Source: Gamsiella multidivaricata
Taxonomy: Eukaryota > Mortierellomycota > Mortierellomycetes > Mortierellales > Mortierellaceae
DNA length: 64,000 nucleotides
NCBI RefSeq assembly: GCF_025024155.1
Contig: NW_026251826.1
Span: 22,228-86,227 of the forward strand
Direction: 5' to 3'
How positions within the stretch are numbered: the first letter of the stretch is position 1; every line of letters begins with the position of its first letter. Of the stretch, positions 1 through 64,000 are shown in pieces. Position numbers and translations under genes: made by a program. The notes below the pieces were generated by a model. It was not told the origin of the DNA. It was given only the letters and a program-made list of their open reading frames with translations, and made no database searches.

Positions 1-404
1 TGAATGCCTCCGGCAGTAGTGAATCATTTACCAGCGCTAGGTGGACTCTCCTGCAAGTGTGCCCGCATGTGTTCTTCGAACAGGACATTTTTAACATGCT
101 ATTCCTTCAGCTCCTCAAGCTTCGACATTACCATGAGAGCGATCTCTGGGATTTTGTGCGCGCCATGTATGAAGAAACGAAAGGCAACCTTGTCGAGCAT
201 GGATGCCTACCAAAGATCAAGGACAACACCAGGCTCCTAGTGGTCCACGATGGAGCGCAAGTCCTCGGCGGTGAATTCGACAGCTCTTTTCAATCGACGA
301 CATCAACAGATTCCCCGCGCCCATTGCTCTCTCCGATTTTACATGCGTTTCGGGACATCGGCAAATATGAGCTTACATTGATTACCTGTGGCACTGGCTT
401 ATGA
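1..404 (+). pseudogene. Fragment of a CRN-like protein (NTPase middle region)
   Basis: This is an open fragment cut off by the window edge. It contains a hydrophobic beta-strand plus acidic motif (LLVVHDGAQVLG) and the block ELTLITCGTGL, which match the same region of the CRN relic at 19.7-21.7 kb (LRLVVDEAQIL and ELTIICCGTGL). The upstream residues (WTLLQVCPHVFFEQDIF) also align with that gene. The reading frame ends directly after CGTGL, where the 19.7 kb copy continues for more than 100 residues, so the 3' part is missing. I read it as a truncated member of the Crinkler-type family with a P-loop NTPase middle domain. In this family the first motif is normally DE; here it is HD. Family assignment rests on similarity inside this window plus recall of fungal CRN proteins. 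Confidence 0.5.
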
Positions 405-618
405 CTGCCAAGGTCATTGGCAGGTGCACCGAAATAGGTAGCGATAGTTGAAAATACAATGACGCAAACATTTTTTTTACCGCGCGCTGCATGCCACCCC
501 TTTTTTTACCACCATCGCTTCGCCATGAACCTGGCCGCATATTCTCTAATCTTAATCTTGGCATTGTTCCCTTCCCTCTTCATCCTTCACCGCCTTCTCC
601 TTGATGCTTCGCAATACA

Positions 619-1200
619 ATGACCAGTTATCTCTCCGCTCTGTGATGTCTCGTGGACGGCGATCCTATCTCGAAATCATTCAAGCTAACTCCACCGTCAA
701 CGGAGATTATTGAGCTAAACATGGTCGAAGATCTTCGAGCAGCAAGCCGGTTTGATTTAAGGATGTAGAGGCAGAGGATCTCACTCTGTGGTCTGTCTCG
801 ATTCCTATCCCTGATGACGACGATGACGGCGAGGTCCCCATTTACATCAACAATATACCAAGGACGACAAGAAGAAACTCAAGGCAACTCGTGGACTCCG
901 CCGTGTCTTGGCGATGAGCCTGCAAAAAACATGATCCACATCATAGTCCAACAACCACCGCCAGGTAATGTTGTTCTTTCTTGCAGCCCTAACTCCCACG
1001 CTACATTGCTCTGACATAGTTCATACTCCTGTCCTTGCTCGAGCCACAACGCCACTCCTTAGTCATCTCAGATAATTCTCGTCCCGGCACGCCACGGTCA
1101 GGTAAGTTTGACGAATATACCTCGGAACTGCACTAAATGGACCTTCTTTGTGTTTCATTTCATTTGCTCTCTATTCAGGCGATGTCGAGGTATGTGGCTA
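619..1200 (+). pseudogene. Decayed CRN (Crinkler) N-terminal header
   Basis: From an ATG at 619 the frame reads into a ubiquitin-like Crinkler header: CLVDGDPISKSFKL near 650-700, then a DVEAEDLTLWSVSIPIP segment in another frame near 765-815, and the typical end of the header, MIHIIVQQPPP, near 930-962. The pieces lie in different frames, and a TGA interrupts the first one directly before CLVDG, so at least two frameshifts and a stop are present. An intron-like gap follows, and 1025-1110 encodes a Ser/Pro-rich stretch resembling the linker of the minus-strand CRN relic at 21.1-21.3 kb. CRN headers direct effector-type proteins; this copy cannot make a full product. It is tail-to-tail with the gene at 1231-2953. 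Confidence 0.6.
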
Positions 1201-1230
1201 GCAGACTACAGTCCTTAAACTCCTTAGGCG

Positions 1231-2953
1231 TCAATAAAACTTGCTCTCCATATCCCTGAGTAGTTTCACCCATGGCGTAACTATGATTCCAAACAGCTCG
1301 CCGATCTCAGCTTTCGTTCTCTTATAAGGAGCATTATCTCCTGGTACCGACTTGAACCAGAAAAACTCTGTGTGTGTTGTCCGACCGCGCCAATTCCCAT
1401 GTTTGCATGAGATGTCATACTGATGGGCTACAAAAATTTCATGCATGATCTTCTCCAACAAGTATACAAAACCAAGAGGGTTGACATCATGCTCGGTCAA
1501 ACCCAGGAGTTTCTGGATCGTGACCTCACCGGGGAAAGCCCTAAATGACTTCAATTCGACCTTGCAATGGCACCTGCCAATCTCAAGGATGCGTTCTGCA
1601 AGTTTTCCTGAATAGCCAATTTTGAACCCAACACTTGAATCGAAGCCTTTGGGAATCAGAATAAATATCTATATTAGAACCCACACACTGCATTTATAAG
1701 CCGCACTGTGTCTGTATCCAGAAATTCAATTCACTGATGATACGGTACCTTGAATCAAACGCACATTAGCCATATCATGTTCATTGCATTCCATGATGTA
1801 AACATATCCTTTCTTGAGGCATTCTTCATAGAGCTCTAGATCTCCTTTTCCCGTAAATGATTCAAAGTCTTTTCGCCATCGACGGTCTCTGGTGCTGAGA
1901 AATTGAAAATAAGAACAAATGACAGTTCTTAATTTCTTCTTAATTGAAGAGTCAAGGTACCACGTCAAGTCTACATGAAGGTCAGGCCAATGCTTGAATC
2001 AGATATATTGTGTACATTGTCTTATACATACAGTACACGCAAGTGAAAAATTACCGTTGAACTCGTCGGCCGTGATAATGATCTCCTTTCTCTGAGAGAG
2101 TTCGAAACTGAGGTCGTTGTGTTCTTTCTGATCTTCCAGATCTTTCGTGAGTATGAATGGGCTAATTTCGACTCGAGCCAGTAAGGAGGCGGGCATGCCA
2201 GAACGATAGAGGTGTCCACGTTGGAGCATGCTATTTCCGTGTTTCCCGCATAGGTAACCCCATTCCTCTTGCTGGGAGTAGGGTCCCATTTTGTTGCTCG
2301 TTTCCTTGCATTGAAGTCCTTCTTTAGTGAACGAGGTACACCTCACTTCTCGGAGTTTGCCTTCGCGATGAAACTCACAGATGTCGCGGTCCCTGGAAAC
2401 TTCGGCGATGCAACAGGTACCATTGAGATACGTTTCAGAACAAAATATGCCACTAAAGGCTTTCGGTTCTCTTTGACTCTTGGGAACGCTTCCCAGTCCG
2501 TTGGTAATTCTTGCCGCCAATAGTAATGTATCGAAGTTTCGAATTACATTCCTATTAATCACTCCATTGACGACAAGTCCCGGATACCCCAGCTCGTACC
2601 ATCGTTCACTCCCAGGCGCAGGCGTCTCGTTGTTGTTATTACTGTTGCCCTTCGACTTTGTCATGACCGAATAATTATCGCCTACTTGGATATTGCTGCC
2701 TGACGGCTCTTTTGGTGGTGGTGACTCTTGAACCACAACAGCATGAGCCTTTGTGAGCGAGAAGGCGAAGTAAAAAGGTTTGAAAACAAGGCTGTTACGA
2801 GTGTGTTGATTGGCTGACATTTTAACAATAATAAAACTCAAAACGCACTGCCCCGCCGTACTGTACTTACGTCCAAAAAAGCAACTCCAGCAGCTTTATC
2901 CGTGGGTGCTTTGATACCTTTGGATCTTTGACGTTGATGATTCTTGACTTTCA
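1231..2953 (-). CDS. T5orf172 / GIY-YIG-like domain protein, multi-exon
   Basis: Several open segments on the minus strand join across short introns. A first exon may start at 2953 (MKVKNHQRQRSKG) with a donor near 2872. The largest exon (about 2820-2040) has a low-complexity N-rich stretch and a Cys/His-rich block (CSETYLNGTCC, CEFHREGK, LCGKHG). A further exon (about 1985-1740) ends in GYVYIMECNEH. The last part (about 1660-1231) contains FKIGYSGKLAERI, a FPGE motif, LEKIMHEIF and HTEFFWF. The order GYVYI, KIG, R/E, LEK..H..F, HTEFF fits the T5orf172 subgroup of GIY-YIG domains common in fungi, which are presumed DNA-acting. Function is not known. Exon phases at two junctions did not resolve by eye, so a frameshift or a wrong splice site is possible. 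Confidence 0.6.
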
Positions 2954-3887
2954 TGTCGCTGTGACAGAAAATAAGTAAATACAATAGTCAGTTGCAGAAT
3001 AAGTGGTTAGGTGCTGAAAGAGACAACGGGATTGAGAAAGAGAGTGAAACAACTGAAAATGAGGTGTATTACAAAAAACCGTTGGAATAGAGAAGGAGAG
3101 AACTTGTTACGCGCTGATGGGATGTAAAAAGGAGCGCTGAGGTTACTGCGCAATAAAAAAAAAGATAGAACAGGAGAACAGGGGGATGGAAATCGGCGTG
3201 TGCCTTACATCGTGGAAAGATGGAAGGATGATGTCAAGGAATTAAGCGATAAGGACCCTTTGTGGGGCTGACTGGGGCTTACCTAAGCCCTGGGATGTTG
3301 ATTCAGTCTAAGTGACTATGGCTGTTAAGGAGAGGGAGCTGCGGTGAAGGTTGTTCAGACAGGTCAGTAAGACGGACTTTCGTGTGATTCAGGACAATGG
3401 ACGCGAAAATACGTCACCGTATATCGGCCCCTACCTAGATCTAAACTTGTGACTTATGTCTGCTAACACATAAATTTTTTTTGCGTACAGTTGGATAAGA
3501 AAACTGTCCCTAAAAAAATTTCGAATAAATGAATTGAAATGCTACTCAGTCCAAGAAATTATTCAGTCATATGATGGGTTTTCAACACACACAAAATGAA
3601 CAGAGGCAAGTTATCTATAATGGACTCTGAAGCCAATAGCGTGACTGTTTCCTTGTATATCCATTTTGTTTCAGCGCTAAATGTACACGACCTGTGTCCC
3701 ACATGACTACTTTTTGGTCCCAACTGTCTTTTTTTTGTATTGGCTTCCAATTGATCGATTTTTGGTTTTTTTTGCGCATTTGACACATTCAAACACGAAT
3801 TTTCTCACCTTTAGTCTTTAGCATGCAGCATGCACCAACGCCAATAAAACACAACCACATAATTGCATAACCCAGAACGCTATAAAA
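2954..3887. other. Intergenic, no gene seen
   Basis: This stretch is AT-rich and has only short open frames with no recognisable domain. It separates the minus-strand T5orf172-type gene from the plus-strand Crypton 1 gene and probably includes the promoter and 5' end of Crypton 1. I could not identify the left boundary of that Crypton here. Confidence 0.4.
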
Positions 3888-6800
3888 ATGTCAACACAGC
3901 AAACACAGCAAAGTCAGCAATTCCCGAATGGAGGCGGAAAAGTAATCGTCTTTCGCATGGAGCAACCGCAAAGAAAGCGGCAGCAGCAGAGCAAGAGGAA
4001 AGCACCCAAAGAAACAACTAGCAGCACTCCAGCAAAGAGAAAGCCGAACCCGACTCAAACTCAGAGAGCCGAGCGATCAGCCATGACTCCGACGGCTTCC
4101 ATTTCGCAAGAGTCGCTCCCTCACCGCCCTATATCGTCCATGACCGAGCAGGAGCTAGCTCAGGCGCGAAAGGACTCTGCGAACGAGGTCCTGAGATCGA
4201 TTTTGGAGATGAATCCAGTGTCATCCACCATACGGTTATATAGGACCCACCTCAGGGTGTGGAAGGTGCGCGCGTTTACCTGTGTCTGTATTTTTTTTCT
4301 CTTCATGTCTGAGGTCTGTACTGGGTATGGCGGGCACACATGCAAGCAATCTCATATCTCATATGGGCGCGCATGGTGGTCCTCCCATTAGACATTTTGC
4401 GACGAAAGGTACAACGGGGACTGCAGCGTTGATGCAGCTCGGATGCTCGAGTATTTCACTTCAGTCGTCTTTAAACGAACAGTGAAAAAATACATCTCTG
4501 CAGAGGCTGGCTACAGCGGGGTGATTGGGCAGGCACCGCCGAAACGCGCAGAGGATGCGGAAGGCACATCCACGTCGCATCTTCAGCAGGAGCAGGAGCA
4601 GGAGCAGGAACAGGAAAAAGAGCAGGAACAGGGGAAGGAGCAGGAACAGGGGAAGGAGCAGGAACAGGAGAAGGAGCAGGAGCAGGAACAAGGAGCTACT
4701 TGGAAAGCAGTTGATCGGCCTGTGGATATGGATCCATTCGAGTGACAGACCAATGATGCCTTGAGTACTGTGGGAAGGACACCACCTGCGGCTACTACTG
4801 CTGCGGCTACTCCCCGGCTGGAGGATCAAGATCATGACTTGGATGAGGGTGGCAGCGAGGACGAGATGGACGATCTTTCAGAAGATGGTGAAGGGGATCA
4901 GCAGATCGCTCAGGGTTCTAAGGCCTACTCCATCAGCAATATTGTCGAGAAGACACAGGGTAAGCGTTATCAATATCTTAGTATTGTTTATGCTTGCATA
5001 CCAGCGTTGTTGTTGGTTCTCATTGTCTTAACTCTCCTCTCTATCCTCTTCCACAGTTATTGAGGAGGCCATCATTGACAAGTTTGGTCGCAAGGTGATC
5101 CATGTTCCTCTGACAGCAGGATCCGCGGACAATATCAGGAAGGCGCTCATATATTTGTGGAATCAGCAGGCATCAAGGACAGCATCTTACCCTAACACAG
5201 CACCCAATCCTCGCCACGATATTCTCTTGAGAACGGCCTTCGAGTCTTACGAAGTGGGCCTAGTTTACGATCGCGTAACGCCCGGAACAACGCGTACAAG
5301 AACCTGTGCAATACGCGACCCGTCTTCCGAGAAATTCTTCATTCGCATGCTTTCATATCTATGGCGGGAGCTCCCTCTGCCTCAGCAGATCGGAAAGCGT
5401 GCGTACAATGCTGTAAACCGGTTCCAGTACATGCGGGAACGACTATGTCTTCTGGCTCGCCATCACATGCTCTTGCGCGAAGAAGACATCCGTAACCTCA
5501 ACCTGTCAGATCTATTTAATATACAAACAATGCATCCTGCCACAGGGTCGAGGCTGGCATCTGGCCTTGTCTTTTGCATCACCCGAGGCAAGACCAACAA
5601 GAAGGGTGTAAATTTGTATGCAACGGCTTTTCGCCACAAGAACTTTCTTCGATGTACTGTAGCCGCGTTCGCATTCTATATGCTGGAGCGTTTCCAGGTA
5701 AGCACCACTATCGAGTTGTAGAGGAAACGATTCCGTGCGCGCAGCTTACAAGACTGATAACTAAATTTCCCCTCACCTTTTTTATTTTTAAGATTGAACA
5801 TGAACCTATTCCTAATTTCTCTAATCCAAAGGATTGGCACAATATTAAACTCTTGACTGGTGGCGGCGCTCCGGAAGAGCGTGAAGCACACCGGACAGAG
5901 TCCCTTACCAGCAGGACCCAAATTGAAACCACCGCTGCTGTCATGCGTGCCTGCGAGGTATACTCCACCAAAGTGACGCATTCTGGACGCCATGCTGGCA
6001 CTTCGGAAGCATACCATTTGGGTCTGAGTCTGGATAATATCCGCCATCTTGGCCGATGGGTGATGGGCCAGATGGAGAACTTCTATGCACCCAAGAGCCC
6101 AGTCATTGGAGCCTTTTATATGGCCCACTTCAACAAACGCGATGAACCTTACTTTATAGAGCGCGACCTTGTCACACCCCCTCTTGCGCTGCAACGCCTC
6201 ATCTTCCCCTGGATTGAGCACGCTTTCGACAAGGACTACAAGAATCAGCCTGAAAAGAAGAAGGAGTGGGAGAAGGAATGCGACAAGGAGATGGAAGGTG
6301 TGAATCCAGACAATGCAACAGAGAGCGACGTATTCTGGAAAATAACAGCGACGATGAAGCTCTCCACCAAGCTGAACAGCAGTACTCAACTCGACAGGAT
6401 CGGTTTCCTCAAGCTGCTTGTTCGAATGCGCCGCGTGATACTTCAGGACGCAGTCCTTTATATGGAGACTAGACGAGGCGACCAGACGTTGACCAACAGA
6501 CTTATCATTTCATTACCGGAGATATTTAAAAGCAAGATGTTCTTGGACTTCAAGGCCCAGCTCCTGGACGAAATGAATAGACGCCGCCAACGCACGGACA
6601 TCATCAGCTCCAGCGTGCAAGTCGACAATCAGACCATGGTCGGTGCTTTCAATACCGTTGGTAAACAGATACAAGAGTTGCAAGCGGATATGCGATCAGA
6701 GATGAGTACGATGCGATCAGAGATGAGTACGATGCGATCAGAGATGAGTACGATGCAATCAGGGATGAGCACGATGCAGTCAGGGATGAGCACAATGCAA

Positions 6801-7448
6801 TCGGAGGTGAGTGCGATACGGACAGGCATTGAGGCCCAACAACAGCATTGTGATCAAGTGCATATGCGACTCCTTCAAGCACAGAGGCCACAGTATTATC
6901 CGCACGCTCCATTGTCTATGCCTGTGAATGATTTCGTGTCTACTCAGCAGCAAGTGCAGCTACTACAACAACAGCTTTGGCAACAACAGTTTTTGCAACC
7001 GCAGCTATTTTTGCAACAACAGCAACAACAGCTTCAGCAACAACAGCAACAACAGCTTCAGCAACAACAGCAACAACAACAGCGCCAACAGGAACCGCCA
7101 CAACAAGTCCATCAGTCATCATCGACACAGCTCGACGATAGGCTCAGAGGGTACGTGATGCTGCCGGACAACGGACAATTGACCGTCCGCCAAGCATGGG
7201 ATGAATACCATGGTCCCATCGCAGCAGCAAGACAGCAAGACTCGGACTGGCCCTTTACTCCAGCGCGCAGAAAGGCGTTACAACGCTGGCAGCAATTCAT
7301 TGGATTGGTTAAAGTGAGGATGGAGGAGGAGAAGGAGAAGGAGGAAGGTCATTCAGTCGAGAGTCTCCAGAACTTTCTGGATGCTATGACGGCCCAGTAC
7401 AAGAACAAAACTATCAATTCAATCCGAGAAGAATTTCTTAAGAGATAG
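3888..7448 (+). CDS. Crypton 1: tyrosine recombinase with C-terminal GCR1_C-like domain
   Basis: Four exons join in frame with GT-AG introns: 3888-4265, 4392-4959, 5057-5697 and 5793-7448, giving 1081 codons. The N-terminus is basic and Gln-rich. Residues about 127-170 form the SAM-like core-binding part. The catalytic set of tyrosine recombinases is visible: Arg456 (MLLREED), Lys in RGKTN, His592 and Arg595 (HSGRHAG), Trp618 (GRWV) and Tyr627 (ENFY). The C-terminus carries a coiled-coil repeat, a poly-Gln tract and a segment near 982-1045 (TVRQAWDEYHGP, ARRKALQRW) resembling the GCR1_C DNA-binding domain of fungal Cryptons. One in-frame TGA (4743-4745, codon 244) lies in the acidic linker; it could be a CGA-to-TGA mutation or mark an unrecognised small intron. 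Cryptons move through DNA intermediates without a DDE transposase. This is the least damaged of the four copies here. Confidence 0.85.
6690..6815 (+). repeat. Six 21-bp tandem units inside Crypton 1
   Basis: Six consecutive 21-bp units keep the reading frame and encode repeats of the heptad MRSEMST / MQSGMST. The first three units are identical and the last three differ by a few substitutions. A 7-residue period with Met at fixed places suggests an extended coiled coil between the catalytic domain and the Gln-rich tract. Confidence 0.85.
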
Positions 7449-8596
7449 TGAGATAGTACCACGAATATGAAGAACGCTATATTTTTTCAGCATCTTTATT
7501 GTTCTTCGATTGCAAATACGGCGACTTTTAACGATGGTATGAGGTAAAAACATACGCCAGAGACTGAGGAGACTGAGGTTGAGGAGTTTTGAGAGGTTAG
7601 CGTCAAAGTGTCAACAGGGAATGAAGGAGAATGGAGCCATGGGTCAGATGGAATATGGGTGGCGGGCGGTGAAGTGGTGAAATGGAGACAACAGGAGTGA
7701 ATTGGTGCTGAAAAGAGGGCAGAGCGATGTGGTCTCATCTTTCAGGAACTCAGGAACTCAGGAACAGCCACAACCGTGGAGGGTTTCAGGGGCAAGGCTA
7801 TTTTTGGCAAAAACGCAAGGACAATGGAACCCAATTGCCTCCAATCCTTCAGAAGTAAACCATTTCCGGAGCGTGAAAGAAAGATAAATTAAACTGATAT
7901 GTGCAGTATACGAATCGGGAATGGGAGAAAGACATGGGAAGGCATGGGAAAGAGACATGCATACGATGGGAAAAAGACGTGTGTCAAAAAGTTTCAAATT
8001 TAAGTTCGTAATCTATTTGACAACCCGGGTTGTCATGCATTATTTGGCAACTCCCCTCTAATTGACATTATCACGTGACCTATTTGCCAACCAGGTTGTC
8101 AACGTTCTCCATACGTTGCTTGACAACCCGGTTGGCAAACTGTAAACACTAAAGCAGCAACTGAGGCTACGGTCACCTTATCTCTTCTCAGTCAAGCAAA
8201 TGTGAATGTGCAGCCTACGATGGACACACTGTGCAATGAGCAGAGGACACTGTGCGCTGAGTACAACGTGCGGCGAGCCAGTACATTGGGTTTGACATAT
8301 GGTGGTGGTCAGTACATTGGGAATTTCCGTCCCAGTACAATTTTTTATGAACTCTAAATCGTATGGTCGAGTTTCATTGGCCAAATGGTCATGATGTTCA
8401 CCACATGCCGTCCTTGCTTGCAGCTTGCTCTCTTTCTCTCATTCTTCCTCTCTGCCTGTCTGTCTGCTCACTGCAACAACCTCCAGCCCAGTCAATACTC
8501 ACTTACAAATCACCAACTGCTCCACACCTGCGGCTGCTCCCCCTCCTCCTCCCCCTCCACCTCCCTCATTGAACTATCCTCCACCCTCCACCCCTC
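7449..8596. other. Spacer with a dispersed TTTGACAACCC repeat
   Basis: No gene is visible. Around 8006-8142 lies a block built from repeated TTTGCCAACC / TTTGACAACCC motifs with internal inverted copies. It matches the arms of the small element at 44.25-44.6 kb, including CTATTTGACAACCCGGGTTG and CTCTAATTGAC. It is probably a fragment of the same TIR element. 8350-8596 probably holds the promoter and 5' leader of Crypton 2. Confidence 0.5.
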
Positions 8597-11500
8597 ATGT
8601 CAGCACTCAGCTCTCTTGCCTCAGAAAAAAGAAAGCGACCAAGGAGCCGCGCTGATGCCCAGTCGACCGAGAAGCAACCTACAAAAAAGCATCCGAGGAG
8701 GATCAAGGAACTCATTCACTTGGATGGTTCGTGATCGAACAATCAGGGGGTAGAGAGTTAGAGAGTAGGGCTTTGCACTAAACAAGAGTGCTTACCCTGC
8801 TATCTCAGGCACCATTGTCATAGACTTGCACGCTTATACCCTCCTATTAATCCACTCTGTGTCAATGTAGTCATTGCGGATAACCCAGCATTACTGGATA
8901 TGTCCGACGAGCCATTACACGGAGAAGTTGAATCATACTCAGATTACGACTCGGACTCATGAGGAATCGGTTAATGAATCGATCAATGGCGGGTCAGCGC
9001 GAAGGCTCTCGATTCAGGAAGCAACCGAGGATGAAAACATGGATGTCGACGAGGCCAAGCTTAACACTCATGGTATGAATGCTGTCATTGCGGAATCCAA
9101 CCCAGTGAAAGGCACCGAAGGCTCTTGCTCGTAATAATCAACTATCTATTCCTAGTCAAGTTTGAAGCGATTTTACGATACCTAATAGCCCCACCGGATC
9201 TTTACCAAACTGAAGGCGGCATGGCAGGGGACCATGGTGAATCGACGGACAGCAAGATCATGAGAGAAGCCCTCGCTTTGCAGACCTCGAACCTGAGCGT
9301 TAACACCAAGAACCAATACAAGACGCACTTGAGAAAGTTCTTAGTAAATGACGACAGCAACATACGTCGCTGGCGAGCAGACATGGTTGCGATGGAGCTG
9401 ATTCAATAACCAAGTTTTGTCGCTTCTCTATCTCTTAGAAATTTTGCAGCAATCTTCCTCTCGGCAATGTCAACGGAGACAGCGGAAGGGCTCACACCTA
9501 CGATGTTTCCGAGGTGAAGGTGCTTCGATTCTTCAAGGAGGTCATGTTCAAGTCAACCACCAAGAAGTACTTCAGTATGAACCAGAGCAGAGACGTTCGG
9601 ACACCGTATATGTTCAAATCGACCACTACAAAGGACCACATACCGACTTCGGCTCAAGGTATGCACAAAAGAAAGGAATTTCGTGACGCTCGCACTCTCA
9701 GGCCATTAACTGTTTACATGGTGGCCTTTCTTTCATACATATGACATATGGAACAGTCCTGCATGATATCAAACCGGATGCGAAAGGGCGGAAAGTGCTG
9801 AGCGTCCCCTGTGGCCGTCAGACCATGGAGAATGCGCTGAAGGCACTTTGCTATCTCCAGGATAGACAGAGCAAACGTCCGATACGCCCGAACGAGGAGC
9901 CCGAGCTTCGTAAATCGTCACTCATCAATAACGCCATGGACAAGTACTCTAACGACCTTGTAGTTGGCATCCTTGTGAACCACAAGGATCTTTCAGCCGA
10001 GTGCGAGATCCGAAATGCCTATACCGTCGCTCAGCACATCAAGTGTCTGTTGTACACATGGGCCCAGCCCATTACGATCCTGTCACCTTGGACGAGGGAA
10101 CATCTGGCCTTGGCAATCCGGCATAGCATGATTCTACGCAATGAGGACCTCTGTCATTTGAATCTCGTGGACTGCTTCATGATACAGGTCGAAAACCGAG
10201 ACAGAGGATCGCAGTCAGCGTTGGCGCTCGTCTGTGCAATGCATCGCGGCAAGACCAATCGAAGCGGCCATACGCAGTACGGGTGCGCTCTAAGGCATAG
10301 CGACGTTCGCCGCTGTAGCATTGGCGCCTTTGCCTTTTACCTGTTTGATCGCTTCCATGTACGTTGAAACAGACCTTGCACGATATACCATAGTTCTTAT
10401 TCCTACCTGACTAAAAGACTTAATTATGATAGAACAAGGAGGAGCCTCCGCCAGACATCAGCGACCCGGATTTCAAGGAGATCAAGGTTTTGCAAGGAAC
10501 AAAAGGAACCCATGCTAGCCGTTTAGCGCCATTGTCGTATTCGGCAAGTCGCGAAACAACATTGAAGACGTTTGAGACTCAGGAACTGGAGTGCGTTCAT
10601 CTCACACACTCTGGACGTCACAGCGGAACGATTGAGGCCCAGAAGCTGGGTATTCGAGCTGAGGATATCAAGCTTGGAGGCCGGTGGGTGCGTGGCAATG
10701 GCAGGATGGACCAGCACTACATGTCCAACATCCCTATCAGGTTCGCGTTTGGTATGGCGGGCTTTCGGGAAGGAAAACCCTTTCATCTCAAGAGGAACGA
10801 GGTATCGCCGCCGGTGGAGCTGCAGGAGATGATCTTCCCATTCGTCGAGACTGCATTCGGTGAACCAGGGTCTGAAGCCAACAAGAGATGAAGGGAGGAA
10901 TGTCTTGATGAGATGAATGAGAGGGATGAGGATCAGCCCGACCAACTTCAAAATGTCTTGCCCCTGGATCCATCACCGTCTGAGCCAGGTAGTGCTCCTA
11001 TCCATAAGGCGCACGCTGATATGAGCAAGAAACGTTTCTTCAAGATGGTCCTCCGCCTGCGACGAGTCATACTGCAGGACGCCGTGGCGTATATGCACAC
11101 ACATAGCAGCGCCAAGTCACCGCTTCTGGAGCATAGCCTGTTCAAATCGGAGTTGTTTCTCAAGTTCAAGGATGACCTGGCGGTTGTACTGGACCGAGAG
11201 GATGCTACCCTGCCGCCTGACCTTCCACCCATTATGGTTGAAGCTATAACGGATCAACGACAGCAGTATTCTGGCCATTACCAAGCTCTCAATGATAAGT
11301 TTCGACAAGTCCAACTTCAGTCTCAACAACAGAGGACTCAAGAGGAATCATTTCGCCTTTGGATGGCATCTCAAATGCAGCAAATGCAGCAGTATCTTTC
11401 AAGTCAACTGGCGCAGCTCTCAGTTCAAGTGCAGCAATCGAATGCCTGTGCCTGTCGTCATCCTCCGAATAGGCCCACCCCACCTTTTACTTGTTGTGCC

Positions 11501-12118
11501 TATGGTCCTTATGATTATGGTGAGCAGGTGCAGCAACACACAGCTTTTTACCAGGAGACATCAAGAGTGCCATGGCTTGGACCTACGATAACGATGCCGC
11601 TTCTGCAACCTACTAGTTCTGGGGCACTTATACCACCTGTAGCGCCAATTACAGTACCGATTCGACCGTCTGCTTGGGTACCGCCGCCAGCACAACCACA
11701 AGCACGACCGCAGGCACAACCAACACTAGCCCCTCATCGATCCGAAAGTGTGGCTGATGTCTCCGCTCAGGAAGTAGAATCTGAAGAACCAGGGTTCACT
11801 GTGAGCAAGAGGCCCAGGAACGCAAGGGAGATCTGGGATGAGCGTCAAAGCTTTGCAAAGTTTCAGGAGGAATATGAGCGACGAAAGGGAAGGCGCCCGA
11901 AGTTGGCTGAGAAAGACCGAAAGGCGCTCAACAATAGGTTGCGGATCGTGAAGGAAATTGAGTTCCGTGCGAAGCAAGCGCAAGCCAGGGATAGCAGTCT
12001 TAGCCTCGATGCGGCGATAGAAGGTGCGATGAAGAGCCTTGATGGTATGAGGATGAGCTGCAATATGCTTTACAAATATTACCAAGAGGAGGCGCTGAAG
12101 CGAGCGGAAGCTGTTTGA
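8597..12118 (+). pseudogene. Crypton 2: broken tyrosine recombinase gene
   Basis: The first exon begins MSALSSLASEKRKRPRS at 8597. Further exons lie at about 8871-9067, 9154-9340, 9439-9655, 9755-10360 and 10434-12118. The SAM-like segment (YDVSEVKVLRFFKEV), the catalytic Arg (ILRNED), Lys (RGKTN), HSGRHSG, GGRWV and the Tyr of DQHY are all present. The C-terminus carries a divergent DNA-binding-like end (AREIWDERQSFAKF). Two lesions are seen. A frameshift near 8958 follows an acidic stretch (ESYSDYDSDS). An in-frame TGA lies at 10888-10890, exactly where Crypton 1 and 3 encode Trp (KEWEKEC, QAWRKEC), so TGG became TGA. The copy is diverged from Crypton 1 and 3, so these are separate lineages rather than recent duplicates. 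Confidence 0.8.
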
Positions 12119-13332
12119 AAAGGTCTATGTAATTATATTAATTATATGTATAATAAAAATGTGCTTCTAACTGCGGTTGTAAGTGTGTAAGTGTGTAAGT
12201 GTGTATATGGTGAGTGGGAGAGAAGCATAGAGACGGATGGAAAGGCAGATGGAGAGAAGGATGAATAACTAAGAAGCGCGATCCATTCATCCATCCCACC
12301 CAGATGTGCCTGATCTTGATCTCTCGCCCACATCCGTTCAGGGTCCTAAGGTTACCCAATACTTTTCACTTTTTGTGTCCCTTCCAGATTTCCTCAGCTT
12401 TTCCGACTCTGGCACATATCAGCCATTCGCAGTGTTTGAATCCAAGAGCGCACAGGAATTTTCATATGAACCTCTGTATTTTAAACTAATGATACCGACA
12501 GAGGCCTTTGAACGTTCCAGGTATTGATTGTTACGGTTAATATCAGTGTTGTGTCTTATGCTTTTTGATGGAAGTGTCACGCTTATGCTAACTCACCGTT
12601 ATTGAAATATGTGGTCCCGGTTTTGAGAGGATGAGCTATAAGGAATTTTACGAGACCTTCCATCATATCGATAAGTTTCTTGATTGCAGGAAAAGGAAAA
12701 CTCAGCGAAGAAATGGGAGAAGTGCAGATGTTACGACTGAACGTAGCAGGTGTAAAAACATGCAGCAAAGAATGGTGTGTCGAAGAAACCAGAATGCTAT
12801 CGTTGTTGCACGTACTACCTGATGTGATAAACTTTGCGGATACTTTTATGCATTTACTTATGCTTTATTGGTCGACACGAAAGGAAGTAACTGAGTGGTT
12901 AGCCCTCATACCGAGTACGCATCGCTCAGAGACCTTGCACTTGCAAAATTGGGGCGGGAATATATACAATTAGCGTCAGGACTGTTGTCAGGACTGACAA
13001 GTTACAGATGATGTAAAGAATGAGGTGAAAGATAGATAATAATACAAGACAAACGCTTAGTATTAGAATTTGAATGACTGCAAAAACATATTAGCTAGTA
13101 GAATTTATTATTCGGTTGGAGGTCTTGCCCTCCGTGAATAAAAGGCTCAGGTCATTACCGTGTATGGTCTTCGATTATGCTATCACTATGTGGCATGAGT
13201 AATGCTCAAAAGCAACAGTTTTTATTTTTTCTCTGTATGTACGATGGTTCTGAAAGATCTCTGCTATTAGCCGTTTGCGTTGGATTCTCTTGCTTTTATA
13301 TGATGAACGTTCCTGCTACAAATGTTTGTCTA
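12119..13332. other. No supported gene
   Basis: A tandem GTGTGTAA-type tract lies near 12178-12206. Two open stretches (12306-12527 and 12680-12973) have amino-acid composition that could be exonic (for example PLYFKLMIPTEAFERSRY), but no domain is recognised and no clean splice pairing was found. This may be the 3' flank of Crypton 2 or relics of a host gene. Confidence 0.3.
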
Positions 13333-15251
13333 CTAGCGGAGAAATGTTGTTTTATCCAAGACAATTGGATGAATATCGTTGTGAACTTTTGTGTGGTAGG
13401 CGGCAGATGTCCAGCTTTCAAGTCGCTGCTGTGCAACTTCTGTCCAATCGTCACCCTCGAGCCCCAAATATACCGGGTCTGATTGTAAACTGTCGATCTC
13501 CCAAACGTGGCCTTTGTAGGGCATTATGAGAACGATGTGATTGTCAGAAGATGTTTGGAGAGTATTGTCGCAACCATTATCGTTATCGCCGTTGATGATT
13601 GCAGTAGGTTTGTCAGTGCAGGGTTGAACGCTACGCAATATGTGTTGATGGAGGCATTGAAGAAGAAGATTTTTCTGAAGAGAACCCTACGTTATTGAAG
13701 ATGAAAAAAATTATGTTAGAAATGAGTCCTCTTTAATGAGATAAGATGCCGGAATGCTGATTTACCGGCGTAATATCTGATTGAATGTCGTTCAATATGC
13801 TCTGCGTTGTGCTTGAGGGGTTTTTGTTAGCAACATAGTTGAACAATGCCATAGAGCAACAAGGTCCTGAAGTCAACTGTAATTGATATATGTAGAAACC
13901 AGGAGATTAGGTAGAGAACGCCTGATGATCAACAACTGATATTGATGTACGAGTGTTGATTATCACCTGTTGAAAGTTGATTGGTTTTATCGCCTCTCTC
14001 GGTGGTGGCATTGGTTTTGTCGGATCAGAGAACCGTCGTATTTTGTTGTCTGTGTCATACTCTGGTTCATCATATGTGTTGTCCAAGTAAAGGTAGTCGT
14101 CGCAGTATGTTTTGTACATCAAACGTCTCGTTTGTAGGCTGTTTCGGTAGCAAAGTAGATAGGCCTTGTGTGTTTGCCTCTTGACTGAATGCTGATTAGA
14201 ATGGACAACGATCTTGTCCAGGAGTTTGTACGGTTCGTTAAGGTATGTGAACCATGGATTGACAAAGTCTATTGGGAGATTAGACAATTATTGATTTCAT
14301 GGGGTAAAGGTTCATGATCAATGCAACTAAAAATGATTTACCTGGGTCATATAGAGCATCGTCCCATATAGGTCTTGCAGGATCGACCTCGGTATGATGC
14401 ACTGTACGCTGTTCGTTTGAATAGTATATTGGATCAGTGTATTGAGTTATTAACATTATTTCAAGCACTCATTGTGAAATGGTATAGACATACCACATTG
14501 GGAATCGAATCTTGTGCAAGGTCAATCGCGCCGAATCTCTGATGAATGCCTGAGCGAACAAGGCACGCAAAACGTTTGACTAATGCTTGAAGTCCCTTTT
14601 TGGTAGCTCTCGTTGTTTCACATGAGTTGCGATGCCATGTTGTAGAATGGTGTCGCAGTCTGCTGTGGTCCAGTATGGGGTGATGTCAGCGATGGCAGTT
14701 TGGATCCGGCCTTCCTTCAATAGCTCCATGACCGATAGTAGTTTGTTGAATCCTTCTTCTTCATTGTCGAGCTGAACTGGTTGACCACCACTGATATGGC
14801 TTAACAGAAGGGATTTTGCATAGTCGCGAAGATGAGCCGTCTTATTTTCCAGGAACTTGTTAGGTGAATAGGTGCTATGGTCAGTGCACTGATGTTTAAA
14901 TCCGTACTTTGAGATGCAAAGTTGAGTGAGGTTGATTATTTTTTTGATGTAGGGATACATATTTGGGATGTCGTTGTCGATATACGCTGGTCTAAGATGG
15001 TTTTCGAGAATTTGTGGTAAGTTTGGGACACACCCGTACGTTTTGTTCAGGAAACGTTTAAAGGAATTGTCTCGTTGTTCTAAAGTTGGCTTCTTTCTCA
15101 TCTCGAGTATTGATCTCCATGTTTGTTCTGCAGCTATTGAAATGGTTGTATTGTTGTCCTTGATACTGCATTCCTTTTTTTGACGTTTGGCTTGTCTGCT
15201 GTTGATGGAATTGTTTGGGTCGACCGAGCGCTGCCGCTTTTTAAGAGTCAT
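13333..15251 (-). CDS. Hypothetical multi-exon gene, possibly decayed; 3' part weakly UCH-like
   Basis: The first exon runs from an ATG at 15251 (MTLKKRQRSVDPNN) with a basic N-terminus and about 220 open residues to a TAG at about 14580. The same frame stays open beyond the stop (NVLRALFAQAFIRDSARL), so the TAG may be a CAG-to-TAG change. Further open pieces lie at 14287-13975 (DFVNPWFTYLNEPYKLLDK) and 13638-13333. The last contains NHIVLIMPYKGHVWEIDSLQ and DDWTEVAQQRLE, which resembles the His...Asp part of peptidase C12 ubiquitin hydrolases (HFVSYVP.NGRLYELDGL). I found no matching catalytic-Cys segment. It could be two neighbouring genes. Confidence in the function is low. Confidence 0.35.
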
Positions 15252-15573
15252 TGTTAATGGATGGTGGTTTTGAACGGTTATAAAATGCAGTGGCAATGTC
15301 AAAGGGTGAGGGAGTGAATAGATGATTTGAAATGGAAAAAGGGCGTGGGTCTGGTCACGTGAAGAAGATCTCAGCATCGCAAATGATATACAAAATATAT
15401 TTTATCGCAAATCATATACAGTTTTGTAGATGACTTCCATTTTTGTCCAGGAGTATGAGATCAAAGACAACCTCAGCAGGTGCAAACGGTCTGATCAGGT
15501 GGAAGTGAATCTAGGGTGGAAAGGGACCTTATTCGTATGAATGCTGCTGTCTAGTTCTACGCGTGGATGGAGT

Positions 15574-16556
15574 TTATAGATACTGGCTGGATAGATAGCA
15601 ACAGTGTTCTAGAAAGTCGTAGAAAGATGGGCGAAGCACTGATGACATCATAATCCACTTAACCGAGCATAAACCTATTGCAGCAGGGTAGGTGATTACC
15701 ATGCTAATATATGTTCCAGTGGGGCAGTAGTCCTGCAGTTGTGGTAGTTGCTGTTGATCGGATTGGACACTTGTTGCCGGTTCATCTTGACGCTGTTTTT
15801 GTTGCATTTTCTGCTCCTTTTCCATCTTCTCTTGTATGGCGTGACTGCTGACAGTTCCAGGCGCTTTCTCGACATCGCTGCGCTCAAGAACTTGTCGAAC
15901 TTCAATTGGACAAAGCAAGGGTACATGCTGCCGTTGATCTTGACAAAAAATATGACGTCGGGTCCGGAGACATGAGGTGCTGGGAAATAGAATGGAGGGA
16001 TATCCTGATCGCCCTGCTTGGAGTTGTGCTCGACGTGCGCCTTCATAAAATTCTGTGTCGTGATGTTTCTGTGCGATATGGCGAGTTTTGGTTGCTGTTC
16101 GTCGTATCCAACAATCGTCACATCCCCGACGAGCTGCTCGGGAAGAGAATTCTTGGTCAACAAAGGCCACGAGGACAGCGGTCGACTTCTAAACGTCTCA
16201 ACAAAGACAGGTGGTATCATCGTTTCCTACATGTTTCCGTGTACTGAAGCGTTGTTGGAGTGTAGCATCGTCCGTTCCGCTGCAGATATGAGTGATGGAT
16301 CCTTTTCCCGAAAATAATTGTGGGTGGCCTTCAGGGCAACGACTCCATCGAGAACTGCTCTTGCTGCACCTCCGAAGATCTTGATGCGACCGAACGCTGC
16401 TTCCATCAATTGCATTTCATTTTTAAGCACAGTCTCAGACGCGTCCAGTAAACAGTTGCGGAAAAGAAAGAGACCAAGAGCTTCTCTGATGGAGGAGCAT
16501 GAGGCGAAAAGCTCGGAATGCTCGGAGATCTTGCTTTTTAAGCTACAAAGAGTGTC
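15574..16556 (-). pseudogene. C-terminal part of a CRN-like gene, separated from its 5' part by about 3 kb
   Basis: Open pieces encode segments typical of the C-terminal region of fungal CRN-like NTPase proteins: ASCSSIREALGLFLFR, AAERTMLHSNNASVHG, VSGPDVIFFVKINGSMYPC and DYCPTGTYISMVITYPA. An in-frame TAG lies near 16223 in the same frame on both sides (probably TGG to TAG). A one-base deletion near 15905 shifts the frame after CFVQLK. The 5' end of this piece (SKISEHSELFASC) appears to be the continuation of the minus-strand relic that stops at 19656 (GNLCGELNR). The DNA between 16.56 and 19.65 kb would then be an insertion. The product is non-functional. Confidence 0.6.
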
Positions 16557-16801
16557 GTAAATAGAATGGGGATTATTTAGCAGATTACTTCCATTTGTGG
16601 ATCTTAGAAGCCGATGTGGTAACGAATGATGCGTTTGGGTAAGAGAAGTAATATATGATAGTATGGAAGACAATTTGTTCTTCATGGCCGCTGACCGTTG
16701 CAAGAACTTACTCGGCGTCAGTAGTCTGAAAAATCTGTCACGTCATCTATGTTGTGTCAGCCAGTTTATTGCATTCTGCGATTTAGTCTACGAAAACAGC
16801 A

Positions 16802-16888
16802 CTATATCGCAAGCAGAGGAAAATTCTTGAGCTTCTCATACAAGCCCAGCTGCTCGAGGGCAGGCAGGATGTTCGCGTCGAGTGCCAT
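16802..16888 (-). pseudogene. Possible FAD-monooxygenase fragment
   Basis: A 28-residue open piece, MALDANILPALEQLGLYEKL and onward, resembles the segment after the FAD-binding Rossmann motif in phenol-hydroxylase-like flavin monooxygenases (S..L.PN.LPALEQLGLY). No GxGxxG motif or downstream domain is nearby. It is best read as a small captured or relic fragment. Assignment is from motif memory only. Confidence 0.25.
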
Positions 16889-16989
16889 GATACCACCTGT
16901 TGGATCTACTGGCGATATTCACGGGGGATGTTTTCCTTCCAAGGATATTTCTCGCTTTTCATATCTTCCAAAACGCCGATTCCACCTAG

Positions 16990-18726
16990 TTGAGTACAAA
17001 CCTGTTATTTTCTAGATCTTGATATGAGATGAATCCAGCAGTCCTCTCGCGGCCTCTCGCAATATTTTCACTCCGTACCGGAGCTTGCACGCACCATCGA
17101 AGCTGTTCGACGTCTGGAACTCTGCCATGGTCCTCTTCGAAAAGTTGAGTCCTCTTTCGATCAGAATGCAGTTTGCAGTCGTGTAGCTGCCATCATTGAA
17201 GACACGACACCACACTGTGCGATTGGCTGGCCTGTCACGAGAGATCGACCCTGGCACGTCTCCAGGAAAAAGCGCCACTCGAACTTGCTCCAGACGACGC
17301 GGTCCCTGTGCACCTTCGAATTGACGAACTTGCGCCACCTCTGCTCCCACTCCGCGGTCCAGGGCTTTTTCTCCTTCTCGGCATCGAATCCGTCTCGTAG
17401 CTCCTCAATGATATGATCCGTCCACTGGACCCCATCCTCCCACCCTTGCTCAATATTCTTCAGATATTGAATGCGTTGATCAACGGTTCGATCCATGAAA
17501 AAGCTATTATCGATGGGAAGCAACATACACGCTAGTTGCTTGAACGTAAATACCGGAGCTACTTCACTTTCCGCACGGCACTTACCAGTTCGAAAAGTGC
17601 GAAGCGGCCACCAGGACCTAGTCCTCTGCTCCATACATGAGAGCCTCTCCTTGATCAAACATCGTCGATCGACAGAGAATTTTCTTCTAGGACAGTTGAT
17701 CACGGTGAGTGAAAGCTGTGTGCCTGTCCAGAAGCACACGGGACTTGCTTCCCTAGCCATGTTGCGCAGGAAAAACACTTCCCGAGAGGCATACATCGCT
17801 GGCCCTGAAGAGAAGCCTTGCACAGCCATTGTCATGACCGTGCCGAGCGCTGAGTCCCGGGAAGCAAACTGGGCTTGATCCTTGTGGTCACTGATCCATT
17901 TCGAGAACTTGAGTATCTATCGGGTTGGCGTGGGCTTTAGAATTGCAGTCCTTCGTGCATGCATGGCAGTATGCGTAGAACTTGATAGGGATGTTGGCCG
18001 ACTGTCCCCTCACGAGTCTCCCGTTTGTCCGATTCAGCTTTATGGAGCAATCCGCGCAGAAGGTGTTTTAGCGCAAGCTGATATTTAGCTGTCAGGGGCG
18101 AGCTGCTGGAGCAGGCCTGGAAGCAGGTCTCCTTCAATCTGATACGCTCGTCTGGCCGCATCCTCGTGCTATCATTTATACCATCGACCTTTTTGTCAGC
18201 CACATCCTTTCGGCAGAACAGCACTCTGGGGCTCCCGTGCATGAGGTAGTGCCGTGTCAAGCCTGTCTTTGACCACGCATTTACTGCAGAGGCCACTATC
18301 GTGAAAGTACAACCGACCACGCGAGTCTCGAAGAGCCACGTTCCTCCATGTCATCAAAGCTGTACATCCGTCTCCATCGCAGAGTTTCCCTTGCGGAGCA
18401 TCGAGTCGATCTTATATTCGTGACTGATGACATGCTTGTAGTTGCTCTCTTGCATCGTGCTGAATAGAGAAAAGTCGTCAAGCCATGCCAAAGGCATTGC
18501 AGGCTTGCCTTCGACCTATCCCATTGCAAGGACTGTACTGCATAACCATCTTCTCCTTGTCCAGCGTCGTCAAGTGTTCTAGAAATTTAGCTCCTTTGCA
18601 TACTTGTACCATGCCATTTGCTAGATAGGAGCCCTCGGGAAAGAGCATATCCTCGGCATGAAGCAGGGCAGGGACACCTTCAACCAAAGACTCTTTATGC
18701 AGGACGGTTATCGTGAATGCTATCAA
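16990..18726 (-). pseudogene. Unrecognised gene relic within the CRN interruption
   Basis: Several minus-strand open pieces in different frames suggest one decayed gene. They are 18726-18478 (LLHAEDMLFPEGSYLANGMV), a Cys-rich piece near 18070-17885 (CADCSIKLNRTNGRL, CHACTKDCNSKAH), 17835-17161 and 17350-17012 (WCRVFNDGSYTTANCILIERG). The CxxC pairs suggest a small zinc-binding module. I do not recognise the family. Together with the adjacent C2H2 gene it fills the DNA that separates the two CRN halves, so it may be cargo or the core of an inserted element. No terminal inverted repeats or target duplication were found at the borders. Confidence 0.35.
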
Positions 18727-18761
18727 ACGGGAGATTGGTATTAATATACCATGTGCCCTTT

Positions 18762-19250
18762 CTATGCATTAAAGTTGCTGCTGGACGTTCTATTACCGTT
18801 CGGAGCTTCGGCGATCGGTGAAGGAGGCGGAACGCCACTATACCTGGTCTCAGTGGCGTCGTCCCCTGAGTTAGACTCCTGCGGTGTGCTGCTTTGTTGA
18901 TGGCTCTTGACGTGCTTCCCGATGTCCTCTTTCCTAGAATAGGGTCGACCGCAGCCTGGGCGCGAGCATTTGTATGCTCTGTGCGAGCTTAAATGGATTT
19001 CAAGGGCGGCTTTGTCGGTAAACACCTGACGGCAGTCCTCGATCCGACATAGATGTTTGGAATGCTGTTGCCTCATATGGGTCGTGAGGCATCCTTGTGT
19101 GAGGTAGGTATTACTGCAGTTCTCTTCGATGCAGTCAAATTGCCGCCGAGATTCTGCATGTGCGGTACGTATATGCCTTTGTAAGGCGCACTTTGTAGCA
19201 TAAGACTTCGGACAGGTCGCCTCGCTGCATGGGATTCTTTCCTTCGGCAT
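18762..19250 (-). CDS. C2H2 zinc-finger protein, about 162 residues
   Basis: From the ATG at 19250 (MPKERIPCSEATCPKSY) a single open frame encodes five C2H2-type units. They are C-x4-C-x12-H-x4-H (PCSEATCPKSY...RHIRTAH), a second with CIEENCSNTY and HMRQQH, a third with CRIEDCRQVF and HLSSH, a fourth with CSRPGCGRPY and HVKSH, and a linker rich in Ser/Pro. The C-x4-C spacing is the TFIIIA/Zic-like style common in fungal factors. It probably binds DNA in the nucleus; the target is unknown. The start follows an open upstream region that I treat as leader. The gene lies inside the DNA that separates the two halves of the CRN relic. Confidence 0.65.
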   Translation of the reverse strand: MPKERIPCSEATCPKSYATKCALQRHIRTAHAESRRQFDCIEENCSNTYLTQGCLTTHMRQQHSKHLCRIEDCRQVFTDKAALEIHLSSHRAYKCSRPGCGRPYSRKEDIGKHVKSHQQSSTPQESNSGDDATETRYSGVPPPSPIAEAPNGNRTSSSNFNA

Positions 19251-19655
19251 CCTGAAGTCGACAGAGTTGTATATGAGCGTAGAAGGGTTGAGATACGAAT
19301 AGCAGAAAAGGTAAGAGGAATATTTGATTATTAAAGAGAGAGAGAGAGAGACGAAATAGCGCCAGAAAGAAGTAAAGGAATGTGAGGAGAAAAGGAGGAA
19401 AGGAGGAAGGGCAGAGTTTATCTCGATTGTTAAGAATTGCAAATTGGTGGCAAATTTGCCTGCTTTTCCTCATGGCAAAGCAGCATTCGTCTCTAAATTT
19501 ATTGATGCCAAAACTGGCTGGAACAATTAAGCTTGAAGCAAAGCTTACGCGCATGCTAAAGCCTCCACCGAAAGTCTTCCAAAAGTGTTTGCTGGCGGAA
19601 TATAGCGAGGCTAAAGGGAGGACTGAGGGTGAACTGGCAACGATCAATTTTTATT

Positions 19656-21663
19656 TCACCGGTTGAGTTCTCCGCATAGGTTTCCTCGACGGGCTTGATC
19701 CTTCCAAGCTGTAATCATGACCTCGGTATTGTTAATTGCGGTTTCCCATTCTTTTGGATTCCCAGTCTTGATAATTCCCTCGATCGCTGTGACGATTGGG
19801 CGGAATCGACCGGTAAGCCTTTCGTGTAGTATGTCGACCGCAGCCGGAGGGATTAGAGTGTCCATCATTCTTTTCGGCTCGTCATCTGGTAGTTTCTCCT
19901 TCATCCGATCGATATAGGACTGCACCGAATCTGGACCGGTCCGCCCTAGAAACTCGACATGCGGAAAGATGTTCGAGCTATATTCCTTGACGCCGTCGCC
20001 GCTGCTCAGCGCCCAATGGAGAGTTTGGATGCTCAATCCTGTCCCGCAGCAGATGATAGTAAGCTCTCCTCGACCACCAAGACTTCGAAACCCATTCAAC
20101 ACGGGGGACAACATCGGACGTAGATCATCTTGTGTTGATGATGACACAAATGACGTATTACCCCGATCGCTGAGAATCTGGGCTTCGTCCACGACCAGTC
20201 GTAATTTGGTGTTTGCTGAGAAATTGGGATAGTTGCGGGCAGCAAGACTCTCTTGTACTGAGAGGAACCCATCTCGAACCACGCCAATCAGCACCAATTT
20301 GGAATGCACACGTTCATGCAGCTTTTTCAAAAAGGACCCTGAAAAGCTTTGAGAAGATGTCCTGGAACATTTGAGGTCAGACTTAGAGTACGGCCCAACT
20401 TGCGCTCGAAAACATTTGGCGGCAATTGGGGATCTGCAGACAGTATGTGAGGACCAGGAGTCGGGAGAAGAAGAGCACAAGGGTTGCGTTCCTTGCGAAG
20501 ACAGTGTTGAGTCTAGGATCTTGTTCCTCCAAGGTTTTTTTGTCAATTAACTCAGTAAGGTGGCTGAGGTCGTCTGATCCAGGATCGTTCTTTGACGCGT
20601 TGAAGTAGAATCCCCACTGTAGACAGAGCAGCTCAATCATGGACCGAGTCTTGCCGCATCCACTATGGATATCAGGAAGCATAAGTTAGACCAGGGAAGA
20701 GCAATAATATAGATAGGTACAGTAACTATTCAAAGCTATGCGTTGCAATGAGAACCTAACCTGACGCCGAATACTGGAAGATCTTGTGCTTGCACGCCTT
20801 CCAGCTTGCTCAACAGAATAGAATGTTCGACTGAAGCCGCTCAGGAACAGGATCGCCCGCGCTTGACGGAGGATCTGGTAGATCCAAAAAAAGAAGATTG
20901 GGGCCTACATCCTGTGTATCGACGATGCACGCCTCGCGACCTTCGGAAGGCCACACACCTGACGTAGTGACTGGCAACTTGAACTCTCCTCGAACGTACG
21001 TGTCGAGAAATAGACAAGCAGGGAATCCAGGGGCGAAGAACCGGTCTGCGATTTTTTTGATGTCCGAACGAAGGTCGCCTAGTTCATGAGGAAGAAGAGG
21101 GCATGAGCACAAGATTGTTCGTTACGACGGAAACTAAAAGCGACATTATTGCGATGCACTTACCCGACAGCGGCGTGCTAGGACGAGAATCATCCGAGGG
21201 ATGGCCGGGGAGCGGAGTAGATGCCCGAGCAAGGACAGGTGCATGGATTATGTCGGAGCAGTAAAGAGTGTGAAATAAGGTTAGCACATGGACAAGCTCA
21301 TGCGCGCGGTCAATGAAAGCAAAAGCGCGACGACATTACCTGGCGGGGGTCGCTGGACGATGATGTGGATTGTTTTCTTCGCGGCTTTTCTTCAAAGACA
21401 TCAGAAATGTCGTCTGTTGGTTCGAGTTCCGGTGCTGTCTCGTATTCTTTCAGGACTATCGGCTTGTGCTTGTTGGCCGGGACAAGTGGGATCGAGACGC
21501 GCCAAAGGGTGAGCATGTCTGCATCGACATCGGCGAAGGCGTTTTTTTTTCGTTTTTGATTTTATCTTTAAGCTGGCCGAAGGTCTTGGTAGACTCAATC
21601 TCGACAGGGATTGTGGTCGATTCACCGTCCACCACACAGCACAGTATCAGTTCGTTGACTGGC
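19656..21663 (-). pseudogene. CRN-like gene, header plus P-loop NTPase region, broken
   Basis: The ATG at 21663 (MPVNELILCCVVDGEST) opens a Crinkler ubiquitin-like header. The header continues with LTLWRVSIPLVPANKH and DDISDVFEEKP in another frame, because the A-run at 21542-21550 is one base short. After introns near 21.3 and 21.15 kb, the piece 21060-20830 (IKKIADRFFAPGFPACLF) leads to a second frameshift near 20825. A Walker A-like motif (V-S/R-G-C-G-K-T-R) is split by an intron near 20.66-20.76 kb. Two stops near 20370-20400 replace Gln and Cys expected from the fragment at 1-404. The last piece (20300-19656) has LRLVVDEAQIL and ELTIICCGTGLS. CRN proteins are secreted or host-translocated effector-type proteins in pathogens and are widespread in these fungi. 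This copy is clearly dead. Confidence 0.65.
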
Positions 21664-21914
21664 ATGGTGTCATGTAGCATGAAGAATGATGTGACGAGTG
21701 AAAAGGTAGAAAGGATGACGAGGGTGAAAAATGGGTGGATGAAGGATGTCAAAGGGAAGAACAAAGGCGTTGTGGAGACAATAAATGGGAAGATGGAAAG
21801 AAGAGCGTGGGAACGGTGACAATGGCGATGAAAGACAGGGAACGAAAGTAGAAGAAAGGAAGAGATGAAAAATTGTGAGAGTGATGACAGACAAAAAAAA
21901 CAGGGCGGGATGGT
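21664..21914. other. 5' flank of the CRN relic, GA/CT-rich
   Basis: There is no gene here. The plus strand is purine-rich. The stretch 21795-21850 (GATGGAAAGAAGAGCGTGGG...) resembles 33625-33665 on the other side of the large TIR element, in the same orientation. The element therefore seems to sit in a degenerate repeated upstream tract. Confidence 0.4.
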
Positions 21915-21920
21915 GGTGGC

Positions 21921-22820
21921 AGAAGCTCTGAACCCAGCCACCTCGTCTGTGCAATTCTTGCTGACGAGGGGCTGGGACAAAATCTCCCCCTCTACTATGG
22001 GGTCTCCCTTCCCGTCGTACTTCCTTTTTTGGACGAGATTCCTTTTTGGGAAGAAGGCTGCCAGCGGCCTCAGACCAACGCGCTCCTCGCTTCCTCTCCG
22101 CTCCTTCGCTCCTTCACGTCTTCCATAAAGTCGTCTCTTACATCGAATCCACCCTGCTTCACTCTCAAGTTAGGCGTCAACATGTCAAATAAAAGGCAGC
22201 TCAGGTACAGATGCGCATCTCAAGCACGTATTCATTTCCTGGCACGCGTTCATCAGCAGCATCCGAGCATCCGAGCATCCGAGCATCTGAGCATCCGCTG
22301 TTCAGTTTATCTCATCTCTTTCTCGCTCTCTTCTTCATTCTCTTGTACAAAAATAATAAAAAACGCTCGGGGTGGATTCTGCTATAGCGACATTCCGCCA
22401 TACAAAGGGACTCCGGCCACGCCAAGTAAACGCGCTTCCGGGGCTTCCAGGGTAAGACACAGTTTGATATAGTGCTCGGCGAGTCTTTGTTGTTGTGTTT
22501 GTCACGTTTCTTGCTGGTTTCCGACACGGTACAGCTTCAAGGCATAGGCGAGTTCGGCGTCCTCAACTTCAACAAACCTGATGTACAATCCCCAGGAGGT
22601 GCCAACCAAGTGAGTGAATATCAGTCACTGGTATGAACGCGATGTTTTGTTTCCAAGCACATTTCCAATCGTCTCTTGGCGCTTTGCATTTGCTCCGCAT
22701 AGAATACTCCGAGAAAAATCGCTGATGCTCTTCTTTCGTTGGGTGGAGCCCGTTCTCCTCTGGAGGGATCGACTTCCTCCTGGGTCTCCACAACATTCAA
22801 CGCCGCAGAAGACGCCGCGA
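21921..22820 (+). repeat. Left TIR of the large element (~900 bp)
   Basis: It is the near-perfect inverse of 28191-29012 plus 33482-33568; positions in the inner part pair as x and 51011-x. It contains the outer end, a presumed promoter, exons 1-3 and the first part of exon 4 of the DUF6589-like gene, and an (ATCCGAGC)n microsatellite near 22257-22300. Identity stops at GACGCCGCGAA near 22820, inside exon 4, where the two genes diverge. Confidence 0.95.
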
Positions 22821-25569
22821 AGATGCCAACAGGCCCAAGTATCTCGATACGCGAGTTTGTCCATACATCGCATGAGACGTTTGGTTCGCCAACACCTAAG
22901 AGCGTAAGAAGTCGATCCCATTCCCTCGTATTTAGGCCAGGTCAATGTGTATGTGCTTTGGACAGACATCTAACCTGCTGTGTATACTCAGAATAGACGC
23001 GCAGTGCTTGGGCAGCTGAAAGTGAGCAAAAGCACCTCGGCGATCGAGGTAGGCGAGCCATGCGCATGATATTGTTAACTGCCAAGATTTATATTACCGC
23101 CAAGAAATATGTACTAACGTTCATGTCATCTCAGGTGCCAGATTCACCTTCAGTAGGAAGCTACACAACTGGGCTAAATGGTCAGACGCCAACCTCGACT
23201 CGCAAGAGGCCTGTAAGTAGACCAGTTTTACAAGCACACGCATTATGTCCGCATCGATTTCCTATCTAAATTTATTAAAATCTGAATATATATTCCAGTC
23301 CACTATTCCACAGAAACTACTTAGAATTTTGCACTGCATCACGGAAGAAAATATGACTCTTCCCACCTTTTTGGAAGAGTTGTTCAAGTCCGATGATGCA
23401 GATGTCGCACAGTGGACTGGGGTATTCCACGAAAGCAAGGGTGCTGAGCGAGTTCTCAAGATCTGGGACAGCAAGCTGCAAGGCGGCAAGTGGGAAGAGG
23501 ATTTTGTCAACAGTGCTGTCGATGTCGTCGTCAACCGAACTTTAAAGCATCTTAGAAACGACGAGGTCAGAAAAGACTGGCGGCTACCACACACGAAGGT
23601 GACTGGGCAGAAGATCGCAGGTTTTTTAGTCGATGATTTTCGCTTTCTTCATCGGTACGCCGAAGGCGCCAAGTATTTGACACGGTTCTTGAAGGGTCTC
23701 CTCGAGGAAGATATTTCTGATCAGAAGCTCTCGCGCAAGTCACGCAAGCGTCGCGGGGCTCAAAAGCCTACGTCTGTTCGGGGATGCATCGCGGCGATGC
23801 TGATATTCATGTCGTCGCAAAAGGTCAACGCCTTCCAGACCATCATGGGGCTCTTTCTCCATTGCACAGGATGTCCAAAGAGAGTACTCGAGGTCCTCTC
23901 TGGGCTCGGGCTTTCGATCTCCTACAGCCAAGTCCAGAACGGGCTGCGATCGTTGACCAAGGACGCTCGGGAGCAAGTCAAGGAAGCGGTGGAGAAGTTT
24001 GATTGGTACATCGTGTACGACAACCTCAACATCGCTAATAAGCACCACAACCAAAGGTTTGACAAACGCGATACTTTCGACAATGGTACCGCCGCCACCG
24101 TCATTCTCTTCCCCTCCGACAAGGACCAGCCTTCCACTGCACCACCTGCTCTCTTTCGCCCGGAGGATGAGAGGCCGAACCCCGTTGCTGCCTTGTTCCT
24201 TCCCAATGAATTCGACTCGGAGGTGTTTCGACAGGTCAGCCGATCACACGTGTCCAATGCTATTGTGCGATCATCGCCGGAGGGATCCACTGCCGTTGCT
24301 ATTCCAGTTATGCCTATCAAAAAGCTCAATGTCAACAAGACTGCTCTGTTCCCGCTGCAGACCATGAGGCTCGACGAATCGACCATTGCCGGCAATTTGG
24401 CGGTGCTGGAAAGAATCACGCAGGTCGGCCTTCAATTGCCGAAAAGCTGGTTTGCACATCCCAAAAACACCATCGTTGCCGGTGACCAGATGACTGTGTC
24501 CAGGTTGCTGACTCTCAAGATTCACCGCATTGTCGATACCGATCCTTACCACAGCCTTGCATGGGTACACCCGACCCTTCAGCTCTTCCACCTTGGTATG
24601 AACTTGTGCGGCACCATCTTCAGGACACATTTTGGCTCCCCACTATTCCCAGGTACTCTTGCCTCGATCATTATTTTGCTGGACCGCAAGCGCTTGAGCA
24701 AGGAGAAGCAGGAGTTTAAAGCCGCGGACGAGTTGCTGAGGATTGTCTTTGACGCGATGGTGCAGTCGCTCTGCGAGTCCCTGCGGGAAGGTGGTGCATC
24801 AGACGAGCTTGATATTCCGAAATTCACAGAAACCATCACCAACTCCTTCTGTGGTTTGCCTTCGCCGTCGCTCTTTGATCTGCCCTGTACTACCGTCAAC
24901 ATCAACGCCCTTCTTTTCTTGCGCGATGTAGCGGTGCACATCGAGTTAACCGAGGCCATCAAAGCCGGCGACATTGGTCGCATCAGTCACCTGCTGCCGA
25001 TCATTACTTTGATGATGCATGGAGGAGGCAACACGAACTATGCGCTTGAACTGCTGCGTCTCCTCTATGGTTTTCGCCATCTGTGGACGGATGAGTGGGC
25101 GACAAGGGTCCTCTCTAGCATGCTTGTCAACCCCAAAGGCGTTGAAGGCGGATGGATGGCGACCGACATGCTTCAAGAGAATCATAACTATCTCATCAAA
25201 TCCATCTTTTCATCGAAAGGATCCAACATGACCTGGGAATATCTCAGGGATGCAATTTCCACCAACATCAGAACTTTTCAGGCCATTTCGTGGATGTTCG
25301 AGCGAGAGGTCGGAGTTGGCTCCAACAGCACTAAGCACAAGAAACCATCCACTGCATCGGAGATCTCCAAGATTCAGAGGTACTTCCGACACAGCGGCAT
25401 TTTATGCAAGTCCGGCCAATGCAATCAAGGGAACCCGGTGGTCGATCTTCAGGGGCTTGGTGGAGACAAGATGGTCGGGGGATCGATTGTACGATTTTTA
25501 GATAGGCACCAGATGGAGAATGCTGTGGATGTAGAAGAGACAGAAGCTCTCGAACATATGATAGATTAA
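22182..25569 (+). CDS. DUF6589-like protein, candidate DDE-type transposase of the large TIR element
   Basis: Seven exons join in frame with GT-AG introns: 22182-22204, 22388-22451, 22535-22609, 22703-22903, 22992-23048, 23135-23212 and 23299-25569. Together they make 923 codons including the stop, with no lesion. Exons 1-4 lie wholly or mostly in the TIR and encode a Ser/Pro/Lys-rich leader (SDIPPYKGTPATPSKRAS; NTPRKIADALLSLGGARSP). The large exon 7 resembles the fungal DUF6589 family: ARGCI-like RGCIAAMLIFMSSQ, then VYDNLNIANKHHNQRFD with GTAATVI, then VAGDQMTVSRL, LFHLGMNLCGTIF and NYALELLRLLYG. Asp407, Asp562 and Glu750 in these blocks are spaced and placed as an RNase-H-like D-D-E triad could be; that reading is inference. 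Its convergent partner is a RecQ-like helicase. It is presumably nuclear. Confidence 0.8.
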
Positions 25570-25815
25570 GTATAAAAATATTTGTTTTATTTTCTCTCCG
25601 TTTAACTACTCTGTGTGAAAAATGATTGAAATGAACAAAGAGAACGGGAGAACGAGAGAACGATGGTTGTAGAGTAAGATGGATAGAAAGAAAGCGGTGA
25701 TTCCTCGGGTTAGGTGGACGACCGATCCTTCCAGTACGGCAATCTCAATCTGCGGAGGCGGTTGGTCGCCGAGAGGTTGCTGATCAATCACACATACGGC
25801 CGCCAATGAATCCGA
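25570..25815. other. Convergent 3' spacer between the two element genes
   Basis: This 246-bp AT-rich gap separates the stop codons of the plus-strand DUF6589-like and minus-strand RecQ-like genes. Plus-strand AAATATTTGTTTTATTTTCT follows the first stop directly. No further gene is visible. Confidence 0.6.
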
Positions 25816-28800
25816 TTATAATTCTGGTAAGTTCTCTTCGCCATCACTTCCATCCCCATCGTTGTCGCTTCTCTCCCCATCGCCGTCGGAGCCGTTCTCT
25901 GACTGGTATGGCACAGATGCCGCCGTCGTCTGGCTGCCTGATCCGCGGCGAGCATCGATCTCGTTGTTGAGCTTGTCCAGGACCTGCGCGACCTCGCCAT
26001 ACAAATTCCCTCCAAGAGGCGCCCAATTGCAGGAGGAAGCGATGGCCTCGACTGCCGTAGCAGTTCTGGCCCCAGAGAATTTTTGCGACAGCTGTTTGGC
26101 CACATTATCCGGCAGGATCCACGTTTCTCTACCCATCCTGAAAGGTCTACTGCTCACCCATCTCTCGTACGCCTCCTTTCTCCACGCTTGGAGTCTCTCC
26201 AAGGCCATGTGTCTCTCTTCCTCCGAACGGCTCGGCCATCTCCTTCTGTTGCTCGATCTGGTATCATGACGAATAGTGGTGGGAACGGGACGATCAACCC
26301 TGAAGCATCCAGAACAGCTGTTGTTGCAAGTACGAGCGTCATTCTCAAACAATTTGTCTATTATTTTCCAAAGACACCCTCCTGCTTGGTTCATAAGGTA
26401 CTCGCGCACGTTTTTGTCTGAGGGGGAAGTTTTGCTGATCGGTGGTGCATAGAGGATTCCAAAGCCTTGGATCTTGGGATCTCGTGCTGCTCGTCCAAAT
26501 CGCTGAACCAAGCTCGGTATATCCCTTGGAAAGCTACATGGTACAAAAAAATGTCAAGACATTTTAGGTCAGGGCATTCGTTCCCTAGTGATCGCTCTAT
26601 TTTCATATATTTTTTGTGTATATCACTCACCCGTACTGAATAACTTGAATCACATCGGATATGTCACAACCCATGCCTGCAGCCTCGGTAGCCAGCAGGA
26701 CATGGATGTCACCCTCCATGAACTTGCTCATGGTTGCCTCCTTGTATTGGGATGTTAAGGTGGAGAAGTAAACACCCAGCCTATCCCGTAGATCGGGTCT
26801 CTCGCTCGTTAGATATTTAAAGACATCCATGAGAAGAGAGATTTTTTCGAAGTAAATAATCGTCTTGTCTTTGCCTAGCAGACGATTGAGACCCTTCTTG
26901 GCATCCTTGGGCTGAGTGTAAACCTCGAGACGAACATTTGTGGGAATCTCTTGCACACGAAGAACGTTGGCCTTGGACAGGAAGAGTTTGTCCATGGTTT
27001 GAGTGAGCGCATCGGCAGTGAGTGTCGCGGTGACACCCACAAACGGAACTCCAGGCGACCAAATGCAAAGCTCACCGAGGCGAGCATATTCCGGGCGAAA
27101 CTTGTTGCCCCATTTTTCAACACAATGGACCTCGTCTACCACTATGGCAAGCAACAGGTTCCGCCAGCGCGTATTTTGCCAAAGCCCTCGTACCAACCTC
27201 GAAGTAGGGCTGTCGCCAAAAATAATCTCGGGCGACATAAAGACTGCTCTGAACTCGCCTTCACATATGCGTCTAATCATGTCGCCATTAATGGCATCAG
27301 AGTTGTCGCCGGAGAGAACGATGTGAGGTATTTTGGCGTTGACCAGCTTCTGTACGATTGAATGGCAAAGCACAAAGATAAAAGGCGGTTAAAATTGACA
27401 CTATTGCTTCTGGTTGTATACTACATGGAAGGGTCCAGTTATGAACTACCTGCTGCTGATCGTTCATCAAAGCTATCAGTGGCGAGATGATAGCAGTGAT
27501 ACTGCGAGGCCAGTATGCCATAGGAAGAAAGAATGCGAGTGTTTTACCCCAGCCGCAGGGAGCAATCAACACACAGTCGGATTTTTGCGCTATGTGTTTC
27601 AACACCTCTAGTTGCTGCTCTTTTGGAGTACAGTTGAAAACTTCTCGACAAAGGCTAATGGCTTTTGATCTGGAAAAAAGTTGGGGGCCCTAAAAGATGC
27701 ACAAGATTACGCATGCAAAATGTTAACAAAAAGACTGAATAGCAAGGCAAAAGTGACTGAATCAATCTTCAAAAAACACTTGCCACATCATCACTATCCT
27801 CGTTTTCTTTGTCTGGCAATGGTATAAGTCTCTCTAGCACAGCTTGTGATGGCGACGAAAGGAACTGCATAGGCGAGGGGATAGGCTGAGTCGGCGTTGC
27901 GACGGAGTGTATTGGCGTTGCGTCAGATTTTTTTGGCGAGAAGGCAGGCTTTGTTGGCGACGTGTATGGCGAGAAGTCAGAATCTTCAGATGAAGAGTCA
28001 ATGCGTGCTGGCGATAAAACATTCCGTGCATGAGATAAGAGAGCTTGTGCTGTCGACAATATAAATGATGTTGGGGAATTAGGAGACTGTTCAGGCGAGT
28101 CGATAGACAGATTTGGAATGAATGCGGAGCGAATTCGGATTGGTGTCTCCTGCCCTGGCTGAGAAGGTTGCGCGGGCGCCCAGAAAGGGTTCGCGGCGTC
28201 TTCTGCGGCGTTGAATGTTGTGGAGACCCAGGAGGAAGTCGATCCCTCCAGAGGAGAACGGGCTCCACCCAACGAAAGAAGAGCATCAGCGATTTTTCTC
28301 GGAGTATTCTATGCGGAGCAAATGCAAAGCGCCAAGAGACGATTGGAAATGTGCTTGGAAACAAAACATCGCGTTCATACCAGTGACTGATATTCACTCA
28401 CTTGGTTGGCACCTCCTGGGGATTGTACATCAGGTTTGTTGAAGTTGAGGACGCCGAACTCGCCTATGCCTTGAAGCTGTACCGTGTCGGAAACCAGCAA
28501 GAAACGTGACAAACACAACAACAAAGACTCGCCGAGCACTATATCAAACTGTGTCTTACCCTGGAAGCCCCGGAAGCGCGTTTACTTGGCGTGGCCGGAG
28601 TCCCTTTGTATGGCGGAATGTCGCTATAGCAGAATCCACCCCGAGCGTTTTTTATTATTTTTGTACAAGAGAATGAAGAAGAGAGCGAGAAAGAGATGAG
28701 ATAAACTGAACAGCGGATGCTCAGATGCTCGGATGCTCGGATGCTCGGATGCTGCTGATGAACGCGTGCCAGGAAATGAATACGTGCTTGAGATGCGCAT

Positions 28801-28829
28801 CTGTACCTGAGCTGCCTTTTATTTGACAT
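25816..28829 (-). CDS. RecQ-like DNA helicase of the large TIR element
   Basis: The first four exons mirror those of the DUF6589-like gene: 28829-28807, 28624-28560, 28477-28402 and 28308 to about 27788. Exon 4 leaves the TIR and continues into a Ser/Pro-rich segment (NPFWAPAQPSQPGQ). Exons 5-7 follow at about 27689-27450, 27349-26631 and 26533-25816. Helicase motifs appear in order: Walker A (APCGWGKT), Ia (ISPLIALMNDQQQ), II (VVDEVHC), III (GVTATLT), IV (KTIIYFEK), V (ATEAAGMGCD) and VI (LVQRFGRAARD). A Cys-containing segment (CNNSCSGCF) fits the RecQ zinc-binding region. The C-terminus is acidic. All pieces are open. The donor of exon 4 is uncertain; GAT-GTGGCA would be weak but in phase. 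It is a 3'-5' helicase by family, with a probable role in element replication or excision (inference). Confidence 0.85.
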
Positions 28830-29012
28830 GTTGACGCCTAACTTGAGAGTGAAGCAGGGTGGATTCGATGTAAGAGACGACTTTATGGAAGACGTGAAGG
28901 AGCGAAGGAGCGGAGAGGAAGCGAGGAGCACGTTGGTCTGAGGCCGCTGGCAGCCTTCTTCCCAAAAAGGAATCTCGTCCAAAAAAGGAAGTACGACGGG
29001 AAGGGAGACCCC
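28191..29012 (-). repeat. Right TIR, inner part
   Basis: It is the inverse of 21999-22820. It holds exons 1-3 and the start of exon 4 of the helicase gene. The outer 87 bases of this arm lie at 33482-33568, beyond the Crypton-bearing insertion. Confidence 0.95.
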
Positions 29013-32000
29013 TATGTTTTTGGCTTTCCAGTCCTGTTGGAAAAATTTCCAAACTCCTATGGTTGGAAATCCAAGGCAATCTTCCCACTATAGTGTAACT
29101 AACAAACATCCTTTCCAACCTTGTGACAATAGAGAGGCTTGATTGGATGAAGGCAGTGCCTGTTTTGTTTTATTCTCTTTCACTTTCACTTTGTGCTTCT
29201 CTTCCTCTTCTTTTTTCATTTTTGCTCTTCTTTTATATCTCATCCTCATCTACTCTCCTTCCTCCACCTTCCCCTTTGTCCATTTTCTTTCGCCTTTGCC
29301 CTCTCCCACTCAATCCTTAAAGAGGACGCTCCACAGACTGTCTTCTTCGCTTTTTGGTTCCAACAATATGAACCCATTAAAAGTTCAGTGGGTTTACGTC
29401 CATCCTTCAGTAGAAAAAAGTGGTGCTAAGCGCTCACGAAAGCGACAGGGCTCTGTTGTAAGTGAGAGTCAGAGAATCGATGATCAGCATAGAAAGCAAT
29501 ATAAACCCTCTAGGATCCCAGGACCAGGAGGGTCTGCTGAAGGTACAACGCTCAAGGTTCACAAATGCACGCAAGCTATCGAGTAATCTTCATTCTCACT
29601 CTCCACTCTCCATTCTCACCTTCAACTTCTTCTGCTAATAATACCCCCCGCTCACAGGGGAGCTGTCGACTATCAAAGATCAATTGATAATGGAGCCGCC
29701 TCTGGACATGGACATTTATGACAATGAAAATGAAGGCGAAGGCGAAGATCCCACTATGAACTCTGTGTCGGAAGAGAGACTCGCTGAAGATGTCGACCTG
29801 GACTCGGAGTGTGATACTGGCAGGGATGGCAGTGGTGGCCTTATGGATAGACGACCGGTGGCAGCAAGAGAGCTGGCTAAGAAAGGTTTGTAGATATCCC
29901 TGATATTACAGGGGACAGGCTTGACTGGTCTTGACAACAGAAGAGACTCAGTAGCCTTCTGTTTGTAATGACTCTGATTCTTCGGCACTCTGGCATCATA
30001 GAAAAATTCGACAAGTTTGTGCGCTCCCTCGTTCTAACCAAAGAGTTGGAAAGCACCTTCGTTAATCCTCCTGGGGTCATCCAATCTGAAGCTTCCCGAT
30101 CAGTTCGACAACAGGAGTTAGAGACAACTGCCAAGAATGAGAAGGGGAAACCACTTGCAGTAAATACTATGGATATGTACATGCTGCCCTTGGGATTGTA
30201 CAAGGTGAGTCTGACAGTTACAGGCGATACTACTTTAAAGGATTGTAAGAGCAAGAAGAAGAACGAAGGATACAAACACACAATAAACCGGCCATCAAAC
30301 GGATAATAATAGAAATTCTGCGATGACAACTACTCAGACGAGGGGGCACTTCGCTATGATGTGACCCCAGGCAAGGCCATCCTCTTCTTTGAGAAGGTCA
30401 TGTTCTGTCGCACGTCCAAGAGATACTTTTACAAAAAACAGTTCAAAGACATTAGGACGACAATCTGTCTTCCACCAGGCTTTGAAGGCCACATTCACAA
30501 AAATCGAGTCGATCTCGCAGAGGGTAATGTGTCTGAGCCATTCCACGTAGTGACACCTTTTTTTGATTGTCGGCCTGTTATGCTTTGCAACAAGATTAGA
30601 GCAATTGACATTTCACACTACTATTACTCATTCATCTAGTCTTGAGGGAGGTCAAGGAAGATGGGAAAGGAAGGAAGGCGGTAGTTGTGCCTTGTGGCCA
30701 AAAAACTATGGACATGGCGCTGTGTGCGCTCACCTATCTCCAGAAGCGACAAGCAAACCGGTTTACATCTCCAAACAACTCAAAGGAACTTCGGAGCGTC
30801 ACACAACTACAAAATGCGATTGATCACTACTGCCAAAACTTGATTGTTGGCGTATTGCAGCATGAGAAAGACCTCTCGTCAGACTGCATGATACGAAACA
30901 GCTACACGGAAGAGGAACATTTAAGAGCATTGCTCGATACGTGGGGTCAGCCACTTGACACACAGGCTCCATGGATAAGGGAACACTTTGCTCTCGCAAT
31001 CCGACATGCAATGCTATTAAGGGACGAAGACTTGAGGAGGCTTAATTTGTCGGATTGTTTTGTGGATTTGGCTCCGAACCGCCTAGGAGGCACACAGGCT
31101 GTGGCGATGTTGGTTTTTGCGATTCATCGCGGAAAGACGAACCAGATGGGCAAAACGCTCCACGGAGCTGCAATTCGTCACGAGGATGTGCGCCGCTGCA
31201 GTGTAGGGGCGTTTGCATTCTACATGTTCGATCGGTTCCAGGTGCGCTTTTTTTTGTTGTTGTTGTTGTTGTTGTTTGGGCCAAATATGGATACTCAACA
31301 TAACATCATCCACTTGGATACATAGAACAAGGGAGAGCCTCCACCAAATCTAAATGACCGCAACTGGCTCCAGTTCAAAGTTTTACGAGGAACCAACCTT
31401 GACCCTACAACTCCAATCACTTATGCCACTACTAGGGAGTCTACATTGAGGACATTCGAGCGACAAGAACTCTCATGTGCCTACATTACACATTCTGGTC
31501 GACATAGTGGCTCGATGGAGGGTCAAAGGTTGCAAATCCCTTTGGAAGATATCAGGAGAGCTGAACGATGGGTACATGGCAATGGAAAGCTGGAGAATTA
31601 CTACCTCAACGAGTATCCGTGGAATTTTGCGTTTGCCATAGCAGGCTTCAAGGAGAGGCCGTTTCATTTGAAGAGGAACGAGGTATCGCCGCCCTTGGAT
31701 CTTCAGAGAAAAGTCTTCCCTTTTATCGAAAGCTCATTCGATAACGACAAAGGGATGGACCAAGCATGGCGAAAGGAGTGCGATATGGAGATGATGGAGT
31801 ACAATCCCAATGAGAAAAGTCAGCTTCGCGACATCAAGCCTCGGATTCCTATGTCTAGCACATACGAGAAAGCACCTGTTCATTTTTCCGATTCTATGAG
31901 GGCCAAGAAGTGCTACCTACGGATGCTTCTTCGTACGCGACGAATTATCTTGCAGGATGCAGCCGAGTACTTGTGTGAGTATTCGTATCTGCAATCGCCT

Positions 32001-33481
32001 TTGTTAAAGAACAAAATTTTCCAGACACAAGAATTTCAAGAATTCAAGGGTCTTGTCAAGGAGAGACTGCAGATCAAAGAGCGATCAATGCCTGACGGCA
32101 TTTCCCCAAAGGTCCTACAACTGTTCGCAAATCAACGAGAAGAAAGCAAAGAGGAAAAATCCCGGCTAGAAAGGGTTATTACAGCCTTGATGGAAGAGCG
32201 GCGAGAAATGCGGCAAGAGATGCAGCGAGACCGTGCACAGCTGACTCACTTGACGGCACTGCTTACCGCCAGACCGATGTCGCTACCCATACCAGCAGCA
32301 CAGTGGACAACAGGAGCATTGTGGTCGCCAGGCCTTACTTACCCTCATACACACATCCCGCATACTACCCGCCGCCAGTATCGGAGTCTCCCAACTCTTG
32401 CAATAATTGTTCATCAGCATCAGCACTGCACACTATGCCTGCAAGAGCTACTGCAAAGTCGATGACAGCAGGGCCTGCTCCACCATCATTCTCAACAAGG
32501 ACACCTGCCGTGTTGCCAACAAGGGGGTATGCCGAAATCGCCCCACGCCCAAAGCAAGGCGCTCCAGACCCAGATAAGGCTGAAGAGTTCTTTGAAATCA
32601 GTTACTATCTTGAATCTGCAGGGGACGTCTACGAGGAGTACACAAGGTACCGGACATATCGCGCCAGTCAGAAAAGGCAGGGCAAAGCCGAGGATATCCT
32701 GCCGAAAACGAGAAAGCAATTGAGCAATAGGAAATTCATCGTCATGGAGGTCGAACATATTCAACAACAAGGAATCCAAAAAGGGCTGACCAACAAACAA
32801 GCACTTACTGAGGCATTCGCCCAGTTAACGCGCTCAATGTCTGAGACGTATGGTGGAAAGAAGCTGAGCATCAATAAGATGGTCGAGTATTGTCGCAAGA
32901 GGGTGAAAGGAAGAGAGAATGGAAACAATGAAAATAGGGAACACGACGCCCAAGACGTCCAAGAAGAAGAAGAAGAAGAAGAAGAAGAGGAGGAGGAGGA
33001 GGAGGAGGAGGAGGAGGAAGAGGAGCAGCTGAGAAGAAAGAGGCACTGAAATGGTGTAATAAATTTTCCCTTGCGTTAAGAAGCTCGAGAGCAAGTAAAC
33101 ATGGATTATTTTTTTTTTTCCCTCTTTTTTTTTTCTGCGTGTATTATGTGTGTAGGCAAGGTTCACGGGTCCATGGGTCAACACACCCCGTCGCCTTTGG
33201 AACGTCTACACACATCAAGCGGTAAGATGGCAAATGTGTGCAATGAGAGCATATTTTGGCCGATTTTTGGTCGTTTCCAACTTTTTCACTTTTTTCCAAT
33301 CCAGGGCGCTCTAGACCAAGGGTTTTATTGGATTTGACTTGGAAAAAAATCTTGTGGCTGAAAACCAGTCGAACCTCTCTAAAATCAACCAAACATATCG
33401 ATCCCCTCTGAAGTAGGAGGCCTAAAAAGGAAATTACATTTCCGACCTCCTTAACTGGAAGAGAGGGCTGGGTCGAGCCTA
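29013..33481. mobile_element. 4.47-kb insertion in the right TIR, flanked by a 9-bp direct repeat, carrying Crypton 3
   Basis: The 9-bp sequence GGAGACCCC occurs at 29004-29012 and 33482-33490, exactly where the right TIR is split. The intact left arm has only one copy at the same place. The insert starts TATGTTTTTGG and ends GGGTCGAGCCTA. The left end has no inverted copy of the right end. The right end, read inverted as TAGGCTCGACCCAGCC, matches termini seen at 54677, 39347, 63119 and 63239. Cryptons can be flanked by short direct repeats made by the recombinase; alternatively the Crypton is passenger inside a MULE-like element with 9-bp duplications. Confidence 0.85.
29368..33049 (+). pseudogene. 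Crypton 3: tyrosine recombinase gene with a late frameshift
   Basis: The exons are about 29368-29538, 29658-29885, 30000-30204, 30316-30522, 30640-31241 and 31326-33049. Motifs seen are FCDDNYSDEGAL and FFEKVMFCRTSKRYF (SAM-like part), LLRDEDLRRLNLSD (Arg I), RGKTNQMG (Lys), HSGRHSG (His and Arg), ERWVHGNGKLENYY (Trp and Tyr), then a coiled coil (EERREMRQEMQRD). The reading frame of the catalytic part ends at 32465, while the DNA-binding-like C-terminus (SYYLESAGDVYEEYTRY, KLSINKMVEYCRKR and an acidic poly-Glu tail) is open in another frame from 32303. A frameshift or a missed intron lies in this overlap. All catalytic residues are kept. It sits inside the right TIR of the large element. Confidence 0.8.
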
Positions 33482-33568
33482 GGAGACCCCATAGTAGAGG
33501 GGGAGATTTTGTCCCAGCCCCTCGTCAGCAAGAATTGCACAGACGAGGTGGCTGGGTTCAGAGCTTCT
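33482..33568 (-). repeat. Right TIR, outer 87 bp
   Basis: This is an exact inverse of 21921-22007, ending ...CAGAGCTTCT. It is separated from the rest of the right TIR by the Crypton-bearing insertion. Confidence 0.95.
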
Positions 33569-33574
33569 GGTGGC

Positions 33575-34280
33575 AAAAGTTGAAGTGGTGGCAAACAGAG
33601 GATGGCAAACAGAGGATGGCAAAGATGGAAAGAGGAGCGTGGGAGCGGTGGCGAGCAATGAAGGAAAGTCGAAGGCGTGAGACCGATGGCGAAGACAAAA
33701 AAGGGGGCCGTGGCGAGACCGTGGCAAAGGCAAAAAAAGGGAGTGGCAAATTTTCGCTATTTCCTACATCGCAGGGAAATAAGGAAAGTGACGTCATAGA
33801 TTTCTTTGTGTGTGTTTGCTGCTTCTCGCTTACCATTCCTATCTTGGTTATCGCTTCTCATCTCTCCACCCCCTACTTTTTCATCAACGCCTGTCTTTTG
33901 CCACCGCTCCGCGCCCTTACTCCCACGCACCATTCTTACGACCTTTCCTCTCCCACCATTGCTACCGCTCGCCTCGCTCTTCTCATCATTACACGCCCCT
34001 ATTCTTCTGCCCTCTTTTGCCACTAGCCCAACCCCATCACCACGTCATTACCCTTATCTTCGCGCGCCCCTCTTTTTCGTCGTCTTTCTTTCTATTCTCG
34101 CCACCACTCTCACAGGCTTTTCATCATTACTCCCTCGCCTTTTCATCTCCCACCGTTGCCACCACTCCCACGCCCTCGCCCTTCTCGACATCACACTCCT
34201 TTTCGCTTGTTTTTTGGAACAGTGGATTAGGAACACCTGCATGCTGCGCATGCTTCACGTCAATCCAGACTGACTCTCAG
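33575..34280. repeat. Degenerate pyrimidine-rich repeat tract
   Basis: The first part holds tandem GGCAAACAGAGGAT units on the plus strand near 33590-33620. From 33840 onward the plus strand is made of degenerate units of the kind TTGCCACCGCTCCCACGCCC. Similar sequence, inverted, lies at 21795-21850. The long open frames here have biased composition (Ser/Pro/His/Leu), so I do not treat them as genes. Confidence 0.5.
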
Positions 34281-35177
34281 TTGCCTTCCGTACGTGTGTC
34301 ATCCCTCGTTTAATGATCTTCACTTTCTGTCTGTTCCTCTCGTTGTTCCTTTCTCTTTTTCTACACCACATCCTTCGCCGTTTCCCCCTCTCTCTTTATC
34401 GCCTCCTTGTGTCTCACCCTCCCTCTCTCATATTCAATTTTCGCTTTATACGAGACGTTTCAACATACGCATCAATCTCTTTGTATCATTGACTTCGTTA
34501 ACACCCGTGTCGCAATTTATTCGCAAGGCCTATTTCGTTACGTGCCAAGTAATTGGGATCGGTAAGTGGTCAACCAGGTTTCTTTTGTCTGGTATTTTTT
34601 TTCTTCCTTTTCTTTTCACTTGTAGTTTGTTGTGTTTGCCTTGTTTTCGAAAATCGAGGGTATGATTCATGGGAGGCAGACGAAAAAGGCCATTGTCCGT
34701 TCATCATAAGCCGGAGCATTGCGCTCGTTTATGATGGATAGTGTCATCTGCCTATTCTCCATGGGTGTAGGGTATTGATCTCGCCATCCCCTGGTTAGTG
34801 TGGAGTCGTCGCGCTTCATTATTAGTCCTCCTCTCAATGAGCAATTCTAAGCGTGAGTTGTAGATGGAGAGGCTACTTCGACGCCTCTTGCCCGACGATG
34901 GTTGGGTCAAATCCCCTGGTAACTTGGGTCCCATCACCATACATTCCCATGTCCCATTACTCCCTTGCTCTTACTGTTTCTTTCCTTCTTTTAAAAGTTA
35001 TTCGATAATCTAATTTCAAAGCCTGCGCTAACGACTCTGCCATTTTTTCCCGCAATCTACATCTCTTTCTGTCCCTTTCTATCTTGAATTCGCCATCGCC
35101 ACATCGCACGTCCCTAGTATACATCACCCTCGAATACTCCAGCTCCACCTAGCCTAACGGTTTCTACGTTTCCATCC
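34281..35177. other. No supported gene
   Basis: This is a pyrimidine-rich region. A GGGTCAAATCCCC motif near 34893-34905 looks like a Pol III B box, but no cloverleaf or A box was found. It may be the promoter side of the small gene at 35178. Confidence 0.3.
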
Positions 35178-35411
35178 ATGTCGTCAAATGAATCCACCTC
35201 ATCCTCCACCAATCCCCTTTTCGAGGAGCAGACGGACTTTCTCCTGCAGCGACACACTTTGCCATTTGAGAAGCTCCTGGAATCGTTCAACAGGCAATAT
35301 TGTTTTAAAACGAGCGGTTCACTCAGCGATGCACTGATCAAGGGCGCCACGCGCATTCTCAACCGAGGGCCAGATGCTGATATTAAGTCTTGGGCTGAGG
35401 ACAATAGGGTA
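35178..35411 (+). CDS. Small hypothetical protein or first exon
   Basis: ATG at 35178 begins MSSNESTSSSTNPLFEEQTD, followed by LLESFNRQYCFKTSGSLSDA and a stop or splice after ADIKSWAEDNR. GTATGAGA at 35409 could be a donor. The composition is like a real exon (Ser-rich start, then a mixed amphipathic part). No domain is recognised and the downstream exon was not found with confidence. Confidence 0.4.
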
Positions 35412-35414
35412 TGA

Positions 35415-37089
35415 GATGACGTTGTATAAGATGATATTAATCAATGGCATTTATCACTGGGTTCAAGTGATGATCGTGCACCTCCCAAGAGCGAAATCTG
35501 ATCGAGCAAAATTCGACCGTTGCCTGGATTTGATGTTGACGCTCAAGGTAACATATTATAGGAAACAACAAATAGCGTATCATGAGCCTCTATAAAATAA
35601 CCTTAAGAGTATCTTAAGAAGATCAATACTGATCCTTTCCTCAGGACTCCCAGCCCTACCCCAAACAAGAAGACAAACCCTTCAAATCTCACCCCCACCA
35701 AGAGGCCTTTTGTTCGGCCTATTAAAGCAGACCTAACTGTCGGCTTTTGATCACCATCTTCCTTGGCCTGCTCAGCCTGTATTTCATTAAATAAAAGCCG
35801 TTTTTGTCAAAGGTGAAGGGTCTGTCAGATAGTGGGACCACAATACGAGTGTCAACAATTTACAATTTATTTTTGTAAGGCGGGAATCGGTGACAGACAT
35901 ACGAACTCTGTCTGCATTCTCATATAGGTCTGTTTTACTCTTTTAAGATCGACTGATAATTCAATATCGAGTGGTGAAGGAGAGTGAGGATGCTTTGCAA
36001 AAAAAAAATTGTTGTTGGAGGCAAAGGCGAGGGGTGCGAGCACATACAGAAAATACTTGTTGATGTTGAGGGGAAAAAAAAAGGAACTCTTGGCTGCCAC
36101 AAGTCAGTAGTTCAGACCCTTGAGAGTGGTAACAAACGCAAACGCTACCTTAAGACCAGATTTATTAAAAGAACGGACCACTCATCGACAAATGGGTTGA
36201 TTACAGTATTCTGATTGATAAAACCAGCTTGATCTGATAAATAAAGGCGACGGAAAGACTCTCTTTCTCTTTGTCTCTCTCGCTCGTTTTTTTTTTTTTT
36301 TCTTGTTGTTGTTTGCATTGCATTGCCGCCTTGTTTGCATGCCCCAGACCATGATCTCCCACGTCTGTCCAGTGCACCAGCGGACCATGTCTTAGTGAGG
36401 CTCTCAGACTCAAACCTCTTCTCGGTAATGGTTTGATCGTTGTCCATACCCGTCCATCGCACCAAGTGCGTTCTTGCAAAAAAAAAAAAAAATACATGCA
36501 GCCCCTTAGTGTCTCTTTGGCGTTGCCTCCAAATGTTGTCCCTGGTGTTGTCAATGGATGTTGTCGATTGGTTTTGTCCCATGTTGAAGCCTTTGTCTTT
36601 TCCAATCCGTCATTCCTTGCTGTTTCAGATCCGTCATTCTTTGCTTTTTCCAGCCACCTTGTTTTTTCTCATTCCTTGATGTTGTGCTTTGATGTCGTGT
36701 CTTGGCGTTGTCCACAAGAGTTGTCCCTTGATGTTCCCCTTTGTTGATCAAAGATGTTGAGGATGATCAAGACTTTGAGGAGTATGTGAATGTTCACGGA
36801 GGCAGAAGAGGTACGTACTACAATTGAAGTTTGCATTGCAGACTACTGACCTCACTACAAGCCTACCTCTACCAATCCACCGGTCCACCAGTCCAAGCTA
36901 TATTATGGATGAACACCATGGTCACTTGGTTTAGGATTTTTAAGATTTGTTAACAGCATGCTCGCTTGGTTTAGCTTTTTTTAGGTTTTTTAGGGGCGAG
37001 CATGGAGTCTCTTGACAGACTCCATGGGTCTTTGTAAGGATTTCACATAGAGTGCAGGTGCTCTATGTAGCGAATCTTCAACACATTGA
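35415..37089. other. Low-complexity spacer with two hairpins near the fucosyltransferase 3' end
   Basis: No gene is supported. Degenerate TTGTC/CCGTCATTC units run from 36530 to 36740. Two short hairpins lie just downstream of the minus-strand fucosyltransferase stop: CATGGAGTCT...AGACTCCATG near 37000-37025, and ACATAGAG...CTCTATGT near 37045-37069. The second may affect 3'-end formation, but fungi do not use such terminators for Pol II, so their meaning is open. Confidence 0.4.
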
Positions 37090-38611
37090 CTAAATCCTCC
37101 ACAAACTAGTTTTAGACTTTGGGTTGTTCATGAGTGTCGGCAGGGCAATATAGATCTTGCCATTGTGCCAGCGTCGAAGCAGCTCGGCCCTGACGCGTGG
37201 AACCCAGGTCCGTCGATTGCGGTACAGCATGAGCGAAGCCATGGCAATGAGGGTCAAGACAAGAAGCACCAACCGCCAATGGTATTCCACCCTCCAGGTG
37301 AAGTGAAAGTGCTTCTTCTGCAGGCAGTTGGCGTCGGGAGCAAGGCGCTTGGTAGGATCCAGCTTCACGATGCCTTCGCTGACATCGTGGGCAAGCTTGC
37401 AGGCGCGGCACATGGACTCGTCGTATACTGGGGGCCACGACAACAAGTCGGCGCTCTGGTTCCGATTGGTCCATTGCCTGACAAATATTGGCGAAAGGTC
37501 GCTGACAGTGGGCCTGTGGGTCGAATCCTTGGGGTACTTGTACCACAGCCGCTCCAGGTACCTCTCATCGTTCTCATCCAGCTCCTTGACAAGGGCCGCC
37601 AGTTGCTTGGGACTGTATTGGTCCGCTTGGATCAAAGCGTTATGAGTCGCCGCAAATGGTCCGTAGTCGTTTGGCCCGTCGACAATGGGAATAGTGGCTG
37701 CCTCGTACGTACGAATCAGCTTCTCTGTAACGTAGAAGTCGCAGTTACTGTTCTCGAAGGCGAGATAAAAGCGATACGCACTGACTATTTCGAGGTCGGT
37801 CAAGAAAGAGCCGTCGGCGTGTGTCGGCCACTCGCGGTTGCGGGTGTTACATTGACCATAGATGTCGACATCGATGTATTTTTGGAGTTGATGGATGTAG
37901 TATTCACGACCATTGGATGCATGGCAGTTACTAACGATCCATGCAATCGGTGCAAGCCCTTTTCCGCCGTTGAATCCCTGATTCCGCATTGCCTTCTTGT
38001 ACCCGAGCGTAACGGGTGGTGGTGCAAGGACGGTGTCGAGGACGCTGCTGTCAAAGTAAGGATAGACAAAGTCGGAGCTGGGGTGGTAGTTGAACTTGTA
38101 TGTGAACTTGCCGATGACCGATTTCTTCCGCTCGAACCACTGGGGTGGCTCCCCTGTCAAGGATGAGTTGAAGAAACGCAAGGGGGAGGTAAACTCGAGG
38201 TTAATAAGATTTTCAACAAAACGTGTAGTCAAAATTAGTGGCTGTCAATAGTGGTTATGGTCGGTCAGGTCCAGGTATAGGAAGCGAACAAATAAAAGGT
38301 GAAAGAGTGTCCCACATACATCCGTAGAGAATCCAAGCCTTCTTTCCCGCGTCCATGTCTTTCAGTGGTGGCAGATCTTCTGGTTTGTTGAAAGCACTGA
38401 CCGAGTCGTCGGCCTGGTATATACTGACGAAGATCAGGGGCGATTCATTGTACTGAGACTGGTCAAGAGGTTCGTGGTAGGGATTGTATTGAGTATGGCG
38501 GCAGATGTATGGCAGATTGCAGTTGTCGACAGATGTGCCGTTGAAGAGTCTGAGCTCGTCCTTTCCCCACCATAGCAGCGGGTACTCCTTCTCCTGAATT
38601 GGGGTGTTCAT
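37090..38611 (-). CDS. Alpha-1,3-fucosyltransferase-like protein (GT10)
   Basis: There are two exons. The first starts at an ATG at 38611 (MNTPIQEKEYPLLWWGKDE) and runs to about 38310. The second spans about 38225-37090. Family features are WFERKKSVIGKFTYKFNYHP, AWIVSNCHASNGREYY, YRFYLAFENSNCDFYVTEKL (the donor-binding motif of GT10) and PIVDGPNDYG. A membrane segment lies near the C-terminus (LVLLVLTLIAMASLMLY) followed by basic residues. Classical animal enzymes carry an N-terminal anchor; here no N-terminal anchor is seen and the only membrane span is C-terminal. It would transfer fucose from GDP-fucose in the Golgi. A SINE-like insert lies about 50 bp upstream of the start, so the true first exon may be lost or displaced. 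The splice phase at the single junction was not resolved. Confidence 0.75.
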
Positions 38612-38657
38612 GGCGTGATGGAACGGTGAGTGCAAAGAAAGAGATGAAAGAATCACA

Positions 38658-38887
38658 CGTTTTTTTTTTTTTTTATTGACGCCAGATCCCACCAGACGCG
38701 CAGGCGTGCCACAGGCTGCATGGTCCAAACCTCGGCTTGGACTGTCAGCCGGCCGATAGTTACCGAAAGATAGCTAACAAAAGGCCCCCACTAAACTAAT
38801 GTAAAATGAGGGCCAAATACCTATGATGCACACTCTGAGTCGCATGGTTTCTAATACTTGAGCCGGGGCCCAAAACCGCTACGCAAC
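38658..38887 (-). mobile_element. SINE-like element with 16-bp target duplication
   Basis: On the minus strand a ~230-bp unit begins GTTGCGTAGCGGTTTTGGG (tRNA-like) and ends GGATCTGGCGTCAAT followed by a long A-run. The 16-bp sequence GATGAAAGAATCACAC flanks it at 38642-38657 and 38888-38903. A 3' poly-A and a long target duplication are signs of LINE-mediated retrotransposition. It sits at the 5' end of the fucosyltransferase gene. Confidence 0.85.
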
Positions 38888-38987
38888 GATGAAAGAATCA
38901 CACTTGAGAGCCAGCCCTCAACACAGCCATAATCACGTGATCAACCCCTGTCGCGACTGGCGACCGCCAATCCGGGACCTGAGACAG

Positions 38988-39070
38988 CCGAGGCTTGGAC
39001 CATGCAGCCTGTGGCACGCCTGCGCGTCTGGTGGGATCTGGCGTCAATAAAAAAAAAAAAAAAAAAAAAA
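38988..39070 (+). mobile_element. 5'-truncated copy of the same SINE
   Basis: The last ~60 bp of the SINE (CCGAGGCTTGGACCATGCAG to GGCGTCAAT) plus an A-run are inserted in the opposite orientation to the copy at 38658. A 17-bp duplication, TCCRGGACCTGAGACAG, flanks it (38971-38987 and 39071-39087, one mismatch). Confidence 0.85.
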
Positions 39071-39087
39071 TCCAGGACCTGAGACAG

Positions 39088-39878
39088 AGTCGATTTGACT
39101 GAGGATCAACGTTCAGTGTTCGAAGAAATCAAAGATTGATTAATGCGATGGATTGTAAGCGTGATAAGATGATATTGCAGAGCGTGGCAGCACATCAGGA
39201 TTGGCTACAGACTGCGCAAAAGCAGGATTCATTGCGATGCGCGGTTGTTTGTCAAAGATAACTTCATGCCACGCGGAAGCATTAGTCTGATCGCGTGTCA
39301 TATGGTTGTTCGCCAGCATGAACAACCTTATTTTCTGCATGGGCTCTAGGCTCGTCCCCAGCCCTCTCTCTAAGCGCAAGGTAGCATGCTATATATGAAT
39401 GTGTGTACGTATTTGTATGAAGAAGGTGTTTGGCATGGTGGTTGAAAGAGGAATCACGGTGAAGAGCACGGTTTAAATCTCTTTTTTCGATCCTCAGAAC
39501 CATCTCTGAATCTCTCTCTACTTCACACGCTTCATCACGATCCTGACCCTTTTGGAATTCAGGGGTGGAAGCACCAACCAATGAAATGAGTCCGCGTCCC
39601 CGATCTCATCTCTTTCTTTCAGAATGACTCATTCTGCCAACTCTTCATCATTACGGTTTCTCATCCCGTTAGTCAGCACATATGCATCATGATCACATCC
39701 CTCCTGTGGTCTGCATTCTTTTTCTTTTTTGATCTTTGATCTCTCTCGGCATGGTGACTGTGGTTCAACAATTTTGTTTACGCCTTGAATCAAGCCCCAT
39801 GAGCACACTTCTTCTGAAGAGAGGCAAATAATAATATTGTGCGCAGAACCTTTTGAATAAAGACTCAATCGGATTACT
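39088..39878. other. Spacer with a TAGGCTCG-type terminus
   Basis: No supported gene is seen. At 39347 the sequence TAGGCTCGTCCCCAGCCC, and about 35 bp after it, match 63119-63170, so an end of a dispersed TIR element lies here. No copy of the 3' LTR of the following retrotransposon is found. Confidence 0.45.
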
Positions 39879-42800
39879 TTGCTGCATAGGCTGGTATTCG
39901 TATGGCGTATGAGAAGGATGTCCACGTTGTACCCGGCGACGTTATCACCAGCGTCGATAATAGGCATCACATCGTTTGCAGGTATTTCGGTTCACCGTGG
40001 ATCGCCTATTTACCAGCCCATTAACCCCAGCGATGGAGGGGAAGGTACTGAGCGACCCACAACGGCTGAGAAACAGGCGCCAATCCAGTTCAGCGCCGCG
40101 CTAGTTGACTCCAGTCAGCAATGCACGGACAATGACCACGAGGTCATTGACCTGAATACGATTGAAGACGATGAATATGGAAAAGCGTACGAGAATTACA
40201 CCGTGGAGCATAATCCTCTCAACGACTTTTACGATGGCTATCCCGTTTTTATGCCTGACGAGAATTTAATATTCATAAAAATCAACAATTCTGTGCGACG
40301 CAAAGGCGATAGCCTGGACAATCGCATCATTGTCCCCGTCTACATTTATGGCGACAAGCACATGGCACTTGTTGATACTGGTGCATCGCATTCATTTATT
40401 GACACGAAGATCGTGAGCCAATACAATATTGCTGTCATTGAAGCAACAGGTCACGTTGAGCTGGCAGACAAATCTACCATTATGAGAATCGGTGAGACAG
40501 AGAATGTTGGAGGAAGCGTTCTATCCGCTCCGTACGAGGTCATCGAACAGAAATATGCGATTTTAATCGGCATGGATCATTTCTATCGGTTCGGCTTCAG
40601 GATTGAAGGTCTTCCTGATGTGGAAGAGTCTACCCATCGGGTACCGGAACCTTAAGAGGATAGCAAGCCTACTCTCAAGCGTCTCATGATCCCTGACATC
40701 GAGAAGGAACCTGAATTTATAGCTGCGAAAGAGAAATTCATGCGCTATCAGGCCTAAATTGGAAGAATTCCTTTGACAAGTCACTGTCCGATTCCAGAAA
40801 TGAAAGTGTTTCTTCCCGTGCCTGAAGGCACAGTTGTGTTTCGTAGGTCACGTCACTTTGCTCATGCTCAATGCCCCATTCTAGACGAGGCTGTAGAGAA
40901 ATGGATAAAGGACGATGTTGTTACATTGGCTCCGCCCAACAACCCGCACAACAACACACTGACCTTGGCTGCGAAGAAGGATCTTGAAGGGAACAAGACG
41001 CTCTGGCGGGTCTGTCTTGACCCACAACCGCTGAACGCTCATCTACCAGATGATAATTTTCCCTTGCCACTGATTTCTGAAATTATGCAGAGTGTCGGAG
41101 GCAACGACATCTTCACTACCGTCGATTTGCGTCAAGCTTATCATCGTCTGCCAATTCATGAAGAGGACCAACCCCTCACGGCTTTTATGCACAATGGGCA
41201 ACAATATATGTTTAAAAAGGCACCATTTGGCCTTAAACCATTATCGAGTTTGTTCCAACGTGGAATGTCTCGCATTCTAGGAGACCTTGATTTTGTTCGC
41301 AAGTTCATGGATGATATCATCATCAAGTCCCAGAATCGTGAAGGTCACATTCACCACGATGAGAGCGTCATTGAACGCCTGAACGATGCCAAACTCATTA
41401 TCAATCAAGACAAATGTAATTTCTACAGCACCCAAGTTGCGTTACTCATATTCATCATCGATCTGAAGGGCAAGCGAGTCGATCTCCAAAAATTGGCTAA
41501 TATCGATGACTGGCAACCGCCTACCACTGGAAAGCAGGTACAATCGTACATGGGCACTTTTAATTTCTTTAGGGAATTTATGCCTATGATCAGTACTATT
41601 GCTGCTCCACTTGATGCTTTGCGCAACGAGCCAGGCACATTTGAGTTAAACGAGATACAATTGCGTTGCTTTAATGCACTGAAGAATATTCTTGTGCAGG
41701 CACCTGTATTATCATTTCCGAATTTTGCTGAGCCCTTTTATGTCGCCACAGATGCATCTAACGTGGGTATTGGAGCTGTCTTGTACCAGCTGCCTGAAGA
41801 CGAAGAGAATCCCAAGAACATTAGATATATTTCATTTGTCGCGAGGTCGTTGCAGGAGAGAGAAAGGAAGTACTCCGCAACGCAGAAGGAGCTACTAGGA
41901 ATAGTATTCGCTCTAAAGAAATTTCATTATTATTTGTGGGGTAGGCATTTTACGTTGTACACGGACCACCGCGCACTGACGTTCATTCATTCTCAAAAGG
42001 AGATGAACTCGATGCTCACTAGATGGCAAGAGACCATCCTGGATTACACATTTAAAGTCATTTACCGACCATGAGTGCTTAATGTATTACCGGATGCATT
42101 GTCGCGGCAGTTCCCACGGGAGCTTTGGACGAGTAGAGTACCTATGAATGGACCTACGAAAATTTATAGCTACATGCATCTTATCCAGGATAAGCAAACT
42201 CCCAGAGAGACGGTACCAGAAGATAAACGTAAAACATTGCTAGCCGGTACTCACGCGCTTGGCCATTTTGGCACAAATGTCATGGTCAATCATATTCACT
42301 CTCTGAACAAAACTTGGCCCTTGATGGCTAAAGACTGCTTAGAATTTGTTCAGAGCCGTACAGAATGTCAACGCGTAAATATAAGACGCAAGGGATATCA
42401 TCCTCTGTCTGCAATCCATGCCCAACTGCCCGGAGAGCATATGGCAATAGACCTTGCCGGATCTCTCCCAGGAAGTGCCAAAGGGAACACCATGTTGCTC
42501 ATTTTAGTAGATGTCTGCACTCGGTTCGTCTTTCTCGTGCCCATGAAAAATAAGACAGCAGAAACCGTAGCGCACAAATTATTCAAGATATTTACCATCA
42601 TTGGTTTTCCCCGCATTTTGCAGTCGGACAATGGAAAAGAGTTCGTTAATGAGATTATGAGAGTGATGGCCACAGAGATGGGTGTACAACATCGGTTGGT
42701 CACTCCATATCGCCCTCGAGCCAACGGCGTAGCCGAGAACCATGTTAAGACAGCTGTAAACATTATCCGTAAAGAAATCAAAGCGAAGAAACGCAATTGG

Positions 42801-43679
42801 GACCGACATGTCATCATGGCTCAATTAGCCATGAATACGAGAATTGTTGCGTTGCACAACTCGTCCCCTTTTTCGTTATTTTTTGCCAGACGATTCAACG
42901 GTTTCCATAATTTTTCAAACGATAAGGATGAACGATTATCCCATAGTGAACTCTTGGAGCGACTTCAATACATGACTGAAGTTGTCTTCCCAGCTGTGAA
43001 CGCCAAGTCGCGTGCCACTCAGAAGAGAATGATTGAGCGATTCAACAGAACGGTACTGCACAATGAGTTTCCGGATGGAGCCAAGGTCATGACTCTCGAT
43101 CCTATCTTGGGTGATAAATTGACACCCAAGTATGAAGGTCCTTACGTTGTTGTGCGTAGAACCATAGGCGGTGCGTATGTTTTGAAGGACGGCACTGGCG
43201 ATTTGCTTCAACGCCAGTATGCCCCATCCCAACTCAAACTCGTACTCGACGACTACGACGACACCACTTACGAAGTAGAAGAGATTCACGAACATCGGGA
43301 TAATTCTGAGGGGGGAGTGGAATACTTCGTAAGCTGCAAAGGGTATACAGAGAGGACCTGGGAACCAGAAGAGAACTTTGTTGAGAGAAAGTGTATCACA
43401 GACTACTGGAAGAGTCGCGATCTTCCTGGACCACCTTCTCGACCGCACCCTCGTCAAACTTTGAAGAGCCACAAGGCAAAGCAGAATCAGCAGGAGGCAC
43501 TATTGACTCAGCGTCCAGTAGCACGTAAAAATACTATGAACAATTCTGCTGATAGTGTAACCACCCCGAAACCTAAACGCGGTCGCCCACCAAAGGTCAA
43601 TATAAGCGCAATTGATCGAGAGCCACCCCGCAAACGAGGACGCGGTAGGCCACGAAGCATATCAGCGAGCAGAAAGTAG
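39879..43679 (+). pseudogene. Chromodomain Ty3/Gypsy pol polyprotein, broken by stops
   Basis: One frame covers the whole pol, interrupted by TAA at 40653, TAA at 40755 and TGA at 42072. Domains in order are: retropepsin (LVDTGASHSFID), reverse transcriptase (WRVCLDPQPLN, TVDLRQAYHRL, KFMDDIII), RNase H (YVATDASNVGIGAVL), zinc-binding integrase N-terminus (GHFGTNVMVNHIH...ECQR), integrase core (AIDLAGSL, LQSDNGKEF, RANGVAENH) and a chromodomain (YFVSCKGYTERTWEPEENF). The tail has AT-hook-like KRGRPPK and RGRGRPR. The integrase zinc site has Arg where the first Cys of CxxC is expected (VQSRTECQR). No gag with a zinc knuckle is seen upstream, so the 5' part is truncated or missing. Chromodomains target integration to marked chromatin in this group. 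Confidence 0.9.
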
Positions 43680-43704
43680 AGGAGCATGAGAAGGGGGTTT
43701 TTTA

Positions 43705-44100
43705 TGTACTTTCCCCTTGAATCACGACAGAGGTTTTCCTTCGGGCTTTCCCTCGCAAGGCCTTTTTGCTTTTGCCTTGTAGTGATTATTACAATTGTCA
43801 TGTAGAGGTTTTAAACTTTCCTCTGAAATTTATAATTTTATTTACCTTGAGGTTTTCACTTTTTCCTTCATACCGTAATCAATCTGCCCAATATGAGCAA
43901 GAAGACCTGGCTTACGCCTCCCATGGGAGGGGAGCTATGCCATATTGGACAGATACTTCACTAGGATCACGCTACGTAGAAAAGTCCGTCCGGTAACCTA
44001 TATAAAGGGGACCGGACGGTGCTATTAAAGATCCCTCTCTTGTCTCGTGCTTACTTGTAGAGTCCGCGTCAAAAAGTCCCATCTCAAATATATTTTTACA
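43705..44100 (+). repeat. Probable 3' LTR of the chromovirus
   Basis: A purine-rich tract, GAGAAGGGGG, just after the pol stop fits a polypurine primer. The following ~396 bp begins TGTACTTT and ends TTTTTACA (TGTA...TACA). It contains TATATAAAGGGG near 43999 and promoter-like sequence. No matching 5' LTR lies within the window, so the element is 5'-incomplete. Confidence 0.6.
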
Positions 44101-44182
44101 ATACGACATTTTGAATCGTCTATGTCCTCACGTGAGGTTCACGTACAAGGATGAGGATGGCCAAAGTTGCATGACTGGCTGC

Positions 44183-44222
44183 TGCACGCCTGAGGGGATC
44201 TGGCGTCAATAAAAAAAAAAAG
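44183..44222 (+). mobile_element. 3' end of the SINE family
   Basis: GCACGCCTGAGGGGATCTGG followed by CGTCAAT and an A-run matches the 3' end of the SINE copies at 38.7 and 39.0 kb. The 5' limit is unclear. Confidence 0.55.
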
Positions 44223-44248
44223 GCCGCATGGTTGGCTGCATGTAAGCA

Positions 44249-44593
44249 AAGTTATCTATTTGACAACCCCCCTCTAATTGACCGCTGATGCTGCCCACTA
44301 CACACTTGTCCACTGCAGGCTGCACTAACTCGCATCTGCTTGCTCTTACCATTCCTCCTCGCTGCCCCACTACTCCTCCTCCTCCTTTACCCCTGCTGAC
44401 GAGTCATTACACTAGCCTACCCACATCCTCGTAGCATGGATCCAGCTGTACTGAGTAGAGCTGAACTGACCGCTGCCTCAATCGCCGCTGCAGTGTATGT
44501 GGATTCAGCAGGCGAGCCAAAATAAGTCTCGTAACAGCAGTCAATTAGGGGGGTTGGCAAATAATGCATGGCAACCCGGGTTGGCAAATAGAT
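44249..44593. mobile_element. Small TIR element (TTATCTATTTG family)
   Basis: The left end TTATCTATTTGACAACCC...CTCTAATTGAC is inverted at the right end (TTATCTATTTGCCAACCCGG...CTAATTGAC on the minus strand). The left arm lacks a short middle part present in the right arm. GCATGTAAGCA lies on both sides and may be a duplication with slippage. The interior has no gene. The same sequence occurs at 8.0 kb. Confidence 0.6.
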
Positions 44594-44753
44594 AACTTGC
44601 ATGTAAGCATCCAGCCATGCAGCATCCAGCCAGTCATGTGCCAGCGTGCCCATGTGCATATGGCTGTCGTGAGCGACTGGGTTGGTCATCATCTGCGACA
44701 TTTAACCTGAACCTTTACTTCCATAATTGTCAAAGACGCGTCCAGCCTCGAAC

Positions 44754-45588
44754 ATGAACAACAACGAAGACAGTGAAGGGACTTCAAGCAGCCCCACCTC
44801 CATACCCCACCACCTTTCCGCCCCCTCTCCACCATTTTCTACACCTTCTCCTCCCAGCTTTTCTGCACCATCACCTCAGGACGATGGCAATGTTGACCTT
44901 TTTGCGCCTCCTCTCGTGCTTTCCCCTACGTCTGGCGGCGACGCGTCCAAGCCCGCTAACGGTTCAGGCACGGATCCCGGATCGACCAATGAAAAATCTC
45001 CTCTTAAAAGGACCCCCAAAGACTTCGCCAGTCAAGTATGGCTGGCTCCCAGGCATACGCGCCTTGAACAAGACCCCGTCCCCAATGAGGAAAGCACGCG
45101 CACTCAAATTCAAGACTCGCGCCTCCCCCCAAGCGAACAAGGATGCTCAGTTTTCTGCAACGCCTAACCCCTTCCTGGAAACAAGCGACGAGGACGGCTG
45201 GAGAATGACTCTGAAGTCTTTGAAGCATCGCTCCAAAACCTTAAGCACAACCGAGCTCAACATGATGGCACATGTCTACCTTACCGTGGCCAAACTCGCG
45301 CCGCCCGAGGTTCAATTGTGGTTCAGGTCCTTGCCGGGCGCAAGCGACAGTTATCAACTGAAAGATCTGACGGGTGTAGGTGAAAACTCCTGTCAAGCCG
45401 CATTGAGAATCTCCAAGGGCGAGGATATAAAAGGAGGAGTTAGAACTGGGCGGCCTATGAAGGAGCAGGGTCCAGAGTACGCAGCTCAACTAGGCAAAGC
45501 TGTCGAAGGGCTTAACAAAAGAGGCCTTCCAAGCACAAGTGGTCGAATAAATGCCGCCATGAATGAACTCGAAGACCACAAATACTAG
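44754..45588 (+). pseudogene. Unrecognised gene with Ser/Pro-rich N-terminus, one frameshift
   Basis: From ATG 44754 the first frame encodes a Ser/Pro-rich region (APSPPFSTPSPPSFSAPSP) up to SPLKRTPKDFAS. Near 45030 the sensible frame changes to one that continues with NPFLETSDEDGWRMTLKSL, LSTTELNMMAHVYLTVAKL, LPGASDSYQLKDLTGVGENS and ends at 45588. Either a frameshift or a very short intron joins them. No family is recognised. It could be host or mobile cargo. A Tc1 element is inserted 110 bp downstream. Confidence 0.4.
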
Positions 45589-45698
45589 TTGAGTACTACG
45601 CAAAGGGACCTCAAAAGCATAGGCATGTACTGGGGCAAAGGAGTCAGACAGAACATATTGCATGATGCCCCTCAGAATGTAACGTTGCGGCTCAAGTA

Positions 45699-47303
45699 CA
45701 CTACCGAAAATAATGAGTAAATGATTTTCACTTTTGTAGCACATTTGTCAGTTGTTTCCGAACCCGGGTTATATAGCTGGTGATAGTTACAGGATAACAT
45801 GCCAGTGCAATGAAAAGTAATCTACAGCATTTGGGAGATGCGGAGAAAATTATTGCGCGTTGTATACAGAATTAAGTTTAAACTGTTCAATTTACTCATT
45901 ATTTCTCCCATGGACATGGTTTTTATTTTTTTTTATTCATCTTCGATATCAAGTTTACTGATGGCCTGTTTAGTACCTAGTGTGGCCTCCCTTGGCATTC
46001 TTAACAGCTTCGATCCTTCTGGGCATACTCTCAATCAAGCCTTGGCAGACAGAAGGGGGAATCTTGTTCCACTCCGCCTGAAATCTTTCCCATAGTTCGA
46101 TCATGCCCTTCGGAGGCACCGGGTACTTGCCTAACTGGCGTTTTGCGTAGTCCCAGAGGTGCTCGATCGGATTTAGGTCAGGAGAGTTGGGCGGCCAGAA
46201 CAACAAATTGTACTTGTGCTGCTTAAAGAAATTCATCGCAGTGCTGGAAGTGTGTTTCGAGTCGTTGTCCTGTTGAAAGATCATATCCTTAGGCTTGATC
46301 TTGTACCAGCGCTGGGTGAGTGGGAGACATTCCTCCAGGATTTCGACATAGAGACTGGCGTCCATGATCCCCTCGATCCTGGAAATGAATCCAGCACCAT
46401 GCCAGGTCATGCACCCCCATAGCATGATGGAACCGCCGCCGAACTTGACCTCCTCCTGGACAAGCCGATCGTCCAGAGACTTGTCACCTCCCTTTTTCCA
46501 GACCCACAGGACTCCATCGGACCCAATGCGGTTGACCCTAGTCTCGTCGGACCAAACGACTCGTTTCCAATCATCGATTGTCCAGTGCTCGTACTTTCGC
46601 ACGAAATCCATGCGCTCCGCCTTGTGCTTGGAGGTAAGTTTTGGCCTTCGCCGTTTGCGCACGGCGGTCAGACCCTCCTGTCTCAAGATCTGTCGAACTC
46701 TTGCTGCCGTCAAGTCCGTCCCAAAGTCTCTACTAAGCCGTTCCTGCACGTCTACAGCGATTTGAAGTGTACCATTTGTGATTTCTCGAACCATCAAACG
46801 TTTGGTTGCCTCGGATACTTTCCCAGGGCGGCCGGATTTTCGCGGCGGAAGGGTCTCCTTGATGGTCTGCGCGAGCTGAGAGACCTTGGCCTGTGATACT
46901 CCACGTCTCTTGGCAATGGCTCGTGTGGTCATTTTCAACCGGAGGTCAGCAATGATCCCCTGTTCAATGTTATGATTGAGCTTCTTCATGTAGGATTTAA
47001 AGTCGTGGCGTAAGGTAGTCGATATTATGGTAGTAGGAGTGTGTGGGTAGCTGAAGTGGAGAAGAAAGAGCAAAACGAGGTTCAAAAGTGCATGGGGGTA
47101 ATAATGAGTAAATGACGTCATAATTTTTAATTTGAGATATATATGGCTCGCTGTATTAGACACACCTGGTAGTCATTCCACGCGATGCTGAATGGACCAT
47201 GATATTACTGGCGAACATGCACAGCACTAGTGGTCTTGGACATCGAGGCATAAAATTTTATCGGCACTTATACCAAAACATTTACTCATTATTTTCGGTA
47301 GTG
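45699..47303 (-). mobile_element. Tc1/mariner element, apparently complete
   Basis: Terminal inverted repeats CACTACCGAAAATAATGAG... lie at both ends, flanked by TA (45697-45698 and 47304-47305). The length is 1605 bp. The single gene inside is open, so the copy may be autonomous. Confidence 0.93.
45970..46989 (-). CDS. Tc1/mariner transposase, 339 residues, DD34E
   Basis: I chose the ATG at 46989 (MKKLNHNIEQGIIADLR), which gives the usual Tc1 length; upstream codons are in the 5' leader. The N-terminal part has paired HTH units (TTRAIAKRRGVSQAKVSQL, then TAARVRQILRQEGL). The catalytic triad is Asp in VWSDETRV, Asp in FQQDNDSKH and Glu in SPDLNPIEHLW, with 34 residues between the last two. 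There is also a GGGSIMLWGCM block. No lesion is seen. It cuts and pastes the surrounding TIR element at TA. Confidence 0.93.
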   Translation of the reverse strand: MKKLNHNIEQGIIADLRLKMTTRAIAKRRGVSQAKVSQLAQTIKETLPPRKSGRPGKVSEATKRLMVREITNGTLQIAVDVQERLSRDFGTDLTAARVRQILRQEGLTAVRKRRRPKLTSKHKAERMDFVRKYEHWTIDDWKRVVWSDETRVNRIGSDGVLWVWKKGGDKSLDDRLVQEEVKFGGGSIMLWGCMTWHGAGFISRIEGIMDASLYVEILEECLPLTQRWYKIKPKDMIFQQDNDSKHTSSTAMNFFKQHKYNLLFWPPNSPDLNPIEHLWDYAKRQLGKYPVPPKGMIELWERFQAEWNKIPPSVCQGLIESMPRRIEAVKNAKGGHTRY

Positions 47304-47790
47304 TATGTGTGTGTATGTGTGTGTGGATAGTATCTTCACTGAAAAAAATGAAATATATGGTGGTTTTTGAAGTCAGTGAGAAAGAGATGTGTCTCCAAAC
47401 ACACATCTACACAATATTTATTAATCAACTCTAGATTAAGTTTCAGAGGTGATAGATTTATATAGTAATAAAGCACGCTGGACTCGGCTGAATATGCAGC
47501 ACTGTGTATTGTACAAGAGGCTGGGATATTTATACAGGTAGTCTATGAAGAAGAGTCTTGGCGAACAGTTACGTTAGACGAAGCAATGTGATATGCCAGA
47601 ACTTGGCACTCCGTGTACAATACGATGGAAACAGTGGTGAAAAGTTGGACTGTGAAAGATAGCTTTAGTTGTGAAAGAGGAGGTTGTAATGAACAAAGAG
47701 TGGCTATACATATATTGCTGTGGCGTGATCGGTAAGAATATATCACACATTGAAGCCATCTCAGACGCCACTCATCCTTGACAGCCCATC
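47304..47790. other. Intergenic, 3' flank of the MDR gene
   Basis: There is a short TGTG tract directly after the Tc1 element. No gene is supported. Confidence 0.4.
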
Positions 47791-48912
47791 TCACGCCTCC
47801 GATACCTTATATACCAGCTTCTCCCCACTAACGGCCTTACTCCTCAGTAGAGTTAGGGCGTTCTGCGCTCTCTCGACCAGCGTCGCTCCTTCAACTACCC
47901 GCTGGTTATTGGGCTTGATGATCCCTTGGGCTAACAGTGAAGGTAAAATCTCCGGCTGCAGCTTCTCCTTGAAGAAGTCGTTCTGAAGGTAGAAATGTGT
48001 ACGCACGCCGCGGACAATGGCACCGTTGGCCCACTTGCCTGGCAGACATTTTGAGACGTCCATCTCGTACACTGGCTCCTCTTCCTCGCTTGCATCCTTG
48101 ACTATGACAGGAAGCATGACGGCGACCCGGGAGCCTCTCTGAGCTATCTTGGCCAAGGGTTCCAGTGTGCCGTTGAGCGATCCTATACAATCCAAGATAT
48201 ATGGTACCTTGGGCTCCTCCGCGTCCTTCAAATAGTCCAGGATGTTGTTCACGACATCAGGTTTTCTGTAATCGAAGCAGACAGTCGCGCCGAGATTCTT
48301 GAGATATTCGTGGTGCTGATTGCTCGAGACGGTGAGGACATTGGTGTACCCCCAGTGCCGGAGAACCTGGATGGCAAATATGCCTACACTGCTACTGGCG
48401 CCCCAGACGAGGATAGGCCTGTTCGCCGCCTTGGGTTTCCAGTCCTTTGGGATAGGCCATGGCAGTTCGAGCTCGAGGTCGGCTGTGACTGAGTGAAATA
48501 CGGTGACCAAGTTCACTGGCACCGTGACAGCAGCCTGCAGCGGTATTCCTTCGGGGACTTTGGAGGCCAGGTATGCGGGGATGGTGATGTACTGCTGTTG
48601 ATTCGCCTCCTTGCCGCCATGGAATGCAAAAGTCGAGACGTGGTCTCCGACCTGGAGGCCCTTAAGGTCGCCTCCGGAGCCAGTAGCGACTACGGTTCCC
48701 ACAGCGCCACCGCTTCCTTGCAGGGCTGGATACGAGGTGATGAGAAGGCCACCATCAGAGCGATGGAGATCCAGGGGTGAAGACGCGGTCCATTGAACAT
48801 GTACCACTACCTCGCCAGCGGCAGGGGGATGCACTGGGGTCGAGATCTCGACGAGGGGAGAGCGCTTGGCCGGTAGAGCGACGGCTTTCTGGGTAGACGG
48901 AAGGGTTGACAT
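47791..48912 (-). CDS. MDR-superfamily reductase (quinone-oxidoreductase / trans-enoyl-reductase-like)
   Basis: A single-exon gene of 373 residues starts MSTLPSTQKAVALPAKR. The N-terminal GroES-like half has GEVVVHVQWTASSPLDLHR and LQGSGGAVGTVVATGSGG. The nucleotide-binding Rossmann motif is WGASSSVGIFAIQVLRHWG. There is a typical GATVCFDYRKPDVV stretch, and LDCIGSLNGTLEPLA follows. Catalytic-zinc Cys/His ligands of true alcohol dehydrogenases are not evident. The enzyme would use NADPH to reduce an activated double bond or quinone; the substrate is unknown. The frame is intact and the composition looks host-like. It is one of the few ordinary genes in the window. Confidence 0.9.
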   Translation of the reverse strand: MSTLPSTQKAVALPAKRSPLVEISTPVHPPAAGEVVVHVQWTASSPLDLHRSDGGLLITSYPALQGSGGAVGTVVATGSGGDLKGLQVGDHVSTFAFHGGKEANQQQYITIPAYLASKVPEGIPLQAAVTVPVNLVTVFHSVTADLELELPWPIPKDWKPKAANRPILVWGASSSVGIFAIQVLRHWGYTNVLTVSSNQHHEYLKNLGATVCFDYRKPDVVNNILDYLKDAEEPKVPYILDCIGSLNGTLEPLAKIAQRGSRVAVMLPVIVKDASEEEEPVYEMDVSKCLPGKWANGAIVRGVRTHFYLQNDFFKEKLQPEILPSLLAQGIIKPNNQRVVEGATLVERAQNALTLLRSKAVSGEKLVYKVSEA

Positions 48913-49535
48913 GGTCGAAAACTGCGGATGGTGATGTAGATAAGGTGAGCTGAATGACAGAAAAGGGAGTTATAGTGAACAAAGCACCTGCTTAAATGCA
49001 AGCCAATAAATAGCAAGCTACCGTACTTATAGATGCAATAAAGTCTGCCATAGCGTTTTTATAAGCATTGTATTTGTAAGCGTTGTATTTGCAAGCATTG
49101 CGTGCTTTTTAACAGGCTGATTACCGCGTGATTTCATAGGGGACACAATGTACATGTGCATTGGTCTAGTATTAGACATTATTAATTAGCGTACATACCA
49201 GGGTCGGTTGATAAAAGCAAAAAATGCGTCCTTCAGCACGCTTGTGCTGCCGAGGCTTAGCATTCGATAGCGTCGTTTAATCCAGAAGCAGACGTGGTCC
49301 ATCATCAGAGCAATATGAGTATTTCATGATGTCGTGTTGTACGCCGCCTTTCCTCATCCCTGCACGTTTGCAGGTTTTCCTGTCAAGTTTCTTTGGTACT
49401 TTTCTTTGGTCTCTGTTGAGTTTGTGCAGTGCATAAAATTCTTAGAAAATAAAATGCCGCAAACAAACATGTACACAGCCCAAGCTAACATGTACACTAC
49501 CCTCAATACCTCAAGACAACGCTAGCGCGTCTAAT
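48913..49535. other. Intergenic, no gene seen
   Basis: This is the upstream flank of the MDR gene. It has GCATTGTATTTG-type short direct repeats near 49060-49105. No domain-bearing open frame is present. Confidence 0.4.
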
Positions 49536-49537
49536 TA

Positions 49538-49648
49538 GGGGGTTTCAAACTCAGTGGTTTCAATTTTTCTGCACGTACGCATTTTTATACGTATTTCTGT
49601 CACACGCATTTGGAAATACGCATCAAAATTACTGAGTTTGAAACCCCC
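49538..49648. mobile_element. 111-bp MITE with TA flanks
   Basis: GGGGGTTTCAAACTCAGT at the left end is exactly inverted at the right end (ACTGAGTTTGAAACCCCC). TA flanks both (49536-49537 and 49649-49650), as for Tc1/mariner-type MITEs. Confidence 0.8.
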
Positions 49649-49650
49649 TA

Positions 49651-50470
49651 TTCGATTCGATTCGAATGGTACCCTTGAATTCAAATGATTCGATTAATTC
49701 GATTAGTCAAAATTTTTGAATAAGATGTCACGGACAACGCTTCAATTCTTTCCAGCTTAAGGGTAAATACACTTCGCTTTGAAGTATCAACACTTGGAGG
49801 TGAAGTGTCACTCTCAAAACAAGTAAAAAATGATGTCGTTTCTTCTCAATCACATAAAAAGATAACACCTCAGGGTTTCTGGCATCTCGTCGCTGAAGAC
49901 ATATTAAGAACTATACTTTTTTTTGGATAATTATCAGCACTGCTTTATGAAGTGTTAATTGAAGTGTAGGTTTGTCCTGAGAAAGCATAGGAAACGTCAT
50001 CATATCCATTATTCACTTCTTTTTTGTTCGATCTCCTCCCCCAATCCATTATCCCCTTCAACCTTTCCCTTCAGATGTATTCCGAAGACCTTCGTTGGGT
50101 TGCCATCAATCTTTATTGTTTTCAGGGATATGACAAAGAGCACATTGCCCATTTACTAGGAGTATCTGTGCCTACTCTTTCGATCTGGATAAGTACGCAC
50201 TCGTCCTTACTTTTCTAACACTTTACTCTGACAAGTGTGACACTTTAATTTTGACACTTCGTGGATTGTCGACAGCTCCTCGTCAGGAGTCGAATAAAAA
50301 TTTATGAAATGCGCAATAATTCGATTAATTCAGTTAATTCGAATGGTTCTAATATTTCGATTGATTCTATTGATTCGATTGATTCGATTGATTCGATTAA
50401 TCCGATTAATTCGATTAATTTGAATGATTCGAATGAATCGAATTATCAGTTTTATTCGAATAGATGCGCT
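49651..50470. repeat. ATTCGA-type degenerate tandem repeats around a small gene relic
   Basis: Degenerate units of GATTCGATTAATTC occur at 49651-49710 and again at 50310-50465, where they encode a spurious Asn/Ser/Ile frame. Between them are AACACTT/GAAGTAT motifs and the HTH fragment at 50075. Confidence 0.6.
50075..50218 (+). pseudogene. HTH N-terminus of a Tc1/IS630-like transposase, relic
   Basis: MYSEDLRWVAINLYCFQGYD followed by IAHLLGVSVPTLSIWI matches the first helix-turn-helix of fungal IS630/Tc1-type transposases (DLRWR.V.L......I...L.VS..T...W). No catalytic part follows. Confidence 0.5.
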
Positions 50471-50998
50471 AGCGAAGGATCAAGAACAGTATCGGTGGGT
50501 CAGAAATCAGAAATAAATTTTTGATTTTTGACCTGATGGTTCAGCCACACGTATCTCACCAAAAAAACACTTGATACTATTAAGTATCAAAGTGGCTGAA
50601 GGTACACAACTCGTTAGGGTTGATACATAACCGCCTGCGGGTTCGAGGGCTCTTTTTTTGCAATGATGAATGGTAAGCAAAGGGCGTTGACGAAGTGTTC
50701 ATTCGATGGGAGGGGGGAGGGGGCATGCAATGAGCCATGTAGCAATGTACAGTCCACGGAAAAAGTGTTAGCATGTTTTCATAATTTCGACCTTTTTTCT
50801 TTGATACTTACATCAATACCGCCTACTGCTACGAGGCTTCACGCGATCAACCTCGTATATTTGTTAAGGTTACCTGCCAAGTTACGAGCCAATGGATGCA
50901 CTCTATCCGGCTAATTGAGGACATGAACATATTGACCCCATTCTAACACTTTTTCGAAATATGACCACCCTCTGATTCTGTTAGCTACTTTTCTGCCA

Positions 50999-52414
50999 TT
51001 AATAATCGATATGGCCTCCTTTATTTGCGTGAAGCTTCTTCATGCGCTCGGGCATGCTCTCATATAGCTCGTGAAGGAATTCGATATCTATTGTTGTCCA
51101 TATATCCTGAACACGCTCCCAGAGGTCGTCCAAAGAGCTTGGTGCCTCTGGATACTGATCAAGTCGGTACTTGAGGTGCGACCATAGATGCTCGATCGGG
51201 TTGAGGTCCGGAGAATTCGCAGGCCATTCCATGACTGCGATCTTGGATTTCCTAAGGAAGTGTTCGACTACGCCTGCTGTATGCACTTTGGCATTGTCCT
51301 GCTGAAAAATGAATTTTGCTGGATCCATACCAAACCAATCCCGAGATGCGCAAAGATGGTCCTTCTGTCAAGATCTGGACTGGCAGGCAAGTGGAGAATG
51401 TAAGAGCAAGAGTGAGTACAGGGCAGGAAAGTATTTTATTGCAGACTGAGGTTTGATTATGGCAGCTAGTTATGTCTTTTATATGTGAATAAAACTTGAC
51501 TCGGGACCCCAGCTCGGTAGCTTATGTCCTATAAGCTCCCGTACTCGGGACCGAAACATAATGGAATGGACAAGGGTGGACGCGGGCAATCGTCTACTTG
51601 AAACGGGCAAGCAACGTTAAACCAGTTATGCTTTCCGTGTGGGGTAATTCTGGAGACGCGACGTGATTTGGGCTCGCGTAGCAGACGCAAGGTAATCACA
51701 AGCCACTAGGGTCAATTGAGATGAGCGCAAGTCTGTCCTCAACCTTAATTCGTGACACCTTCAGTACATCGAGGTAGGTTTGTGCATCCATACTTCCTGG
51801 GATCCAGCAGGCATCGCCCAAGCCATAAAATGTCATGCAACCCCAGACCATAATTTTGCCCCCTCCGCCCTGCTTTATTTTCTGCACTTGGTGAGGTTGG
51901 ATATCCTTCCTGTTGGGCTTCTTGTAATAGAATTTCCTGCCGAAGGACCCAATCCTGCTGATTATAGTTTCGTCCGAGAACATCACATTCTTCCAGTCGT
52001 CCACGGTCCATTTCAAGTGCGCCTTAGCAAATTCGTAGCGTGCTCTGATTGATCCGGTGTCAGATCACGCTTCCTAGGCTGGACGTATGCTTTTAAGCCC
52101 TCCTGTTTAAGGTAGTTCCGGACACTGTCTACATGAACCTGCACTCCTTGCACCGATTGGATAAGTCGCTGGCCGTCGCGGAGGGTTACGGCTTTTCCTG
52201 TGACGAAATGACGAGCAAGTAAGGTCTTGGTCTTCTTCGAAACCTTCGAAGGACGCCCTATTTTAGGGGATGGAACGTTCTCCTTGTCCCTTTGACGAAT
52301 CTTGGAAACGGAGAAAGTAGAGATATGCAAGGATCTTGAGACCTCGCGGACAGATTTTCCTTGCCGAAGTTGGATAATCGCATCGCGTACGGTTTGTTCT
52401 CGCAGCCGCTTCAT
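50999..52414 (-). pseudogene. Transposase of Tc1 element A, broken
   Basis: The start MKRLREQTVRDAIIQLRQGK lies at 52414. The HTH part ends after TPDQSEH, where the frame shifts; the next frame resumes at KWTVDDWKNVMFSDET. The same shift is present in the copy at 61.2 kb. A solo LTR (51366-51757) then cuts the catalytic domain between VLK and CASRDWFGMDPAK. The Asp in FQQDNAKVH and Glu in SPDLNPIEHLW remain in the distal part. Confidence 0.9.
51366..51757. mobile_element. Solo LTR (392 bp) in Tc1 element A
   Basis: It begins TGTCAAGATC and ends TTCGTGACA. The 5-bp duplication CCTTC flanks it (51361-51365, 51758-51762), and removing the insert restores continuity with the copy at 62.2 kb. It differs from the other solo LTRs here except for the shared ends. 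Confidence 0.92.
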
Positions 52415-52738
52415 GTTTGATGTAAACTTGGGATGAATGTGGCGTAGGATGGGAGTAGTGGATAACTGTGCAGTTGTATTGTTCTAGTTGCGAGTGAGGA
52501 TGCAGACCGTAAGGGAAGAGCACAATTTATAGGATTTTTTAAAAAGTGTTAGAGTGCACCTCATGACTTTCGAGATCCTTCGTTCCTCAGCTGAAGGTCA
52601 TTCAAGCCTGGAACATTCTAGAAAACCCCTTGTAAATTACGACATTGTCCACCAGACATCTCGGTCCTTGGTAATAGCGTAATAGGGAGATAAAGGAGTA
52701 TAAGTCCAAAATAGCAAAACATGCTAACTGTCACGAAC

Positions 52739-52986
52739 CTATGCTTATTCAGAGTCAAGATGACCTTCTTAAGCGTGGCAGGACAGAACAAGGGGGAGGA
52801 GATGCAGTTTGGGAAACAGGGTCAAGAAAGCGTAGATATATTGAAGTTGCTAGATAAGGAATAAAAGATACAGAACTACGGGATATATATATGTTTCTCA
52901 TTGCCTTCGTGTAACGGTCGTACGCGTTGCCAAGAGTCGACCGATCACTTGCCAAGTATCGATCGATCGTGTCGTGGCACGCGACA
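52739..52986. mobile_element. Solo LTR (248 bp) in the TIR of Tc1 element A
   Basis: It starts TGTCACGAACC and ends GGCACGCGACA, flanked by CTAAC (52734-52738 and 52987-52991). It is the inverted relative of the LTR at 58125-58381. Confidence 0.92.
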
Positions 52987-53196
52987 CTAACACTTTTTCC
53001 GTGGACTGTATCACACTATAGCAAAAATTTCTCGCGCGCCCCAAGACCAAGTCAAGACAGTGTCACTTAGTCCAAGATACCATGGCACTCTCGCTTAATT
53101 CCCGTATCGAAGGCTCATCCCTTCATGGGCATTGGTATGGAATTGTCATAAAAATCATAGAGGGAGAAGTTTATTACGTATAATTAGTAAGGTTTC

Positions 53197-54399
53197 CTAC
53201 GCGCGAACTTTCTCTATAACCAACTTTTCCGAGAACGCCCACAACTTCTCTTGCAACTCCTCATCCTGAGCATAAGCACTCGGCTGAATCTCATTCGCAA
53301 TAGGAACAAAATATCGTCCTCGGATATCCTTGTTCACAATCTCGGGACTCGTAGCGACATATAACTGTGTCAACGCACCGACTTCTGGGGTCATTGCCAT
53401 GACAGCCGTTATAGCCTCAAGGACCCTTAAGACCACCGGTCCAAACAACTCCTTATTGTGGCGCTGCAGTTCTGTGGCCACAAAGCCAGGGTGGACAATG
53501 TTGACATAAACTTGCGTATCGGCAAATCGACGGGCGAGTGCTTTGCCAAAGAGAACGTTGGCGAGTTTGGAACGACCATAGCGAGAAACGATAGTGGACA
53601 TCTTCTCGTCGTTAAGGGTGTCAAAGTCGATACCGCCCTCGACTGGTCTTTCGTGGGAATGAGAACTGTACCGAGGAAAGAGTGGAACGAAGCAATTGCA
53701 CAGTTAGTGCGACAGTTGACCGGAGATATTGTTACGTAGGGATCCTTCCTTCAACGAGTGCGATGTGTATATTTCCACAAGTGTTACCTCAAAACGACAA
53801 TTCTCGAAGGTTGTGACTCCTTGATCCGATCCAACAACGCCGTCGTGAAAACAAAGTGTCTATGAAGAGGAAGGAAGGGATGAGATGACAATTAACACTC
53901 TAACAGTTTAGCAGGCTATATTTTTAGCGTTCAAAAAAACAATCGCTTGGTTCTCTTACCCCATATGGTTGACAGCGAATTGCTGTTCGATGCCATCGGC
54001 ACTCAACGCAAAAGGGGTCGTCATGATACCCGAGTTATTGACAAGCAGGTGCAAAGGCAAACCCTTGTTCAAGAACTCGTTCGCGGCCTTCTTACACTTG
54101 CTCATATCGTTCAAATCCAATTCCAAAAACTCAAGGTTGGGAGCAGGAGCTCGGGGGTACTTTTCCTTGATTTCTTGTTTAGCCTTCTCGACCGCATGCA
54201 AGGCACGTTCCTCGCTACGGCAGGCCAAAAAGACATGTGCGCCATGACCAGCCAAAGCGACCATGGTCGCGTATCCGAGTCCTGTGTTGGCACCAGTCAC
54301 AATCGCCACTTTGCCGGTCTGATCAGGGATGAGGTCGTTTGAGTAGCGGTTGGGAGTGAAGTATGTCTTCCAGTACGCCAGCTGTTTTATGGAGCTCAT
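53197..54399 (-). CDS. Short-chain dehydrogenase/reductase (retinol-dehydrogenase-like)
   Basis: Three exons join in phase: 54399-53960, 53859-53788 and 53665-53197. The ATG at 54399 (MSSIKQLAYWKTYFTPNRYS) was chosen because the upstream open part is a hydrophobic 5' leader out of keeping with the family start. The Rossmann motif is VAIVTGANTGLGYAT, followed by LHLLVNNSGIM, then the active-site Ser region (IVVLSS), Tyr-x3-Lys in RYGRSKLANVLF, and HPGFVATEL. All key residues are present and no lesion is visible. It would be an NAD(P)-dependent oxidoreductase of the 'classical' SDR group; the substrate is not known. Confidence 0.93.
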
Positions 54400-54676
54400 T
54401 GTTGTAGCGTGTTTTGCGTGCGTGTGAATGAGGGAAAAAAGAATGAGGGTGAGTGCGAGGGCGAGGAATAAGAAGTGATTAGAATTTTTCTTTGTCTTTA
54501 TGGTAACTGGTCTGTGGTTCGTTGCATGAAAATTATGCATTGGTTTTTTTGGACCTTGGAGCAGGTTTCTTTTGGACTAAATGGAGCAAATTTTATACAA
54601 ATGGTAGTCTTGTGCCACAAAATCACGTGCGATCCCCGCAATTAAAATCTGAGTTGTTTAAGATACCATTATTATT

Positions 54677-55458
54677 TAGGCTCGAATCCAGCCTTCATTA
54701 AAGCGTCAGCCACTATTCCCTTTTTCAGAAGGGATGGCAATTTGCTTCTCTTACGGCTGGTTGCAAACTCGGGCGTTTACTATAGCTTATTCTTTTTGGA
54801 AGGTTGTTAAGGGTTTCTTGCTTCTCCCCAAAAATTTGTACGTGGATCTGGATCTGTATTACCATGCCTGCATGGTCGCATGGTCTTGCTTTTTTTTTTC
54901 TTTTTTTCTCACACGCTACGACTTTAGCTGGCAGAGTCGAATAACATGAAGACTCAAGCTTATTATCCGAGGGCCAGGACCATATATGTGTTATCTTCTT
55001 TTATTGAAATAAAATGCGAAAATCCAGAAACTACCCGTAAGGAAAAAATGAAATAAATTCTGCTCGTATACCATGAATGCCTACTATCTTCTCAAAGGAG
55101 AGCCAGGGCGTGCAGAAATGAACCAGGGTGGGAAAAGAGGGTGGGACATATATGGTCCTGGCCCTCGGATAATAAGCTTGAGTCTTCATGTTATTCGACT
55201 CTGCCAGCTAAAGTCGTAGCGTGTGAGAAAAAAAGAAAAAAAAAAGCAAGACCATGCGACCATGCAGGCATGGTAATACAGATCCAGATCCACGTACAAA
55301 TTTTTGGGGAGAAGCAAGAAACCCTTAACAACCTTCCAAAAAGAATAAGCTATAGTAAACGCCCGAGTTTGCAACCAGCCGTAAGAGAAGCAAATTGCCA
55401 TCCCTTCTGAAAAAGGGAATAGTGGCTGACGCTTTAATGAAGGCTGGATTCGAGCCTA
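54677..55458. mobile_element. 782-bp foldback element with 313-bp arms and 9-bp target duplication
   Basis: Arms 54677-54989 and 55146-55458 are inverted copies without visible differences, around a 156-bp loop. Ends read TAGGCTCGAATCCAGCC. ATTATTATT flanks both sides (54668-54676 and 55459-55467), although the right side is in an ATT tract. Nine-base duplications and long TIRs fit Mutator-like elements. There is no gene inside. Confidence 0.9.
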
Positions 55459-55608
55459 ATTATTATTATTATTATTGGCTCTACTCAATTCCTTTTATAT
55501 TCAAAAATTTAAAATGAACAAAATTTTAAGCGATGTCACGTGACCTTACGGGCCCCTTCGCTCCCCATCATCTACGGCTACTGCTTCCGTCTCACACAGT
55601 CACCCACC

Positions 55609-56475
55609 ATGGCGCGACGTGATTACGAGAGACAATGGCGAGCGCAACTCAAGGCGGCAATCGTGGTGCAGTCAGAGCAGCTGGAAGATTCCTTTCGCAA
55701 TAGTCTCTCGGCGCAAGACTTGGAGGATGCACTCACATTCGAGGGAACTCTTGCTGCGCCTAATGGTGACATGGACTTTGTAGATGAACTGGTCTCGGAA
55801 CTTGCGCGCTCATACTCTTTTCGATATATCTCCAGGCCCCTTATGTACGCTCGCAACAACCATAGTGTAATTGAGCGTTTGGAAGGGTTCAACAACAGGA
55901 AGTGCCTGGCCTTCATGAGGATGAAGAGCTCCAGTTTTTTGAAACTCTTACGACTTGTCTTCAACCACAACATTTTTAAGAGCGGTGGGTACAAGGAGCA
56001 GGAGGAGGTGGCAGTACAACTGGCAATTGTTCTGGACCGACTGGGGCACAATGGAAACGGCATGGCAGCAACCCGTCTTGCAGAAACGTGGCACAAGAGT
56101 GAAGGATCTTGCACCAATTACACAAACCGAGTTTTAATTGCAATTCTGTCTTTGCAAGAGCGTTTTTTGCACTGACCCACTCCAGAGCAGCGGCAGGCAC
56201 ACTCGGCAAGAGTAGCACATAAGGGGTTTTCTGGTTGCGTGGGGTTTGTAGACGGGACCACAGTTCCCTTTGAGCAGCACCCTTCGCATCAGGGTGACTT
56301 TTACTTTGATCGATACGGCCGATACTCTCTCAACCTGCAGGTAATCTGTGATATTGATCGAAGGATACTCTTCCTCTTTTCTGGATACTCAGGTAAGATG
56401 CAACAGGATTACCACTCGGTTACCAAGCTGCACGGTTACGACACACAGAGCCAGGATGGGAGCCCGGCATCATGA
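55609..56475 (+). pseudogene. PIF/Harbinger transposase, truncated
   Basis: ATG at 55609 (MARRDYERQWRAQLKAA). The region NRKCLAFMRMKSSSFLKLLRL and AATRLAETWHKSEGSCTNYT is the HTH-like part. After RFLH an in-frame TGA (56173) stands where a Trp is usual (HWP). The frame then continues GCVGFVDGTTVPFEQHPSHQ and YFDRYGRYSLNLQVICDID, the DDE_Tnp_4 core with its first Asp. The sequence loses similarity after FSGYSGKM, so the third part of the triad is missing. Confidence 0.8.
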
Positions 56476-56599
56476 CAACACCACTACGACACTGTACAAT
56501 AGGCCCCAGACATGTATATATAGACCCTACTTACGATCATTAAACAGCATTCATTTCTACGCATTCCTACTTGACCACTGCCCTTGACCCCTTGACTCT

Positions 56600-56771
56600 G
56601 CTGCTGTTGCAACTACTGATCAGGTTTTTTTTGAAAAATTCATGGCGGTCTTGACTCTGAAAGGGCATTGTGCTCTTTGTGTCGGTAGTTGTTTCCTTTG
56701 ACGTTGTCGTTTAAGAGTCTGTTGCTCGTGTTGCTCCAACTGCTCCAGTTGTTCAATCTGTTGCCGCTTTG

Positions 56772-56810
<39 letters not shown>

Positions 56811-56950
56811 TTTGCCATCTCTGTAGCAAGATCTATTGCTGTTCCTGTCGCTGTTGCTGTTGCTGTTGCCATTGCTGGTGCAATTGCTGTTGCCGTTGCT
56901 GGTACTGTTGCTCTTGCTCTTGCCGTTGCTGTTGCTGTTGCTGCTGCTAT
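56600..56950. repeat. CTGTTG-type repeat (poly-Gln on the minus strand)
   Basis: Degenerate CTGTTG/CTGTTGC units encode poly-Gln on the minus strand, in frame with the end of the RecQ-like relic but beyond its TAG (at 56947). That stop could be a CAG-to-TAG change within a longer Gln-rich tail. Confidence 0.7.
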
Positions 56951-57907
56951 TGCAGTTGCTTCTTATCCCATTCCTGCAATTCATCTTTCGAATCACTCGA
57001 TAGTAGTCGTTTGAGCTCTAGCATGTGTTGTTTGAATTCTTTGATAGACTCTGATGTGGCTGTTGGTGGTTCTGGTGCTGGTATCTGTAGCGTTATGTAT
57101 GGTAAGCCTTGTTTGAGGTCTATCCTGCTCTGCGCTCCGGCTGGTGCTGGTGCTGATGCTGGTACTGGTGCTGGTACTGATGCCGATGCTGGTGCTGGTG
57201 CTGGTAGTGCTGGTTGATGCGGCATTGTATTTTGCAAATATTGTCTGAGGTCTATCCTTTTCAGTCCTGACGGCCTTTCAGATCTGATTGTTACGTTCAG
57301 CTCTATGAGCCTGATGCTGAGCATTCGTCCGATTAGAGGCGTCAGTGGCTCCCAACGGACGACCTCAGGGAGACTCGTTACCTTGACGACAGCGGCGCTT
57401 TTGGCTGCTAGCTTATCCATCATTGAATCAGGCATCACACTGCCTGAGCCCACTAGATAGCAGCGATCCTTGTAGAAGAGATTGAAAGCGTCAAGCCTCC
57501 AGGCCTTGATCACCTCCAATGCGCGAGCCTTCTCTGCTCCTGCCCGTAATGGTGGCCGACCTTTCTTAATTTTACTGGTCCCCGCAATTCCCGTTTCCAT
57601 GACAAATTCGGGGTTACATATGTCGCAACAGTTTTCTAGATCCTGGTGTTGGTTGTTGAAATACGAATTCAGATATCTGCGTCGACAGGTGGTCGAGGTG
57701 ACATATTTTTTGAGTGCCGGTTCAATCGACTGGATATCACGTCGTGGCACAAGAAGAATCCCGGACCCAGAAATGTGTGGATCGCGCGCCGCTCGACCAA
57801 GTCGTTGAACAAGAGTCGAGATATTGTTGGGATATCCATACTGGACGACGCGGACAACGTCACTGATATCGCACCCCATTCCTGCTGCCTCCGTCGACAG
57901 CAATACA
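56947..57907 (-). pseudogene. RecQ-like helicase 2, C-terminal fragment
   Basis: Motif V (STEAAGMGCDISDVVRVVQ) and motif VI (STLVQRLGRAARDPH) are present, then a Cys cluster (CCDICN) and a long Ala/Pro-rich tail. It is similar in layout to the helicase of the 21.9-33.6 kb element but clearly diverged. The N-terminal half is missing: the sequence stops at the TIR of a palindromic Tc1-type element, and on the other side of that element lies Crypton 4. It is possibly the relic of a second DUF6589/RecQ element. Confidence 0.75.
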
Positions 57908-57909
57908 TA

Positions 57910-59269
57910 CAGTGTTGTCAAAAACTGATTCATCGATCCGCTGATTCTGACATTCTCATTGCATTCGCCATCCCTTTTTCATCAATTCTCAACTGGAGTC
58001 TCATCATTCATTCCTCGGATTAGTTACATCATTCTCATCCGCTCGCTTTGGAAACAAATCTCGTCATCGTTGCTCCTCGTAGATCTGAGATGAACTCATT
58101 CATTAAATCAAATGATCGATATGCTGTCGCGTGCCACGACACGATCGATCGATACTTGGCAAGTGATCGGTCGACTCTTGGCAACGCGTACGACCGTTAC
58201 ACGAAGGCAATGAGAAACATATATACATCCCGTAGTTCTGTATCTTTATTCCTTATCTAGCAACTTCAATATATCTACGCTTTCTTGACCCTGTTTCCCA
58301 AACTGAATCTCCTCCCCCTTGTTCTGTCCTGCCACGCTTAAGAAGGTCATCTTGACTCTGAATAAGCATAGGTTCGTGACACATGCTCTATGTGGAAACT
58401 TTGGCGGCAGATATCAATGTCTTATATTTACTGATTTGCCGCACAACTATGTCAACACATCCTACTTGATGTTCTCAACATTACCTATAAGTGTTATTTC
58501 CACATCCAGTTCTTTGACTACCATTTGGCACATATACTCCCACATGGATTTCCTGCGTAAAACGGTGTCAATGACATCTTTCGGCGGCCGTACTTGCTTC
58601 ACTGATACTTTGAGGGCAAGATCTCTCATAAAGAATCTTATTGGATACAATATAAAAAGTTGAGATCGTTGCGGAGTCTCTCCAAGGCATAATCGCCTGA
58701 TAGCCTCCCTGATCGCACTAATCCCATGTACCAAAAATAGTTTGTAACATTACGCCTTGAGGAGAGTCTGCAACGATCTCAACTTTTTATATTGTATCCA
58801 ATAAGATTCTTTATGAGAGATCTTGCCCTCAAAGTATCAGTGAAGCAAGTACGGCCGCCGAAAGATGTCATTGACACCGTTTTACGCAGGAAATCCATGT
58901 GGGAGTATATGTGCCAAATGGTAGTCAAAGAACTGGATGTGGAAATAACACTTATAGGTAATGTTGAGAACATCAAGTAGGATGTGTTGACATAGTTGTG
59001 CGGCAAATCAGTAAATATAAGACATTGATATCTGACGCCAAAGTTTCCACATAGAGCATGTCGATCAATTGATTTAATGAATGAGTTCATCTCAGATCTA
59101 CGAGGAGCAACGATGACGAGATTTGTTTCCAAAGCGAGCGGATGAGAATGATGTAACTAATCCGAGGAATGAATGATGAGACTCCAGTTGAGGATTGATG
59201 AAAAGGGATGGCGAATGCAATGAGAATGTCAGAATCAGCGGATCGATGAATCAGTTTTTGACAGCACTG
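57910..59269. mobile_element. Palindromic Tc1-type element with a nested solo LTR
   Basis: Ends CAGTGYTGTCAAAAACTG... are inverted, with TA flanks (57908-57909 and 59270-59271). The two halves are nearly complete inverted copies around a centre near 58720. Each half encodes the same short open piece. The left half is lengthened by a solo LTR (58125-58381). A nonautonomous or rearranged Tc1 element is likely. Confidence 0.85.
58125..58381. mobile_element. Solo LTR (257 bp) in the palindromic element
   Basis: It begins TGTCGCGTGCC and ends GGTTCGTGACA. The flanks are TATGC and CATGC; the uninterrupted opposite arm reads CATGC, so the left copy of the 5-bp duplication changed C to T. It is an inverted relative of the copy at 52.7 kb. 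Confidence 0.9.
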
Positions 59270-59271
59270 TA

Positions 59272-61094
59272 GGGGTCGTCCTTTCGATGTTACAAGGAAA
59301 AACCAATCGCGAGGGAAAGGAAAATTTCGGAGTTGTTGTACGCAATAAGGACGTCGAGATTTGTCCTGTCAATAGCTTTGCATTCTACTTGTTCGAGCAA
59401 TGGATGGTATGCAACGCTTGATACTGCTTTCTGCCCAATAATATCATTTTTTTTTATAAATATTTAATAATACCTTTCTGTCCCTTCCTGTCTCTCTATA
59501 GTATGGTAGATCACCTTTCGATGACGACGGATGGATTGCGTACTGCCTAATGCCTGGCAAGGATAACAAGTCCAAGCTGTCGGCTGCAGCCCACTACCGG
59601 GCCTCAAAAGAGCTATGGGAGGATGCAGGAGTCGTTACCTCGAAACCCACTCATGCTCATCGCGGTGCTGGGGCTCGCCATGCCCAGGATGCTGGTGCAG
59701 AGATATCTGCGATCGAGCAACATGGTAGTTGAGGTCATGGCCGCGTCTCGACACATTACTTGACCAGAATCCCGCACAAGGTTGCATTCCAGATGGCTGG
59801 TTGTACACACCCTAATGAACGTCTATGGCTGGCCCGGAACACTGTAATACCACCACCTGAGCTTCAGCGGCAGGTTTTCCCGTTCATCAAAGATCACTTC
59901 AAGGAGCTTGAAGGACGCGAGGATTGGCTGCAATGGCTCGAAAACGTGATGATGGACAGAAACGTGTATCATAAGCGGCAGTCGACCAAGCGAATGGCAA
60001 TCTCGTTCTCCGATATTCTTAAAATCAGGATGCTGCTCCTTCTGGCCCACCTACGTAAAGTCGTCTTGCAGGATGCTGTCGCACTTATGAGCCTCCCCAA
60101 TGAGCCGTTCCTGTATGGGGACCATCGCATCCTTCAGCACAGCGTCTTCAAAGGATCCTTGTTTTTGGAGTTCAAGGGAACCTTGCTAAGGAGTATGGAA
60201 ACCGCAAGATCTCCCATGACGGACAGTCTTTCCGTCAATACCCCAGCTCTCCATAACGAATTCAGCAGGATGAACAACAGAATGAGTCGAGCCGAAAGCG
60301 AACTTCGCCATCTCTTTCAAGAAAGCAACAACCAGGCAGCCCAGCAAGTAAAGCGCCTCGAACACCTCCTTGTCAACCAGTTCAGCAGCTATGTCACCCA
60401 CAACAACAGCTGTAATAAGGAGCTAGTAGCTCGGATGTTTGGAATTATACAAGACATATCGACTTCGATTAGTCACACTGCTCACCTTGGACTGTAGTCG
60501 ATTATGGGGCATCAGCAGCAGCCGGGGCAGCAGCAGGGGTAACAGGTTCCGCCTGTAGCACCAACAGCACCAGTAACACCAGTAGCACCGGTAGCTCCAG
60601 CAGCCCCAGCAGCCCCAGCAGCTCCTAGACAGCAGTCCTTGAAGGAGAGACGGATGGTGCTCGAAGAAGAATTAGGGTCCCGGTATGTACACTATCCACC
60701 TAATAGTGTGGATCTCGTCGACGTTACAATGCTGCCGTGCAATGAACCACTTCAACGACAATGGGATGAATGGTTCAGGGGCGTAGACGGGCGGCCATCA
60801 CTTTGGATCTTGAATAAGACGTTTAAATCCAAATGGCGCAAAGGGCATGGTAACACGCTGGCGAAAACATTCTCGTTCAAGAAGACAATCGTGTACTCCA
60901 TCTTGGATTTGATACTGAACACCGAAGGGGCGACGTTGGAGGCAAGGGAGGAGTCAGCCTTGCAGGTCGTGGAGGATCAACTGAGGGTCATGACCTTGAA
61001 CAGATATTACCTGAACGTCGCTAAGGGTATGGGGCAGCTGGGGCAGCCAGGCCCGCAGCTGGAGGACGAGGAGGAGCAGGAGGAGAATGCCTAG
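59272..61094 (+). pseudogene. Crypton 4: 5'-truncated, stop-ridden recombinase
   Basis: The first remaining exon (LQGKTNREG...EICPVNSFAFYLFEQWM) corresponds to the region after Arg I, which is lost. The next exon from about 59502 has HAHRGAGARHA and EQHGS, then a TGA (59731) at the place of the Trp in GRWV, then THYLTRIPHKVAFQMAG. The segment VVLQDAVALM is family-typical. Two more stops near 60497 and 60540 (TAG and TAA, from CAG and CAA) precede the C-terminal DNA-binding-like part (LWILNKTFKSKWRKGHG). All three stops fit C-to-T or G-to-A changes. Its 5' side is cut by the palindromic element. Confidence 0.8.
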
Positions 61095-61199
61095 AGGAAC
61101 ACGCGACTTAAAACATGAGATATATTATTGCTATATTGCTAGATTGCTAGATAATACTCCGCCATACTTGAAAAGAAGTTAGCTGTTGCTACATTGCTA

Positions 61200-62798
61200 C
61201 AGTCCACGGAAAAAGTGTTAGCATGTTTTGCTATTTTGGACTTATACTCCTTTATCTCCCTATTACGCTATTACCAAGGACCGAGATGTCTGGTGGACAA
61301 TGTCGTAATTTACAAGGAGTTTTCTAGAATGTTCCAGGCTTGAATGACCTTCAGCTGAGGAACGAAGGATCTCGAAAGTCATGAGGTGCACTCTAACACT
61401 TTTTAAAAAATCCTATAAATTGTGCTCTTCCCTTACGGTCTGCATCCTCACTCGCAACTAGAACAATACAACTGCACAGTTATCCACTACTCCCATCCTA
61501 CGCCACATTCATCCCAAGTTTACATCAAACATGAAGCGGCTGCGAGAACAAACCGTACGCGATGCGATTATCCAACTTCGGCAAGGAAAATCTGTCCGCG
61601 AGGTCTCAAGATCCTTGCATATCTGTACTTTCTCCGTTTCCAAGATTCGTCAAAGGGACAAGGAGAACGTTCCATCCCCTAAAATAGGGCGTCCTTCGAA
61701 GGTTTCGAAGAAGACCAAGACCTTACTTGCTCGTCATTTCGTCACAGGAAAAGCCGTAACCCTCCGCGACGGCCAGCGACTTATCCAATCGGTGCAAGGA
61801 GTGCAGGTTCATGTAGACAGTGTCCGGAACTACCTTAAACAGGAGGGCTTAAAAGCATACGTCCAGCCTAGGAAGCGTGATCTGACACCGGATCAATCAG
61901 AGCACGCTACGAATTTGCTAAGGCGCACTTGAAATGGACCGTGGACGACTGGAAGAATGTGATGTTCTCGGACGAAACTATAATCAGCAGGATTGGGTCC
62001 TTCGGCAGGAAATTCTATTACAAGAAGCCCAACAGGAAGGATATCCAACCTCACCAAGTGCAGAAAACAAAGCAGGGCGGAGGGGGCAAAATTATGGTCT
62101 GGGGTTGCATGACATTTTATGGCTTGGGCGATGCCTGCTGGATCCCAGGAAGTATGGATGCGCAAGCCTACCTCGGTGTACTGAAGGACTATCTTTGCGC
62201 ATCTCGGGATTGGTTTGGTATGGATCCAGCAAAATTCATTTTTCAGCAGGACAATGCCAAAGTGCATACAGCAGGCATAGTCGAACACTTCCTTAGGAAA
62301 TCCAAGATCGCAGTCATGGAATGGCCTGCGAATTCTCCGGACCTCAACCCGATCGAGCATCTATGGTCGCACCTCAAGTACCGACTTGATCAGTATCCAG
62401 AGGCACCAAGCTCTTTGGACGACCTCTGGGAGCGTGTTCAGGATATATGGACAACAATAGATATCGAATTCCTTCACGAGCTATATGAGAGCATGCCCGA
62501 GCGCATGAAGAAGCTTCACGCAAATAAAGGAGGCCATATCGATTATTAATGGCAGAAAAGTAGCTAACAGAATCAGAGGGTGGTCATATTTCGAAAAAGT
62601 GTTAGAATGGGGTCAATATGTTCATGTCCTCAATTAGCCGGATAGAGTGCATCCATTGGCTCGTAACTTGGCAGGTAACCTTAACAAATATACGAGGTTG
62701 ATCGCGTGAAGCCTCGTAGCAGTAGGCGGTATTGATGTAAGTATCAAAGAAAAAAGGTCGAAATTATGAAAACATGCTAACACTTTTTCCGTGGACTG
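61200..62798 (+). mobile_element. Tc1/mariner element B
   Basis: TIRs CAGTCCACGGAAAAAGTGTT... are at both ends with TA flanks (61198-61199 and 62799-62800). Length 1599 bp. It is the same family as element A at 50.75 kb, without the LTR insertions. Confidence 0.93.
61531..62549 (+). pseudogene. Transposase of Tc1 element B with one frameshift, DD34E
   Basis: MKRLREQTVRDAIIQLRQGK starts at 61531. The HTH region runs to PDQSEH. Near 61903 the sensible frame (RYEFAKAHLKWTVDDWK) is off by one base; then all of the catalytic domain is open (FSDETI, FQQDNAKVH, SPDLNPIEHLW with 34 residues between the last Asp and Glu). The same one-base offset is found in element A, so either both derive from a dead source moved in trans or translation crosses the site by frameshifting. 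Confidence 0.9.
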
Positions 62799-62800
62799 TA

Positions 62801-63118
62801 GGCTAACCTTCTGCTTAGCCCTCAACCACGCCCCCATCACCGCGCCTCCATCACCGCGCCTCCACCACTGCGCCCCCTGTATATTAGTATAAATACCTCT
62901 ATCTCTCTGTATAATAAAGATCATCCGTTCTAGCCCTTGTCTCTTGTCCCCTGCCTCTCGTGTTCCTACCTCGTGTCCTCTTGTTCCTGCACTTGTTCCC
63001 TCCTTCGTTCTGTTGCTATTACATATAGGAAGGAGGGGGTCATTTTCCCTATAGGAGAGAGAACATGAGTGGGCGTGTATTTGTCAACTTGCTAAATTAT
63101 CAAGATCTACCCTGGGCT
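62801..63118. other. Promoter- or LTR-like AT/CT tract
   Basis: CACCGCGCCTCCATCACCGC-type short direct repeats, then TATATTAGTATAAATACC and TATAATAAAGATC. This is like the R region of a small LTR, but no TG/CA boundaries with a duplication were found. No gene. Confidence 0.3.
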
Positions 63119-63420
63119 TAGGCTCGTCTCCAGCCCTCTCTCAAAGCGCAAAGTAGCATGCTACTATCTCGCGAAATAGCCTCTTATGGAAATTTTGCAA
63201 TTGCTTACAGAGGGGCTGGTTAGACTCTAGGCTAGGCTTAGGCTCGAATCCATCCAGCCGTCGAAAGCGCATTGCACGTGAGCGGGCATGCGGCTAAGGC
63301 TGGCCTTTGATTTTGCCTATAAAAGGCAATCGTGGCTCGGCTCTTGCCATTGCTTCTCTGGCAGGCTGGGGACAAACTCGACCCTCTACTAAGGGATAGA
63401 TTTTTGCGCCTGTAAATCGG
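63119..63420. repeat. Two TAGGCTCG-type terminal fragments
   Basis: TAGGCTCGTCTCCAGCCCTC starts at 63119 and TAGGCTCGAATCCATCCAGC at 63239. Both match the termini of the foldback element at 54.7 kb and the right end of the 29.0-33.5 kb insertion. An imperfect inverted end (GAGGGGCTGG...GACTCTA) near 63210-63229 could close the first fragment into a ~110-bp MITE. Confidence 0.5.
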
Positions 63421-63726
63421 TGGCCTCCGCACAAACTCCATGTAACAATAAAGTTTCCCTCAGATTTTTTTTTCTTTTTTTTTTTTTGGTTTTTTTTCTG
63501 CCTCGGAACCCTTTTCTCTTCTCATCTTCCTCTTCTTCCTCGTCTTCTTCTCTCCCCACCATCCTCCCTCAAGTCATACTGTACTTCTACACCCTCTATA
63601 CCCTCCATACCATCCATACCCTCCAAACTCTTCCTCTATACCATTTTACGGAGCCGTCTACCATACCGACGCCTCACAGGTACGAGCCATGTTTCGTTCT
63701 TTCTCACGCGTGTATCGGTACAGTAT

Positions 63727-63929
63727 GGTGCAAAACTGATTCAATGATGCGATGATTTTTGCGTTGGCACTCGCCTACAAGGAACCAATGCCTCAGCCAT
63801 CGTCATATTCACCACAAATGTAGCCCATCCAATGACGAACAGGGCTGCTTGCTTTGGAGCCAGAAGTATGCACACCCATTGCTGCATGACGATTGTGCCA
63901 TCCGTCATCATTGAATCAGTTTTGCACCT
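63727..63929. mobile_element. ~200-bp MITE with GGTGCAAAACTGATTCA ends
   Basis: GGTGCAAAACTGATTCAATG near 63727 is inverted near 63907-63929. The end resembles the palindromic Tc1-type element (CAAAACTGATTCA). TA-like flanks are imperfect. Confidence 0.6.
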
Positions 63930-64000
63930 ACTCCTTGAATACGAAGAACAGATTTTTTTTTTATTCAAAATGGTACCTCTTTAGTACTTAGTTTGCTTGC

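What the first reader, a model, noticed from the sequence alone, without database searches (positions are those of the whole stretch)
21921..33568. A TIR transposon that pairs a DUF6589-like gene with a RecQ-like helicase
Two convergent, fully open multi-exon genes lie between ~900-bp terminal inverted repeats that are almost identical. The element has no recognised transposase other than the DUF6589-like protein, which makes that protein the candidate. DUF6589 is named as a domain of unknown function. The RecQ-like gene has all helicase motifs. The near-identity of the arms and two intact genes suggest recent movement. I do not know of a described transposon class with this exact pair, though I could not search.
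Basis: partly seen in the sequence, partly recalled or inferred. Interest (0 to 1): 0.92.

Follow-up and report, generated by a model that had tools for sequence, protein, structure and literature searches.

The report
Fungal transposon with helicase and DUF6589
A soil fungus carries a family of jumping DNA elements in which a protein of unknown function looks like the cutting enzyme (transposase) and is paired with a helicase, and one of these families seems to land at a fixed distance from one short DNA word.

Summary
The finding is a real transposon. In a Mortierella-type genome (a 100% protein match is named Gamsiella multidivaricata) a 7.17-kb element with 900-bp inverted repeats (899/900 identical) carries convergent DUF6589 and RecQ-like genes. 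The genome has 17 detected DUF6589 loci: 16 have the convergent helicase, 15 have inverted arms. Ten of 12 insertions with readable ends show a perfect 9-bp target duplication. Four sister copies differ by 0-2 substitutions, so movement is recent. DUF6589 is very probably the DDE transposase: its predicted fold is closest to Hermes, P-element and other DDE transposases. Helicase plus 9-bp duplications fit the described AcademH lineage; I could not compare transposase sequences with it. Three features I did not find described: arms that encode the N-termini of both proteins in three families; TGGTGGC 10 bp outside the duplication at five insertions of one family (a sixth fits); and a nested insertion with a 9-bp duplication but one canonical end. 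The target-word rule rests on six sites and was seen after looking.

The parts
21922..22821 (+). left terminal inverted repeat (900 bp); tip GAAGCTCTGAACCC; carries predicted leader and first coding exons of the DUF6589 gene
   Evidence: 899 of 900 identical to the right arm; tips
28190..29012 (-). inner part of the right terminal inverted repeat; carries predicted leader and first coding exons of the helicase gene
33491..33567 (-). outer part of the right terminal inverted repeat, cut off from the inner part by the nested insertion
21914..21921 (.). left copy of the 8-bp target duplication TGGTGGCA
33568..33575 (.). right copy of the 8-bp target duplication TGGTGGCA
33586..33592 (+). TGGTGGC, 10 bp outside the duplication
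23299..25569 (+). main exon of the DUF6589 gene (predicted DDE transposase); smaller predicted exons about 22535-22609, 22703-22903, 22992-23048, 23135-23212
   Evidence: PF20231 E=2.9e-89; fold; exons predicted from GT-AG signs
25816..28308 (-). RecQ-like helicase gene, four predicted exons here plus first exons in the right arm (about 28402-28476 and upstream)
   Evidence: Helicase_C and DEAD; exons predicted by eye
29013..33481 (.). nested insertion in the right arm (4,469 bp)
29004..29012 (.). GGAGACCCC, left copy of the 9-bp duplication of the nested insertion
33482..33490 (.). GGAGACCCC, right copy of the 9-bp duplication of the nested insertion
29368..33049 (+). Crypton-like tyrosine recombinase gene in the nested insertion (several exons; extent by eye)
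   Evidence: NDC10_II E=7.5e-9, 35.5 bits over a cut-off of 26.3, in 30609-31322; HxxR and Y read by eye
33403..33481 (-). right end of the nested insertion, identical to the tip of C99/C96b elements
   Evidence: 100% over 79 bp

Best explanation
A recently active, probably autonomous DDE-type DNA transposon (7.17 kb, ~900-bp inverted repeats) of the helicase-bearing kind, most likely of the AcademH lineage. DUF6589 is its transposase: it would bind the hairpin-prone tips of the arms, cut the element out and join it to a target with 9-bp staggered cuts. The convergent RecQ-like helicase would open or remodel the ends or help repair the gap. Because the arms are near-identical, both genes are read from the same promoter and leader, and in three families from the same first coding stretch, so both proteins would share an N-terminus and be made together. 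The window copy was later hit in its right arm by a second element that carries a Crypton-like recombinase. Shown: anatomy, repeats, duplications, copies, linkage. Predicted by model: the fold. Inferred: catalysis, the helicase's role, co-expression, excision, AcademH membership.
Confidence: 0.72

Rival explanations
1. The element is a DDE transposon of another lineage, MuDR-like (IS256-related) or a new superfamily near hAT and P, that took up a RecQ helicase independently of AcademH and KolobokH.
For: Long arms and 9-bp duplications are also the mark of MuDR (recalled). Best fold matches are Hermes (hAT) and P element, and the IS256-type ISCth4 is in the list (its family recalled). [quoted passage not shown]
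Against: No hAT, MULE or P domain reported at E<=0.1 besides DUF6589; the helicase with 9-bp duplication is what is reported for AcademH.
Confidence: 0.25
2. The nested insertion is a Crypton that integrated by its own recombinase at the conserved CAGAGGGG word of transposon tips, rather than DNA moved by the DDE machinery from one proper end.
For: Two copies of the recombinase region (window and C48) are joined at the same base, CAGAGGGG|ATCGATATG, to tips of two different families. HxxR and Y can be read by eye.
Against: The outer borders are a perfect 9-bp duplication and, on the right, a tip ending at the usual base; a Crypton sitting in a tip should have the rest of that element on its left, which is not there. 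The C48 copy has no 9-bp duplication that I could see.
Confidence: 0.4
3. The arms arose by a local inverted duplication and the two genes are host genes.
For: No empty site was found.
Against: Same gene pair between inverted arms at other loci, near-identical sister copies in unlike flanks, and 9-bp duplications.
Confidence: 0.02

Closest known systems
AcademH, Academ superfamily (Kojima 2020; the paper is not held, I saw passages in PMC10045372 and PMC10799480 that cite it)
   Same: encodes a helicase, 9 or 10 bp duplications, found in fungi including Mucoromycota; DEAD and Helicase_C are listed as its domains
   Different: not known to me: whether its transposase is DUF6589, whether its arms encode both N-termini, whether it has a fixed-distance target word
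KolobokH (passages of PMC9587614 and PMC10989895)
   Same: RecQ helicase in a fungal DDE transposon; a rhodophyte Kolobok has RecQ on the complementary strand
   Different: TTAA 4-bp duplications; [quoted passage not shown] here 9-bp duplications and a separate convergent gene
hAT (Hermes) and P-element transposases
   Different: no hAT or P domain by sequence; duplications are 9 bp, hAT and P make 8 bp (recalled)
MuDR / IS256
   Same: long arms, 9-bp duplications (recalled); ISCth4 in the fold list
   Different: no MuDR-type Pfam domain; no helicase known to me
Crypton (nested insertion only)
   Same: NDC10_II-type recombinase gene
   Different: 9-bp duplication and one DDE-transposon tip at its borders

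Membership tests
AcademH | encodes a helicase | tested here: met
   DEAD and Helicase_C; closest named model on the C99 helicase is RecQ family, 192.7 bits under a cut-off of 219.8
AcademH | 9 or 10 bp target duplication (feature from a passage of PMC10045372) | tested here: met
   perfect 9 bp at 10 of 12 insertions with readable ends
AcademH | DDD/E transposase of the Academ clade | not testable with these tools
   DDE-like fold predicted, but no Academ sequence at hand to compare
KolobokH | TTAA 4-bp duplication | tested here: not met
[quoted passage not shown]
   separate convergent gene on the other strand
MuDR | MuDR-type transposase domain in Pfam | tested here: not met
   only DUF6589 at E<=0.1 in the window protein; distant kinship not excluded
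hAT | 8-bp duplication (recalled) | tested here: not met
   8 bp only for the window copy, 9 bp for 10 of 12
hAT | Hermes-like catalytic fold | tested here: inconclusive
DDE transposase (broad class) | RNase H-like core with acidic triad | tested here: inconclusive
   fold list led by DDE transposases; D240, D395, E626 kept; spatial fit of the triad not measured
Crypton (nested insertion) | tyrosine recombinase | tested here: met
   NDC10_II over cut-off; catalytic residues by eye only
Crypton (nested insertion) | integration by the recombinase without staggered-cut duplication (recalled) | tested here: inconclusive
   9-bp duplication present, but the same inner junction in two copies

The most novel reading that the evidence does not exclude
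The GAAG-tip family (this element and its sisters) chooses targets by a fixed-distance rule: it lands so that TGGTGGC lies exactly 10 bp outside the duplicated site, on one side. The insertion complex, through the DUF6589 transposase, the RecQ-like partner or a host DNA-binding protein, would dock on this word and cut at a set distance; the N-terminal stretch that the arms give to both proteins could be the common docking piece.
Probability: 0.35. Interest if true: 0.75.

Novelty: new variant of a known kind. Interest (0 to 1): 0.6.

Why it matters
DUF6589 is a Pfam family named as of unknown function, and no paper in the held library contains its name. If it is the DDE transposase of helicase-bearing elements, proteins known only as 'DUF6589 domain-containing' in Mortierella relatives and in at least two mushroom-type fungi can be read as transposases. 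The near-identical copies give a system to ask what a RecQ-like helicase does in eukaryotic transposition, and the target word makes target choice directly testable.

Tried and rejected
Local inverted duplication: rejected because of duplications at unlike sites. One 11.6-kb element with three genes: rejected because the four sister copies lack the third gene and the arm is split. Empty site by the flanks: the right flank is single-copy; the left flank has a near-identical second copy at the end of contig C125 which also holds the start of the element, so it is a duplicated region or a second haplotype, not an empty site. A fixed-distance word for the TAGG-tip insertions (five elements and the nested insertion): none, the best 5-, 6- or 7-mer is in 2 of 6, as in the control. 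Relatives in viral contigs: 54 pattern matches, none confirmed. Viral fold library: one match under 0.001, a Pandoravirus protein with a hAT dimerisation domain, TM-scores only about 0.2. Solved structures by sequence: two chance-level hits, E 0.28 and 0.59. Foldseek against PDB was not run; only the second-look aligner ran. Literature: papers holding 'AcademH' were listed, the defining paper is not held. The listings for DUF6589 (none), RecQ with inverted repeats (one, not opened), Academ with helicase, KolobokH, Academ with Mucoromycota (20 of 438 listed), Academ with XPG (none) and Academ with Novosib showed no paper on this pair; I opened passages of seven papers. The third protein search, by profile, added only relatives of Mortierella among named hits.

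Full report
What is there. Repeats pair 21920-22007 with 33482-33569 (88 bp) and 21999-22821 with 28190-29012 (823 bp), both 100% complementary. They are two parts of one arm pair: a 4,469-bp stretch (29013-33481) is inserted in the right arm between two copies of GGAGACCCC. With that stretch set aside the element is 7,168 bp with 900-bp arms, 899 positions identical. It holds a DUF6589 gene on + (PF20231, E=2.9e-89) and, convergent on -, a helicase with Helicase_C and DEAD domains. The best named model on a sister helicase (C99) is the RecQ family, 192.7 bits, under its cut-off of 219.8, so I say RecQ-like. The inserted stretch holds a gene with an NDC10_II domain, a mark of Crypton-type tyrosine recombinases (the link to Cryptons is recalled).

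The host. The window is G000:C22:22228-86227 of a 37.5-Mb genome. A predicted protein of Gamsiella multidivaricata is 100% identical to the DUF6589 query over 96% of it; among 52 hits (7,998 candidates scored, a capped list) the named ones are Mortierella relatives except two from Dentipellis and Mycena.

Copies and linkage. DUF6589 gives 24 matches at 17 loci (a lower bound). I fetched all 17 (window). In 16 of 17 a RecQ-like gene lies convergent to it; the exception, C149, is a fragment. Inverted arms were found at 15 of 17: from 134 bp (at a contig end) to at least 1.9-2.1 kb at C125 and C94, where they run to the end of the fetched stretch; identity 93-100%. The fragments C137 and C149 show no arms around the genes. 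Conversely, (74 matches, 66 of 86 candidates scored) has 23 helicase loci with a best E below 1e-25, leaving aside two matches that are arms of C99 and C96: 16 lie beside DUF6589, three are cut by contig ends (C60, C63, C126), four are not (C117, C118:236557, C152, C22:79513 = window 57286). C117 keeps a 619-residue open frame; its surroundings could not be fetched. Outside this genome the only hint of linkage is that a DUF6589 protein and a helicase of Linnemannia gamsii both come from a contig of 126,007 bp (P0007, P0053).

Mobility. Four sister copies (C148, C96, C95, C1; 7,210-7,211 bp, arms about 670 bp) differ by 0-2 substitutions and at most one gap and sit in unlike flanks. Their DUF6589 is 59-74% identical to the window's by piece. 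The element ends at GAAGCTCTGAACCC in this family and at TAGGCTCG in the seven others whose tips I saw. Perfect 9-bp duplications: C148, C96, C95, C1, C99, C96b, C118, C147c and the nested insertion, 9 of the 11 two-ended rows; and C147a, read by eye. The window copy has 8 bp; C147b is imperfect. The other loci were not scored (ends cut off, ruined or not fetched). No empty site was found.

Where it belongs. Two helicase-bearing fungal lineages are in print. [quoted passage not shown] A KolobokH at chromosome ends of Cladobotryum has two RecQ-like genes and an uncharacterised one (passage of PMC10989895). AcademH encodes a helicase, makes 9 or 10 bp duplications and occurs in Basidiomycota, Ascomycota and Mucoromycota (passages of PMC10045372 and PMC10799480): met as far as testable. 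The transposase comparison, which would decide, needs Repbase sequences. MuDR stays a rival.

Arms that encode both N-termini. In C118, C99, C147b and C147c the arms run to within about 130 bp of the conserved part of both proteins; in the window and C148 they stop about 500-600 bp short of it. In C147b both frames carry MTAPPPYPPQPAIPCQVRTAERCLGADMD, 29 residues, and NCBI's model of that helicase starts there (P0066); the DUF6589 gene of C147b is in two open frames. The related C15 element, itself broken, encodes a diverged version of the stretch in both arms. In C99 both frames carry MNRVKLPVTYQFNLSPQ, 17 residues. In the window 39 residues (NTPRK to EDAA) are encoded identically on both sides, with further predicted exons upstream. 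Against: in C118 the two frames do not agree across the arm end, and the arms seem to stop just past a splice acceptor. So the arms can supply promoter and leader to both genes, and in three families a common N-terminal peptide. That it is translated is inferred.

Target choice. In the GAAG-tip insertions TGGTGGC lies outside the element: 19 bases from the end in C148, C96, C95, C1 and C15 and 18 in the window copy, whose duplication is one base shorter; so it is 10 bp outside the duplication at all five sites with a known duplication. C15 has one readable end, so its duplication is assumed. In the control, 1,000 sets of six random flank pairs from held DNA, no 7-mer was shared at one offset by more than 2 of 6; observed 5 of 6 at one offset. 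The word occurs 44 times in 337,222 strand-bases of held loci. Six sites are few and the word was chosen after looking. It resembles GGTGGCAAA, the Rpn4 site of yeast proteasome promoters (recalled, not tested).

Tips. Folded as RNA, the outer 100-140 bases of eight tips have z-scores of -2.1 to -5.1 against simple base shuffles; in most a stem pairs CCAGCC-like with GGCTGG-like words. These may be transposase sites.

The nested insertion. It has a perfect 9-bp duplication, and its last 79 bp are identical to tips of the C99 and C96b elements, but its left end is not an inverted copy. A second copy of the recombinase region at C48 (99%) is joined at the same base to the tip of a different family. 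Either the DDE machinery moved this DNA from one proper end, or the recombinase integrates at CAGAGGGG in such tips. I lean slightly to the first.

Verdict. A real, recently active transposon family; DUF6589 is very probably its DDE transposase. The class is probably known (AcademH); the identity of DUF6589, the common N-termini and the target word I did not find with the searches named in Tried and rejected.

Noticed in passing
window 5065-6236, 9765-11257, 30609-32462, 59275-60233: Four regions encode Crypton-like recombinase sequence related to the gene of the nested insertion (25-56% identity for the other three).
   Followed up: partly
window 56950-57978 (-): A partial RecQ-like helicase (Helicase_C, RecQ_Zn_bind) of the transposon kind without a detected DUF6589 partner.
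   Followed up: partly
C147:7778-25611 (L039-L041): C147b and C147c appear nested one after the other in the right tip of C147a; the window's nested insertion also sits in an arm, so tips may be favoured targets.
   Followed up: partly
L056 and L057 (C105, C170): Single transposon tips of about 75 bp lie in the middle of a palindrome (ATTATAATTCAA / TTGAATTATAAT), probably inside copies of one short mobile repeat.
   Followed up: no
window 20900-22290 and C125:287014-288399: The left flank with the start of the element is repeated almost identically at the end of contig C125: duplication or second haplotype.
   Followed up: partly
window 40758-43676 and 45973-47172: A retroelement (reverse transcriptase, RNase H, integrase, chromodomain) and a Tc1-type transposase gene: the region is rich in mobile elements.
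   Followed up: no
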